64,000 nt of DNA from assembly GCF_024323335.1 (NCBI RefSeq), contig NC_066583.1:414296031-414360030 (forward strand), written 5' to 3'. The DNA comes from Lathyrus oleraceus. Its lineage: Eukaryota; Streptophyta; Magnoliopsida; Fabales; Fabaceae. Under the pieces are notes generated by a model. It saw only the letters and a program-made list of their open reading frames with translations, was not told the DNA's origin and searched no databases. Of the stretch, positions 1 through 64,000 are shown piece by piece (the stretch's first letter is position 1; each line of letters starts with the position of its first letter). The translations under genes were made by a program, and so were the position numbers.

Positions 1-8
1 CTCCGAAT

Positions 9-1529
9 GTGGTGAATAATCCTATACCTCAGCATGGAGGACCCTGGGTGAACAATGTGGAAGGTGGGGAAATTTTGAACTTGGTAGTCAATATTGATGA
101 CGTTCAGACTTCGTTGTTTGTAGTGAAGGAACATTTGCTTAGAGGGGGAGTATTCCCGGGATGTGACGAGAATTGTTCAGATTGTGGTAATCATGAAAAC
201 GGTTGTGTGAAATTGAAAGAAGGTATCCAGGAATTGATAAATGAAGGTTGTTTACAGTTTGATCAAGTAGTGAAAGACAGTGAAGAGGTATCAACTGTTA
301 CCATTTACTTTACACCGTCAGAAGGTTCTGTGCGTGCTCCAAGAACTATTGGTGCGCCTATGACTATTGGTACTCCTGTGACCGTATCTGCGCCCGTGAC
401 CATATCTGCTCCGGTGACTGTTGGTGTTCCCGCGACTATTAATGCTCCAGTAACTATCAGTACCCCTACCACCATCGCTGCTCCTAGTGGAAGGCCCTAT
501 GAGAATAGTAGAGCAATTCCGTGGCATTATGACAATGCTTCTTCTCCAGTGACGATTGGTTTGTCAAATAAGACTCCAGTAACAGTTGGTTCGGCTGTGG
601 GTAATGTGGGAGGACCCGGAGGATTTACGAGAAGTGGTCGTTTGTTTGCACCACAGGTTCCGAAGGATAACAATGCTGAGGCTCTTGCTAGAACAAAGGG
701 AAAACAAGTTGTAGTTGAAGAAGAACCAGTGCGAAAGGAAGTGCCTGAGAATTCTTTTGAGAAAGACGTGGAGGAATTTATGAGAATTATCAAGAAAAGT
801 GATTACAAGATCGTGGATCAGTTGAACCAGACACCGTCAAAAATCTCTATTCTCTCTCTGTTGATGTGTTCCGAGGCACACTGTAACGCCCTGTTGAAAA
901 TGTTGAATATGGCTTATGTGCCTCAAGAGATCTCTGTTAACCTGCTTGAAGGTGTTATTGCAAATGTTAACACGAGACGTGGTTTGGGATTCACGGATCT
1001 AGACTTGACACCTGAGGGTCGCAATCATAATAGAGCTCTGCATATCACGATGGGATGCAAAGGCGCCGTTTTGTCGCATGTTTTGGTTGATACCGTTTCT
1101 TCTTTGAATGTGCTGCCCAAAAAGGCTCTGAGTAAGCTTGATGCCGAAGGGGTTGTTCTCACACCAAGTGATCTTGTTGTCCGTGCTTTTGATGGATCCA
1201 AGCGATCAGTTTGTGGTGAAGTCATGTTGCCTGTGAAGATCGGCCCGGAAGTGTTTAATATTGTCTTCTGTGTGATGGATATTCAGCCAACATATAGTTG
1301 TCTGTTGGGGCGTCCCTGGATACATGGAGCTGGAGCAGTTTCTTCGACTCTCCACCAAATGCTAAAATATGTGTGGGATGGTCAAGTTGTGACCGTGTGT
1401 GACGAAGAGGACATCTTTGTGAGGCATTTATCCTCCTTTAAATATGTGGAGATGGATGGCGAAATTCATGAAACGCTATGTCAAGCTTTTGAGACTGTCA
1501 GTATTGAGAAGGTTGTTTTTGTTGAATAG
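9..1529 (+). pseudogene. Ogre-like gag C-terminus and retropepsin (broken)
   Basis: This 506-codon open stretch is the end of gag plus the aspartic protease of H1. Residues about 107-160 are a six-residue repeat of the type APVTIS. A conserved linker with SGRLFAPQ follows, then the protease. The active-site motif, normally D-T-G-S-S, reads D361-T-V-S-S, with Val replacing the Gly of the catalytic turn. Downstream the flap and C-terminal motifs VRAFDGSKR and CLLGRPWIHGAG are conserved. The frame ends at TAG 1527-1529, followed by TAA at 1557 and a frameshift. Comparison with the paralogue at 62744-64000, which keeps VDTGSSLNVLPK, supports the assignment. The first Met is only the first in the window; the true start lies upstream. 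Confidence 0.85.
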
Positions 1530-2692
1530 AAGAAATCAGGTACCGCGATTGCGTCCTATAAATAAGCTCTGGAGGTGACGCGGAAGGCTGGGGCAAGATG
1601 ATTGATGTGTGTAAGACCCCAATTTTGTCCCTAAGATCCCTCATGGTATCATATCATATCATTGCATTGCCTCAAGGATCATTGGACACCTTGCTTCCTT
1701 CCCTGTGGGTGGGATCCCTTTGAGAGTGTTTCTTGATCACCAAGCATTTTCTTGCATTTGTATATCATTTCTTTTCTTTTAATCACTAACCAAAATATAC
1801 AAAAATATGTCATTAACCCTTGTTACTTGCAGCTGAAGCATTTGCAGGTCAAGCAATGAAAGGCATACATTGAGCAATAGATGGTGGTTATTCTTGAGAT
1901 TTGGACCCCATGATCATTATCAAGAGTTCATATGAGCTATGATGTCATTTTGAAGCAAAATCCCAAGTGGTAGAGGCTTAAATTTCATCAGGACATTTCC
2001 AGGTCATCTGAAGACCCAGAAAGTCAACTGTAAAGTCAACTGTGGATTTGGAGGTCGGAAGTGATTAGAAATACTTCATTCATGTTTAAACAAGTCTCAT
2101 TTAACATTTCAAACACTCACATTGAAGAAATTGAGGTCAAGTCAAAAATTTCTCAAAATGGAAAGTAACCCATAATTTGAAATTTCCAAAAATGGAAGGG
2201 TTTTGGACCAACTTCAACTCAATATTACATCATCAAAAAAGCTTCAAATGAAATTTTGTTGAACATGAAATTTTGTTGAGCAGCTGATGTGTGGGTGAGG
2301 AGATATGATCAAATCATTACCAAGTGTGCATGGAACTTCAAATGGCCATATCTTTTGATCCATAACTCCAAAATTGTGGTTCTTTTTGCATTTTGCTCCT
2401 CATGACCTCTAATTTCCAAATCATTCATCACATGACATAAAATGTCATCACATGATCACTTGCTATTCCATGCCTTTTTTGGAGGGAAATTGCAAAGTTC
2501 AAAAATGGTGCATTGTATGGATTTTCTACCATTGCCAATGAGTTTAAAAGATGATTTTAAGTGACTTTGATGAAGGGAATGGTACTGTTCACGTGTAATT
2601 AGTCCATGCACCATGCATTTTTGAGATTTTGCAAAACACCTCATTTTCATTAACCAAGTTAATCATGGATTAGCAAGGTGATTAGGAAAGCA

Positions 2693-2700
2693 TATAAATA
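2693..2700 (+). promoter_or_regulatory. Putative TATA box of the solo LTR
   Basis: TATAAATA lies about 1.08 kb into the LTR. A similar element, followed by ATCATAACAG in both, stands at the same relative place in the related LTR at 25266. This suggests the U3/R boundary of the family. No transcript evidence is available. Confidence 0.5.
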
Positions 2701-5204
2701 CCTAATCATAACAGAATTTGAGGGAGGTTAATCACAATTCACCATTTCTAGATCTAGTTTTCATCTCCCTCCAAAAATTTCTTCAAATCAAAATTCAAAA
2801 TTCTTCAACATAACACCTTGTTTTTGTTAAAGATTCATGATCAGTGAGTTGATTATAGTGTGAATCAAGTGTTGGTTTGTTGAATTCGTGCAAGAATCAA
2901 GCAGTTGAAGCTCATGAAGTTGAAGATGGAAATTCAGAATTAAGCTAGATCTACACGTGTTCAAGCTTCCTTTTCTTCATCAAACATCATCACAAGCATT
3001 CTGGACTGGATTTGGATCAATACAAGCTGTGGATCGTGCATTTCCAAGATTCTGCTCTTCAAGAGGTCAATTTTCGAACCTTTTAATTTTGTAATCCATG
3101 CATATATTCTTGTAGATCTCGTGTTCCTGATGATTCTGGTAGAAATTTCATGAAAAATGGAGCATTATTCACTGAGTTATGGATGATTGAAGTTTGATGC
3201 ACCAAAAATGTTTTGCTCGATTCTCTTAGATCTTGATGATTTATGCTTAATTGTTTGTTGATCCATGCTTTATGTTGCATGAGGATTCGTTTGGTATGCT
3301 TTTTGTTGAATTCTGGACGTTTCTGGAATTTCTGGAAATTGGCGTATGAATCTTCATCTTCTCACATGATGAAGATGATGAATGTTCATGTGTTAGCGAC
3401 GGATCCTTCATAGTTAGCGACGGATTCTGGTTCTGGCTAGGGTTACAGGCAAAACGACACTGTTTTGGTATGGCGCGCTTCACATTTAAAATTCAACCGG
3501 CTTCGATTCCCAGCGCTGCCACATTTTCAAATTGCCTCATGTTTTATGCATTTCCCTCCATTTCACATGCTACATGTTCATATTTGATTTTTATTTTTTT
3601 CCAACTTTAAAAAATCATATCAAATTGAAAAATGATCCAAAAAATGCCTGGTTTTTTGCTACATGATCCTTAGGATGTCTAGAATTTAATAATGTTAAAT
3701 TTTAAAGTTGCGCATGGCTGAATTTTGATTGGTGCTAGAATCTTTGATCATATGTGCGTTTGTGACCTTGCCTTGCTCTTTCTATTCTGAAATGCTTGAT
3801 TTTAATCCTATGGACATGAAATTTTACATGATGATTCTAGACACATTGATGGATGCTTTGGTTCTGGTTTGACATTTTTCCCATGCTCCATTCCTGTTTT
3901 GTGTATGTGTTAACATGGTGTGACAATTTGTGTCACACATTTGATTGTTCAACTTGTACCATTTAATTTCCATGACAAATGATCTTGGATGCTTCTGATT
4001 CTTTTGTATGATGATTGGATTGGATGTGTTGAATGCTCATGAATTTTTCTAGAATTATTTGAATCATTTCTGTTTTGATTTGAAATTTTCATCCATGATG
4101 ATCATATATGAGCTTTGAAATTGTCTTTGGCTTCTCTTGCTTGATACATGGCCTTGCTTGATGATTTTGTTGTGAGCCTTTTTAGGACATGTTAATATGT
4201 GTTTGAAGTTGCATTGTGGTGAATTTCAGCTCCTGTTTTAAATTTTTTCTTCACCTTTGACCCTAGGCTTTGACCTAGTGGTTTGGACTTACATGTGAGC
4301 TTTGAATTTCAGGTTCAAGCATCCAAATTCCATGGTTAATGTAGCTTCATCATTTGAATGTTGATATTTGCTTTTGATTGCTAACATTTGCTGTTTTCTA
4401 GGTTGTTGATAAGTCACTTGAGTTTGCCTCATGGCTTACATGTTGTACATTGGGATTGTCTATTTGTTATTGACTGTTGTATGTTTGTCTGTGTATTGTA
4501 CTGATTTGTTTAGTTGTTTTCACAGGTACCTAAGTTGCTTTAAGTTCATTTGAACTTTGCTTTGCTTTTGCTTGTGGTTGGCATACCACTTAGGTATAAT
4601 CCCTAATCTTCATGTAGTCTGGAAGACTTGCTGTTATTGGCAGGCACTTGTCTGAAGCCCTCCTTAAGAGGCCATGTCTTTGGTTGTTTATCTTTGTGCC
4701 AAGCAGGTAAAGTCCTCTTAAGAGGAAATTGGCAGATAAAAGGGATGTGTAATCCATCCCCTGCTATTTAGTGTGTCATTCATCTTTCTCACACCATGTG
4801 TTGATGCATTGTGAATAAGAACCCAAAATCATGTCCATAGAGTCAGTCATTTGTGGAGAAGAGTTCCTACATTCTGAACTCCCACACTTTCTATTGTTTA
4901 AAGCTCTCCCAGGCCAGGGATAAGAGCTATGAGGCATAACCCTCATCTCTATTTCATCTGCTTCACCCTAACTCTCAATGTTAGGGTTAAGAGCTCAAAA
5001 CACCCCATTCCAGTTGGCTTGTTTCTAAAGCCTAATCTTGCTTGAGCCCATTGATTATGTATAGTGTGTGCTAATTGGTTGCTTGTTGTTGTTTGCCCAT
5101 ATATGCATAATTGTTGGTGTGTGCCTTTGTGCATTTGTTTTCATTATTTGTATATCATTTCATGATCATTGTTCATATTTTGTGACATTTTGTTTTGTCC
5201 ATTG

Positions 5205-5475
5205 AGGAGTCAATTGTAAGTCCATTTATTGGTAGTTGTTTCCTATGATCTGGTAGGAATTGGGACTAAGACCATTGATTGGCATCCCATTTCCTGGGAG
5301 TCGAGTATAAGACCATTTATTGGCAACTTGTTTCCTCTTGCTTATCGCATTTGTTATTTGTTTCTTGTGAGGAGTCAATTGTAAGTCCATTGATTGGCAT
5401 CCGGTATCCATGTTTTCTTTGTTTTGTGAGATTGGTGTAAGTTCATTGATTGGCATCCAGTATCCATTTATGTTG
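5205..5475 (+). repeat. Degenerate subrepeats in the solo LTR
   Basis: About five imperfect units carry variants of TAAGTCCATTGATTGGCATCC-like words, spaced roughly 45-70 bp apart (near 5216, 5268, 5308, 5380 and 5437). The minus-strand LTR has a matching array at about 50226-50600, so the subrepeats belong to the LTR family and predate both insertions. Confidence 0.6.
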
Positions 5476-6476
5476 TTTATCTGTTACCTACTTGTTGCCT
5501 TTTCCAAAAGAATCACTTGGATCATCTACATATGATCTCAAGAGGTGAACAATTAAGAAGTTTTGCATCCCTTAACCTCCCACGCTTTTTATTCTTTAAA
5601 CCTTCATTTTGCATGTTAACCCAAACCAGAAAACTTTGTGCAAACATTTTCACTTGTTTTTAAACTAGAAACCTAGGCCTTAAGCCTTTGATTTTCAAAC
5701 TTCATTTTCATATTACTTCTTTTGAATTGAATACTAATCATACTTTGACTTCATTTTTGTAAATAATCCTAATTGACTAATTACACTCATTCAATTGTTT
5801 TGTGGCTCAAGTCCACTTCTTGATAAGTTTTCATACATTAGCCATAGATCTCAATTATCTTAGTGGTTGATGTTAATCTCTCCTTTTGTCCTTAGTGGTT
5901 GAATTGTAAGACTTCCTTGCTTATTATAGGGCATGGTCCCTCACTAGCAAGTTGAAGCTTTTATCACATGGTGGACTAGTGGTTGTATAGGTTGAGGTTT
6001 CTCCCGTGGATAATGAAAGACCTTAGGGCTTTTGTTTAAAATCAATCCACTCACTTTTTTTGGAAATCTTTTAGCCGAACTACGAGGTTTTGATCCTGTA
6101 AAGGTACGTAGGCAATGGTTATCCATCCAAACACAAAGATAATAAAACTTGTATATTCTTTTCTCATCCTCCCAATCAATGTTTGCACAATAAATATTTG
6201 TCATAAACATTATCTTTTGCAACAATTTGTGAAAAGGGTTCCCTAGGAGTACCTAGGATGCATTAGGTGCCTAACACCTTCCCTTTGCATAATTACCCCC
6301 TTACTCATATCTCTGACCTTTCATTAGTTTTCTATGTGTAAAACTTCTTAGGCTTTTGTTCGCTTTTTAGCCATTCCTTTGGATAAATAAAAGTGCGGTG
6401 GCGACTCTATCTTTGTATGCTTTGCTTTTGATTTAGCCAATAAATCATAAAGTGACGAATACACCGCTACAATGTG

Positions 6477-6722
6477 CCCGTAAAAGAAGACATGTTTGGC
6501 ATTGGTTATCAGCCTTTTCAATCATTAGAGTAGGGTGTCCAGGATCAGAAAGGGCCGTGTACTTTCACTAGTGTTGGATTGATGAATCACGGGGATGTCT
6601 TTGCAACAGACAATGAAGATGGTGACAATGATTGTGATATGGTGCGCCCGTGTGCTCCAGGGGAGAAGATCAACAACTGGATTGCTGAGGAAATAGTCCA
6701 AGTTACTCTTCAGACAGAGTAA
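6477..6722 (+). pseudogene. H1 gag-pro frame, terminal part after the solo LTR
   Basis: Immediately after the right-hand ATGTG duplication the sequence encodes the post-protease region typical of Ogre, with FGIGYQP just inside. After an internal TAG near 6528 and a frameshift comes the acidic tail ending INNWIAEEIVQVTLQTE and TAA at 6720-6722. It continues the frame interrupted at 1609. The function of this tail in Ogre is unknown. Confidence 0.75.
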
Positions 6723-6992
6723 TTTTCTTTTGTTTTGTATTTTGCATGAAAGCCCTACGCTCTGCCCAAGGCGTAGTGGTTCATTGTAGGGCCACATCAT
6801 GTTTTGAATTTTCAATGATTATCGTCAATAAAGGACGTTTTGCAATCAAATTCGTGTTCCCTGTCTTTCTACTTTTATTACTCTCATTTTCAAAACAATA
6901 AAAATGGAAATGTTTTTTTGTTATCTGTGACTTTCTTCAACTCTTTTCTAAAAAAAAAAAAAGCATGAAACATCGCTCGTGCAGAATCGATC
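6723..6992 (+). other. Gap between gag-pro and RT frames (intron-like)
   Basis: This AT-rich stretch has stops in all frames and a run of 13 A at about 6950. Ogre elements are known to carry an intron between the protease and RT frames, and this is the corresponding position. I do not see a convincing donor and acceptor pair here, so splicing is inferred from the family only. Confidence 0.45.
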
Positions 6993-7290
6993 TTGCGGAT
7001 TCCATTAAAAAACAGTTTTGTTATGGCTCAGTATGATTTCGATAATCCCATTTACCAAGCCGAAGAGGAGAGTGAAGAAGATTGTGAACTCCCCAAAGAA
7101 TTGGCCAGACTATTGAAACAGGAGGAAAGGGTCATTCAACCTCATCAGGGAGAGTTGGAAGTCATTAACCTTGGTACTGAGGACGTAACGAAAGAGATCA
7201 AAATAGGGGCTGCTTTAGAAGAAAAGGCCAAGAGTATCCTGAAGGAGCGTCAAAGAATGACGAGAAGACACCGAGAAGGCTGGCCGGAAG
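6993..7290 (+). pseudogene. RT N-terminal region, truncated
   Basis: The segment MAQYDFDNPIYQAEEE through EVINLGTEDVTKEIKIGA is the conserved lead-in to Ogre RT. The minus-strand copy at 14750-15091 has the same region and continues into RT. Here, after about 7245, the sequence jumps directly to the RNase H/integrase linker in another frame. All RT catalytic blocks and RNase H are therefore deleted. Confidence 0.75.
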
Positions 7291-7291
7291 C

Positions 7292-8446
7292 TTTTACTTG
7301 AACAAGGATGATGTGTTGTACAAGAGGAACGTTGACATGGTTCTGCTCAGATACGTGGTTAGACACGAAGCAGACATGTTAATGCAGGAAGTACACGAGG
7401 GATCTTTCGGTACCCATGCTGGTGGTCATGCAATGGCCAAGAAGTTGTTAAGAACCGGTTATTACTAGATAACCATGGAGTCTGATTGTTTCAAATACGC
7501 TCGGAAGTGCGACAAATGTCAGATCTATGCAGATAAAGGGCATGTACCACCATACCCTCTGAATATTAGGAATTCTCCTTGGCCATTCGCGATGTGGGGC
7601 ATCGCTATGATCGGAAAGATTGAACCTACTGCTTCTAATGGACATCGTTTCATCCTAGTCGCGATCGATTACTTTACCAAGTGGCTGGAAGCAGCTTCCT
7701 ATGCCAATGTTACCCGACAAGTGGTTGCTCGATTCATTAAGAAGGAATTTATCTGTCGTTATGGAGTCCCTGGGAGAATCATCACTGATAATGGTTCGAA
7801 CCTCAATGACAAGATGATGAAAGAGCTTTGCAAAGACTTTAAAATCGAACACCACAATTCTTCTCCTTACAGACCAAAGATGAATGGTGTTGTAGAGGCG
7901 GCAAATAAGAACATTAAGAAGATTGTGCAAAAGATGATTGTGACGTACAAGGATTGGCATGAGATGTTGCCTTTCGCTTTGCATGGGTATCGTACCTTAG
8001 TGCGTACGTCAACCGGGGCAACTCCGTTTTCACTTGTGTATGGCATGGAAGCAGTCTTGCCAGTAGAAGTTGAAATCCCTTCTTTGAGGGTGATGATGGA
8101 TGTAAAACTTGACGAGGCTGAGTGGGTTCAAGCCAGGTTTGATGAGTTAAATTTAATTGAGGAAAAGCGATTAGCAGATGTGTGCCATGGACAACTATAT
8201 CAGAGAAGGATGAAGAAGGCCTTTGATCAGAAAGTGCGTCCTCGAAGCTATCAGATAGGTGATTTGGTTTTGAAGAGGATCCTTCCTCCCGGTACAGATA
8301 ACAGGGGCAGGTGGACTCCGAATTATGAAGGTCCATATGTTGTTAAAAAGGTATTTTCTGGTGGATCCTTGATGCTTACAACTATGGATGGTGAAGATTT
8401 TCCGTCTCCTGTGAATTCAGATGTAGTCAAAAAATACTTCGCATAA
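7292..8446 (+). pseudogene. Ogre-like integrase (nonsense-interrupted)
   Basis: The frame runs from the pre-integrase linker (FYLNKDDVLYKRN) through the HHCC zinc domain (HEGSFGTHAGGH, then CDKC) and the integrase core to a C-terminal domain ending NSDVVKKYFA. In the open part starting at 7475 the catalytic triad is D65, D105 and E141, which is the D,D-35-E spacing. A TAG at 7466-7468 lies inside the zinc domain, at a place where relatives have Trp. The core itself looks intact. Integrase would insert the cDNA copy into chromatin, but this copy cannot be made from a full polyprotein because RT is missing. Confidence 0.85.
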
Positions 8447-10168
8447 ACTGACCCGCTGGACAAAAAAAGAAAGTCCAGGCAAAAAAGGGCATCCCGGCGA
8501 ACCAAGAGAAAAAGAAAAGAAAAAGGTTCGGGCAAAAGTTAGGGATAAAGAATAAAAAAAATGTACACCCGGTAAGTCGAAAACCTGAAAAGGCGGCTTA
8601 GGCAAAAATGGGTATCCCGGTGGATAGAAAACCCGAAAAGGGCGATCCAGGCAAAAGTTAGGGATTAAAGCGAAGACTACAGTCTGAGTTATCTGTACTT
8701 CATCGCATTTCAGTGTCTACCATCTTGAAGGATATGATCAGTCCAACCATTCTTCTCAGAAAGCAAAGAATTTGGGGGAAATTGAAGATCTATGAGTCCT
8801 AACAGAATTGGAAAATAGTGGAATGCCGTGTTCACATTGCCAATAGGATAGTTTATTTTCTCTTTTGGCGCAATTACCTCTTCCTAGGAATTGCTTCCTG
8901 ATGTATTTGCCTTTATAGGCCATTTTCAATCAATAAAAGTCGTTATTCAGTCAAATTGCTCTCTTGTTTTTTATTTTTACTGTTTTGTTTGCAAAAACGT
9001 CCGAATTTTTGATAAGCATTGCATCTAAAAACATGAAGGCTAGACAATGACATGCGAAAGATAAAACATCTTAAAATTATTTTGAATGTTGAGTGCACTT
9101 GAGTATATTTTGTCCATACGATCCCCTGGGGCATGTACGTCTTGCCGTTCTGTAGGTTACTATCTTTGATTGATGGCTAAAGCAGATGAGCCAAAGTTTG
9201 TTCGAAGGAAGACCCTGTTGTTTCAACACTGTCCAGTCGTGTAAGAAGTTGGGTCGTCTAAGTCGAGTTTAGAATTTGTTTCCCCAACATGGTTGAGAGG
9301 TTGGTGTTTTCCCAACAAGTGACTCCCCAGTTGAGTTGGTTTCTCTACCGTTCCGAGAATGTCAAATCAGTAAGTATCCTCAGCAGAATTTTTGTATATC
9401 CCCAGCGGAGTTGACAGTGCCAGACTGTATCTTCCCAGCAGAAGCGACTGCTCCTCAGAGTCCGATGCCAGATCGATGATCTCGACGCCAGATCCATGAT
9501 CTTTTTCCTTGAAGCAGAATCTCAGTACCGTATCGGTGTTTGCTTCCCCTGCTGAGTCGTCTCTCTCGCAGATTATGGTTGTCAGAACCACTGTCGCTTT
9601 CCTCAACAACAAGCTTCCAGTGCCATTCTCTCCCCAGTGAGAGTCTCGGTATTGTGTTATTGCTTTAACACCGCGTGGCCGGTCATTTCCCCACAGAGTT
9701 CATTGTGTTGTGTATCTCCAACAACATTTTCTGGGTCAAGAAGAGTGTAATCATTCCCCCGGCAGGAGTTCTTGCCTCGGCTTGGCATTCTCCCCAGTAG
9801 AGTTCCTTGCCTCGGCATGGCGTTATTTCTAACCTAGCATTTCGCATCCCTGTATGTAGAATCATATTGCATTGCATCCTCGCAAAACGCGTAGCATTTC
9901 CATTCAGCATGGAGCATTACGCCATAAAAAACTCAAACATATGCATACATGCATTTAACCAGATTGGATCTTATCCCCAGCAGAGGCAGATCATTTTCCA
10001 ACATCAGCATAGCACATTTGCAGTAGTTCCTCTTGGCAACATTCAGAATCGATAGTCCTAGTGAGATTTATTTTCTCACCAGTCCGTGAAAAGAAAGCTT
10101 GATTCCCTTCCGATTTAGTCCCCAGTAAGTGTCTGCCTTATTTCGACATATGTAAGTATCATCCTGGC

Positions 10169-10950
10169 GATACCGGTAAGTGTCGGGTTGATCCCCGTAA
10201 GTGTCTATGCTTTTCTTTGATGTCGGCGAACATCATTGTTCGATGTCGGTAAACGTCGGATTCCAATCGTTGGCCATCAGTAAATGGCATGTCTCTCATG
10301 ATGTCAAAAAAAAATATATCGTTATGTCAACACCCGTAGGTGTCCTTTCCTTTTTTGGTGTCGGTAATCATCATTGTTCGATGTCGGTAAACATCATTGT
10401 TCGATGTCGGTAAACATTAGCCGCTTGTTAACCATCGGTAAATGGTTTTGTCAAGATTCCCCAGCAGATTCGATATCCGTAAATATCGAATACTTCATTT
10501 TCGCCGTCGGTAAATGGTTTTCGTTTCATAAATGTATTCTTTCCTTGGTGTCGGTAAACACCTTTGCTCGATGTCGGTAAACATCGAGTTCCATCCCAGT
10601 CATCGGTAAATGTCTGGTCTTGTTTCACTTATAAACATCTTTGTTCGATGTCGGTAAACATCGAGTTCCATCCCAGTCTTCGATAAATGTCTGGTCTCGT
10701 TTCACTTGTAAACATCTTTTTCTCCCCAGTGAAGCCGCCATCGGTTAATGGCCTCGCTTTCTTTGATATCGGTAAATATCAATTTTGTTTTGAAGCCGCC
10801 ATCGGTAAATGGCCTCGCTTTCTTTGATATCGGTAAATATCAAATGTTTTTGAAGCCGTCATCGGTAAATGGCCTCGCTTTCTTTGATATCGGTAAATAT
10901 CAGATTTTGGTTCAGAAGCCGCCATCGGTAAATGGCCTCTCTTTCCTTGA
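10169..10950 (+). repeat. Array of hairpins with constant loop CGGTAA
   Basis: At least 14 short inverted repeats share a six-base loop, CGGTAA or a one-base variant, while the stems differ and pair. Examples: GATGT/ACATC (10380-10395), GCCAT/ATGGC (10273-10288), AACCAT/ATGGTT (10430-10447), ATTCGATAT/ATATCGAAT (10468-10491), GGTGT/ACACC (10547-10562), CTCGATGT/ACATCGAG (10567-10588) and TTGATAT/ATATCAA (10763-10782). One unit at 10169 pairs with a G-T wobble. The function is unknown. In RNA these would form a series of stem-loops in the 3' UTR. Confidence 0.85.
10731..10950 (+). repeat. Tandem repeat, about 61 bp x 3.6
   Basis: Units start at 10731, 10792, 10852 and 10915 with GAAGCC. Each contains one GCCAT/ATGGC hairpin and one GATAT/ATATC hairpin; the last unit is partial. 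This is recent amplification inside the older hairpin array. Confidence 0.85.
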
Positions 10951-11328
10951 TTCGTCACCTACAGAGTGCAAATTCTCCGGTTCTTTTGGTATTCAATCCA
11001 TGTTTACCTTGAAAGTCTGATAGTCGTTGCTTTCATCCATTCAAGTTCACAGTTGATTGAATAGGGGCAGTTGTAGCACCTCAAATTCCCCCCCCCATTC
11101 ATGCATTCATCTTTTAGGCCATTTAACATTTCATATTGCATTTCATCATGGTAATCGGAATTAGATCCAAGAAGCTTGAATATCATCCAAGACACTTTGT
11201 GGGTCCTACTTGAGTGATCAGTCAACACAAGGGAATTGCTTGAGATACTTCCAACTTGTGCAAATGGGGTTTATCATCATTCAAAACGCTAATCTCGAAG
11301 GAGAAAAAAGCAGAGCCTGAGCTGTCAT

Positions 11329-11965
11329 GCTCGCTAGGCGAGCAGATTGGTTCGCCCAGCGAACCTGAATGTCATGTTCGCTTAGCGAGCAAATCCTTCG
11401 CTAGGCGAAGCCCACGCGTTTTCAAAATATAACAGAAAATCTTGGGCTTGAGTTACCCTCATTTGAACCCACAAAGCCACGAAATTAGGCTATATATACT
11501 AGACTCCCATCTCCCAAAAAGACCTGACCTAAAAAGACCTGAGCTAACCTGACCTAAAACCCTGGACAGAAAGAAGAGCTAACTGATTCGGAGCAACCTC
11601 CGGTCACTGAAGGAAACTCATTTGCAAAGAACTAATTCCAGACTCTAGGATTGCTCTGCAAACCCAACCAGGGCAATTCAATTTCAATCAATCTCTCCAA
11701 TCAGGTTTGCCTTATTCCCATTACTCTATGCTTTATTTGAATACTCTGAATGTATGAGGTATTATCGCGACGTTTTGCCCACGGGTTTAAATGTATATGA
11801 ATATGTAAATCAACGCCTTGAATGTTTTAATCATTTTGTTTCTGATGGATACCATAGGGTTTGGGTTGCCGAGATCAGACGGTTATCAATGAAGAACCCA
11901 AAACCCGCAGGCCTTCGCTAGCACCTTCGCTAGGCGAGCCTGCAGCGAAGCTTCGCTAGGCGATG
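11329..11965 (+). repeat. Short palindromes of CGCTAGGCGA type in the H1 LTR
   Basis: Four compact inverted repeats lie at 11329-11410: GCTCGC/GCGAGC, GGTTCGC/GCGAACC, TCGCT/AGCGA and CTTCGC/GCGAAG, with loops TAG, CCA, T and TAG. More copies are at 11913-11965. They lie on both sides of the TATA-like box. Confidence 0.65.
11491..11498 (+). promoter_or_regulatory. Putative TATA box of the H1 LTR
   Basis: TATATATA about 420 bp into the LTR, followed by CT-rich and A-rich text typical of a plant leader. This is a prediction from sequence only. Confidence 0.45.
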
Positions 11966-13005
11966 CAGCAGCGATCGTGACAGTAGTTGTTTTTTCTGTT
12001 TTCTATAATCTTTTTGTGTTCTGTTATGACATGTTTTCTATTGCATCCATGCATTGCTTCCTAACCTGTTTGTTGAGTTTTTGTGAGGGCTCACATGACT
12101 CTTGAAGAGATAGCTTGCGTGGTATTCCACTTTATTTGTGGGATGCCCCCTGGAGATTTATTTCGATTACCTGTGCTGACTTGCTTTCTTTGATGGTGCT
12201 AGCTTGAGAGATCCTTGGGTTTCTTGCCCCCTTAGTTGTTGTTACTTCGGATCTTTATCCGTGTGGTACTTTTACCTCTTTCCCATATTTTACCGCTTTC
12301 TTAGCTGGAAGACCTCGATAGGAGGCAATGTTTTCTTTTGTTTGTTTACTTGATACATGTTTTGTGTGGTGTGGTCGTCTCCCCCACATGATTGCTAGGC
12401 TTCGTATAGTCTATCGTTTGCATGTCAATTTAGGTAGCACTGTTCCTTTGTCTAGGACTTCCTTTTTGCATGAGCCTTCCTAAAACACAAACAAACTCAT
12501 TGATTTTTCTTCTCCTAAGAACACGTTAACTCCTTCTACTATAGGCGAGTAAGTCTCCAAAGGTCGAGCATCCGGTAGATTGCGTAGTAATGTCATTCAC
12601 CCAAAACAAACCCAGTAGTTTGCCGAGCTACGAAGACTCTGATTCTCATATTCAGATGAGATACGTATGTAGTGGATGCGACATCCGTGCGAGTCATTTT
12701 CTTTTGACCCCTCTTTTAGTAAATAGTACATTAGATAAACCCACACCCTTTAGACAAGAACAACAAGAGTGGATCCCTTAGAGTACTACGGATGCGTAGG
12801 GGTGCTAATACCTTCCCTTTGCATAACCGACTCCCGAACCCAAGATTTGGTTGCGAGATCTTGTCTTTTCCTTTCCTTTTTCCAGGTTTACTTCGAGCGT
12901 TTCCTTTCCCTCTTTTGGGATAAATAACGCACGGTGGCGACTCTTCTGTCATTTCTTTTTCGCCGGTTGTTTTTTCGCATACTATGATTTTTTCAGGTTG
13001 CGACA

Positions 13006-13290
13006 ACTAGGAGCCCATCTTCCATACCATAAATTAGTCAAGGCGTTATCCCTGTTGAATTGCGGATGGATGTACGATACCCGTGCAAAGAAAATGGGAG
13101 CATCTCATGCCAATCCTTGTAGGTCACAACCATCTTCTGAATTATCTTCTTGATATTCTTATTCGCAGCTTCAACAACCTCATTCATCTTTGATCTGATT
13201 CACAACCAAAGTTGAATCTCCGCAGACGTCAAGATACTTGATTCTGAGATCAATGGCCTATTCAAGCCCCATAATGCAAGCTTCATACTA
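13006..13290 (-). pseudogene. RNase H tail fused to an integrase fragment by deletion
   Basis: On the minus strand the RNase H text (EACIMGLE, then STLVVNQIKDE) is followed at once, near 13185-13192, by the E-bearing part of the integrase core (VVEAANKNIKKI) and its downstream HGYRTSI region. The zinc domain and the first two catalytic Asp are missing. The sequence stops abruptly at 13006 against the LTR of H1. Confidence 0.75.
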
Positions 13291-13773
13291 AGCTATGTTG
13301 TTCATACATTTAAAAGTCAATCTAGCTGTAAACAGAAAACGAGTGTCTTGAGGAGTAAAAATCAATGCCCCAATGCCATTACCATACTGATTAACAGCTC
13401 CATCAAATACCATGCCCCAACGGGAACCAGGTTCTGGCCCTTCTTCCAGCAATGGTTTATCACAATCTTTCATTTTCAGATACAAGATCTCTTCATCAGG
13501 AAAATCATATTGCACTGACTGATTGTCTTCAATCGGTTGGTGAGCCAAATGGTCTACTAAGACATTACCTTTGGTAGCTTTTTGAGATCGGTATTCGATA
13601 TCATACTCAGATAACAACATTTGCCAACGGGCAATCCTCCTAGTTAAAACAGGTTTCTCAAAAATATACTTGATTGGATCCATTTTGAATATCAACGAAG
13701 TAGTATGATTCGACATATACTGATGCAGACGCTTAGCAGCCCAAGCCAATGCGCAATAAGTCTTTTCTAGCAT
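13288..13773 (-). pseudogene. RT connection and RNase H domain
   Basis: The 161-codon frame starts inside the RT tether (LEKTYCALAWAAKRLHQYM), continues through the connection (ARWQMLLSEYDIEY) and enters RNase H with MVFDGAVNQYGNGIG, which holds the first catalytic Asp of the Ty3/gypsy RNase H. It would degrade the RNA strand during reverse transcription. It is separated from the RT frame by a stop near 13772 and is not functional. Confidence 0.8.
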
Positions 13774-14681
13774 AGATTACCGAGTCTCACAGACGGTGAA
13801 TTTCTTACTGAGGTAGTAAATTGCACATTCTTTCTTTCCAGTTTCATCTTGCTGACCAAGAACACAACCCATACATCATCAAGCACAATCAAATACATTA
13901 TCAACGGTCTTCCTTCAACAGGTGGAGACAGAATCAGAGGCTTAAGCAGATACTCTTTAATAATGTCAAAAGCTTTCTGGAAATCTTTGGTCCAATCACA
14001 AGACTGATCTTTCCGAAGAAGCTTGAATATAGGTGCACACGTGGCAGTCATATGCAATATGAATCTTGAGATATAGTTCAAGCGACCAAGAAAACCTCTG
14101 ACTTGCTTCTCAGTTTTGGGCGCAGGCATCTCTTGTATTGCTTTGACCTTGGCAGGATCGACTTCGATACCCTTCTCGCTGATAATAAATTCCAACAACT
14201 TACCAGAACGAACACTAAAAGTACATTTATTGGGAATCAAGAGGAGCTTGTACTTCCTCAAACCCTGGAATAACTTCAACAAATACTCAACATGTTCTTC
14301 TTCATCACTTGATTTAGCAATCATATCATCAACATAAACCTCGATCTCTTTATGCATCATATCATGAAAAATAGTGGTCATAGCTCTATGGTATGTTGCA
14401 TCAACATTCTTTAAATCGAAAGGCATCACTCTATAATATAATGTTCCCCAGGGCGTAATGAATTTGGTCTTCTCCATATCTTCGGGTGCCATCTTGATCT
14501 GATTATATCCTGAAAATTTGTCCATAAATGAAAAGACTTTGAAATTAGTTGTATTATCTACCAACATATCAATGTGTGGTTGAGGGAAATCATCTTTTGG
14601 ACTAGCTTTGTTCAAATCTCTATAATCGACGCACATGCGGAGTTTTCCATCCTTCTTCGGAACAGGAACAATATTGGCCAC
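13767..14681 (-). pseudogene. Reverse transcriptase domain (decayed)
   Basis: The frame starts at the Met of the conserved VANIVPVPKKDGK block and carries CVDYRDLNKASPKD, FSGYNQIKM, the catalytic Y116-V-D-D119 box and GFLGRLNYISRF. The block normally reading MPFGLKNAGATYQR is altered to MPFDLKNVDATYHR. A nonsense codon lies just upstream (minus strand, near 14685) within the same block. The C-terminal 30 residues are frameshifted nonsense, so the tether is lost. In a live element the enzyme would copy the genomic RNA in the cytoplasmic particle. Confidence 0.85.
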
Positions 14682-15112
14682 CCATTACGCATATTCAGCA
14701 TTAACAAGAAAACCAACATCAATTTGTTTTTTCACTTCCTCTTTGATCTTTACCGCCATATAAGGATGAGCCTCCTCAACTTCTGCTTGACTGGCGGGCA
14801 TTCTGGCTTCAATGGCAATCTATGTTCCACAATCTCATAATCCAAACCAGGCATGTCTTGATAAGACCATGCAAACACATCTAAATATTCTTGGAGAAGA
14901 TCAATCAATCCCTTCTTAACCTCCGGACACAGTTGAGACCCAATCTTGACTTCTTTTACATCATCTTCGGAACCCAAGTTGACTAGCTCAATCTTCTCCT
15001 CAAAAGGCTTAATGGATTTTTCTTCATGCTCAAGTAGATGAGATAATTCATCTGATACTTCTTCATCAGTCTCTTCCTCAGCCTCAAACAAAGGGAAATC
15101 GAAATTTGGAAA
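14682..15112 (-). pseudogene. RT N-terminal lead-in
   Basis: This segment encodes FEAEEETDEEVSDELSHLLE, then NLGSEDDVKEVKIG and the block FAWSYQDMPGLD, EHRLPLKPECPPVKQKLRR that precedes RT motif 1. It shares the layout of 6993-7245 but continues further. A frameshift near 14750 and a stop near 14685 separate it from the RT core. Confidence 0.75.
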
Positions 15113-15255
15113 GGGATATTTTGGTCACAATTGACTTCTCTAAAGTAAAAAAATATCAAATCATCAGTCTCTTCCTCAGCCTCAAACAAAGGGAACCAAC
15201 CTGCATAATGATTTGATATTTTGACTTTAGAGAAGTCAATTGTGACCAAATATTA
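15064..15255 (-). repeat. Local duplication and inverted repeat
   Basis: A 35-bp segment (15064-15099) recurs at about 15161-15197. It sits in the loop of an inverted repeat whose arms, about 46-50 bp each, are at 15116-15165 and 15207-15252 and differ by only a few bases. The structure splits the start of the RT frame. It looks like fold-back or template-switch synthesis during repair or reverse transcription. Confidence 0.75.
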
Positions 15256-15450
15256 TGCAGATGGACAATTATTACTTATTTATGTTTTTTTTATGATTAC
15301 CATTTTCTGAAAAGCGAAAAGTAAAAATAAAACATCATAGATGTGGATGAATAGAATTGCATTTTATTGATGATAATTGAAATGCTTAACAATGTTCACT
15401 TCTCCCTTAGGCATAGGAGAAGGATTTTTCTTAAAATAATGAAAAAACAA
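15256..15450 (-). other. Intron-like gap before RT
   Basis: This AT-rich, stop-filled stretch lies between the gag-pro tail and RT. Read on the minus strand it contains a pyrimidine tract ending CGCTTTTCAG (around 15308-15320), which would serve as a splice acceptor. That fits the known Ogre intron position. Confidence 0.45.
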
Positions 15451-15451
15451 A

Positions 15452-15784
15452 TTACTTAGAGCGATGGACAATAATGAGAACATTAATAACAGCCCAATTG
15501 TTGTAAGTCTTGCCATGCATCATAAAGTTGGCGCAATCTTCATCTTCATCACCCTTGATCACAGCAGCTGAGTGTTGTTCATTACCATGGATGAACCCTC
15601 CGCTACGGAAACTCGGTTGCACTTCTTCAGCTTTGACATTAAACGGCCCCTGCTGAAATCCCAATCTGGCCTTGTACTTGTTCTCTGCAACTTCTACCAT
15701 TTGGCCCCACTGATCTGTACTGCCTGCCTCAATAGCTTTCTGAGCATCTTTGAAAGAAGACATGGGTTCCTTAGTTTTCTTCAC
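15452..15784 (-). pseudogene. Post-protease tail of gag-pro
   Basis: The conserved Ogre tail is present: SFKDAQKAIEAGSTDQWGQM, then ARLGFQQGPFNVKAEEVQ, SGGFIHG and an acidic end reaching NNWAVINV. In other copies this tail follows the protease and precedes the intron. The role of the region is unknown. A stop just upstream (near 15787) interrupts the link to the protease. Confidence 0.7.
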
Positions 15785-16146
15785 CTAAGCAATAGACAAG
15801 GCTTGGAACAGAGTTCCAACAACCTCCTCAGATTTAACATACGTAAAGGATGACAGATGGCTCACCAAAAGCGCTTTCTCTCCACCAACAACGACAAGCT
15901 TGTCGTTCTTCATAAATTTCACTTTCTGGTGTAGAGTAGATGTTACAGCTCCGACCTCATGAATCTATGGCCTTTCCAACAAGCAGTTATAGGCCGGGTG
16001 GATATCCATTACTTGAAAAGTAATCTGAAAATCACTCGGACCTATCTTCACTGGAAGGTCCACTTCTCCAATGACGGTTTTGCGAGAACCATCAAATGCT
16101 TTGACGATTACGCCATTATACCTCATCGGGGTGCCTTGATAGGTAA
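15785..16146 (-). pseudogene. Retropepsin C-terminal half (truncated)
   Basis: The frame from about 15965 encodes YQGTPMRYNGVIVKAFDG, KTVIGEVDLPVKIGPSDF and MDIHPAYNCLLERP. It is very close to the intact protease at 63870-64000, so this minus-strand remnant and the plus-strand Ogre at the window end are related families. The catalytic Asp half is missing because an LTR end joins at about 16147. Confidence 0.75.
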
Positions 16147-17879
16147 AGCTAGCGAAAATATACCCGAACGTATCACACGCTCGAACATACAACAGAGTCG
16201 CCATCGAACTTTATTTATCCCCAAAGGGAAGGGAAAACATCGATAAAACCCGGGGAAAAGAGATATGCTGGGTAAGGAAGTCAGTTATGCAAGGGGAAGG
16301 TATTAGCACCCCAAACATCCATGGTACTCAATGGGAACTGTTTTGATTGGTCTCGCTCGAATAGGTACGATCTAAGATTACTTACGAAAGAATGAGAAAA
16401 GGAATAGAAAATAGATAGAGTGCTCGGTGAGGATTGGGGCCCTCATGCCTATGTATCCTCATAGTGCAATGAGGAATTCAGAGCTTCGTAGTTCAAGGAA
16501 CTAGAGGCAAGAGGTGGAAAGAAATGTGATAGAAGGTATGATGTGAACTAAATAATAGTGTGATTTGAACTCCAAAAAGGGTGAAAACATGAACCCAAGA
16601 GTAAACAGGTATGAACGGACAAGTGAGGGCGTATAGCACTTGTATCACTGTATTGGAACATCCGAAAAAGAGAGGAATTAGGTGTTTGGGATAAGGGCCA
16701 AACAACTCTTGGTTCACAAGGAGGTACAAGATGGAGCACAAATATATATTGTATTAGGCTCAAAGATAAAGGTATATCACGTGGAATGAAAGAAGGTAGA
16801 TTATGAGTGTATCGCGAAGTGAACGGAGTGAAGTGATCGAAGTCACGGAATTGGATATTTGGTAATAAGTGACTGAAGAAATGTTGTTTGAAATCGAAAG
16901 GTGAAAGTGTATTGGAATCCATAAGAGAAATGAGATTTCTACCATAGAGGGAAACAACTCTGACCGCGACAGGGTGTTATCCAAAAAAGAAGGAATTAAA
17001 TGTTTGGGATAAGGGTCAAACAACTCTAGGTATGAAATGCGGAATATTCGTTAGGCGTCCTAAAAGGGTGATATGGAATTGCAAGGAAAGTGTATTTCGA
17101 TGTCAAAGAGACAGTATGTCACTGGGTGAACGGTTTATGATCGAAGGTAAATAGTGAATTGTGAAAGATGTGAATGATGCCCTAAGGCGAAGGATGAATA
17201 ATTAGAAGTATGCTCGCCAAGGATTCACATCCTCGTGCCTACGTATTCTCATCGTGCAATGAGAAAGTCAGAGCAATCGTAGTTCGGAACTACGAGAATA
17301 GAGAGAGAAATATTTTAGTACTGGAGTGCAAGGAGTTGTGTGTCACTTTCTAGGGAATCAACAATTCGAGATCAAATATGGATATCATTTTGGATCCAAG
17401 AAGGAGATAGACTCTTAATCGAAGAGCAAGGTATGCACCTACCAATACGTGGACTAGCAGACCGCCACTGTAAGGTAAAGCAAAAAAGAAAGATTGAATT
17501 AAGTGTTTGAGGTTGTTTTCCCAAACAACTCTCGATTGAAGAGATGGATTGTCATTAGGACGTCCTAAAAGGATAGACAAGGAGTCCAAGGAGAATTATG
17601 ATTGATCTCAAAAAGATGGTATGCTTGAAAGAATGAAGAATGGTAGATAAGATAGAGCTTACGAAGAAACCGGGTTCTCCTGCCTATGTACCCTCGCAGT
17701 TCAGCCCACTAGGGCTGAAAAGAAATTGATTGGAGGAAAGAAGAAATGGATGATTGCAATTGAAGTGATATGAATGGATAGACTTGATAGTTACTGGATG
17801 AAATCACACTAACTTTCAAGTGGATGGAGAAGAGTCTTTGTAGTTGTTCATGCATGGAAGATGAAGACCTTATCAATTG

Positions 17880-18245
17880 TTAGATTCGAATTGCACTAAA
17901 GTCTATGAATGAGGGAGAATACGATGAGCGCTGGGTCATACTTCCCATACCCAAAGATACTCAGAATGGGGGTAGGAATACTCCAGCCCCACTCCTTCTC
18001 CACTACTTAAAGCTCGTGTCGTACAACTTGATTCATGATTGATAAGTTGTTGATTGTAGTCCTTGTGTTTGTTGTTTTTGCTTTCGTAGTGAGAAACTTG
18101 TCAATCGTATGATTAGAATGGTGCTAAAGTCTATGAATAGAGGCGAATACGATGAGCGCTGGGTCATACGTCCCATACCCAAAGATACTTAGAATGGGGG
18201 TAGGAATACTCCAGTCCCACTCCTTCTCTATTGCTTAAGGCTCGT
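17880..18245 (-). repeat. Tandem duplication, period 228 bp
   Basis: A segment of about 135 bp containing GATGAGCGCTGGGTCATAC and GGGGGTAGGAATACTCCAG occurs at 17880-18013 and again at 18104-18245, with few differences. Confidence 0.8.
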
Positions 18246-20046
18246 GTCACACCCTTCTAACTTTGATTTTACAAGTGTTGAAGATGCCACCTTTCATGTA
18301 CTTGAATAATCCGCTGCTTGGTATCACTGAAGATGCCTTGATCGAAGATCTTATCTTGAGGCCTTGAGATCCACAACTTGGAAGAAAAGTCTTATTAAGT
18401 GACCAAGGGTCTTTTGGTCACTCAAATTAGACTGCGGGATTATACAAGTTCAAAGGAATTAATTAATCAAAATTGCTTTTGATCAATTCAATCATGGTTT
18501 TTTTTTATGTTTTTAGGGAACTAGGTTAGGATCTAATTGAAGTTAGTAATTGTTAGAAACTACCCTAAGGGATCATGCATTAGAAATTTGATTAAAAATT
18601 CTAAGATAGAAGTCCTAAGGGAACATGTGCAAATTGGTCAAAAGGTTGATTAAAAGTCCTAAGTATAAGCCCTAAAATTGTAAGGAGATGATTAAAGTCA
18701 TATGTCACATTCTAATCCTAATGGGATCATGTCATTCTATCACTAAAATAACAAAAATAAGCCCATCAGGGCAAAATGGTCATTTGCAAAATATGTCAAG
18801 TTCTATGGTCTAAAGTTGATTAGGTCCTAATGTGGATCTTGAGTTCATGTTAAGAATGGTGAAATTCTAAATTTAAGAAAAGCATAATTGTTTCTAATTT
18901 TAATCAAATTAAAATTCCTAATTAAAATTCTAAGGAAAAATCCTAATTAAATTCTAATGAAATTTCTAATTAAATTCTAATGAAAATCCTAATATGCTAA
19001 TGATCAAGATTTAAATTCTAATTGCCAATGACTAACCTAATTTAACTAATATTGTGCTAATTAACCTAATTAAGTTGTAAAAAAAAACAATCAAGAAAAT
19101 AAAAGAAAAATAAAACAATTAAATCAGGAGGTGTGAAATGGAAAAGGAGGTATAAACTGAATTTGGCTATGGGCTACAGGATGAGCCCAATACATCTTTT
19201 TTAAGCAGGAAGCAAAAGTCCCAAAAATGGGTGGTGTGTGAAGTAAAAATGGGCATGGGCTGCGTCTAAGCCCAATGCTAACTCAAGTGTTTCCAAGGGG
19301 GTGCACGTTGGAAATGTGAGGCGAAATCAGCAAAATGCCAATGGGCTTGGTTAAGCCCAGTTCCACTTCTTTCCAAAGTCTTTAGGGGTGTATCAGGAGT
19401 GCATGGTATGTCAAAAGCAAACTCAATGGGCCTTAACAACTTAAGCCCAGTACCTCTCCCTGTTGACTTGTCCAAGTCAACAGGTTTGAATGAAAATTCA
19501 AAAAGCGCCTTTCTTCTTTACCGTCCGTTCAATAACGGCACACCGCGCCGGCGTCCTTCGCCGATGCCAGTATCGGTTTACAACTAAGAAATACCACCAA
19601 TGGATGTGCCATTGTATGCTAAACATGAATATGGAAATGGAAATGGGAAACAGTCCCTGAGTTGGTTGAATCAAGCCTAATCAGTGGAAGAACCCTAGCC
19701 TCTCTAAGTCAAATTAAATGGAATTTATCCTGAATTAACCTATAACACCATAGGGCTTTCACTTCCTATCCTCAATGCTACACTCCGGTATGCTCAAAGC
19801 ACGAAAATATCACAGAAGAGAAACTGACTTATAGTAGAAGACGATCAGAAAACTTTAGTAGGTGAGCTCTTGATCTTGATTTGTACTCTCCTTCGTCCTC
19901 CTTTTTCTTCTTCTTTTGAATTCGTGAATGGCTAAATGAGAATGCAGTGGTTTAGCTCAAGCGAAATTGAAGCTTCAATGTGAAGCTTCAATGGCTTCTT
20001 TGAGAGAGAAAATAGAGCTCTAGTGAGGGTGAGGGAAGAAATTGCA

Positions 20047-20123
20047 AGAGAGAGAGAGAGAGATTACAAGTTCAATAAAAAATTTGAGGGTTCTTAAAAT
20101 GTGAGTGATGAGTCTCTTAAATA
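20047..20123 (-). promoter_or_regulatory. Possible core promoter of the minus-strand LTR
   Basis: On the minus strand TATTTAA (20117-20123) precedes, by about 55 bp, a (CT)n run at 20047-20063 and a pyrimidine-rich leader. This arrangement is common in plant promoters. The assignment is tentative. Confidence 0.35.
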
Positions 20124-21131
20124 GAGGTTAGGCTTGGAATTTGTTAGCTTTGGATTTAGGTATTGAGTTGGTTAGATATGGTTAGGAGTTAGTTGGACCC
20201 GATTCACTGAGTTAACTGAAAACTCAGTTGGTTAGTGAATTATAAACTCAGTTAGTTATGTTAGTTTAGGTTGATTAGTGAATAAGTGAACTTGAGATTA
20301 GACTGGCTATAACAGGTTGGAATTAGACTAAAGTTATGGAAATGATTGTTAGTGACTTGATACACTTGTTGCAGGTTGGACTTAAGTGACTTTAGTTTTG
20401 CCCCTTTGAATTGATGAATAGCTTGATATGTGAATGTCAATAACTTTGGTACATAGACTTGGTTCAGTGCTTCACAAGTTTTATCCCACTGCTAGTATTC
20501 AATTCCTTTGCCCTTACCTGTTTCTTTTGCTGCAGCAAGCTTGAGTATATTTGGCTTATCATCTCAACTCAAGGTTTAGACATGGTAGACTTATTGATGC
20601 AAACATGGGGAATGTTTGGCCTTGAGGTGTGCACACCACTGTGATGAAGATGCCATGCTGCTATGTCCTTTGTCTTGCCTGCTATGTTGGATCCTTTCTC
20701 AGTTCAGCAGGTGGTGAGTGGCTAAGCATGGCTTGATTTTCTTATTGGAATGCAAGGTAAAAGCCATGTGTTTGAGTTGGCATTGATTGGTTGTGTCCTG
20801 CTGTACAAGGGAATGCTTACTTGGGTTTTTTGCTCATGATGATCCTTGTTGATAGGCATGGCCACTAATAGGTTTTGCTTGTGGACATTGCAACTCTTAT
20901 TTGTTTCAATTCAACAAATGTTTTGCATGTTTTAATTGATAAAATGTCATTGTTTTAAACAAGTAAATTTTTTTCAAATTGTTGTTTTAAACAAAGTGAA
21001 CATTCACAATGATGGAAGGATACTTAAGAATTTCTCAGTGCTCTCCCAAGGGTGGCATGATTTCCGACAAGTAAGACATTTGTTCATAATTCCTGGCATG
21101 GTTGTATCCTCTTTATCCTGCTTTATTGTTG

Positions 21132-21212
21132 GGGTTGCTCCCCAAGCAGAGTTGTTGTTGTGGGTTGTTCCCCAAGCAGAGTTGTTGTTGTGGGTTGTTC
21201 CCCAAGCAGAGT
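21132..21212 (+). repeat. 30-bp tandem repeat, about 3 copies
   Basis: CCCAAGCAGA recurs at 21141, 21171 and 21201 within nearly identical 30-bp units that include GTTGTTGTTGTGGG. Confidence 0.9.
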
Positions 21213-23182
21213 GTTGTGGAAGACTTCGTTTTCTTCTCCAGCAGTAGTCTCCTTCCAGTGCAGTCGCTAGCGGAGTTGTTGTTTCTCTCCTCAGCATGGT
21301 AGCTTTCTTTTTGAAGATTCAGTGGTTGGTGGATTGATATCCCGGTACTTTACCACTTTCCTCAGCTTTGTCGCGAGCGGATTGGTTGCTAGCTCCCCAT
21401 CAGAGCGTTTAGCTTTCGGAAGAGAAGTGATTATTTTCCTCCTCAGCAGTTGTTGATTTGTGTTTGGAAGGTGTAGCATTCAGTGGTTGATCCCCCAGTT
21501 CTCCTCCATATCCCTAGTGGGTCCCTCAGTGGATTCCCTAGCCGTCAGTAGATTTGTGGTTTGGTGGATTGTATTTATGCGAAGTCCCCAAAAGAGTTGG
21601 TATCCCCAACAGAATCAGGATTGCATCTGTGATAATCCCCTCAGAATCTCCGCCAGAGCTGGTATCCTCGACAGAGCTGCTTTCGTGATAGTTTCTGCTT
21701 GTGAAATCTCTGTTTCCCCAGTAGGGTCGGTTGGTAGCCTATCATCCAGAGATTGGGGTGATTTCCCGTTTGCTTTTGATCCTCAGTAGAGTAGCTTGTT
21801 GCAGAATCTACTTGTGTGATCTGTTTTTCCTTCAGTGGGTGTATTCCCGATGGAGTGGCTATTTGTGTTCTCCCCAGGTAGAGTTGCTTGTGCAGTAGAT
21901 TCTACATGGATGATCTATTCTTCCTCAGAGGGTTGTTCCCCAGTGGAGTTGTGTGGATTTGCTTTCATGGCAGTTCTCGCTTGTGCAATGAACTTTTGAT
22001 GCTGAGAATCCCCTGCAGATATCTCGGGATTTCTCCTGTTTCCCCAACAGATTTGTCTTTGTGGCCGTCGTCGCCTGTTGTGACTTTCTGTTCGCCAGTT
22101 GGGTTGATTGTTGATCCATTACACAAAGATTTTGTAATTTTTGTGATATCTCTGGTCTTTTGCCTCCCCGCAGATCTTGGCTTTTCAGCATGTAGATCTC
22201 CAGAAGATTGGCTTTCTAGTTGGTTTTTCCCCTGGAAGTATAGTACCGGGCGTTTGATTCCTGGACCCTGTTTGTTAGATATGTCTGTTTTGTCAGCACT
22301 CATCAAACATAAATTACGCATATTCATGCATAATCATAAAAAACATTCAGATATTCATGTTGCATTTTTTGCCATATACCTCTTATTTGTGGTCTCCTGC
22401 TATGGGTGATATAGATCTCTCCAATAGATCTCCTCCAAGCAGAGGTCGGGTGTCTAATATCTCAATATAGAGTCAGCCCCATAAGCAGAAAGTGTCTGTC
22501 TTTCCTTCTGCAGTTCCCCACCGAGATATATCCTCGTGGATGACGGTTTCTTCCGTTTCCTCCCAACACATATATTGGGATGGATTTTCCTATTGAGTTA
22601 TATCCTCATTAGGACGTGTCTTAATTCAGTCAGTCTTTTCAGTTTGACCCTGAATTGGCGTTTGTCAACTGTTTCTCGTGCTTCCCTGTGGAATAAATGA
22701 ATAATTGCCCAGTAACCAACATTAATTCTTTTATCCCCAGCGGAATTTTTTTGGGCCTCTACCCTCATACCGGTAGTTGTAAGTCCTATGTTCCCTCTTC
22801 TTTGTGGAATTTGTGGTTATATACCTTTTATTCCTCGGCAAGAGTCGATTTGGTTTTCTACCCAATATCCGGTAGTTGTAAATCCTAATATTTTCTGCTC
22901 TTCAGCAGTTGGTGGTTTGTTATAAACCCTATTTTGGTTCCCGTGTGGAATTGTGATTTCCTTCCATTCCCCACGTGGAGTTGTTGGTTTTCTACCCAGT
23001 ATTTGGTAGACGTAAACCCTATCTTTTATCCTCATCAGAGTTTGATGGCTGCTACCCAGTATTCGGTAGTTGTAAGTCCTATCTCTTCTCCCCTATCAAA
23101 GGTAACCTTTGTGGTTCGTTCTGGTTGATGGTGGATTTTGTGCTGTTGTGGTTTTATTCCCAACGGAGTCTGTGCTTTTTGT

Positions 23183-23530
23183 GGATAGTTGCCGTTTGCT
23201 AGCAATTCTATCCCCAGCCAGAATTTTGGTATTCTACCCCGTATTCAGTAGTTGTAAACCCTAATTCCTCCCTTTTGCAGAGTTAACCTTGTTGTTCATC
23301 CTAATCAATGATGGTTACTCTTTGTGGTTATCTTCATTCAGTATTCAATGTTGATATTCCTCCCTTGCTTCTGGATAATTGCCTTTTGCTAGCAATTGTA
23401 TCCCCAGCAGTCTTTTGGATCATTGTCGTATGCTTGCAATGTTATCTCCTTTGAAGTCGCCAGCAAGTCCTTGTGGATAATTGTTGTTTATGCAATTCAT
23501 CCCCGGATCATTGATTTTTGTATCAATGTA
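23183..23530 (+). repeat. Stem-loops with GGAT...ATCC arms
   Basis: Several hairpins follow one another: GGATAG..TTGC pairing with GCAA..CTATCC (23183-23213), GGATAATTGC with GCAATTGTATCC (23373-23403), CATTG with CAATG (23421-23441) and ATTGAT with ATCAAT (23510-23527). Some pairs have bulges. Stems differ between units but stay complementary. Confidence 0.6.
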
Positions 23531-23701
23531 TCCCCAGCGAGTCTTCTTTCATTTACCCGGTTGCTTGGTAATGATTGTTGCTACTTTTGATCAGTCATCT
23601 TTATATACCTAGTTTTGGTATCCCGATACCTTTCTTTTCGGTCGATTTATCCTTTGTTAACCCAGTAGCCGGTTGTGGATAATCTTCCATGCGAGTATGT
23701 C

Positions 23702-24277
23702 ATCCACGTTCTGACGGTAATGGATAATATATCTCATGCACTCTTCGATCGAAGCCTGTTGTGTTTCCCCAGTCGAGTAAGATTCGTTATTCCTTTGTGG
23801 AATCGAATATTTGTTGTTTGTTGGATAATTGCCGGATGCTCGCAATTTATCCCATGTGAGTTGTCTTTCGTTTACCCTGTTGCTTGGTATCGATTGCCTC
23901 TCTTTTTGGTTGATCACCTATTATATGCCAGTAACCGGTATCTCTAGTGTCTCTTCCTTTTCGAGTATATTATTCATGTTTTGACGGTAATGAATAATAT
24001 ATCTCTTTCGCTCTTTGGTCGGAATCCTTTGTTGATCTTCCCCAGTAGAGTAAGATTCGTATTCTTTGTAGAATCGAATATCCATCCTTTAACAGGTTTG
24101 TGTTTTGGATGATGAGTGTCTTGGCATATATACCAATTCACGTTTTCGGTAGGTCACCTATTATATACCTCGGTATCCCTGGTGTCTCTTCCATGCGAGT
24201 GTATTATCTACGTTCTGACGGTAATAGATAATATATCTCATGTGAGTATACTATCCACGCTCTGACGGTAATGGATA
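23702..24277 (+). repeat. Hairpins with 14-nt loop ending CGGTAA
   Basis: Four units share a 14-nt loop close to CGTTCTGACGGTAA while the stems change: ATCCA/TGGAT (23702), TATATTATTCA/TGAATAATATA (23966-24001), TATTATCTA/TAGATAATA (24202-24233) and TATCCA/TGGATA (24252-24277). The same motif family occurs in inverse orientation at 55558-56374. Confidence 0.8.
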
Positions 24278-25265
24278 TTATATCTCATGCACTCTTTGGG
24301 TTTGTGTCCCCAACTGAGTAAGATTCGTTTTCCTGTCGTGGATTCGAATGTCCATCCTGTAAGTCGATTTACTTTTTCAAGCCCTCCTTTCGGATGATGA
24401 GTGTTTTGGCATATATACCAATTCACGCTTTGGTCGGTCACCTATTATATGCCCTAACCGGTACCCCTGGTGTTCCCTTCTTTCTGCTCCCTATTATGAC
24501 TTTGGTCCTCTGTGGAGTCAGATTTTCCTGAGTTGATGTACCTTTTTTGGTCTTTCTCAGATGTTTGGTTGATTGATATCTCTCACCCTTATACCGGTTT
24601 TAGATATTCATTCTTCCTGAGTTTGTTACCCTTATACCGGTAACACCTCATTTCTTTGTTGCTTCCCCGTGAGAGTCTCTTTGTTAGACCTTCTCCAGTG
24701 GAGTTTCCTGTTGTGATTTTACCCTTTTGCTGTATTGGCGTTTTCCCCAATATATGCAATTCTCCCCGGCAGGGAGGTTCTTTCTGAATCGTTCCCTAGT
24801 CCGTTTCCGGATTTTTATCCGAAGTATCCTTTGTGGATAGTTTGAGTCAGCTTGAGTCTTTCCAATGGTTGTGTCTTCCTTTAGAATCCTTCTTTCCCAG
24901 TTTGAGTCCTTTACTTCCCAGTGAGATCTCTAGTCCAGTCGTGTTGTGTTCATGCAGTGTCAGTTTTGTCTCCTAATTCAGAGTCGTGTCCTGCTCACGC
25001 ATTCTTTTTCTTTTTCTTATCCCCATAAGAGACCTGTTAGAGTCTCTGTTCCTGGTGAGTGTATCACTCCAATGGATCGTCTCTTCTGTGTGAACTATAT
25101 CCCCACAGGATTTTTGTTTCTTTTACATGCATTTCTCTTGCATCATGAGGTCTCTTAGGGACCAAAATTTGTCTTATTATTGTTATTTAAGCCCATTCTA
25201 CCGCGTCGAGATGAAGATTTCTAAACTTCACTTCTCCGGCTAGAATGACCTTAAATAGGGGCATC

Positions 25266-28200
25266 TGTAAGACCCCAATTTTGTCCCTAAGATCCCTCAT
25301 GGCATCATATCATACCATATCATTGCCTAAAGGATCATTGTGCACCTTGCCTCCTTCCCTGTGGGTGGGTTATCTTTTGAGAGTGATTCTTGATCACCAA
25401 TCATGTTTTGCATTTGTATATCATTGCTTTTCATTTGTTTGCTAACCAAAAGTACAAAAATATGTCATTTATCCTTGTTACTTGCAAATGAAGCAATTAC
25501 AGGTCAAGGCAGTCATTGAGCAATAGATGGTGGCCATTCTGAAGAATTTGGGCACCATGATCATGCATAAGAGTTCATATGAGCCATGATATCATTTTGA
25601 ATCAAGGTCTCAAGTGGCAGAGGTTTGAATTTCATCTGAGCACAGCCAGGTCAACTGAAACCCTAGAAAAGTCAACACAAGTCAACTGTGCATTCAATCA
25701 TGGATTTCAAGGTGGGAGATGGTTAGAGAGGCCTTATTCATGTCCATACAAGTCTCATTTAACATTTCAAACATCAACAATGGAGAATTTGAGGTCAGAT
25801 GAAAAGTTTCCAAAAATAGTAAGTGACATGTAATTTGGAATGGCAAAAATGGAAAGGTCTTCTCCTCAAGATTACATCATCAAACATGCTTCAAATGAAA
25901 TTTTGTCCAACATGAAAGTTGAAGATATTGCTCTCACCTTTCCAAAATGTCCAAGAACATCAATTTCTCATTTGTGGTTGGAGAGATATGATCAAAAGAT
26001 GGCCAAGTGTGGATTGAACTTCAAAAAGGCATAACTTCTCAACCATTGCTCCAAATCACATGGCTCTTTTTGCTAATTTCATGTCATGACCTATAATTTC
26101 ATATTCTTGCATAACATTGCATCAATTCTCATTTCATGAACATTTGCAAAAATCTTGAAATTTGGAGGGAATTTTCAAAGTTTAAAATTGGTAATTCATT
26201 TGAACATTCTACAATTGCCAATAGCTCCAAAATGATTTTTTAAGTGAATTGGATCAGCATCACGTGCACTGTTCATTGTCATGCACATGCATAAGGTGTT
26301 TTTGCAAATTGTCCAAAACACCTTGTTTTCACTAATTGCAATTACCAATTGATTAATCATGATTAAGTTTGGTTAATTAGGAGTATATAAGTGAAATCAT
26401 AACAGAAAAACCCTAACGACAATTCATTTTTTCAGATCTAAAATTTTTGCTCTCAATTTTCTCTCAATTTTTTCTCTCATTTTTTCAAAGCAATTCCATA
26501 AATTCGTGCTAGATTCTTCATCTAGCATCATCATTGATCATTATTCAAGCAAGAATCATTTGAATCCATGCATCTTGAAGCTGCTCCAAGCAAGAACATC
26601 AACAATGGTGGATTCCTCAAACTGTGGATTCGTGACCAATTGAGCATCAAGAACTTCTCCAATACACTACACAAGCTTGCAAGAGAAAGATCCAAGCATT
26701 ACAAGGCCAGGAACACACGATTTTGAAAGCTGCTCTTCAAGAGGTGTGGAATTCGACTCTCTCTTTTCTCATTTTTGTTATATGAATGTTGTAGATCTCG
26801 TTTGTGTGATGATTCTGAGCTTTGTTTCATTTAATTTCATGCTAAAATGAGTGAGAATCGATGATTTGATGTTTTCATGATGATTTTTATTTTGCTCGAT
26901 TCATGCATGTTGTGATGTTGTTTGATTGAATTGTTGTTGATTCTTGATGCTGGATGTTAGATCTACATGATGCATTGCTTAATTTGTGTTTCTGGAGAGT
27001 TTGAGATTTTCTGGAAAATTGTTGATGAAGATCATCAAGATCTTCATCGTGTTCTTAAGTTGCTGGAAATTACCTGCGGATTCTTCTATAACCTTCATCG
27101 CCTTTGCTGCGAATTTTCCTACGTGTTCACGAGCTTTACCTGCGGATTATGGATTCTGCATGCGCCTAGGGTTTGGTCCAAAACGACCGTGTTTTGTAGC
27201 GCATGCTTTTCAATTCAAATGAATTCTCCCTTCGATTCCCCGTGCCTGCATTTTCCAAATTTGCTTTGCTGAATTATTTCATTTCTTCATGTATCCATGT
27301 GCTATGCTCTTTCATGTTTTTAATTTTTCTCTTCACTTAAAAAATCATAACTCCATAAATATGCATCCAAATCACATGAGATTTTTTTCACTTTGTTCCT
27401 CATGATGAATAGGATTGATCATGAATTTTTATGGAATTTTTGGATTCATTTCTGATTTGTTTGAGATTTTCTTTGCTGGTTGACTATTGTTGAACTTTTG
27501 AAGAGTGTTGAACTTTCATGATTTGTGAAATGCTTATGCTCTATCCTATGAACTTGAAATTTCACACATGTTTTCTAGACACATTGAAGTTTATTGTGGC
27601 TTTGGTTTGGGTCATTTATCATTTGTCATCTATGTTTTAGGATTGCCTTAAGTTGGTGTACCATTTGTGATCCTATTTGAGCTTGTTTGTGCTTACATTG
27701 CTTTATGGAATTTATGTTCCATGGCTATACTTGTCCAAATGCCTTGATTTTTGGTGTGTTGATCATTTGACGTGTTCTGTTTAGCCATGATTTTTCTTGA
27801 GATTTATTGAACCATTTTTGAATTGATGGGGATTTATTCATTCTGTTGCTCCAATGTGTTTCCAACTTGCATACTTTGCCTTATTTGATTTATGAAATGA
27901 ACTTGGTTGATGCTATTGATATGAGACCACTTGGATATTGTTCCTAATTGATTAAGCTTGATTCATGTCAATTTTCATGTTCTGTTTTGGATTATTTCTC
28001 ATTCTTTGACCCTAGGCTTTGACCTAGTGGTTTGCTTCTCATGTTTGAGCTTGTTTTCAGGTTAAGAAGTACATGGCCATAAGGGGATTAATTCACATTG
28101 CTTGAGTTGGTTTATTTGATTGATATTGACTAACCTTGACTTGTTTTGTAGGATGCTTTTAGCTCATTTGAGTTGAGCTTGTGCCTTTCACATTGTAGCC

Positions 28201-28640
28201 TTGCTTGTTGATTGTGTATTGTCTGTTGACTGTTGGATTATCTATTTAACTTTTTGAGTTGTATACTGATTGAGTTGGATTGTTTTCAGGTACATTAGTT
28301 GCTTAACTTCATTTTGAAATTGCTTTTGCTTGGTTGCTTAACCAATTAGGTATAATTCCTCTTCTTCATGTAGTCTGGAAGACCTGGCTTGTTATGTGGC
28401 CAGGCACCTGTCTGAAGTCCTCCTTAAGAGGCAATGCTTGTGTTTGTTTATCTTTGTCCTAAGCAGGAAAAGTCCTCATATGAGGCAATTGGTAGATAAA
28501 AGAGATGTGTAGTCCATCTCCTACTATTCAGTGTGTCATCCCTTTGCTCACATTACATGTTGATGCATTGTGGATACTAACCCAAGATCTATAGGGTCAT
28601 TCTCTGTGAGATGAGTTATATACCCGAACTCGAGTGCACT
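25266..28640 (+). mobile_element. Truncated LTR of a plus-strand Ogre (TGTAAGACC family)
   Basis: The LTR begins TGTAAGACCCC directly after the purine tract and matches the solo LTR at 1610 through landmarks such as GTAGTCTGGAAGAC (28370) and the TTGATGCATTGTG word (28560). TATATAA at 26384-26390 is its probable TATA box. Similarity fades near 28640, well before the expected GCTACA end, and a different text, taken as the 5' UTR of the next Ogre, follows. About 1.5-2 kb of LTR end is missing. No gene is contained. Confidence 0.75.
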
Positions 28641-29335
28641 CTAGGATAGGAGAATGGCATAGTCTTGTTGACTGGTGTGGAGTATTCCTTAGCCAGTTGA
28701 CTTGCGAGTCCATTCACTTGGTGGAGGTCATGTTGGATTAATAATGTCACACAAGTTATTTGTGGTTAGGCATTATTCTTTCAATCATGTGCCTTAGAAG
28801 CCAAGGACCTTAGTTTACCAAGCCCATCTTGGCCTATTTTTAGGACGTAGTGCGGAGGTCGTTCAGATGTCAGTTCTGATGCGATTGTTACGCGATACTA
28901 CACTCATAAGAGTCTCTCTTGAGAATATTTTTGGAATACGAGTATTCGTTCCTCCGATAATATCCGAAATATGGGACGATGATTATGGGAACCTCTGGTA
29001 GAACATGTCTGGCAGGTTTAAACCCTAGTACACTCTCGTTGGGTGGTTCTTAACCGAGACTCCATGCTCGTGACTCTCAACAAACCCGTGATTCGTGGTT
29101 GAGTCGTTCAAATATCCTTAATATCAATGGAACTTGGGCGTTGATAAGGTGAAAACCATAATCCGCCAAAATGATGGTTGATATTAAGGATGATTGAGCC
29201 GGTTCATGTACCGTTAATATCAATGGAACTTGGGTGTTGATAAGGTGAAAACCATAATCCACCAAAATGGATGATTGATATTAAGGATACAATGAGCTTT
29301 CCCATGACCTTTGTCTGGTGTGACTTGCTTGATCC
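28641..29335 (+). other. Probable 5' UTR of the plus-strand Ogre, with paired hairpins
   Basis: Non-coding sequence lies directly upstream of ORF1. It contains a 96-bp tandem duplication (29118 and 29214), each copy closed by an inverted repeat: ATCCTTAATATCAA/TTGATATTAAGGAT (29114-29191) and TTAATATCAAT/ATTGATATTAA (29214-29284). The primer-binding site is not present, which fits a deletion at about 28640. Confidence 0.55.
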
Positions 29336-30001
29336 TTGAGTGTGATTGTTGCATTCATGCATTCATCTGCATTCATGTCATCAGAATTAAGTAAGTTTTC
29401 AAGGAACTTAAAGGGTTTATTTGCAAAATTTTCAGACATGGAAAGACCGAAAAGGCATACAAAGAAGTACAGCTTTAGACAGCCCGACGTGAAAGAGTTA
29501 AGGAATCTGACATCCTATGTATTAGATCCCTTGGGTTTCAAAGCTCGTTATGGGAAGCTTTTGCCTCTGTTGACAACTCAGGTTGATGAGGGTTTTATGA
29601 GTACCTTGGCACAGTTTTATGATCCTCTGTATCATTGCTTCTCTTTTCCGGACTTCCAGTTGTTGCCTACGCTTGAGGAGTATGCTCATCTTATTGGGAT
29701 CCCTATTCTGGATCAAGTGTCGTTCAGTGGCCTGGAGAGCATTCCTACTTCTCGAGAGATTGCAGACTTGTTGCACATAGATGAAGCCTTGATTAAAGCT
29801 AATATGACTACCAAAGGTGGAATTCAGGGTCTCCCTTCCGAGTTCCTCATTGCTCAAGCTACCGTGTATGGGAAGGCCAGGAGTGAGGATGCCTTTGAGG
29901 CTTTATTTGTGCTGCTCATCTATGGTTTGGTATTGTTCCCCAACATCGACAAATTTGTGGATGTGAACGCCATTAGGATCTTTTCAGTTCTTAATCCCGT
30001 T
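29336..30001 (+). pseudogene. Ogre ORF1, first part
   Basis: This is the start of the ORF that Ogre elements carry upstream of gag. The protein resembles plant mobile-domain proteins: FYDPLYHCFSFPDFQLLPTL and EEYAHLIGIPI are typical blocks. Its role in the element is unknown. The first Met is at 29336, but Met35 (29438, MERPKRHTKKYSF) begins the conserved part and is a better start. The frame is cut after Val at 30001 by copia element A; the apparent tail PVCRCLIGCIIW is LTR sequence. It resumes at 37889. Confidence 0.85.
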
Positions 30002-31366
30002 TGTAGGTGTTTAATTGGCTGCATTATATGGTAAAACACTAGCTGGATTCTAATGTCTTGACTGATGTCATGACATGGTGTGTGTGTGTGTGTGACTGCA
30101 TTGTAGGTTAGAATATCTAACTGTACTCTGATGTCTTGACTGATGTCATGACACACTTGAGTAGTTACTGCAGGATTAGCTAATACAGGATTTATTGAAT
30201 GTCAAACTGGAGACTGTGACATTCATTCCTGTCAGCAGCTACTGAGGAATAGAACAGCTGGTGTTCTATTAGAGCTCAGTATTCATTTGCAGTCTGGTTA
30301 TCAAGGAAGAACCAGATCTGGCATAAGGCCTAATGTATGAATGTCAAACTGGATGTTATGACATTCATCATGGACAGTATATACTGAACATTAGACAGAG
30401 TGGTGTTCTGCTATACTTCAGCATGTTACTTAGTCTGTTCTTCAAGAGAATAACAGAACTAACTTAAGGCCAACTGTGTAAATGTTAAATTGGACACTTT
30501 GACATTTATTAATGTAAGCTGTTACTGTAGTATGGTCATTTTGATCATGTACAGGTCAGCAAAATTGTACAGTATGTTATCTGGAAAAACAGACTCAACA
30601 TATGGACCTTGATGTCAAGCTGAATGTCGTGACATTCATTCCTGACAGCATATGCTATATTGTAGGTTGTTCAGTTTTCTGTTTCAGCTTTTCTTGGGCT
30701 ATTCTTCAGGAAGTCAACAGCTTAGAGAAAAACCAGGAAATCAACAACCAAGTTACATTTAATGAACCTAACAAATAGCCTATTTGTTAGTAACCTAAAT
30801 GTTGAATTTATGGGAACTCGTGTGACCTTAAATTCAGGAGAATACAGGTGCAAAAGCCCAGGTACTGCAATATAAAAAGCCAAGCCATTATCAAGTAGAT
30901 GATTGTTGTGGCATAGGGTGTTCATTGAGTTGTAAGTGTTGTGTCGCTCAAAGCTTTTAAGCGTGAGTGCTGTGTATCTTGATTAAAGCTGTGAAGCACA
31001 ATCAAGAGTTGTTTGAAGTGTGACTTCAACTTGTCTTTAATATTGATTAAAGGTAGTAATCACTGAGGTGATTGAGGGGGAGTGAGTAGGAACTCTGATC
31101 TTAGTGTAAGATTGAAATTGCATTGGGTAGGGATTAAGTGATAAGTTGTAAACGGGTGAGTTTAGCTTTGAATTGATACTACTAATAGTGGATTTCCTCC
31201 CTGGCTTGGTAGCCCCCAGATGTAGGTCATGTTGGACTGAACTGGGTAAACAATTACTTGTGTTATTTACTGCACTTACGTTTAAGTTCTGCATAATTCC
31301 TGTTTGTGCAGAATTGGATGTCATAACAACCCGTGTGACATCCAAAGTCTGATAACTAGAATTTCA
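30002..31366 (+). mobile_element. 5' LTR of copia A, lacking the post-TATA segment
   Basis: The 1365-bp LTR starts TGTAGGTGTTT and ends AGAATTTCA. TATAAAAA is at 30871-30878. Relative to the 3' LTR, 111 bp are absent immediately after the TATA box, with an AAG microhomology at the junction, and a TG run is 4 bp longer. The missing part would contain the transcription start. Confidence 0.92.
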
Positions 31367-31368
31367 AT

Positions 31369-31380
31369 TGGCATCAGAGC
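31369..31380 (+). other. Primer-binding site of copia A
   Basis: TGGCATCAGAGC lies two bases after the LTR. It matches the usual TGGTATCAGAGC complement of initiator tRNA-Met except for one base. Confidence 0.85.
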
Positions 31381-31472
31381 AGGCACCCTGCCTGTGATTT
31401 TTTGGGTGAGATCTAGGGAAGTTACTTTCTAGTACCACGGACAAGGATATAGGACACTCAAATAGACCACCC

Positions 31473-33578
31473 ATGTTGGATGGATCTAATTATGATGACT
31501 GGAAGCCTCGTATGATAGCCTTCTTAAGGTCTCTAGATAGCAAAGTCTGGAGAGCTGTCAACAAAGGATGGGAACATCCAATGAGGACAGGTGAAGATGG
31601 AGTCAGTGTGCAGATTCCTGAAGAAGAGTGGGACAAGGAGCAAGAGGCATTAGCTCTTGGAAATTCCAAGGCCTTGAATGCATTGTTCAATGGAATCAGT
31701 AAGAACATCTTCAGGCTGGTGCACCACTGTGAACTAGCTAAGGAAGTTTGGGATATCCTCAAGGTAACTCATGAAGGTACTTCCAAAGTGAAGATGTCCA
31801 AACTTCAGATGCTGACCACCAAGTTTGAAAATCTGAGGATGAAAGAAGATGAGACTATTCATGACTTTCACATGAATATTCTTGAAATTGCAAACACCTC
31901 TGGTGGACTAGGTGAGAAAATGGCAGAAGAGAAACTTGTAAGAAAGATTCTCAGGTCCTTGCCTAAGAGATTTGCTATGAAGGTCACAGCCATAGAAGAG
32001 GCGCAGGACATCTGCAATATGAAGGTGGATGAGCTCATTGGTTCTCTTCAAACCTTTGAAATGGGCTTGTGTGAGAATGCTGAAAAGAAGAACAAAAGCG
32101 TAACTTTTGTATCTAATGCTGAAGAGGAGTCAGAAACAGGATATACTGAAGGTGATGAAAGTATATCAGAAACCTTAGCCATGCTTGGGAGACAGTTCAA
32201 CAAGCTCATTAAGAAATTTGATCAACAGGGTAGACCTAATGTCAAGAACATCCCGTCTGACATAAGGAAAAGATCAACTTCTGAAGAAAAGTTCAACCAA
32301 GGCAAGGGAATCCAGTGCCATGGGTGTGAAGGATATGGTCATATTAAGGCTGACTGCCCTACCTTCCTCATGAGGCAAAGGAGAGGGCTATCTGTCACCT
32401 GGTCAGAAGAAGACACTGAGAGTGAATCTGAAGGAGAGTCTGCCAAACATGTCACTGCTCTGACCAGTGTCTGTACCTCAGAAGATAACTCAAGTGGAGA
32501 TGAGCTCACCTTGGATGAACTTGCTGCCTCATATAAAGAACTATGTGCTAAAAGTGCAGAAGTGTGTATCCAAGGAGAAAAGCATAAGAAACTCATCAAA
32601 GAGCTAGAAGCTGAGAAACTAGAGCAGCTGAAAGTCATAGAGGGTCTGAAGGGTGAGATGTCTTTGTTGACCTCTAAGCTAGACCAAATGACCAAATCCA
32701 TCAAAATGTTGAATAAGGGATCTGACACCTTGGAAGAGATCCTGAAGATAGGACAGAAGTCTGGAACCACTTCTGGTTTAGGCCTTGGGAAAAGATCATC
32801 AGCTGAATGCAAACGCCCAAAGGCTAAAGTTCAGAAATCCAAAGGAAAGTCACATCCAATGTCTCAACATCGAGGAACCAGAATGAGCAATCATCAGAAG
32901 AAGAAATTCAAAAGATGGAGATGTCATTACTGTGGTAGATTCGGTCAAATAAAACCCTTCTACTATAGGCTGCATGGTTACCCAAACCAGACCCCACAAG
33001 GTAGACCTAAGAAGAAGGTGTCTACGCATAATGTCCCCATTAAGAAACAAACATGGGCGGCTAAGCAGACACCTCAGGTCAATCCTAAGCAGCAGGCACC
33101 TAAGCTTCACTTCTCTCCTGAGAATCACCAGTGTGTTGCTAACCTTGCTCACACAACTTCAAGGGTACATATCAGACAAGACTGGTACCTTGATAGTGGC
33201 TGCTCAAGGCATATGACTGGGATGAGCAACCTAGTGGTGAATCTACATCCTCCTACCTCCAAGTTTGTAACATTTGGTGATGGAACTAAAAGAGAAGTCA
33301 AGGGTGTTGGTAAGCTGGACTGTCCTGAAGCCCCAAAATTGAGTGGTTTATTGTTAGTAAAAGGACTAACTGTGAACCTCATAAGCATAAGCCAGCTATG
33401 TGACCAAGGATGCAAGGTGGAATTTACCAAGGGAGGATGTGTGGTGTTGAATGGATGCATTCAAGAAGTGATGAGAGGAGACAGATCCAGAGATAATTGC
33501 TATCTATGGAAATCTAAAGACTCTCTCAACTTTACCAAGTGTCCTTTAGACAAGGGAGATCAGGAAGGGAAGCTGTGA
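31473..33578 (+). CDS. gag: Copia A Gag and aspartic protease
   Basis: This intact 701-codon frame has an N-terminal Gag domain of the UBN2 type (LDGSNYDDWK, then EVWDILKVTHEGTSKVK and FENLRMKEDETIHDF). A CCHC knuckle follows at C282-H-G-C..H..C295, then an acidic stretch, a coiled-coil region (about residues 340-420) and a second knuckle-like motif (CHYCGRFGQ) that has lost its final Cys. The retropepsin has D574-S-G-C-S-R-H-M-T-G. The frame ends inside the GAG-pre-integrase domain (LISISQLCDQGCKVEF). Gag would form the cytoplasmic particle and the protease would cut the polyprotein. The end at 33578 is a premature stop relative to a full pol. Met at 31473 is the first in frame after the primer site. 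Confidence 0.9.
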   Translation: MLDGSNYDDWKPRMIAFLRSLDSKVWRAVNKGWEHPMRTGEDGVSVQIPEEEWDKEQEALALGNSKALNALFNGISKNIFRLVHHCELAKEVWDILKVTHEGTSKVKMSKLQMLTTKFENLRMKEDETIHDFHMNILEIANTSGGLGEKMAEEKLVRKILRSLPKRFAMKVTAIEEAQDICNMKVDELIGSLQTFEMGLCENAEKKNKSVTFVSNAEEESETGYTEGDESISETLAMLGRQFNKLIKKFDQQGRPNVKNIPSDIRKRSTSEEKFNQGKGIQCHGCEGYGHIKADCPTFLMRQRRGLSVTWSEEDTESESEGESAKHVTALTSVCTSEDNSSGDELTLDELAASYKELCAKSAEVCIQGEKHKKLIKELEAEKLEQLKVIEGLKGEMSLLTSKLDQMTKSIKMLNKGSDTLEEILKIGQKSGTTSGLGLGKRSSAECKRPKAKVQKSKGKSHPMSQHRGTRMSNHQKKKFKRWRCHYCGRFGQIKPFYYRLHGYPNQTPQGRPKKKVSTHNVPIKKQTWAAKQTPQVNPKQQAPKLHFSPENHQCVANLAHTTSRVHIRQDWYLDSGCSRHMTGMSNLVVNLHPPTSKFVTFGDGTKREVKGVGKLDCPEAPKLSGLLLVKGLTVNLISISQLCDQGCKVEFTKGGCVVLNGCIQEVMRGDRSRDNCYLWKSKDSLNFTKCPLDKGDQEGKL

Positions 33579-33950
33579 CATGGAAGACTTGATCACATTC
33601 AGGTACAAGGAATGAAGAAAAGCAGTTCCAAGAGAACTATGAGAGGAGTCTCATATCTGTCTTTAGATAAAAAGACAGACTGTGGAGAATGTCTGATTGA
33701 AAGTAATGAGCCATTGGCACCTATTAGTCATCATACAAAGGATATGACAGCAAGGGATAGACAGAGGTGTGTATTATTGTCGTCTGCAGAATCTCAACAC
33801 CTAGCGTGTGGTAGCAGGTGGTCAACCCTAGTATGGAGGAACCTGATGCAGACAGAGTACAATGTCACCCAGAATGTCATGACATTGTACGCTGCTAAGT
33901 GTGACAATAGTAAGGGCAAAGAGGGAATGCGTACGTCTGAAAATTTATAG
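33579..33950 (+). pseudogene. Copia A pol remnant: pre-integrase joined to RNase H end
   Basis: The first part (VSYLSLDKKTDCGECLI) corresponds to the pre-integrase/zinc region. The second (SSAESQHLACGSR, LVWRNLMQTEYNV, MTLY) matches the last third of copia RNase H. Integrase core and RT are missing, with the junction near 33700-33760. About 3 kb of pol has been lost compared with element B. Confidence 0.75.
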
Positions 33951-34006
33951 CAACTAATGAAGTTAGTTAGCTACTGTTATTAAGTCAAATTATTAAACAA
34001 CAAATA

Positions 34007-35917
34007 GTGAGCTCTGAGTGGTCAAAATCTAATAGACCTTACTCTTGCATAAAGCGTTTCACATTCCGTCGCTTCAAACACCATTCGTGCAAACCCTCTT
34101 CCAAAGAAACGGTTCAACTTCCCTCTGAGATATTCAGCATGGCACACCAATCCAATACCACCTCCTTCACTACCGTGTCTGATTCTCACAGCACGGAGTT
34201 TGGCAACCCCAACCGGGAGGAAGTTAGTGTCAACGCTGCAACGTCGCCCCATGCAAGAAGACCTAAAGAACCGGTCTCCAGAATCACCTCAGCCATCGCT
34301 CTGGACAACCCTTCCAAGGAAGGATCGAGGTATGTGCACAATGCCATTGCCTCTATGGTCACTAAGATTCTGTCCGGTGATCGGAATGTTCCTGGGGTTT
34401 CCGTTCCCTTGAACACTATCGTTCCCGATGATGTTGCATGTCGTGAAACCGCAGTAGTGTTGAGGGAGAATGTGTCTGGATTACCTGAAGAGGGTCCTAA
34501 GAATGATAACCATGTAAGCAAGGTGAGAGGTGAGAAGGCAAGTGTCCCTCAAGATGTTGAGGCCAACCCTAGAGCTGACACAGTCAACCTGGATGAGTTC
34601 TCAGATAACGAACTGTTGGCCTCGGTTATCCCTAGCATAGCCAAGAGGGTCAGAACTAGGAGAGGGAAAAAGACAGTGATGCAAAGGTCTCCATCCAAGG
34701 AAGTTGATGAGACAACTCCTCACAAGCAAACAGGGACAGAGAGTGCACGCAAAAGGAAAGGTCATGGACCTGCCAAATCTTGGAGCAAAGAGGTGCCCAA
34801 GAAGTTGAAGACCAAGGCTGTGGTAGGGGAGTCTGAATCTGATGTCCCATGTGATGTCACAACATCCATGTCCAGGAAGAAGCCGTCTTCTAGCAAGTTG
34901 GCTGCTAGTGTCCCAGAAGTTCCCATTGACAATGTGTCCTTCCACTTTGCCTCCAGTGTTAACAGGTGGAAGTATGTCTACCACAAAAGGCTGGCCTTGG
35001 AGAGAGAACTGGCTCAGAATGCATTGGAATGCAAGGAGATTGTGGATCTCATCAAAGAGGCAGGATTGATGAGAACTGTGACTCAACTCCCTAAATGCTA
35101 TGAGACCTTAGTGAAGGAGTTCATTGTGAATTTATCCGAGGAGTGTGCTGATGGGAAATCCAAAGAATTTAGAAAGGTCTATGTGCGTGGCAAGTGTGTG
35201 ACCTTTTCCCCCTCAGTGATAAATATGTATTTGGGAAGAGCAGATGAAGAGCAACCAGAGCTTGAAGTGACTGACAATACAATCTGTCAAGTCATCACAG
35301 CAAAGCAAGTCCGGAAATGGCCTCTCAAAGGGAAGCTGGTGGCCAGTCAACTAAGTGTAAAGTATGCAATGTTACACAAAGTTGGAGCAGCCAACTGGGT
35401 ACCCACAAATCACAAGTCAACTATGTCTGTGATGTTAGGAAAGTTCATCTATGCAGTGGGAACCAAGGCAAAGGTGGACTATGGTATGTACATCTTTGAT
35501 CAGACAATGAAACATGCGGGGAGTTTTAGTGTGAAGGGACCTATTGCCTTTCCATCTCTCATATGTGGCATTGTGCTGAATCAATTTCCACACATCCTGA
35601 CGGATAATGACTTTGTGAAAAGAAGAGAGAGTCCTTTGGCCTTCAGCTACAAACTGTTCCTGGGCAAGCATGTCCCTGATATTGTCTTGACATCGGGAGA
35701 AACATCTAAAGCTGGCAACCAACCAGACAAAGCTGCTGTTATTGCTATTCTCAGAGAGACCTGCAAAGAGCTGGAGACCAGAAAGCATGCTTTGGAAAAG
35801 CTCATCTTGCAAATGGAGACTTCTGCTGAGGACACGGATGGAACTGATAGGCAAAGTTCTGAGGATGAGGAGGAGGCCAACTCTGAAGAGGAGGCTGATG
35901 ATGAGGCTGAGGATTAA
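34007..35917 (+). CDS. Envelope-like ORF of copia A (636 codons)
   Basis: An uninterrupted frame lies in the position of the Sirevirus 'env-like' ORF. Residues about 45-300 are polar and low-complexity, with many Lys/Arg clusters resembling nuclear-localisation signals. About 310-570 contain a conserved plant-transposon block (LVKEFIVNLSEE, VYVRGKCVTFSPSVINMYLGR, ending near PLAFSYKLFLG). The last 40 residues are an acidic tail. I see no convincing signal peptide or membrane anchor, so 'envelope' is a historical label and the function is unknown. Met45 at 34139 (MAHQSNTT) has a better start context than the first Met, and the DNA before it reads like a leader. The frame is open although pol is largely deleted. 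Confidence 0.8.
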   Translation: MSSEWSKSNRPYSCIKRFTFRRFKHHSCKPSSKETVQLPSEIFSMAHQSNTTSFTTVSDSHSTEFGNPNREEVSVNAATSPHARRPKEPVSRITSAIALDNPSKEGSRYVHNAIASMVTKILSGDRNVPGVSVPLNTIVPDDVACRETAVVLRENVSGLPEEGPKNDNHVSKVRGEKASVPQDVEANPRADTVNLDEFSDNELLASVIPSIAKRVRTRRGKKTVMQRSPSKEVDETTPHKQTGTESARKRKGHGPAKSWSKEVPKKLKTKAVVGESESDVPCDVTTSMSRKKPSSSKLAASVPEVPIDNVSFHFASSVNRWKYVYHKRLALERELAQNALECKEIVDLIKEAGLMRTVTQLPKCYETLVKEFIVNLSEECADGKSKEFRKVYVRGKCVTFSPSVINMYLGRADEEQPELEVTDNTICQVITAKQVRKWPLKGKLVASQLSVKYAMLHKVGAANWVPTNHKSTMSVMLGKFIYAVGTKAKVDYGMYIFDQTMKHAGSFSVKGPIAFPSLICGIVLNQFPHILTDNDFVKRRESPLAFSYKLFLGKHVPDIVLTSGETSKAGNQPDKAAVIAILRETCKELETRKHALEKLILQMETSAEDTDGTDRQSSEDEEEANSEEEADDEAED

Positions 35918-36411
35918 GTACTTGTCTTTGTGTGTTTTCTGTCATTTGTATAATTCTACTTACTATTTGTGGATCTGTAATTTAAAGTGTTGCTTTGGCA
36001 ACATTTTTGGACAAAAAGGGGGAGTGATAACTGATACCCCAGGACAACAGAAGTTTACTTTGTTAAACTTTGTAAAACAGGTTCTCATTCATGACAGATT
36101 GAAGTTTTCCTCTACTGCAGCTGATGTGTGATGAAGTGTGTATTTAGCTTCTGTTTGTATGCTACTGTGTGTGAAGTTTTTATTTAACTTCCTCCCCTGC
36201 AGCTGTTGTGTGTTGAAGTTTAGATTTTAGATTTAACTTCTGTATGTGTGCTGCTTTGTGAAGTTTTTATTTAACTTCCATGTGTGTGAGTGTGCTGCCA
36301 CTCTGAGTGTATTAGCTAGGTTTATTTCCTACTAGATGTGTGATTCCGCTGCTATGAACTCTGTTATGGGGATCAATGTGTTTTAGCCAAAAAAAATCCA
36401 AAGGGGGAGTT
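35918..36411 (+). other. Copia A 3' untranslated region with two purine tracts
   Basis: No gene is seen. CAAAAAGGGGGAGTG (about 36012-36026) follows the env-like ORF and AAAGGGGGAGTT (36400-36411) touches the 3' LTR. Duplicated purine tracts are a feature reported for Sireviruses. Between them are repeated GAAGTTT...TTTAACTTC words. Confidence 0.75.
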
Positions 36412-37883
36412 TGTAGGTGTTTAATTGGCTGCATTATATGGTAAAACACTAGCTGGATTCTAATGTCTTGACTGATGTCATGACATGGTGTGTGCGTGTG
36501 ACTGCATTGTAGGTTAAAATATCTAACTGTACTCTGATGTCTTGACTGATGTCATGACACACTTGAGAAGTTACTGCAGGATTAGCTAATACAGGATTTA
36601 TTGAATGTCAAACTGGAGACTGTGACATTCATTCCTGTCAGCAGCTACTGAGGAATAGAACAGCTGGTGTTCTGTTAGAGCTCAGTATTCATTTGCAGTC
36701 TGGTTATCAAGGAAGAACCAGATCTGGCATAAGGCCTAATGTATGAATGTCAAACTGGATGTTATGACATTCATCATGGACAGTATATACTGAACATTAG
36801 ACAGAGTGGTGTTCTGCTATACTTCAGCATGTTACTTAGTCTGTTCTTCAAGAGAATAACAGAACTAACTTAAGGCCAACTGTGTAAATGTTAAATTGGA
36901 CACTTTGACATTTATTAATGTAAGCTGTTACTGTAGTATGGTCATTTTGATCATGTACAGGTCAGCAAAATTGTACAGTCTATTTTCTGGAAAAACAGAC
37001 TCAGCATATGGACCTTGATGTCAAGCTGCATGTCGTGACATTCATTCCTGACAGCATATGCTATATTGTAGGTTGTTCAGTTTTCTGTTTCAGCTTTTCT
37101 TGGGCTATTCTTCAGGAAGTCAACAGCTTAGAGAAAAACCAGGAAATCAACAACCAAGTTACATTTAATGAACCTAACAAATAGCCTATTTGTTAGTAAC
37201 CTAAATGTTGAATTTATGGGAACTCGTGTGACCTTAAATTCAGGAGAATACAGGTGCAAAAGCCCAGGTACTGCAATATAAAAAGGAAGGCGTTCCTTCA
37301 TTCAGTTTCGGGGATTTTGAGGCGTGAAGATTTTGTGTGTCCATCATACTTCACTGCTGTATTTTTGTGAGTCTTGTATTAGACGTATCTTGTAAGCCAA
37401 GCCATTATCAAGTAGATGATTGTTGTGGCATAGGGTGTTCATTGAGTTGTAAGTGTTGTGTCGCTCAAAGCTTTTAAGCGTGAGTGCTATGTATCTTGAT
37501 TAAAGCTGTGAAGCACAATCAAGAGTTGTTTGAAGTGTGACTTCAACTTGTCTTAAATATTTATTAAAGGTAGTAATCACTGAGGTGATTGAGGGGGAGT
37601 GAGTAGGAACTCTGATCTTAGTGTAAGATTGAAATTGCATTGGGTAGGGAGTAAGTGATAAGTTGTAAACGGGTGAGTTTAGCTTTGAATTGATACAACT
37701 AATAGTGGATTTCCTCCCTGGCTTGGTAGCCCCCAGATGTAGGTCATGTTGGACTGAACTGGGTAAACAATTACTTGTGTTATTTACTGCACTTACGTTT
37801 AAGTTCTGCATAATTCCTGTCTGTGCAGAATTGGATGTCATAACAACCCGTGTGACATCCAAAGTCTGATAACTAGAATTTCA
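36412..37883 (+). mobile_element. 3' LTR of copia A (full length)
   Basis: The 1472-bp LTR has the same termini as the 5' copy. TATAAAAA is at 37277-37284, and the 111 bp absent from the 5' LTR are here at 37286-37396. Inverted words such as ATGTCATGACAT and TGAATGTCA/TGACATTCA recur in the first 650 bp. Confidence 0.93.
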
Positions 37884-37888
37884 CCGTT

Positions 37889-38268
37889 CCTACTCTGTTG
37901 GGTGATGCCTATGTCTCTTTGCATCTGAGGAATGCGAAGGGTGGAGGAGTTATCGTGTGCTGTTTGCCTCTGTTGTATAAGTGGTTTATTTCTCACTTAC
38001 CGCAGACGGTTGCTTTCAAGGAGAATAAGGGATGTCTATGGTGGTCTCAGAGACTTATGTCTCTCACTAATGATGATATCTCTTGGTATGATCGCGTGTA
38101 TGATACTGTGCAGATTATTGATTATTGTGGTGAATTCCCTAATGTGCCTCTTCTTGGTACATGTGGTGGGATCAGATACAATCCTATCCTAGCACGTCGT
38201 CAGCTTGGGTTCCCCCTAAAGGATAAACCTCATAACATTCTGTTAGAAGGTGTGTTCTTTTAGGAGGG
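37889..38268 (+). pseudogene. Ogre ORF1, middle part
   Basis: ORF1 continues here in the frame left at 30001 with PTLLGD, LHLRNAKGGG, LPLLYKWF and a conserved GGIRYNPILARRQLGFP. TAG at 38261-38263 is a nonsense codon of the host. The following GAGGG is the left duplication of the minus-strand Ogre derivative. No other function is known for this segment. Confidence 0.85.
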
Positions 38269-38935
38269 TGTAGCGGTGTATTCGTCGCTATATGATCTAT
38301 TGATTAAATCATAAGCAAAGTATACAATAAACATAGAGTCGCCACCGCACTTTTATTTATCCAAAGGACTGGCTAAAAAGCGAACAAAAGCCTAAGAAGT
38401 TTTACACATAGAAAACCAATGAAAAGATCAGAGATCGGGGTAAGGGGTAAATTACGCAATGGGAAGGTGTTAGGCACCCATCACGTCCTAGGTACTCCTA
38501 GGGAACCTTTTTCACACTTGTTGTATAAGAAAAATATTTATTTGTTTTTGACATATTGTGCAAACATGAGTGGGATGATGAGAAAAGAATGTACATGTTA
38601 ATTATTTTTGTGTTCGAACGGATGAACCCGTTGCCTACGTACCTTCCATCAAAGGTAAGGATCAAAACGCCGTAGTTCGGCTAAAAACTTCCAAAAGTTA
38701 GTGGATTCCTTTTTAAAACACAAGCTCTAAGGTCTTACGTTACCCACGGGAGAAAACTCAACCTTAAGAAACAACAAGTCCACCACGTGAGAAAAGCTTC
38801 AACTTGCTAGAGAAGGGTTAACCCTATAATAAGCAAGGAAGACTTACAATTCAATCAACTAAGGACAAATAGGTGAGATTAATATCAACCAACTAGGGTA
38901 AATCAAACCTATGGCTAATGTATGAAAACTTAACA
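38269..38935 (-). mobile_element. 3' LTR of the minus-strand Ogre derivative, distal piece
   Basis: This is the minus-strand 3' end of the LTR, ending ACACCGCTACA at 38269, the same terminus as the solo LTR at 6471. It is separated from the rest of the LTR (49873-54635) by copia B. There is no gene. Confidence 0.9.
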
Positions 38936-40621
38936 TGTTAGACGGTGTGGCTAGTGATCGAGAGGGGGGGTGAATAGATCACCTCTTTAAAATTAACGGA
39001 TTTTTAAGTTTAATCAGAGTTTTCAAAAACAGCAGATAAAGCAGTCCCGAATCGACTTCCGTCTATTCTGAACTGCTACTAGAAAGCCGGACACGCAAGT
39101 GCAGTTGCTGGATTTTAATGAGAATGACAGAAATAATACACACAGAATGTTAACAGATTGAATGCGCTTATCCTCAAATTCTATTTCCAATGAACACAAT
39201 CAAGTTAACCGTTTTGTCAAACAGTTGGTGTGTGTGTGTTTGATGATAAACAGCAATGGTGTATTACTTAAAGGTTTTATTATCACTGCTGTCCAGAAAA
39301 ATTGATCAATCACCACACACTAACATAAATTGCAAAACAGTTTTGAAACGTAAAGAAGATTAAGGTAAGAGTACGATACGCAGAGATTTGTTAAGGAAGT
39401 TCCCCACGTCGTCCTCGCGTGTGGGTACGTCTCCCTCTCAATTTCAAATGAAATTGAGAACTTTGATTATCAATTATTGCCGAATCCGTTGATACAAGGT
39501 TTTGATACAAAGACAGAATTTCTAAACTCCAAGAACCTCTTCTTGTATAAACCTTCACTTGATCTGAGCTTGATCAAGATTTTCCTGCACAAAGTTGCAA
39601 ACAATTCACCGGTTCCACGACCTGCTTGCGAAATCCCCCGATCTCCAAACGCAACGCTGCGGCTGAATCTGTTCTGCAAATGTGACTCCGAAACCCTCAA
39701 GAACACACCAGTTCTTGAAGGACAAACCAGTAGGTTTTTCCTAGAAACCCCCTTCAATCTTCGACTCAGCTAGATCCTCGATCGTTCCACTGCAACCCAC
39801 AGCTAGATCCTTGATCACACCACTGAACGTTATCTCAATGCTTCTTTGATCCAACGAACAAGAATTGTTATGTGTAAATGTTCTTGAAAGAAGAGTGATT
39901 GAGAAGATGAAGAAGATGAAGTCTCTTTCAGGTTTCTATGTGCTCACTGACAATTGCTCCAACACTACTTTGATCTTGTGTTCAATTGTCTTTTTGCTCA
40001 ATGAATTCGTGTCCCTCATTTGCTGTTGAAACCTGTATATATGTGCTGCAAAACAGATTCTGTTATGACTTGAAACAACCTTGTGTATTGATACACAGGA
40101 GTGTGCATCGATGCATACTGTAAGTTGTATGAAATTTGGTCAAATTAATTAATCATGTATCGATGCAGGAGTCGTGTGTATCGATGCATGTGGTATTTAC
40201 ACTGATCTGTATCGATGCTTAATGCTCATGTATTGATGCACAGGCTATCTCAAGTGGTCATGTATCGATGCAGAATTCGTGTGTATCGATGCACAGAGTT
40301 TTTGCCCTTCCATGTATCGATGCATGGCTCGTGTGTATCGATGCATACTGAACATAATTTGTTTTGACATTAATCAAGGCTGCATGTATCGATGCACAGA
40401 TTCATGTATTGATACATACTGTTACAAAATGCATTTTAATAGTTATTTTAAAGGAATTTTTCAATGTACATATATATGTGTGGTTATGCAACAATAGAGT
40501 GGGATGAATCACAAAGTAAAAACACAATTATATCATGTAATGCAATGCACAATCAATTTGGATGATGTTCACACAATTTGCTATCATTAAAAGTTAATTC
40601 AAGTTAAAGAATTCTTTCACA
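38936..40621 (-). mobile_element. 3' LTR of copia B
   Basis: The minus-strand LTR starts TGTGAAAGAATTC at 40621 and ends CCGTCTAACA at 38936. A TATATAT box is at 40036-40042. Twelve copies of a 12-bp palindromic word with core ATCGAT lie at 40083-40416, upstream of the TATA box. Confidence 0.93.
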
Positions 40622-40985
40622 AACTCCCCCTTTTTGATGATGGCAAATTCTTGGCAAGATGTGTGATACTCCCCCTGAGTTTGTGCATATCTGCATTTTC
40701 TCCCCCTTTGTCAACATCAAAAAGAGGAAGAACTATAGTTATCAAGTAGAGAGTGAAGCAGGGCATGGCAAAAGGATAATACGCTATCAATCACACAGAA
40801 AGAAGCTGCAAGTTAAAGAATCATTCACAAAGAATCATTCAAAAGGTAAGGGCAATAACAAATAGAGATAAACAGAAGCTTAAAATCATTTAAAGTGTGC
40901 AAACGAGTTTAGGAGTTACATAAGCTAGAACAAATAATGTGCAACCAAATGAAATGAAATGCATTGAAATGAAAGGTATGGTGGG
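40622..40985 (-). other. Copia B 3' untranslated region with three purine tracts
   Basis: On the minus strand, AAAAAGGGGGAGTT touches the LTR (40622-40636). Two further tracts are at about 40668-40679 and 40700-40710. No gene is seen. Confidence 0.8.
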
Positions 40986-42506
40986 TTAATTTGGATTGTG
41001 GCCACCACAGGATTCCTCATCATGTCTGTCGGGGTCTCGGTAGCTTGGCGGAGGTGGAGGAGGAGGCATCGTGTCTGGATTATGTCCCATGAAGGAGTAT
41101 TGCCTAAACCGATTCTGAACCTCAACGCTTCGAAAGCTGTCCATAATCCCAGGATTTTCACGGCAGTCATCCATAAAGCCGGACATTTCGTTGTAGAACA
41201 CTTGATGCCATTTGACCAAGTCTTGGTGCCAAGCATGTTGATTGTGATACATCCGTGTGTGCTCATCATGCCAGTCACGATGCTCATTGTGCCATTCAGT
41301 TTGTTGAACATGCCAATAGCGTGCTTCTTCGTGGCGTTCTTTGTTGACGAGTTCCATCTGTTGAAGCATGTGAGTGATGTCGGCATTTGGAGTTGAGGCT
41401 GAAGTACCACCGGAGAAAGGAGGGGCTGTAGGTTCAGGTACATAGTTGGTAGGAGACCACCTTCGTGGCACCCATTCACCCCAACCAGTGTTGGCCTCAG
41501 CTTGTGGTGCATCGGTATCAGCCGCATCCTGCATCTCTTCATCAGGCTGATCTTCAGCAACATGGATGCGGTCCGAAGGGATGTCAAAGTTGTAAATTCT
41601 GGTTTTGGATTTTCTTTCGTAAAAATAGAAGCATTTTCGGTCTTTATCCCACCGATAACCCATATGCGAAAGAGTGGCAGAGTCAAACTCTTGAGCAGCA
41701 GACGGGGATAGAAGAGGAACAATAGGTATTGTAACTTTCCAAAACTTTAGAATTTTCATGACTTGAGAGGCATACCCTAGCGCTACAGTTTTGCTGTCTC
41801 GCACATAAAACAGACGTTTTACAAAGTAGTTCGCCCAATTTAAGTGAATCTTATTTTGCAGAATGTAGAGAAGATGTAGGCTAGGCCTATCCAACCGAGA
41901 GTGGCCACTGTTGGTTGGACGCAGAATGTGTGTAATGATCCAGTGTAGAATACGCGAAGTTTGTTTGATCATACCTGACGTGACGTGTTCGTCCTCACTC
42001 AACGGTCTATCAATCTTTAGGATAGAAGTTGTAAAGTCCCTCAGGTCAAATTCAGGGTCAAAGTGCAGGTCATGCCAGGACTTGAAAGTCATCGACGGAA
42101 GCGGCATTTGAAACACCGTTTCCCAATTAGAGGCTTCAAAGGTATATGTTCTGACTCCGATGGAACACCGGAACATATAGCCGGGACCAGTGTGTAAACC
42201 AGCATAAAAGGCCCGGATGAAATCCTCATGATAGTCATCTTTTGTAGATAGAAAGGACCCAAGTTTTTGTGCATGTAACAGTTCAACTACTTCATTTAGG
42301 TGCAGATGGACAGCATCTGTTTTATCAAAGATATGAGGTTTCATTACCAACCTGGCCTTGAAGGATTCCTCAAATTCAGCAGCAATGGCAGGATGAAGAA
42401 TGTCTAAGGCATTTGAAGGAACTTCTGGTGGTTGCTGAGACGTACCGGCTGCTTCCTTTCCCTTTCCTTTTCCTTTGGCTCTGGCTGGAATAGTGCGTGG
42501 AGGCAT
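40986..42506 (-). CDS. Envelope-like ORF of copia B (506 codons)
   Basis: An intact frame follows pol. It opens with a basic Lys/Gly/Ala-rich segment (residues 1-20) and continues with a domain of the putative plant-transposon type (FIRAFYAGL, then TFEASNWETVFQMPLP, RILHWIITHILRPTNSG). Residues 398-441 are a heptad repeat with Trp-His at 398, 405, 412, 426 and 433. A Pro run (about 481-487) lies near the C-terminus. No signal peptide or membrane segment is apparent, so the protein is not obviously an envelope; its role is unknown. It shares only general layout with the ORF of copia A. The Met at 42506 follows a leader-like sequence with a telo-box (AAACCCTAA type). Confidence 0.85.
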   Translation of the reverse strand: MPPRTIPARAKGKGKGKEAAGTSQQPPEVPSNALDILHPAIAAEFEESFKARLVMKPHIFDKTDAVHLHLNEVVELLHAQKLGSFLSTKDDYHEDFIRAFYAGLHTGPGYMFRCSIGVRTYTFEASNWETVFQMPLPSMTFKSWHDLHFDPEFDLRDFTTSILKIDRPLSEDEHVTSGMIKQTSRILHWIITHILRPTNSGHSRLDRPSLHLLYILQNKIHLNWANYFVKRLFYVRDSKTVALGYASQVMKILKFWKVTIPIVPLLSPSAAQEFDSATLSHMGYRWDKDRKCFYFYERKSKTRIYNFDIPSDRIHVAEDQPDEEMQDAADTDAPQAEANTGWGEWVPRRWSPTNYVPEPTAPPFSGGTSASTPNADITHMLQQMELVNKERHEEARYWHVQQTEWHNEHRDWHDEHTRMYHNQHAWHQDLVKWHQVFYNEMSGFMDDCRENPGIMDSFRSVEVQNRFRQYSFMGHNPDTMPPPPPPPSYRDPDRHDEESCGGHNPN

Positions 42507-43217
42507 GGTGATGTGAGATTTAGGGTTTTACCAAGTTTGTGAGAGAGTGAAGATGAGAAGGATTAGGGTTAGCCACTGGTTTTGGGGTTTTTGAGGGCAG
42601 ATGAGATGAAGTACTGAGATAAGAGATGATATGATTGGTTGATGTGTCGATGCATGAGAGAGAAAAAAAATGCATTTAATTCAGATGACAGCAGTAAGTA
42701 TCGATGCAGAGAGTTATGTGTCGATGCCAAGTATTTGAAAATTGTCATTGTATCGATACATACGATTGATGCGTCGATGCCAAGGGTTTACAATTGCCTT
42801 GTGTATCGATACATGCGATAGATGCATCGATGCATACTGAAGAAGTTTTTCAAAAATTGAATTTCAGAGTATGTGTATCGATGCAGGCTTCGTAGGTGTC
42901 GATACATACTGATGCTGAACTGGTTTTTAATGGATTTTAATGAAGTATGATTATGCAGTTGCACTATGTCATGATAATTTTGCTCAAAAATCAGAGTGTT
43001 AATGAGCATATATTATAGACAGGAAGTATATTCAAGCAAACTTTATATCAACTAGAGTAAGCACATTTGATCTAACAAACACAATCACTAATCAATAAGA
43101 AAATTGTAGAAAGGATTGATATTACCTCTATTGGAGAGATCTTGTGAAGGATAATTGACATCTAAAGCAGTGCTTGTCACACACGGTGAGGCATAATATA
43201 ATTAAGATGTAACATGC
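42507..43217 (-). promoter_or_regulatory. Spacer with ATCGAT palindrome cluster; possible internal promoter
   Basis: The 711 bp between pol and the env-like ORF hold about nine copies of the LTR's palindromic word (42643-42908), including perfect TGTATCGATACA (42749, 42802) and ATGCATCGATGCAT (42822). On the minus strand a CCAAT word and an AAACCCTAA telo-box lie between the cluster and the ATG. This resembles a compact promoter copied in design from the LTR. Confidence 0.5.
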
Positions 43218-46200
43218 TTATGACATCAAATGAGATAGATCTAAGATTCCTAATTCGCGACGAATGTTGAAGAAAGGTTCCGTTGCCAAAGGTTTAGTGA
43301 AAATATCAGCAAGCTGATTTTTGGAGTCAACGTGCTCAAAGACAACGTCTTCTTTTTCAACATGATCACGAAGGAAATGATGTCTAATCTCTATGTGTTT
43401 AGTGCGTGAGTGTAAAACAGGGTTTTTAGTAAGGTTTATGGCACTCGTGTTGTCACATTTGATAGGAATACGTTTGAGTTGAATGTTGAAGTCTTGTAGT
43501 TGTTGCTTCAGCCATAAAATCTGAGCGCAACAACTACCGGCTGCAACGTATTCGGCCTCTGCAGTTGACAAAGCCACAGAAACTTGCTTTTTGCTGTGCC
43601 AACTGACCAAGGAGTTTGAAAATAGGTGACACGTACCACTTGTACTTTTCCTATCTGATTTGCAGCCAGCAAAATCAGAATCGGAGTACCCTACTAGGCT
43701 ACAATCACTTCCTTTAGAATACCAAAGCCCATATTTAGATGTTCCATGAAGATATCTAAATATGCGCTTCACCGCTTTTAGGTGCGATTCTTTAGGATTT
43801 GATTGATAGCGTGCACACATGCAAACACTAAACATGATGTCAGGTCTAGAGGCAGAAAGATACAAGAGGGATCCGATCATACCTCTGAATCTTTTGACAT
43901 CTACACACTTACCTTGCTCATCCTTTTCTAGATTTCCGTTGGTAGGCATTGGGGTGTCGATTGATTTTGAGTCATTCATTCCAAAGCGCTTGAGTAGTTC
44001 TCTGCAGTATTTTGTTTGACATACTGCAGTACCTTCATCAAGTTGCTTTATTTGCAGTCCTAGGAAGTAGTTTAGCTCCCCCATTAGACTCATCTCAAAT
44101 TCACCCTGCATAACCTTAGAAAATTCTTCGACCAAGTGTATGTTAGTTGAACCAAATATGATGTCGTCGACATAAACTTGAACTAAAAGAATGTGCTTCC
44201 CTTTGTGTTTAATAAAGAGTGTATTGTTCACTTTGCCTCTTGAATATCCATGATCAATTAGGAATTTGCTAAGTCTTTCATACCAAACCCGAGGGGCTTG
44301 TTTAAGACCATACAAAGCTCTTTTTAACTTGTAAACATGATCTGGATTTTCAGCATTTTCAAAACCGGGAGGTTGTGAAACATATACTTCTTCATTTATG
44401 ACACCATTAAGAAAGGCACTCTTTACGTCCATTTGGTAAAGCTTAAAATCCTTAGAACACGCATAGGCAAGCAAAAGACGTATAGCTTCAAGGCGAGCAA
44501 CTGGAGCATAAGTTTCCTCATAGTCTATGCCCTCCTCTTGGTTATATCCTTGTGCTACTAAGCGTGCCTTGTTCCTAGTAATCACTCCGTTTTCATCAAG
44601 TTTGTTTCTAAAAACCCACTTAGTGCCTATGATATGATGATCTCGCGGACGAGGGACAAGTTCCCAAACGTCATTTCTTTTAAATTGATTAAGCTCTTCT
44701 TGCATGGCCATTAGCCAAAACTCATCAATCAAGGCCTCTTTGGTATTTTTAGGCTCAACTTGTGAAACAAACGCGAAGTGAGAACAAAAGTTACTTATCT
44801 TAGACCGGGTCATTACTCCCTTTGAAATGTCTCCCAAAATGTTGTCGATGGGATGGTCTTTTGAGGATCTCCAAGCTGTTGGAAGATCATTCACTTCAGC
44901 TGTCTTTTCTTCCTCAATTTCTTCATGACTTGTATCTCCCTCCTTCTCATGGGCAGCTGTTTTGGACTGATCAATTTCCTCAACAGCTTCCTTGAGTATG
45001 TCTTCCGTAGATACACCTGCGTCATCAAAAGAAATACCTTTTCCGACATTTTTCGGATAAGACTCATCAAAAGAAACATGAACCGACTCTTCAACAGTAA
45101 GTAAACGCTTATTATACACTCTATATGCTTTACTTGACATTGAGTAACCAAGAAAAATACCTTCATCCGCTTTTGCATCAAACTTCCCAATGTTTTCCTT
45201 ACCGTTATTCAAAACAAAACATTTACAACCGAATACGTGAAGATGTGACAAGTTTGGTTTTCTTCCTTTCAAAAGTTCATAAGGAGTTTTGTTCAAAATA
45301 GGGCGAATTAAAATTCTGTTTAGGACATAACAGGCTGTGCTAACAGCATCAGCCCAAAAGTATTTTGGTAATCCACCCTCATTAAGCATTGTTCTTGCCA
45401 ACTCCTCTAAAACACAATTTTTACGCTCCACAACACCATTTTGTTGTGGAGTGCGAGGGGCTGAAAAGTTATGCTCAATGCCATGCTTGTCACAAAACTT
45501 CTCAAAGTGATAGTTTTGAAACTCACCACCATGATCGCTACGAATTGTAACTATTTTGGAATTCATTTTGTTTTGGGACAGATTTGCAAAATTTTTAAAA
45601 GCAGAAAAAGTTTCATCTTTGCTATGAAGGAATATAGTCCATGTGAATCTAGAGTAGTCATCAACTATTACAAAGCCATAGTAGTTTCCACCTAGGCTCT
45701 TTGTCCTAGAAGGTCCAAAGAGGTCCATATGGAGAAGCTCGAGGGGTCGTGAAGTTGAAATTACATTTTTAGATTTAAAAGACACCCTTGTTTGCTTTCC
45801 CATTTGGCACGCGTCACATAGGTGGTCTTTTGAAAATTTTAATTTTGGTAGACCAACTACTAGATCCTTAGATACAACTTTGTTTAGCAAATCGAAGTTA
45901 ACATGAGCTAAACGTCTATGCCAAAGCCAAGAATCATCATTCAAGGTGACTAGACATTTAGTGTTTGTTAACGGTACATCAAACAAGTCAAGCATATAGA
46001 TGTTGTTTACTCTTATACCCTTAAACACAATGTTTTGTTCAGCATGTTCAATTATGCAGCAAGTTTTTGAAAACGAAACTTTATAGCCCATGTCGCATAG
46101 TTGACTTATGCTCAACAAGTTGTGTTTAAGTCCCTCAACTAAATGGACATTTGAAATAGTAGTGGTGGAGGGATTACCTACACTACCTTTGCCGAGTATG

Positions 46201-46343
46201 GCTCCTTTGTTGTTGTCTCCATAAGTAACATATCCCTTCTTATTTGCCTTGAAGTCTATAAAAAGCGATATGTCACCGGTCATGTGCCTTGAGCAGCCGC
46301 TGTCAAGAAACCACCTTCTATCCGCGGAGGCAAGGCACTCATC
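43218..46343 (-). CDS. pol: Copia B Pol: protease, integrase, RT, RNase H
   Basis: The frame is open from 46343 to 43218; the first Met is at 46283. The retropepsin motif [10 protein letters not shown] starts at 46304. Counting from that Met, the integrase catalytic triad is D187, D250 and E286 (D,D-35-E, with QNGVVERKN). RT has Y704-V-D-D707 and RNase H has YSDSDFAGC and [10 protein letters not shown]. It ends at DLSHLMS, the usual copia end. All catalytic residues I can check are present. The frame is -1 relative to gag and has a TAG at 46344-46346 just before its first codon. Expression therefore needs recoding, splicing or a separate start. Confidence 0.92.
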
Positions 46344-46351
46344 CTACAACA

Positions 46352-48148
46352 TCAAAAGAGAGAAGTTGGTACCCAATTTTCATTGGGTCCAAGTGGGTAA
46401 GTGCTAACATGGTTGCCTTTTGGCTTCCATCGATAAATGCCTTTAGGGACAAGAAATCTCCTAAATTTGCACTTTTCAATGGTATGGCCAGCATGGCAAC
46501 AATAATGACATAAACGATGATGATATGTTTGTTGTTTCTTGTTCATTGAATCCTTTAGAATAAAAGAGTATTTTGCATATGGAGGGTTCAATGACTTCTT
46601 AAACAACTTAGGATCAACGGCATAAGCAATTTTAGGTTGTAGCGCTTTTTCTAATTTGACCTTAAGAGTGTTTACCTCTTTTTGCCAAATATAGCAAGCG
46701 TCACAATACCTAACTCTACTACATCCGTCAATATCAATATCTTTTGAATTTTCTGCAATACTAGCCTTCAATGCTTCTAACTCAATTTCAGCTTTGTTTA
46801 CTTTACCTTCCAAAAATGAAAAGATATGTTTGTCGGAAGATAGTTGTTTAAAAGCATCTACCGCTTCGTTATGCAGTTTTTCAAAAGCTATTTTTAGTTC
46901 CGAAAATGACATAGAGGAAAAGTTATTATAGTAGGCTTGTTTTACCTTTTTGTCATTGTTTTTCTTCTTGTTGTAGGGCAGAACTTTTGTGTGAGCCATG
47001 AGGCATAGATTTGCTGCTTCATCATCATCACTTGAGCTTTGTGTGCATGATGAGTCGCTATCACTTTCCCATGCAATGTACGCTCTTCTTTGTTTGCTGT
47101 ACCCTTTTGGTGAATCCTTTCTTTGATCCTTATACTTTATAGGGCAATCCGTTTTGTAATGTCCGGATTTACCACAATTAAAACAGGATCCTCTTCCTCT
47201 ACTTTTCTTGTTCTCTTCTTGTTTTGAGTTTGTAGATTGTTTTCGAAACTTCATGAGATTTTTGTCGGAATGCTTGACTCCATTCTTTCGAATGAATCTA
47301 TTGTATCTCCTTACAAACAGTCCCATTTCCTCATCATCCGAGTCTTTGTCACTACTTGAATCATTGTCGCTTTGCTCTTTTCGTGAGAACTTAGAGCTAG
47401 AAGCCACAAGAGCTATTGGCTTCTTCTCTCCCTCTTTGTCTCTTTTCTTTTCCTTCTCCTTCTTACTCTTATTCTCATATTTTTCAAGACTTTCCAAGGC
47501 TTGCTGATGTTCTTCCAGCTTTCCAAACAGTGTTGTAATCGTAAGTCTTGTAAGATCGTTGGCTTCCTTGATTGCTGTAACTTTAGGTTGCCATTCCCTG
47601 CTAAGACACCTGAGAATTTTATTAGTAGCAATTTCATTGGAAATAGGTTTTCCAAGAGCATTCAATCGGTTAGTTAGATGGGTGAATCTCTTTTGCATGT
47701 CGGAGATGGATTCTCCTTGTTTCATGCGAAAGAGCTCAAATTCCTGATTGAGTGTGTTAATGCGGGACTGTTTTACTTCAGTAGTACCCTCATGGGCAAC
47801 TTCTAAAGCGTCCCACATTTCTTTAGCTGTCGTGCAATGTGATACTCGATAATACTCATCAACACCGAGTGCTGAAATTAGCATGTTTCGAGCTCTCCAA
47901 TCACACGACCACTTTTTCTCATCTTTCTCATTCCAATCATCTTCTGGTTTAGGTACTATGGCGCCAGCCGCATTGGTCATTGTAATTTGAAACGGACCGT
48001 TTTCAATGGCAGCCCATACTAACCTATCCACAGAATTTATATGAACTCGAATGCAGTCCTTCCAGTAGCCATAATTTTCACCGTTGAAAATAGGCGCTCT
48101 ATTATACGCCCCCTTTGGTTCAGAATCCATACTGTTACAGGCAGCCAC
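46352..48148 (-). CDS. gag: Copia B Gag
   Basis: A 598-codon intact frame. The N-terminal capsid-like domain has APIFNGENYGYWKD and EMWDALEVAHEGTTEVKQ. A Lys/Glu-rich coiled-coil segment follows (about residues 205-235), then a CCHC knuckle at C322..C335 (CFNCGKSGHYKTDC), a Ser/Asp-rich stretch, a second coiled coil and a second knuckle, CHYCCHAGHTIEKC. This two-knuckle long Gag is typical of Sireviruses. The frame ends at TGA 46352-46354. The start Met lies about 20 bases after the primer site. Confidence 0.92.
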   Translation of the reverse strand: MAACNSMDSEPKGAYNRAPIFNGENYGYWKDCIRVHINSVDRLVWAAIENGPFQITMTNAAGAIVPKPEDDWNEKDEKKWSCDWRARNMLISALGVDEYYRVSHCTTAKEMWDALEVAHEGTTEVKQSRINTLNQEFELFRMKQGESISDMQKRFTHLTNRLNALGKPISNEIATNKILRCLSREWQPKVTAIKEANDLTRLTITTLFGKLEEHQQALESLEKYENKSKKEKEKKRDKEGEKKPIALVASSSKFSRKEQSDNDSSSDKDSDDEEMGLFVRRYNRFIRKNGVKHSDKNLMKFRKQSTNSKQEENKKSRGRGSCFNCGKSGHYKTDCPIKYKDQRKDSPKGYSKQRRAYIAWESDSDSSCTQSSSDDDEAANLCLMAHTKVLPYNKKKNNDKKVKQAYYNNFSSMSFSELKIAFEKLHNEAVDAFKQLSSDKHIFSFLEGKVNKAEIELEALKASIAENSKDIDIDGCSRVRYCDACYIWQKEVNTLKVKLEKALQPKIAYAVDPKLFKKSLNPPYAKYSFILKDSMNKKQQTYHHRLCHYCCHAGHTIEKCKFRRFLVPKGIYRWKPKGNHVSTYPLGPNENWVPTSLF

Positions 48149-48167
48149 AGAGCACCAGGGAACCGGC

Positions 48168-48179
48168 GCTCTGATACCA
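48168..48179 (-). other. Primer-binding site of copia B
   Basis: On the minus strand TGGTATCAGAGC lies two bases after the 5' LTR. It is the standard complement of initiator tRNA-Met. Confidence 0.95.
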
Positions 48180-48181
48180 CT

Positions 48182-49867
48182 TGTTAGACGGTGTGGCTAG
48201 TGATCGAGAGGGGGGGTGAATAGATCACCTCTTTAAAATTAACGGATTTTTAAGTTTAATCAGAGTTTTCAAAAACAGCAGATAAAGCAGTCCCGAATCG
48301 ACTTCCGTCTATTCTGAACTGCTACTAGAAAGCCGGACACGCAAGTGCAGTTGCTGGATTTTAATGAGAATGACAGAAATAATACACACAGAATGTTAAC
48401 AGATTGAATGCGCTTATCCTCAAATTCTATTTCCAATGAACACAATCAAGTTAACCGTTTTGTCAAACAGTTGGTGTGTGTGTGTTTGATGATAAACAGC
48501 AATGGTGTATTACTTAAAGGTTTTATTATCACTGCTGTCCAGAAAAATTGATCAATCACCACACACTAACATAAATTGCAAAACAGTTTTGAAACGTAAA
48601 GAAGATTAAGGTAAGAGTACGATACGCAGAGATTTGTTAAGGAAGTTCCCCACGTCGTCCTCGCGTGTGGGTACGTCTCCCTCTCAATTTCAAATGAAAT
48701 TGAGAACTTTGATTATCAATTATTGCCGAATCCGTTGATACAAGGTTTTGATACAAAGACAGAATTTCTAAACTCCAAGAACCTCTTCTTGTATAAACCT
48801 TCACTTGATCTGAGCTTGATCAAGATTTTCCTGCACAAAGTTGCAAACAATTCACCGGTTCCACGACCTGCTTGCGAAATCCCCCGATCTCCAAACGCAA
48901 CGCTGCGGCTGAATCTGTTCTGCAAATGTGACTCCGAAACCCTCAAGAACACACCAGTTCTTGAAGGACAAACCAGTAGGTTTTTCCTAGAAACCCCCTT
49001 CAATCTTCGACTCAGCTAGATCCTCGATCGTTCCACTGCAACCCACAGCTAGATCCTTGATCACACCACTGAACGTTATCTCAATGCTTCTTTGATCCAA
49101 CGAACAAGAATTGTTATGTGTAAATGTTCTTGAAAGAAGAGTGATTGAGAAGATGAAGAAGATGAAGTCTCTTTCAGGTTTCTATGTGCTCACTGACAAT
49201 TGCTCCAACACTACTTTGATCTTGTGTTCAATTGTCTTTTTGCTCAATGAATTCGTGTCCCTCATTTGCTGTTGAAACCTGTATATATGTGCTGCAAAAC
49301 AGATTCTGTTATGACTTGAAACAACCTTGTGTATTGATACACAGGAGTGTGCATCGATGCATACTGTAAGTTGTATGAAATTTGGTCAAATTAATTAATC
49401 ATGTATCGATGCAGGAGTCGTGTGTATCGATGCATGTGGTATTTACACTGATCTGTATCGATGCTTAATGCTCATGTATTGATGCACAGGCTATCTCAAG
49501 TGGTCATGTATCGATGCAGAATTCGTGTGTATCGATGCACAGAGTTTTTGCCCTTCCATGTATCGATGCATGGCTCGTGTGTATCGATGCATACTGAACA
49601 TAATTTGTTTTGACATTAATCAAGGCTGCATGTATCGATGCACAGATTCATGTATTGATACATACTGTTACAAAATGCATTTTAATAGTTATTTTAAAGG
49701 AATTTTTCAATGTACATATATATGTGTGGTTATGCAACAATAGAGTGGGATGAATCACAAAGTAAAAACACAATTATATCATGTAATGCAATGCACAATC
49801 AATTTGGATGATGTTCACACAATTTGCTATCATTAAAAGTTAATTCAAGTTAAAGAATTCTTTCACA
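48182..49867 (-). mobile_element. 5' LTR of copia B
   Basis: This is the same 1686-bp sequence as 38936-40621, with TATATAT at 49282-49288 and the ATCGAT-core palindromes at about 49329-49662. Transcription toward lower coordinates would start downstream of the TATA box. Confidence 0.93.
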
Positions 49868-49872
49868 TAACA

Positions 49873-52800
49873 AACATGGACAAAGCCACAAAATCATTTG
49901 AATGGGTGAAGTTATTTGGATTATTTACAAAGTATGGTCAAAGTATGATTAAAGTCAATTCAAAATGATGTATTTTCAAAAATGAAGTTTGGAAAATCAT
50001 GGACTTAAGGTCCAAGTTTCTAATTTGGAAAGAAGGTGAGAATGTTTGCACAACATGTATATACAAGTTTGAAAAGTCAACAATATGAAAAAGAATTTGT
50101 AACAAAAATGGATGGATGGTGGAGTGTAGAACTTCCTAGAGGTTCACCTCTTGAAATCATATAGAAGATGATTCAAGTGTGTCCTTTGGAATGAGGCAAC
50201 AAAAGCAAGTTAGTAAAATAAAAAACAAGGTGATACCGGATGCCACTCAATGGTCTTACTCCAATCTCACACAAGAGCGGATACCGGATACCAATAAATG
50301 GATTTACACCAATCTCCTAAAATAAAGCAATGATACCGGATGCCAATAAATGGTCTTACTCCAATCTCACAAAGCAAAACAAAAACAAAACATGGAAGTC
50401 AACTGCCAATTTATCTGGACTTAGGTTAACCTCCACATATGATCATAGGAAAACAAATGCCAAATTACATGGGCTTACAATGAATCCTCACATACAACAA
50501 CAAGCTCACTCAAAGAGCAAAGAGGATATGAGTGACCAATGAAGTGGTCTTACACTCTATCCCTTCCATGTCATAGGAACAAAAGCCAATCAATATGGAC
50601 TTACAATTGTCCTCAATGGGAAAACATCAATGTCACAAGGACAAATGAAATGATCATGCACCAATGGCAAACAAAGATGATAAATGCACAATGGCAAACT
50701 TAAGTAATCATGTATAGATGAATCAAGTAATCAATCACATAAATTCAAGTAGCACACACTATAACCATTCAATGAGGCTCAAGCAAAAGGGTGAGGCATT
50801 AAAGCCAACTGTAATAGGGTTAAAGTTGCTCTTAACCTTGCCATTGAGGGGCTAAGGTGAAGCAGATGAAAGGATATGAGGGGTGTGCCTCATCACTCTT
50901 GTCCCTGGTCAGGGAGAGCATTGAATATCAGAAGGTGTGGGAGTTCAGAAAAGGGGAACTCTTTCCACAAATTAGACTCGATAGATCTTGGGTTTGGATC
51001 CCAATGCTACAACCATGTAATGGGAGCAGGGAGAAGACTCACATAATAGTGGGAGATATGCTACATATCTCTTATATCCACCAATTGCCTTTAAAAGGAC
51101 TTTACCTGCTTGGGGACAAACATAAACAATCACAAACATTGCCTCTTAAGGAGGACTTCAGACAGGTGCCTGGCTAAATAACAAGCCAGGTCTTCCAGAC
51201 TACATGAAGAAGAAGGTGCTATACCTCAATGCAAATGCTATACAAGCAAAGCAATGCAAGTTCTTAAGAGAACTGAGCAACTAAGGGTACCTGAAATCAA
51301 TCAAATATAATCAGCATCCCAACATAAACAAAACAACAATATAAGAATCAACAACCAATGTACAATCAAACAATAATGTGCATAGCACAAAGCTCAAGTG
51401 AACCAAGCACCCTACAACACACGACAAGTTAGTTCACAATAATCAAATGAAACAATTCAACTTGCATTAATTCCTTTAAAGTACTTTGCTTCTTAACCTG
51501 AAAAGTCAAAGTCTAACTCAATCATGAGTAACAAGACCACTAGGACAAGCCTAGGGTCCAAAGGATGGAAAAATCTTAAAACAGCAAGTGAAACATGATC
51601 AAAACCAATATAATTCAATTAAGAAGAAAGTCTAATTGATCCCATATCAAAACAATACACCAATTTCATTTTATGTACAATTTAGGTCAAAGTGAGCAAG
51701 TGTGAACCATATATGAGTGAACAGAATGACTTCAATCAAATAAATGTCAAAACAGCTCAATAAATTCCACAAAAATTCCAACTCAAACAGCACATATTCA
51801 AGGAGCTACCTATCAAATTTCATAGCATTTGGACAAGTGGAAGTAGAGAAATTAAATCAGGAAATCATGGCATGCAAAAATCAACCTAAACTAGGTCACA
51901 AAGTGTACACCAACTTCAATCAATTGTAAAACAGTGACAACAAATGATAAATGCATGGGACCAAAGCCAAATTAAAGCTAGTCATGTTAAGAAACACTCC
52001 ATCAAATTTCATATTCATATGGTAAGAAATGAGCATTTCACAAGCTATGGAAGATGATCACTCAAACAAAACCCTAAAAATGCTAAACAACAATCAAAAA
52101 TGTCAATCAAATAGGAAATTGGTCAACAATTCCTACAAAAATTCATGGTGAAACTAGACATATGCAAGTCATCTCATGCAAAAAATCAGAGCCATAGGCC
52201 TAATGAAAGCATAGAAAATTAAATCATGAACACAACATAGCATAGTGTGACACATATTGTCACACTCAAAAAGATTAAATCATATCTATCAAACCAGGGA
52301 TCCAAAAATTACAAAACATACATCAAAATCTCCAGGCATGAGTCAAGAATCATCATATGAAATTTCATTCAATTTGGATAATGCATGATTATTTTATGAT
52401 CAATATGATGAAACATACATATATAGCATGCGTGTCAAAGATCAATATACAAATCCAAAAAATCACCAGGCACAACTTGAGCTACTATGCCTAAAAAAAA
52501 CTAGAGGAAATTTGGAGATTAACAAAAAAAGTCCCATTCAATTTGGATTAAGGATGATTTATTTATGATTTTTTGAAGTTTTATTGAATTATGAAATAAT
52601 TATTTAATGAATTAAGTGAATTAATTAATTACGGATGGCAAACTTGTAATTCTCCATTGCCACAGCCAAAACGCGCAGCTTAATTAAATGAGGTGGCGGC
52701 GTGTGATTCGTCCAGGCGCGCGGGAAACAAAGATTCGAATTGGAAACGCAGGAAGCAGGATCAAACGCATTCATTTTTCCAGAAATCCCGTGTTCTTCAC

Positions 52801-54635
52801 ACTCAACCTTGTTCTTCAATTCCAGAATCGGTTATGGCCATTTCTCAACCAAAACGCACAAATGATATATGGATCTCTCCCTCTTTCAACGTAGATCAAG
52901 GATATGGCTATGAAAATGCCTAAAGGTTAACGTACAAAGAGATACGATCGAAAGAAGTTTTATCATACGAACTTTGAATCAAGATATCTACGCGATTACT
53001 CCATGAAATTGCATGATTCAAACATCAAAATGCTCTACATTCCAAGATCTATCGAATCCATATAACAATTGCAAGAATCGAAGACATTGAAATCTTACCT
53101 CTTGATGAACGAACTGTGAAATCCGTGGCTGTTTTGCTCCAATTCTTGAAAACAGATGAAGTACAATGATTATGAAGGTGATTGGTGAAGAAATTTCAGC
53201 TCAAGAGTGCATGGATCCGTAGATTTTTGCAGCTGCCATTGATGAGGAAGCTTGTAACAGTTGGAGTCTGGCACGGTTCTTGCTTCAATTTGCTACAAAC
53301 AGAACTCTAAGATTACCTGCACATGAAGAATCAATAGAAAAAGAAGGCAAAGCAATGATGAATTCTTGGAAAATTGATGAAAAAGTGAATGTGAAACTTG
53401 GAGAAAAGTGAGAGAATTTCTGAAATTTTGGATTGGATCTGAAAAAATGATTATGGATCCTTCAATTCTGTTAGAATTAGGCTCTTATACTTGCTCTTAA
53501 TCCAAGCTTTAATCATGATTAGCAAAAACTTGATGATTAGCAAATGAGCTCATTTGTGCACTTTGGCCAATTTTCCCTTGGATGACTTGAACCAATGTAA
53601 CAGTAATTTTTCACCTCAAGCAAGTCATAAATCCCATTTGGAAGCTATTGGAATTGATCCCATGTCAAAATTCTTTGTACTTTGAAATTTGGACCTTTTT
53701 GCCCTTGGCTTTTTAATTGGTACACTTGAAAAATGGCCTTTTTATGTGAAGGCTTTTGGCAAAAGGTGATGATGGATTTGGATAGTACACATCAAATGTG
53801 GTTTTCTCAAAGAAGAACCATCCAATTTGGCCATTCCATGTGAAAGTTATGCCACTTTGAATTTAGGCATTTTTGGAAAATGATTGGACCATATCTTGCT
53901 AACCACACATGGGAATTTCAAGTTCTTGGACTTTTTGGAATGGTGAGATCAAGATCTTCAACTTTCGTGTTGGACAAAATTTGATTTGAAGCTTGTATAA
54001 TGAAGTAATTTTGAGGAGCATGACTTTCCATTTTGGGCAGGTGAAAATTACAGGTCATTTCCATTTTGGGAAACTTTTTGCCTGACTTCAAATCCTTCAA
54101 CCTTGATCTTTGAAATGCCAAATGAGGCTCATATAGACATGAATGAGACTTTTCCAACCATCTCACACCTTCCAATTCCTGATTAAATGCACAGTTGACC
54201 ACAGTTGACCATAGTTGACTTTTCTAGGGTTTTGGTTGACTGAGCCATGTTCTGATGAATTTCAAACCTCTTTCACATGAGATCTTGATCCAAAATGATA
54301 TCACAACTTTTATGAACTTATGATGAATGATCATGGTGCCCAAATTCTTCAAGAATTGTCACCATCCATTGCTCAATGGCTGATTTGACTGCCTTTGACC
54401 TAGTTTGCTTCATCTGCAAGTAACAAGGTTAGATGACAATATTTTTGTACTTTTGGTTAGTAAACATATGAAAAGCAATGATATACAAATGCTATACATG
54501 CTTGGTGATCAAGAATCACACTCACAAGGTACCCACCCACTAGGAGGGAAGCAAAGGTGCACAAAGATCCTTGAGGCTATGATATGATATGATATGGGCC
54601 ATGAGGGATCTTAGGGCAAAAATTGGGGTCTTACA
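49873..54635 (-). mobile_element. 3' LTR of the minus-strand Ogre derivative, main part
   Basis: The minus-strand LTR starts TGTAAGACC at 54635 and carries the same landmarks as the solo LTR: subrepeats (50226-50600), CTGGAAGAC region (51190) and a putative TATA box at 53484-53489. Copia B inserted after 49872. The part 53048-54635 matches the 5' LTR piece at 58859-60445 with about 17 substitutions and one 1-bp indel. There is no gene. Confidence 0.9.
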
Positions 54636-57600
54636 GATGCCCCTATTTAAGGTCATTCTAGCCGGAGAAGTGAAGTTTAGAAATCTTCATCTCGATGCGG
54701 TAGAATGGGCTTAAATAACAGTAATGAGACGAATTTTGGTCCCTAAGAGACCTCATGATGCAAATGTATGCATGCAAAAGACACAAACTCTGTGGGGATA
54801 TGGTTCACACAGAAGAAAAGACGATCCATCAGAGTAGTACACTCACCAGGAACAGAGACTCTAACAGGACTCTTATTGGGGATAATAAAAGAAAAAGAAA
54901 TGCGTGAGCAGGACACGACTCCGAGTTGGGAAAACAAAACTGACACAGCGTGTGCAAGACACGACTTTGATTAGGATAACAGAAATCAGACTGGAGACCT
55001 CACTGGGGAAGCAAAGGACTCAAACTGGGGAGAGAAAGAAATTCCAAAGGAAACACTTCCATTGGAAAGACTCAAGCTGACCCACACAATGCATGTACTA
55101 GGGATAACGCCAATACAGCAACACAAATAGCAATACAACTCCGCTGGGGAAATCTAGAAAAAAGACTTTCCAGGGGAAACCAAGGATGAGACGTTACCGG
55201 TATAAGGGCAACAAACTCAGGAAGAATGAATATCTAAGACCGGTATAAGGGTGAGAGATATCAATCAATCCAAACATCTGAGAAAGACCTGAAAAAGGTA
55301 CATCAACTCAGGAAAATCCGACTCCACGGGGGACCAAGGTCATGATAGGGAGCAGAAAGGAAGGAACACCAGGGATACCGAAGCATATAATAGGTGACCG
55401 ACCGAAATGTGAATTGGTATATATGCCAAGACACTCATCATCCTGAAGAAAGCTAAAGAAGCAGGTTTGTTTATAGGATGGATATTCAATTCCACAAGGA
55501 ATATGAATCTTACTCTGCGGAGAAAACAACCAAAAGATTGACCCAAGAGCATGAGACATATTATTCATTACCGGCAGACCGTGAATAATATACTCGAAAA
55601 GGAAGAGACACCATAGATACCGGAGTATATAATAGGTGACTAACCAAAGACGTGAATTGGTACATATGCCAAGACACTCATCGTCCGAAAGGAGAGCTTA
55701 AAAAAGCAAATCGACTTACAGGATGGACGTTCGAATCCACAACGGGAAAAACGAATCTTACTCAACTGGGGACACAAACCCAAAGAGTGCATGAGATACA
55801 ATATCCATTACCGTCAGAACGTGGATAAGAATACTCGCATGAGACATATTATCTATTACCGTCAGAACGTAGATAATAAACTCGCATGGTAAGAAACACC
55901 AGAGATACCAAGGTATATAATAGGTGATCTACCGAAAACGTGAATTGGTATATATGCCAAAACACTCCTCATCCGAAACACAAACTGGTTAAAGGATGGA
56001 TATTCGATCCTACAAAGAATACGAATCTTGCTCAGTTGGGGAAAATCAACAAAGCATTCCAACTACAGAGCGCATGAGAAATATTATTCATTACCGGCAG
56101 ACCGTGAATAATATACTCGAAAGGAAAAGACACCAGGGATACCGAAGTATATAATAGGTGACTAACCAGAAAAGAGAGACAATCGATACCAAGCATCCGG
56201 GTAAACGAAAGACAACTCAAAGGGATAACTTGCAAGCATCCGGCAAATATCCGACAAAGAAATATTTGACTCCGCAAAGGGAAATAACGAATCTTACTCG
56301 ACTAGGGAAACACAAAAAGCTTCGACTGAAGAGTGCATGAGATATATTATCCATTACCGTCAGAACGTGGATAACACACTCGCATGGAAGATTATCCACA
56401 ACCGGATACTGAGTTAACAAAGGATAAATCGACCGAAAAGAAAGGCATCGGGATACCAAAACTAGGTATATAATGATGACCAATCAAAGGGAGCAACAAT
56501 CATTACCGAGCAAACGGGTAAATAAAAGGCGATCCGCTGAGGATGAATTGCAAGCATCTGGCAATTATCCACAGGGACTGGCTGGGGATACATTGATAAA
56601 CAATTAATGATCCGGGGAACAAATCACTAGCAAACGGTGAAAAGACCCACTGGCGACTTCAAAAGGGATAACATTGCGAGCATACGGCAATGATCCAGAA
56701 GACTTGCTGGGGATACAAGTGCTTACTCAAGAGCAACTACCCAGAAGAAGGGAGGAATATCAACATCGAATATTGAATGGAGATAACCACAAAGAGATTA
56801 GGGTTTACGTCTACCGAATATGGGGTAGAATACCAAAATCTGGCCGAGGAAACAAGAGGTTAACACTACCGACTACTGGGTATAAACCAACAACTCAGCT
56901 GGGATAAAATTGCAAGCAACCGGCAATTATCCACTCGTACCACAAGGCACAAACTCAGATGGGGAGAACAATCACAACATGGGATTTACAACTACCGAAT
57001 ACGGGGCAGAAGACCACAAACTCCACTGGGGATAGGGCGAATGAAGGCCAAATACTGAGCACTTATTCAACTTATTCCACAGGGAAACGCAAACTCTGTT
57101 GGAATAGAGACCACAATAACAGAAATTCCACCATCAACCAGAACGAACCACAAAGGTTATCTCTGCTAGGGGAAAAAAAAATAGGGCTTACAACTACCGA
57201 ATACAGGTAGTAGCCGTACTCTGGTGGGAATAACCACAATTTAGGGTTTACATCTACCGAATACTGGGTAGAAAACCGACAACTCCGCGTGGGGATGGAA
57301 TGAATCACAAATCCGCACGGGAAACAAAATAGGGTTCATAACAAAACCACAAACTGCTGGAGAGCAGGAAAATAGGATTTACGACTACCGACTACTGGGT
57401 AGAAGACCAACAACTCTTGCTGAGGAATAAAAGGTATATAACCACAAATTCCGCCAAGAAGAGGGAACATAGGACTTACAACTACCGGTTACTGGGTAGA
57501 GGCCCAAAAAACTCCGTTGGGGTTAAATGAATTGATGCCGGTTACTGGGCAAACCATTCATTTCTTCCACAGGGAAGCACAAGAAACAGCTGACGAAACG

Positions 57601-58632
57601 CCAATTCGGGATTGATCCGAAAAGACAGACTGAATCAAAACACGTCCTATGAGGATATAACTCAATAGGAAAATCCATCCCAATATATGTGTTGGGAGGA
57701 AACGGAAGAAACCGTCATCCACGAGGGTATATCTCAGTGGGGAACTGCAGAAGGAAAGACAGACACTTTCTGCTTATGGGCTGACTCTATATGGAGAGAT
57801 TAAACACCCGACATCTGCTTGGGAAGATCTATAAAGAGATCTATATCACTTAAAGCAGGAGACAACAAACCAAAGATATATGGCAAAAAATGCACTATGA
57901 ATATCTGAATGTTTTATGAATATGCATGAATATGCGTGATTTATGTTTGATGAATGCTGACAAAACAGACAATTCTAACACAAACAGGTCCAGGAACTAA
58001 ACGCCCGGTACTATACTTCCAGGAGAAAAACCAACTAGAAAGCCAATCTGCTAGAGATCCACATGCTGTAAAGCGAAGATCTGCGGGCACTGCTGGGGAA
58101 ACAAAGAGAATCCTGAGGATAGACACAACAACTTCGCTGGCAACTGCACTGTTGGAGAGATTACTGCTGGAGAAGAAACTGAGTCTTCAACAACCACCTA
58201 TGCTTGGGACTATACTGGGGAACAACTCCACCAACAGCTCTGATTGCGACAATACTGAGGAAAGCGGTAAAGTACCGGGATATCAACCTACCATCCACTG
58301 AATTTACCACAAGGAGAACAAACCATGCTGGGGAGCTTACAGCTGGAGAAGAAACTGAGTCTTCAACAACCACCTCTGCTTGGGGAACAACCCCAACAGC
58401 AAAGCGGGAGAAAGAGGATACAATCAAATGCCAGGAATATGAACAAATGTCTTACCTGTTGGGAATCATACCACCCTTGGGAGAGCACTGAGACATCCCT
58501 GAGTATCCTTTCATCATTGTGAATATTCACTTTGTTTAAAACAAAAATTTTGAAAAACTTATTTGTTTAAAACAATGACATTTTATCAATTAAAACATGC
58601 AAAGCATTTGTTGACTTGAAACAAATAAGAGT
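54636..58632 (-). other. 3' UTR of the minus-strand Ogre derivative, with hairpin array
   Basis: The purine tract (minus strand TTAAATAGGGGCATC) touches the LTR at 54636. The rest matches 20888-25265 in inverse orientation and has no coding frame. Five hairpins with the 14-nt loop occur: ATATTATTCA stems at 55558 and 56081, TATCCA at 55802, TATTATCTA at 55847 and TTATCCA at 56347. Confidence 0.8.
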
Positions 58633-58858
58633 GCAAATAATCAGATAAAAGCTCAAATTGATTTGATGGAATGGTAGTCTGCAAATGGCAAGACTCCATA
58701 GATCTGTACAAATTTGAAATCAGTGATATATATTGGAAGAGGGCTACATTGAACATAATGATCCTTTCTCTACCAATTTGAATCTCGATGTATTCGAAGC
58801 TTCAGTTGACGACGAATCGAGAATCCTCTGACGAAAAGACAGCTGGTGAAACAGAAAG
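58633..58858 (-). other. Unassigned segment at the internal deletion junction
   Basis: About 226 bp match neither the 3' UTR at 20888 nor the LTR. They may be interior 3' UTR missing from the other copy or filler DNA at the breakpoint. No frame or motif is recognised. Confidence 0.4.
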
Positions 58859-60445
58859 TCTATCGAATCCATATAACAATTGCAAGAATCGAAGATATTG
58901 AAATCTTACCTCTTGATGAACCAACTGTGAAATCCGTGGCTGTTTTGCTCCAATTATTGAAAACAGATGAAGTACAATGATTATGAAGGTGATTGGTGAA
59001 GAAATTTCAGCTCAAGAGTGCATGGATCCGTAGATTTTTGCAGCTGCCATTGATGAGGAAGCTTGTAACAGTTGGAGTTTGGCACGGTTCTTACTTCAAT
59101 TTGCTACAAACAAAACTCTAAGATTACCTGCACATGAAGAATCAATAGAAAAAGAAGGCAAAGCAATGATGAATTCTTGGAAAATTGATGAAAAAGTGAA
59201 TGTGAAACTTGGAGAAAAGTGAGAGAATTTCTGAAATTTTGGATTGGATCTGAAAAAATGATTATGGATCCTTCAATTCTGTTAGAATTAGGCTCTTATA
59301 CTTGCTCTTAATCCAAGCTTTAATCATGATTAGCAAAAACTTGATGATTAGCAAATGAGCTCATTTGTGCACTTTGGCCAATTTGCCCTTGGATGACTTG
59401 AACCAATGTAACAGTAATTTTCACCTCAAGCAAGTCATAAATCCCATTTGGAAGCTATTGGAATTGATCCCATGTCAAAATTCTTTGTACTTTGAAATTT
59501 GGACCTTTTTGCCCTTGGCTTTTTAATTGGTACACTTGAAAAATGGCCTTTTTATGTGAAGGCTTTTGGCAAAAGGTGATGCTGGATTTGGATAGTACAC
59601 ATCAAATGTGGTTTGCTCAAAGAAGAACCATCCAATTTGGCCATTCCATGTGAAAGTTATGCCACTTTGAATTTAGGTATTTTTGGAAAATGATTGGACC
59701 ATATCTTGCTAACCACACATGGGAATTTCAAGTTCTTGTACTTTTTGGAATGGTGAGATCAAGATCTTCAACTTTCATGTTGGACAAAATTTGATTTGAA
59801 GCTTGTATGATGAAGTAATTTTGAGGAGCATGACTTTCCATTTTGGGCAGGTGAAAATTACAGGTCATTTCCATTTTGGGAAACTTTTTGCCTGACTTCA
59901 AATCCTTCAACCTTGATCTTTGAAATGCCAAATGAGGCTCATATAGACATGAATGAGACTTTTCCAACCATCTCACACCTTCCAATTCCTGATTAAATGC
60001 ACAGTTGACCACAGTTGACCATAGTTGACTTTTCTAGGGTTTTGGTTGACTGAGCCATGTTCTGATGAATTTCAAACCTCTTTCACATGAGATCTTGATC
60101 CAAAATGATATCACAACTTTTATGAACTTATGATGAATGATCATGGTGCCCAAATTCTTCAAGAATGGTCACCATCCATTGCTCAATGGCTGATTTGACT
60201 GCATTTGACCTAGTTTGCTTCATCTGCAAGTAACAAGGTTAGATGACAATATTTTTGTACTTTTGGTTAGTAAACATATGAAAAGAAATGATATACAAAT
60301 GCTATACATGCTTGGTGATCAAGAATCACACTCACAAGGTACCCACCCACTAGGAGGGAAGCAAAGGTGCACAAAGATCCTTGAGGCTATGATATGATAT
60401 GATATGAGCCATGAGGGATCTTAGGGCAAAAATTGGGGTCTTACA
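58859..60445 (-). mobile_element. 5' LTR fragment of the minus-strand Ogre derivative
   Basis: This is the first 1587 bp of the LTR (minus strand, TGTAAGACC at 60445), ending abruptly at TCTATCGAATCC. The flank at 60446-60450 is GAGGG, matching 38264-38268. Confidence 0.9.
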
Positions 60446-60955
60446 GAGGGTAAAGATCCCCAAGGCCTGAAAGCCAGATTTTTCCGCGCTTGGCGCAAGA
60501 TTCAGAAGAAGGGTAGGAATGAATTGGGTCCGAAGAATTGCATTGCTTTGGAGCCATATACCTCTTGGGTCAGACAGAGAGATGCTGAGTACGTCATGCC
60601 GTAGGATCATCCGAGACCTACACCATTGGATGTGGCTGGGCCTTCAACCCTCCCTAACCAATATGCAGAGGAGTTAAGAGAAGAAGACCTTTCGTGTGCA
60701 TGGATCCGTGAAAGAGAAGAGTTGCTTCATCAGCTTAAGGAGAAGGACGCTCTGATTGAGTTTCTCGAGCATCAGGTGACCGATGATCCGAATGATACTT
60801 GGACTTCTCTGCTTCCTCAGTCTTCCAAGTTCTGGAAGAGGAAGTATGATCGACTTGCAAAGGAGAAGGCGGATATGGAAGCAGCCTATGAGAGAGAGAT
60901 CAAGAAGCTGTGTGCATCTCGTCTTCCAGCATCCCGAGCTTTTAGGGATCCATAG
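60446..60955 (+). pseudogene. Ogre ORF1, last part
   Basis: After the GAGGG duplication the ORF1 frame resumes (KARFFRAWRKIQKKGRNELG, then EPYTSWVRQRDAEYVMP). TAG at 60602-60604 is a second nonsense codon. Past it the frame is open with a predicted coiled coil (IREREELLHQLKEKDALIEF) and ends at 60955. The C-terminal coiled coil is usual for this ORF. Function is unknown. Confidence 0.85.
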
Positions 60956-61123
60956 GATGTCTATTTTCCTTTTCCCTTGTAATAATCAAAAATGCTGTAC
61001 TTCTTTGTTCCAAATATATTTGAGGAGATATTTTCCATATGCTATTAAATGCTTAAAAATTAAAATTTGCAAATAATACCCTAAAGGTTCCTTGAAAATA
61101 AAAACAAAGCATATGCACGAGCA
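60956..61123 (+). other. Spacer between ORF1 and gag
   Basis: This short AT-rich non-coding stretch carries AATAATCAAAAATG and similar words. No splice or promoter signal stands out. Confidence 0.5.
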
Positions 61124-64000
61124 TTGCATGCATCATCTTGCATAAGCAGGTGTCGTTCCTGGTCTTCTTGTCTGTGGCCTAACTCTGTGCTCTTCATTTA
61201 TTTTGAAGACAAGCTGACTCACCGGTACTATACCAGAGCCAATTCTGCAAGAGTAATGGATCAACTTGAGCAAGAGAACAGAGAATTGAAGGAAGAGGTC
61301 GCTCGTCTGAGTGCTCTGATGGAGCAGTTTCTGTCTGCTCAAAACCAACCTTCTCTTCCGCCTGCAACTCCTCCCCAGAGGACGGTTATATCTGAAGTTG
61401 TTGCTCCGACTGTGCCAGCTGCTAGTGCTCATTTCATGCCGCATGCCATGCCAGCCGGGTTTCCGTGGGGTATGCCTCCGGGTTTCATGCCAGATATTCC
61501 TGCTCCAACTTTTGCTTCTATGCCGGCATCTAGCCCGGTCCTTGTTGCTGCTCCTTCTGTCGTGCATACCATTCCCAGGGTAGACGACACCATCTATCAT
61601 TCTGAGCCGTCTGAGGGCCCAGATGTTAATGAGAAGATGGATGCAATGAACGACCAATTCCTCGAGCTGCGTAAGGAATTGAAGACCCTTCGAGGGAAAG
61701 ATCTGTTTGGCAAGTCTGCTGCTGAACTTTGCCTTGTTCCCGGTGCAAAAATTCCAATCAAGTTCAAAGTTCCTGACTTTGAAAAATATAAGGGGAACAC
61801 CTGCCCTCTTGCTCACCTGGTCATGTATGCCAGGAAAATGTCGACGCAAACAGATAATGATCAGCTTCTGATCCATTATTTCCAGGATAGTTTGTCCGGT
61901 GCGGCTCTTCGCTGGTATATGAGCCTTGATAGTGCAAACATCCGGTCCTTCAACGATCTTGGCGAAGCCTTCGTCAAGCAGTACAAGTATAACGTTGATA
62001 TTGCGCCTGACCGTGATCAACTCAGGGCCATGTCTCAGAAGGATAAGGAGACATTTAAGGAGTACGCCCAGAGGTGGCGAGAGCTGGCAGCTCAGATTAC
62101 TCCTCCGCTAGAAGAGAAAGAAATGACTAAGATCTTTTTGAAGACTCTTAGCTCATTCTATTATGAGCGGATGGTTGCGAGTGCTCCCTCTGATTTCACC
62201 GAGATGGTGAACATGGGGATGCGTCTGGAGGAAGGAGTCCGTGAAGGACGTTTGAGTAAGGATGAGAGCTCTTCTAAACGGTATGGGGCGTTTAAGAAGA
62301 AAGATGGGGAGGCACATGCTGTGCAGTCCCATGCTAAACCAAGAAGACCCTCTGTTCAGAGGAAGCCAGTATGTCGTGCTAGCAATCATATCCAGGTGGC
62401 TCATATAGCACCTGTCTTCCGGGATAATGCTCAGTATCAGCAGCCCAATCAGCATCAGCATCAGCAATAACCTCAATATCAGCAGCAGCACCGTCCACAG
62501 CAACAGGCTTACCAGCCTCGTGACAGCACTAGTAACCAGGCTAATCTGAATTATGATAGGAAGAAGATCAGTTTCGATCCCATTCCTATGTCATACGCTG
62601 AACTATATCCTTCCTTGTTGGAAAGGAAGCTGGTTACTCCCAGGGATCCTCCAGCTGTGCCTGCCAATCCGCAATGGTGGTATAAGCCAGATCAACACTG
62701 TGTTTATCATTCCGGTGCTCCGGGACATAACATTGAGAACTGATTTCCTTTGAAGACTAAGGTTCAAGACCTTATGCGATGCGACATTCTGAGCTTCGAG
62801 GACTCAGGCCCCAATGTTACAAAGAACCCATTGCCCGAGCATGGGAAATCAGTGAACATGGTCCAGGGGTGCCCTGGGAAGTATAAAGTCAAATATGTGA
62901 GTCATATTCGACAGTCATTGGTCGAGTTGCATCGCTTGCTGTGTCAATACAGCCATATAGAGCATGACCATGACAGATGCCGCATCTGTTCAGTTAATCG
63001 TCTGGGTTGTCGCCAAGTGCGAAGAGAGCTTCAAGAGCTGTTGGATGAAGGTACCATAGAGATTCTTCTGAACCGTAATGTTGATGAAGATGAACCAGAA
63101 GTAAATGTTATCTCTCCTGTGTTCAAGCTACCTGAGCCTGTTGTCATCCGTTATGATGGCAGCGAGCCGAAGGTCTCTCCTTCTCTGATAATCAAGCCTG
63201 CAGGCCCTGTGCCTTATTCTTCAGATAAAGCAATTCCCTTCAGATATAATCCCGTTGCTATGGAAGATGGGAAAGAAGTGTCGTTGCCTTCAACTTCTGT
63301 TACTAATATTGCTGATGTAAGCGGGTTGACCCGTAGTGGTCGTGTGTTTTCTGCACCCCCAAAGCATCATGTTGTTTCTGATTCTGCCGAGCGTCCGGTT
63401 GGGACAGCTGTGAATGTTCAGAACCCGGCACTTGCTGTTGCCAAAGCCTCCTCTGTACAAAAGACTCCTACTTCTTCTGTTAGCCCGAGTGGCACTGTGA
63501 ATGAAGAATGTGATGAGATGCTGAGGCTCATCAAGAAGATTGAGTACAATGTTGTAGATCAGCTTCTACAAACGCCATCCAAAATCTCCGTATTATCTCT
63601 GCTTTTGAATTCAGAACCCCATAGGGAGGCTCTGCAGAAAGTATTGGATTTGGCTTATGTTGATCACGATATCACCATAGAACAGTTTGACAGTATCGTT
63701 GCAAACATCACTGCTTGCAACACTTTGAGTTTCTGTGACGCTGATCTCCCTGAGGAGGGAAGAGACCACAACATGGCTTTACACATCTCCATGAATTGCA
63801 AGACTGATGCCATGTCCAACGTGCTGGTGGACACTGGGTCATCTCTTAATGTATTGCCAAAGACCACACTCTCTCGATTGTCATATCAAGGGCCTCCCAT
63901 GAGGCAGAGTGGTGTTGTTGTGAAAGCTTTTGATGGGTCACGTAAGACTGTGATTGGGGAAGTTGATCTCCCAATTAAGATTGGACCAAGTGATTTCCAA
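61124..64000 (+). pseudogene. Ogre gag and protease, continuing past the window
   Basis: A single frame runs to the window end with two nonsense codons, TAA 62468 and TGA 62741. A coiled coil starts at Met45 (61256, MDQLEQENRELKEEVARL), the likely conserved start. A Pro/Ala/Met-rich linker follows, then the gag domain (IPIKFKVPDFEKYKG, LSGAALRWYMSLD, ETFKEYAQRWRELAAQI). The knuckle CVYHSGAPGHNIEN has its last Cys codon replaced by TGA. A linker with LTRSGRVFSAP leads to the protease, with intact VDTGSSLNVLPK at about 63824-63859 and KAFDGSRKTVIGEVDLP. RT would follow beyond 64000. From 62744 on no stop is seen. Confidence 0.88.

What the first reader, a model, noticed from the sequence alone, without database searches (positions are those of the whole stretch)
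10169..10950. Hairpin array with constant CGGTAA loop and co-varying stems
At least 14 stem-loops share the loop CGGTAA, but the stems differ (GATGT, GCCAT, AACCAT, GGTGT, ATTCGATAT, CTCGATGT, TTGATAT) and each left arm has its own matching right arm, including G-T wobbles. Simple duplication would copy the stems unchanged, and random decay would break pairing. Paired change points to selection on structure in RNA or single-stranded DNA, or to a process that re-copies one arm from the other. Position, in the 3' UTR just before the purine tract and LTR, suggests roles in packaging, RNA stability or cDNA synthesis.
Basis: seen in the sequence. Interest (0 to 1): 0.88.

Follow-up and report, generated by a model that had tools for sequence, protein, structure and literature searches.

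The report
Constant-loop RNA hairpin arrays in Ogre retrotransposons
Near their 3' ends, giant Ogre jumping genes of a legume carry rows of small RNA hairpins whose loop stays the same while the paired stems change together, so a stretch long described as hypervariable tandem repeats looks like a set of RNA docking sites.

Summary
In the 3' UTR of a Tat/Ogre element (10169-10950), 17 CGGTAA loops carry 5-bp arms that pair in 83 of 85 positions. In 81 loci of the same genome (the window's, and 80 picked by polypurine tract plus LTR start, not by hairpins), 774 CGGTAA units occur in 61: 3323 Watson-Crick, 291 G.U, 165 U.U, 28 A.C, 5 A.A of 3870 cells. Scans not tied to one loop found two more loop types here, RTTCAG with 4-bp stems and, less sharply, CGTT. 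A second Ogre family has CAGTAACC and a 14-nt loop ending in CGGTAA, on thinner evidence. Counted blind to sequence over all 81 loci, 5-bp hairpins peak at loop length 6; adjoining LTRs do not. CGGTAA and RTTCAG arrays never coincided (0 of 81). Tolerance of G.U and U.U but not A.C or A.A points to selection on sense RNA. I propose a multivalent docking array on genomic RNA, most likely for assembly or packaging; nuclear export is the main rival. Function is inferred, no tree-based covariation test was run, and RTTCAG arrays show no G.U excess.

The parts
7475..8446 (+). integrase ORF of the host element E1 (rve core domain)
   Evidence: PF00665 E=8.8e-12; ORF
10169..10950 (+). hairpin array: 17 CGGTAA hexaloops, 15 with stems of 5 bp or more; linkers U 40%, G 16%
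   Evidence: linker composition
10469..10491 (+). longest perfect hairpin of the array, 9-bp stem, loop CCGTAA
10730..10951 (+). 61-bp higher-order repeat; units hold a GCCAT/ATGGC-type and a GATAT/ATATC hairpin
10990..11063 (+). hairpin abutting the polypurine tract; basal 9-bp stem TATTCAATC (10990-10998) / GATTGAATA (11055-11063)
   Evidence: I1; the nine basal pairs are kept in 99-100% of 75 distinct copies
11064..11069 (+). polypurine tract core GGGGCA
   Evidence: read; same in the fetched loci because the search pattern contains it
11072..11080 (+). start of the 3' LTR, TGTAGCACC
   Evidence: 12,759 junction matches genome-wide
23702..23725 (+). E2 family hairpin ATCCA[CGTTCTGACGGTAA]TGGAT
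23967..24000 (+). E2 family hairpin ATATTATTCA[TGTTTTGACGGTAA]TGAATAATAT
   Evidence: read; aligned with the E3 copy
24199..24236 (+). E2 family hairpin with stem ATTATCTA/TAGATAAT and loop CGTTCTGACGGTAA
24252..24277 (+). E2 family hairpin TATCCA[CGCTCTGACGGTAA]TGGATA
25184..25257 (+). polypurine-tract-abutting hairpin of E2, basal stem TATTTAAG/CTTAAATA (different sequence, same place as in E1)
55568..56359 (-). five E3 hairpins with the 14-nt loop ending CGGTAA (CGGTAA at 55568, 55808, 55856, 56091, 56354)

Best explanation
The array is a selected RNA structure in the 3' UTR of the element's genomic RNA: small hairpins of fixed geometry (stem 4-5 bp, loop 6 nt in the two main types), from a few to about 35 per element in the 1.5 kb examined, separated by linkers that are U-rich in E1. 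The stem only presents the loop; the loop, above all its 3' half (GUAA or CAG), is what is read. A protein binds many loops at once. I think the likeliest binder is the element's own Gag/nucleocapsid, marking full-length RNA for assembly into particles. Tandem duplication spreads units, and paired changes then diversify the stems through G.U and U.U intermediates. Shown here: the pairing, the covariation, the preferred loop length, the sense-strand mismatch bias in CGGTAA arrays, similar hairpins in a second Ogre family, and the exclusivity of the two main loop types in the sample. Inferred: protein binding, Gag as the partner, and packaging as the role. My confidence is about 0.85 for a selected RNA structure, 0.6 for loop-reading by a protein, and 0.35 for Gag/packaging.
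For: Pairing beats arm permutation in the window, in 45 pooled loci, six RTTCAG-rich loci set aside (512 units in 42 of the 45; distinct combinations 322 of 395 against 274.2, sd 5.9, max 294 of 2000), and in the official pair count on 21 window units (91.7% against 72.6%, 0 of 500; slid versions 20-44%). Intermediates: GGTGT/ACATC (G.U) 52 units in 32 loci against 1 for the A.C counterpart; GCCAT/ATGGT 40 in 19 loci against 3. Among the 21 arm combinations seen in 3 or more loci: 14 G.U, 2 A.C, 2 U.U, 2 C.U, 0 A.A. Summed, permuted arms give G.U:A.C of 466:286 where 200:22 is seen, and pair 6, just outside the core, gives 36:38. Blind to loop sequence over all 81 loci: 7.1 perfect 5-bp hairpins per locus at loop length 6 (CGGTAA 357 of 573) against 0.6-2.3 at the other lengths from 3 to 14. 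In loci picked for 8 or more such loops: 13.1 against 0.9-3.5 (36 loci), 376 of 472 loops within one base of CGGTAA; RTTCAG 36.7 against 2.0-4.8 (9 loci), 290 of 330. The first 1.5 kb from the LTR start in 61 of these loci are flat, 1.1-2.1. In RTTCAG units pairs 1-4 are 92-95% paired and pair 5 only 9%. The second family has CAGTANNC loops, distinct combinations 125 of 145 against 107.0, sd 2.6, max 117 of 2000, and its blind count peaks at loop length 8 (4.4 against 0.7-2.9). Hairpin pairing probability in native context is 0.37-0.69 in six arrays against 0.24-0.32 with linkers shuffled. With 3 or more paired hairpins as the criterion, CGGTAA arrays are in 44 and RTTCAG in 15 of 81 loci, 0 with both.
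Against: RTTCAG arrays show no G.U excess (13 G.U, 23 A.C), so the strand argument rests on CGGTAA arrays and weakly on CAGTAACC (18 against 9, summed over pairs 1-5). Among arm combinations seen in a single locus the bias is only 42 G.U to 18 A.C. Antisense RNA would fold better in five of the six arrays tested and slightly worse in E1; in L063 native context hardly helps (0.37 against 0.32). Local fold z-scores are more negative on the antisense strand in all three window UTRs. Ordinary stems compared between E2 and E3 show no excess of compensated change, and distant chance stems already give G.U:A.C of 112:51 one way and 48:43 the other. One A.C intermediate runs the wrong way (GATAT/ACATC 5 units, its G.U counterpart 0). 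Stem order along the array is shared between the copies listed, so many units are inherited and independent events are few. Exclusivity of loop types can be a founder effect. RTTCAG and CGGTAA arrays each occur with two LTR types, so loop type does not follow the LTR. In the second family the pooled scan for loops with three or more perfect stems in two or more loci each found none. With 4-bp stems the blind peak is less clean (17.4 at length 6, 12.8 at 4, others 2.1-8.3). No protein partner was tested.
Confidence: 0.55

Rival explanations
1. The same RNA array serves nuclear export (or stability/translation control) of unspliced Ogre RNA: host export factors read the loops, as with transport elements of some retroviruses and mouse LTR elements.
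For: Ogre elements are reported to have a functional intron, so both kinds of RNA must be exported (passages in PMC12786077); CTE, RTE and MTE are retroelement RNA parts used for export (passages in PMC3856414 and PMC12786077). Position between coding region and LTR fits (that known transport elements sit there is recalled).
Against: Loop sequence differs between copies of one family and between families, which is odd for a conserved host factor. Known transport elements are compact folds rather than repeated small hairpins (partly recalled).
Confidence: 0.22
2. A mutational process keeps arms matched without selection: template switching inside the hairpin during reverse transcription or repair recopies one arm from the other.
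For: Would give paired change with loops left alone; tandem duplication shows the region is unstable.
Against: Recopying should be blind to strand and give perfect stems. Instead G.U and U.U stems are shared by many copies (GTCAT/ATGTC with U.U in 37 of 81 loci) while A.C and A.A are rare. Pairing falls sharply after 4 bp in RTTCAG and 5 bp in CAGTAACC units, less sharply in CGGTAA units (0.73 at pair 6), and the loop itself stays constant.
Confidence: 0.1
3. The dyads act as DNA: protein-binding sites or extruded hairpins in the integrated copy or the cDNA.
For: Inverted repeats with fixed spacing are typical DNA sites (recalled); antisense folding is as good or better in most arrays tested; RTTCAG arrays lack strand bias.
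Against: G.U over A.C and U.U over A.A in CGGTAA units have no reason in double-stranded DNA; arm sequences vary widely.
Confidence: 0.08
4. Loops mimic splice sites (GGUAA like a donor, UUCAG like an acceptor) and hold splicing factors on the RNA.
For: Resemblance only (recalled consensus, no call).
Against: CGTT fits neither; no test made.
Confidence: 0.04
5. No function: tandem duplication of one palindromic unit plus drift.
For: Higher-order tandem repeats are there, and adjacent equal stems are enriched, 146 of 660 against 122.0, sd 8.5.
Against: Drift would break pairing and loop alike.
Confidence: 0.02

Closest known systems
Hypervariable 3' UTR tandem repeats of Tat/Ogre elements (Macas et al. 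2009, not held, seen only as cited in PMC7004042; GmOgre minisatellites, PMC3305785; Retand arrays, PMC11963269)
   Same: Same or sister lineage and same place between the coding region and the 3' LTR; tandem, variable in length and sequence.
   Different: In the parts I saw these are described as minisatellites or sources of satellites, not as hairpins with a constant loop and covarying stems. The words hairpin, stem-loop and secondary structure do not occur in the main texts of PMC7004042 and PMC11963269; of PMC3305785 I saw part 1 of 3.
Dispersed degenerate packaging signals of satellite tobacco necrosis virus (AxxA loops on short stem-loops; PMC6475782 passages)
   Same: Short stem-loops in several copies, loop motif constant, structural context variable.
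   Different: Here a retroelement, a tandem array in a non-coding UTR and a preferred stem and loop length; role untested. The cited paper itself argues against AxxA as packaging signal in vivo.
Retroviral and LTR-element RNA transport elements (CTE, RTE, MTE; passages)
   Same: RNA parts of retroelements that act in cis.
   Different: Compact folds (MTE with pseudoknot and kissing loop; the rest recalled), not repeated hexaloop hairpins.
Ty3 genomic RNA structure (PMC11381356 passages)
   Same: Ty3/gypsy genomic RNA with structured cis elements; polypurine tract in a paired context.
   Different: No such array in the passages seen; in Ogre the tract directly follows a conserved hairpin.

Membership tests
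Tat/Ogre Ty3-gypsy retrotransposon | integrase core downstream in pol | tested here: met
   rve PF00665 E=8.8e-12 at 7475-8446; shared by LTR retroelements in general
Tat/Ogre Ty3-gypsy retrotransposon | long 3' UTR with tandem repeats between pol and 3' LTR | tested here: met
   8447-11071, tandem repeats at 10359-10951
Tat/Ogre Ty3-gypsy retrotransposon | reverse transcriptase clade, extra ORF before gag, intron, tRNA primer site | not tested
   5' part lies outside the window and E1 is interrupted; the Ogre assignment rests on anatomy and recall
Dispersed packaging-signal stem-loops | constant loop motif on short variable stems, many copies | tested here: met
Dispersed packaging-signal stem-loops | binding by coat/Gag protein and selective packaging | not testable with these tools
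   needs binding and packaging assays
Constitutive transport element class | promotes export of intron-retaining RNA | not testable with these tools
   needs reporter assay
Smaug/Vts1 recognition hairpins (CNGG loops, recalled) | loop begins CNGG | tested here: not met
   CGGTAA and RTTCAG do not fit CNGG (read from sequence; the motif is recalled)
Kissing-loop dimer sites | self-complementary loop, or a partner loop nearby | tested here: not met
   CGGTAA is not palindromic; within 1.5 kb either side of the tract, TTACCG in sense orientation occurs 0 times in 28 of 30 loci and once in 2 (L017, L025). The rest of the element was not examined
Any Rfam family | covariance-model match | tested here: not met
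   0 matches at E up to 1 in 8400-11200

The most novel reading that the evidence does not exclude
Ogre-type retrotransposons carry a new class of cis-acting RNA: a multivalent hexaloop array in which each element uses one exchangeable main loop sequence (GUAA-type or CAG-type, never both in the sample) as an identity tag for its own genomic RNA, while stems are free to drift through paired changes. The hypervariable 3' UTR repeats, and the satellites born from them, would then be by-products of copy-number change in this docking array.
Probability: 0.3. Interest if true: 0.92.

Novelty: new variant of a known kind. Interest (0 to 1): 0.8.

Why it matters
Why Tat/Ogre elements, which fill a large part of some plant genomes, keep hypervariable tandem repeats in their 3' UTRs appears to be open. 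If they are docking arrays, the question becomes directly testable: which protein reads the loop, and does loop identity sort RNAs into particles? It would also give plant LTR elements a candidate assembly or export signal, and offer a natural record of RNA stem evolution, with over ten thousand copies per family in one genome and G.U intermediates preserved.

Tried and rejected
Viral contigs: integrase patterns found nothing; one DNA pattern hit (L001) shares nothing else with the window and was dropped as chance. Local fold z-scores do not single out the E1 array (mean -0.72 sense; several other kilobases are lower) and lean to the antisense strand; I think this is composition, untested, and do not use it. 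Generic stems E2 to E3: no excess compensation. A kissing partner for CGGTAA near the polypurine tract (GTTTACC) was considered and rejected: L030, L031 and L053 have RTTCAG arrays with the same GTTTACC. Selection for neighbouring stems to differ: not supported (CGGTAA 146 of 660 equal neighbours against 122.0, sd 8.5; RTTCAG 65 of 202 against 74.4, sd 5.0). A constant-loop signal in the LTR (CTAGG) was weak: 127 of 250 against 104.5, sd 7.8, max 134 of 1000. CGTT: most occurrences are not hairpins (404 of 1317 pair, against 5 of 149 in the rest of the window); all distinct arm combinations give 463 of 856 against 365.4, sd 12.7, max 405 of 2000, so it is the weakest of the three loops in its family. 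CGATAA looked like a loop variant but only 12 of 291 pass the strict pairing rule and permutation shows little. The pooled scan in the second family printed no loop; CAGTA came from the per-locus scan, best z 3.8 in L093 and 3.5 in L100, other loci 1.5-3.1 with various motifs. Searching papers for the printed motif: 71 papers, 20 listed, unrelated by title. Loci L002-L009 were fetched by the hairpin pattern itself and are left out of all counts. Of the 81 loci, 20 hold no CGGTAA unit in the 1.5 kb examined; 5 of 81 have no loop type with 3 or more paired hairpins. E1-kind CGGTAA hairpins are absent from the second family (0 of 34 paired in 20 loci). L030 and L031 lie 13 kb apart with identical LTRs, so they are not independent.

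Full report
CHECK. The region 10169-10950 was read. 17 exact CGGTAA lie there, and 15 of 17 close 5 bp or more. Taking the loop alone as the criterion, 83 of 85 arm positions pair (76 Watson-Crick, 7 G.T, 0 A.C), and none of 20000 permutations of the right arms reaches that. The tool's own pair count on 21 units (17 exact and 4 of the 5 variant loops; 20 distinct rows) gives 91.7% paired against 72.6% shuffled and 20-44% when the partner is slid, with both-side changes at all six pairs. A scan of recurrent 6-mers with flanking arms over both strands of the window puts this array first. Tandem duplication is present as well.

CONTEXT. Upstream is an integrase ORF; downstream are GGGGCA and TGTAGCACC, read as polypurine tract and 3' LTR start. 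The element is Ty3/gypsy of Tat/Ogre type by anatomy. The window lies in a 3.8-Gb assembly of 1550 contigs; size and Ogre load suggest pea, which no tool confirmed. GATGTCGGTAAACATC occurs 22,466 times there, the reversed control once.

OTHER COPIES. I sampled by polypurine tract plus LTR start, so pairing played no part in the choice: 30 loci with an exact 21-mer, 20 more from the same list, 30 from the first places of a looser pattern with 12,759 matches, plus the window's element: 81. Apart from the window's they come from contigs 1 and 2 only, so the sample is not random. CGGTAA units: 774 in 61 of 81 loci. Cells at the five pairs: 3323 Watson-Crick, 291 G.U, 165 U.U, 36 C.U, 28 A.C, 10 C.C, 8 A.G, 5 A.A, 4 G.G of 3870. 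Nine perfectly paired stem types occur, 6 of them in 8 or more loci. In the six loci whose order was printed, stems are zoned; the five fetched ones share one order (GGTGT zone, GTCAT/GATGT zone, GCCAT/GATAT/ACCAT zone) and the window's is similar in outline. So units are largely inherited and the number of independent changes is modest.

STRAND. If arms were held together as DNA, A.C and G.T should be about equal. They are not: the step from GATGT/ACATC to GGTGT/ACACC is bridged by the G.U form in 52 units of 32 loci and by the A.C form in 1; GCCAT to ACCAT by G.U in 40 units of 19 loci and A.C in 3. The exception is GATGT to GATAT: A.C 5, G.U 0. A U.U mismatch is carried by 113 units in 37 loci, while the A.A counterpart is absent. 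Composition explains part: permuting arms gives 466 G.U to 286 A.C, against 200 to 22 seen (summed), and distant chance stems give 112 to 51 and 48 to 43. The most cautious count, arm combinations found in 3 or more loci, is 14 G.U to 2 A.C; single-locus combinations give 42 to 18. RTTCAG arrays show no such bias (13 to 23).

MORE LOOPS. Six of 51 loci had 20 or more TTCAG: loop RTTCAG with stems TGGC/GCCA, CGGT/ACCG, CGAT/ATCG, CGAC/GTCG, CAGT/ACTG; 191 units, pairs 1-4 at 92-95%, pair 5 at 9%; distinct combinations 107 of 144 against 87.9, sd 3.9, max 103 of 2000. A pooled search added CGTT with CGTC/GACG in 37 loci, CATC/GATG in 35 and others; it is the weaker case. Blind to loop sequence over all 81 loci, 5-bp hairpins number 7.1 per locus at loop length 6 against 0.6-2.3 at other lengths, and CGGTAA is 357 of the 573; the first 1.5 kb of LTR side in 61 loci show 1.1-2.1 at every length. 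Loci chosen for many loops show the peak more strongly. With 3 or more paired hairpins as criterion, CGGTAA and RTTCAG arrays never coincide in 81 loci; CGTT occurs with either. RTTCAG arrays sit with two unlike LTR types (L017, L026; L030/L031), and so do CGGTAA arrays (E1, L025; L024, L028), so arrays move between lineages or persist in both.

SECOND FAMILY. The Ogre copies at 22.2-25.3 kb (+) and 54.6-58.1 kb (-) have 3' UTRs with no BLAST match of 150 nt or more to E1's. They hold hairpins with a 14-nt loop ending in CGGTAA and stems TATCTA, TATCCA, TATTCA with matching arms; inside the loop CGT..ACG and CGG..CCG also match. In 20 further copies (of 27,195 junction matches; loci) plus the two in the window, 20 such units occur in 10 of 22 loci (45 of 48 against 42.4, sd 1.0, max 45: few stem types, little power). 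CAGTANNC loops give 53 units in 18 loci with 125 of 145 against 107.0, max 117 of 2000. The blind count there peaks at loop length 8 (4.4 against 0.7-2.9). The pooled three-stem scan found nothing, so this family is a milder case.

PRE-TRACT HAIRPIN. Directly before GGGGCA the 75 distinct E1-type ends have TATTCAATC/GATTGAATA closing a hairpin (each pair 99-100%); E2 and E3 have TATTTAAG/CTTAAATA at the same place.

MECHANISM. Preferred loop length, a loop constant above all in its 3' half, varied but paired stems of limited length, U-rich linkers in E1 and high copy number suit a protein that reads many loops at once. Gag on genomic RNA is my first choice because the loop type varies between copies and families; export is the main rival. 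No experiment here separates them.

LITERATURE. Searches listed no paper that by title or abstract describes such arrays (listings capped at 8-20 papers); most subscription papers are not held, and Macas et al. 2009 is not. I saw part 1 of 3 of PMC3305785, passages of PMC7004042, PMC11963269, PMC6475782, PMC3856414, PMC12786077 and PMC11381356, and search listings for the rest. No Rfam match.

Noticed in passing
window 10990-11063 and 25184-25257: Conserved hairpin whose 3' arm ends exactly at the polypurine tract, with different but matching basal stems in two Ogre families.
   Followed up: partly
window 1530-6960: E1 looks interrupted: ORF 3-1529 (no Pfam match) ends, and 1610-2571 resembles the start of the E2 family LTR (25266 onward), so another Ogre piece is probably nested in it.
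   Followed up: no
window 53044-54637 and 58856-60447: LTR-like pair 98.8% identical around a 4.2-kb internal part (E3) that mostly aligns with the E2 3' UTR: a short, probably non-autonomous Ogre.
   Followed up: no
window 38933-40624 and 48179-49871: Repeat pair 99.9% identical, each with a tandem array of TGTATCGATGCA-like units; looks like LTRs of a very young insertion.
   Followed up: no
window 11328-11405 and 11911-11974: LTR of E1 holds several palindromes of the form GCTCG-CTAGG-CGAGC / TTCG-CTAGG-CGAA; covariation in 61 loci was only weak.
   Followed up: partly
L024, L028, L063, L076, L012 (1.5 kb upstream of the tract): Stem types are zoned along the array in the same order in different copies, with local copy-number change inside zones.
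   Followed up: partly
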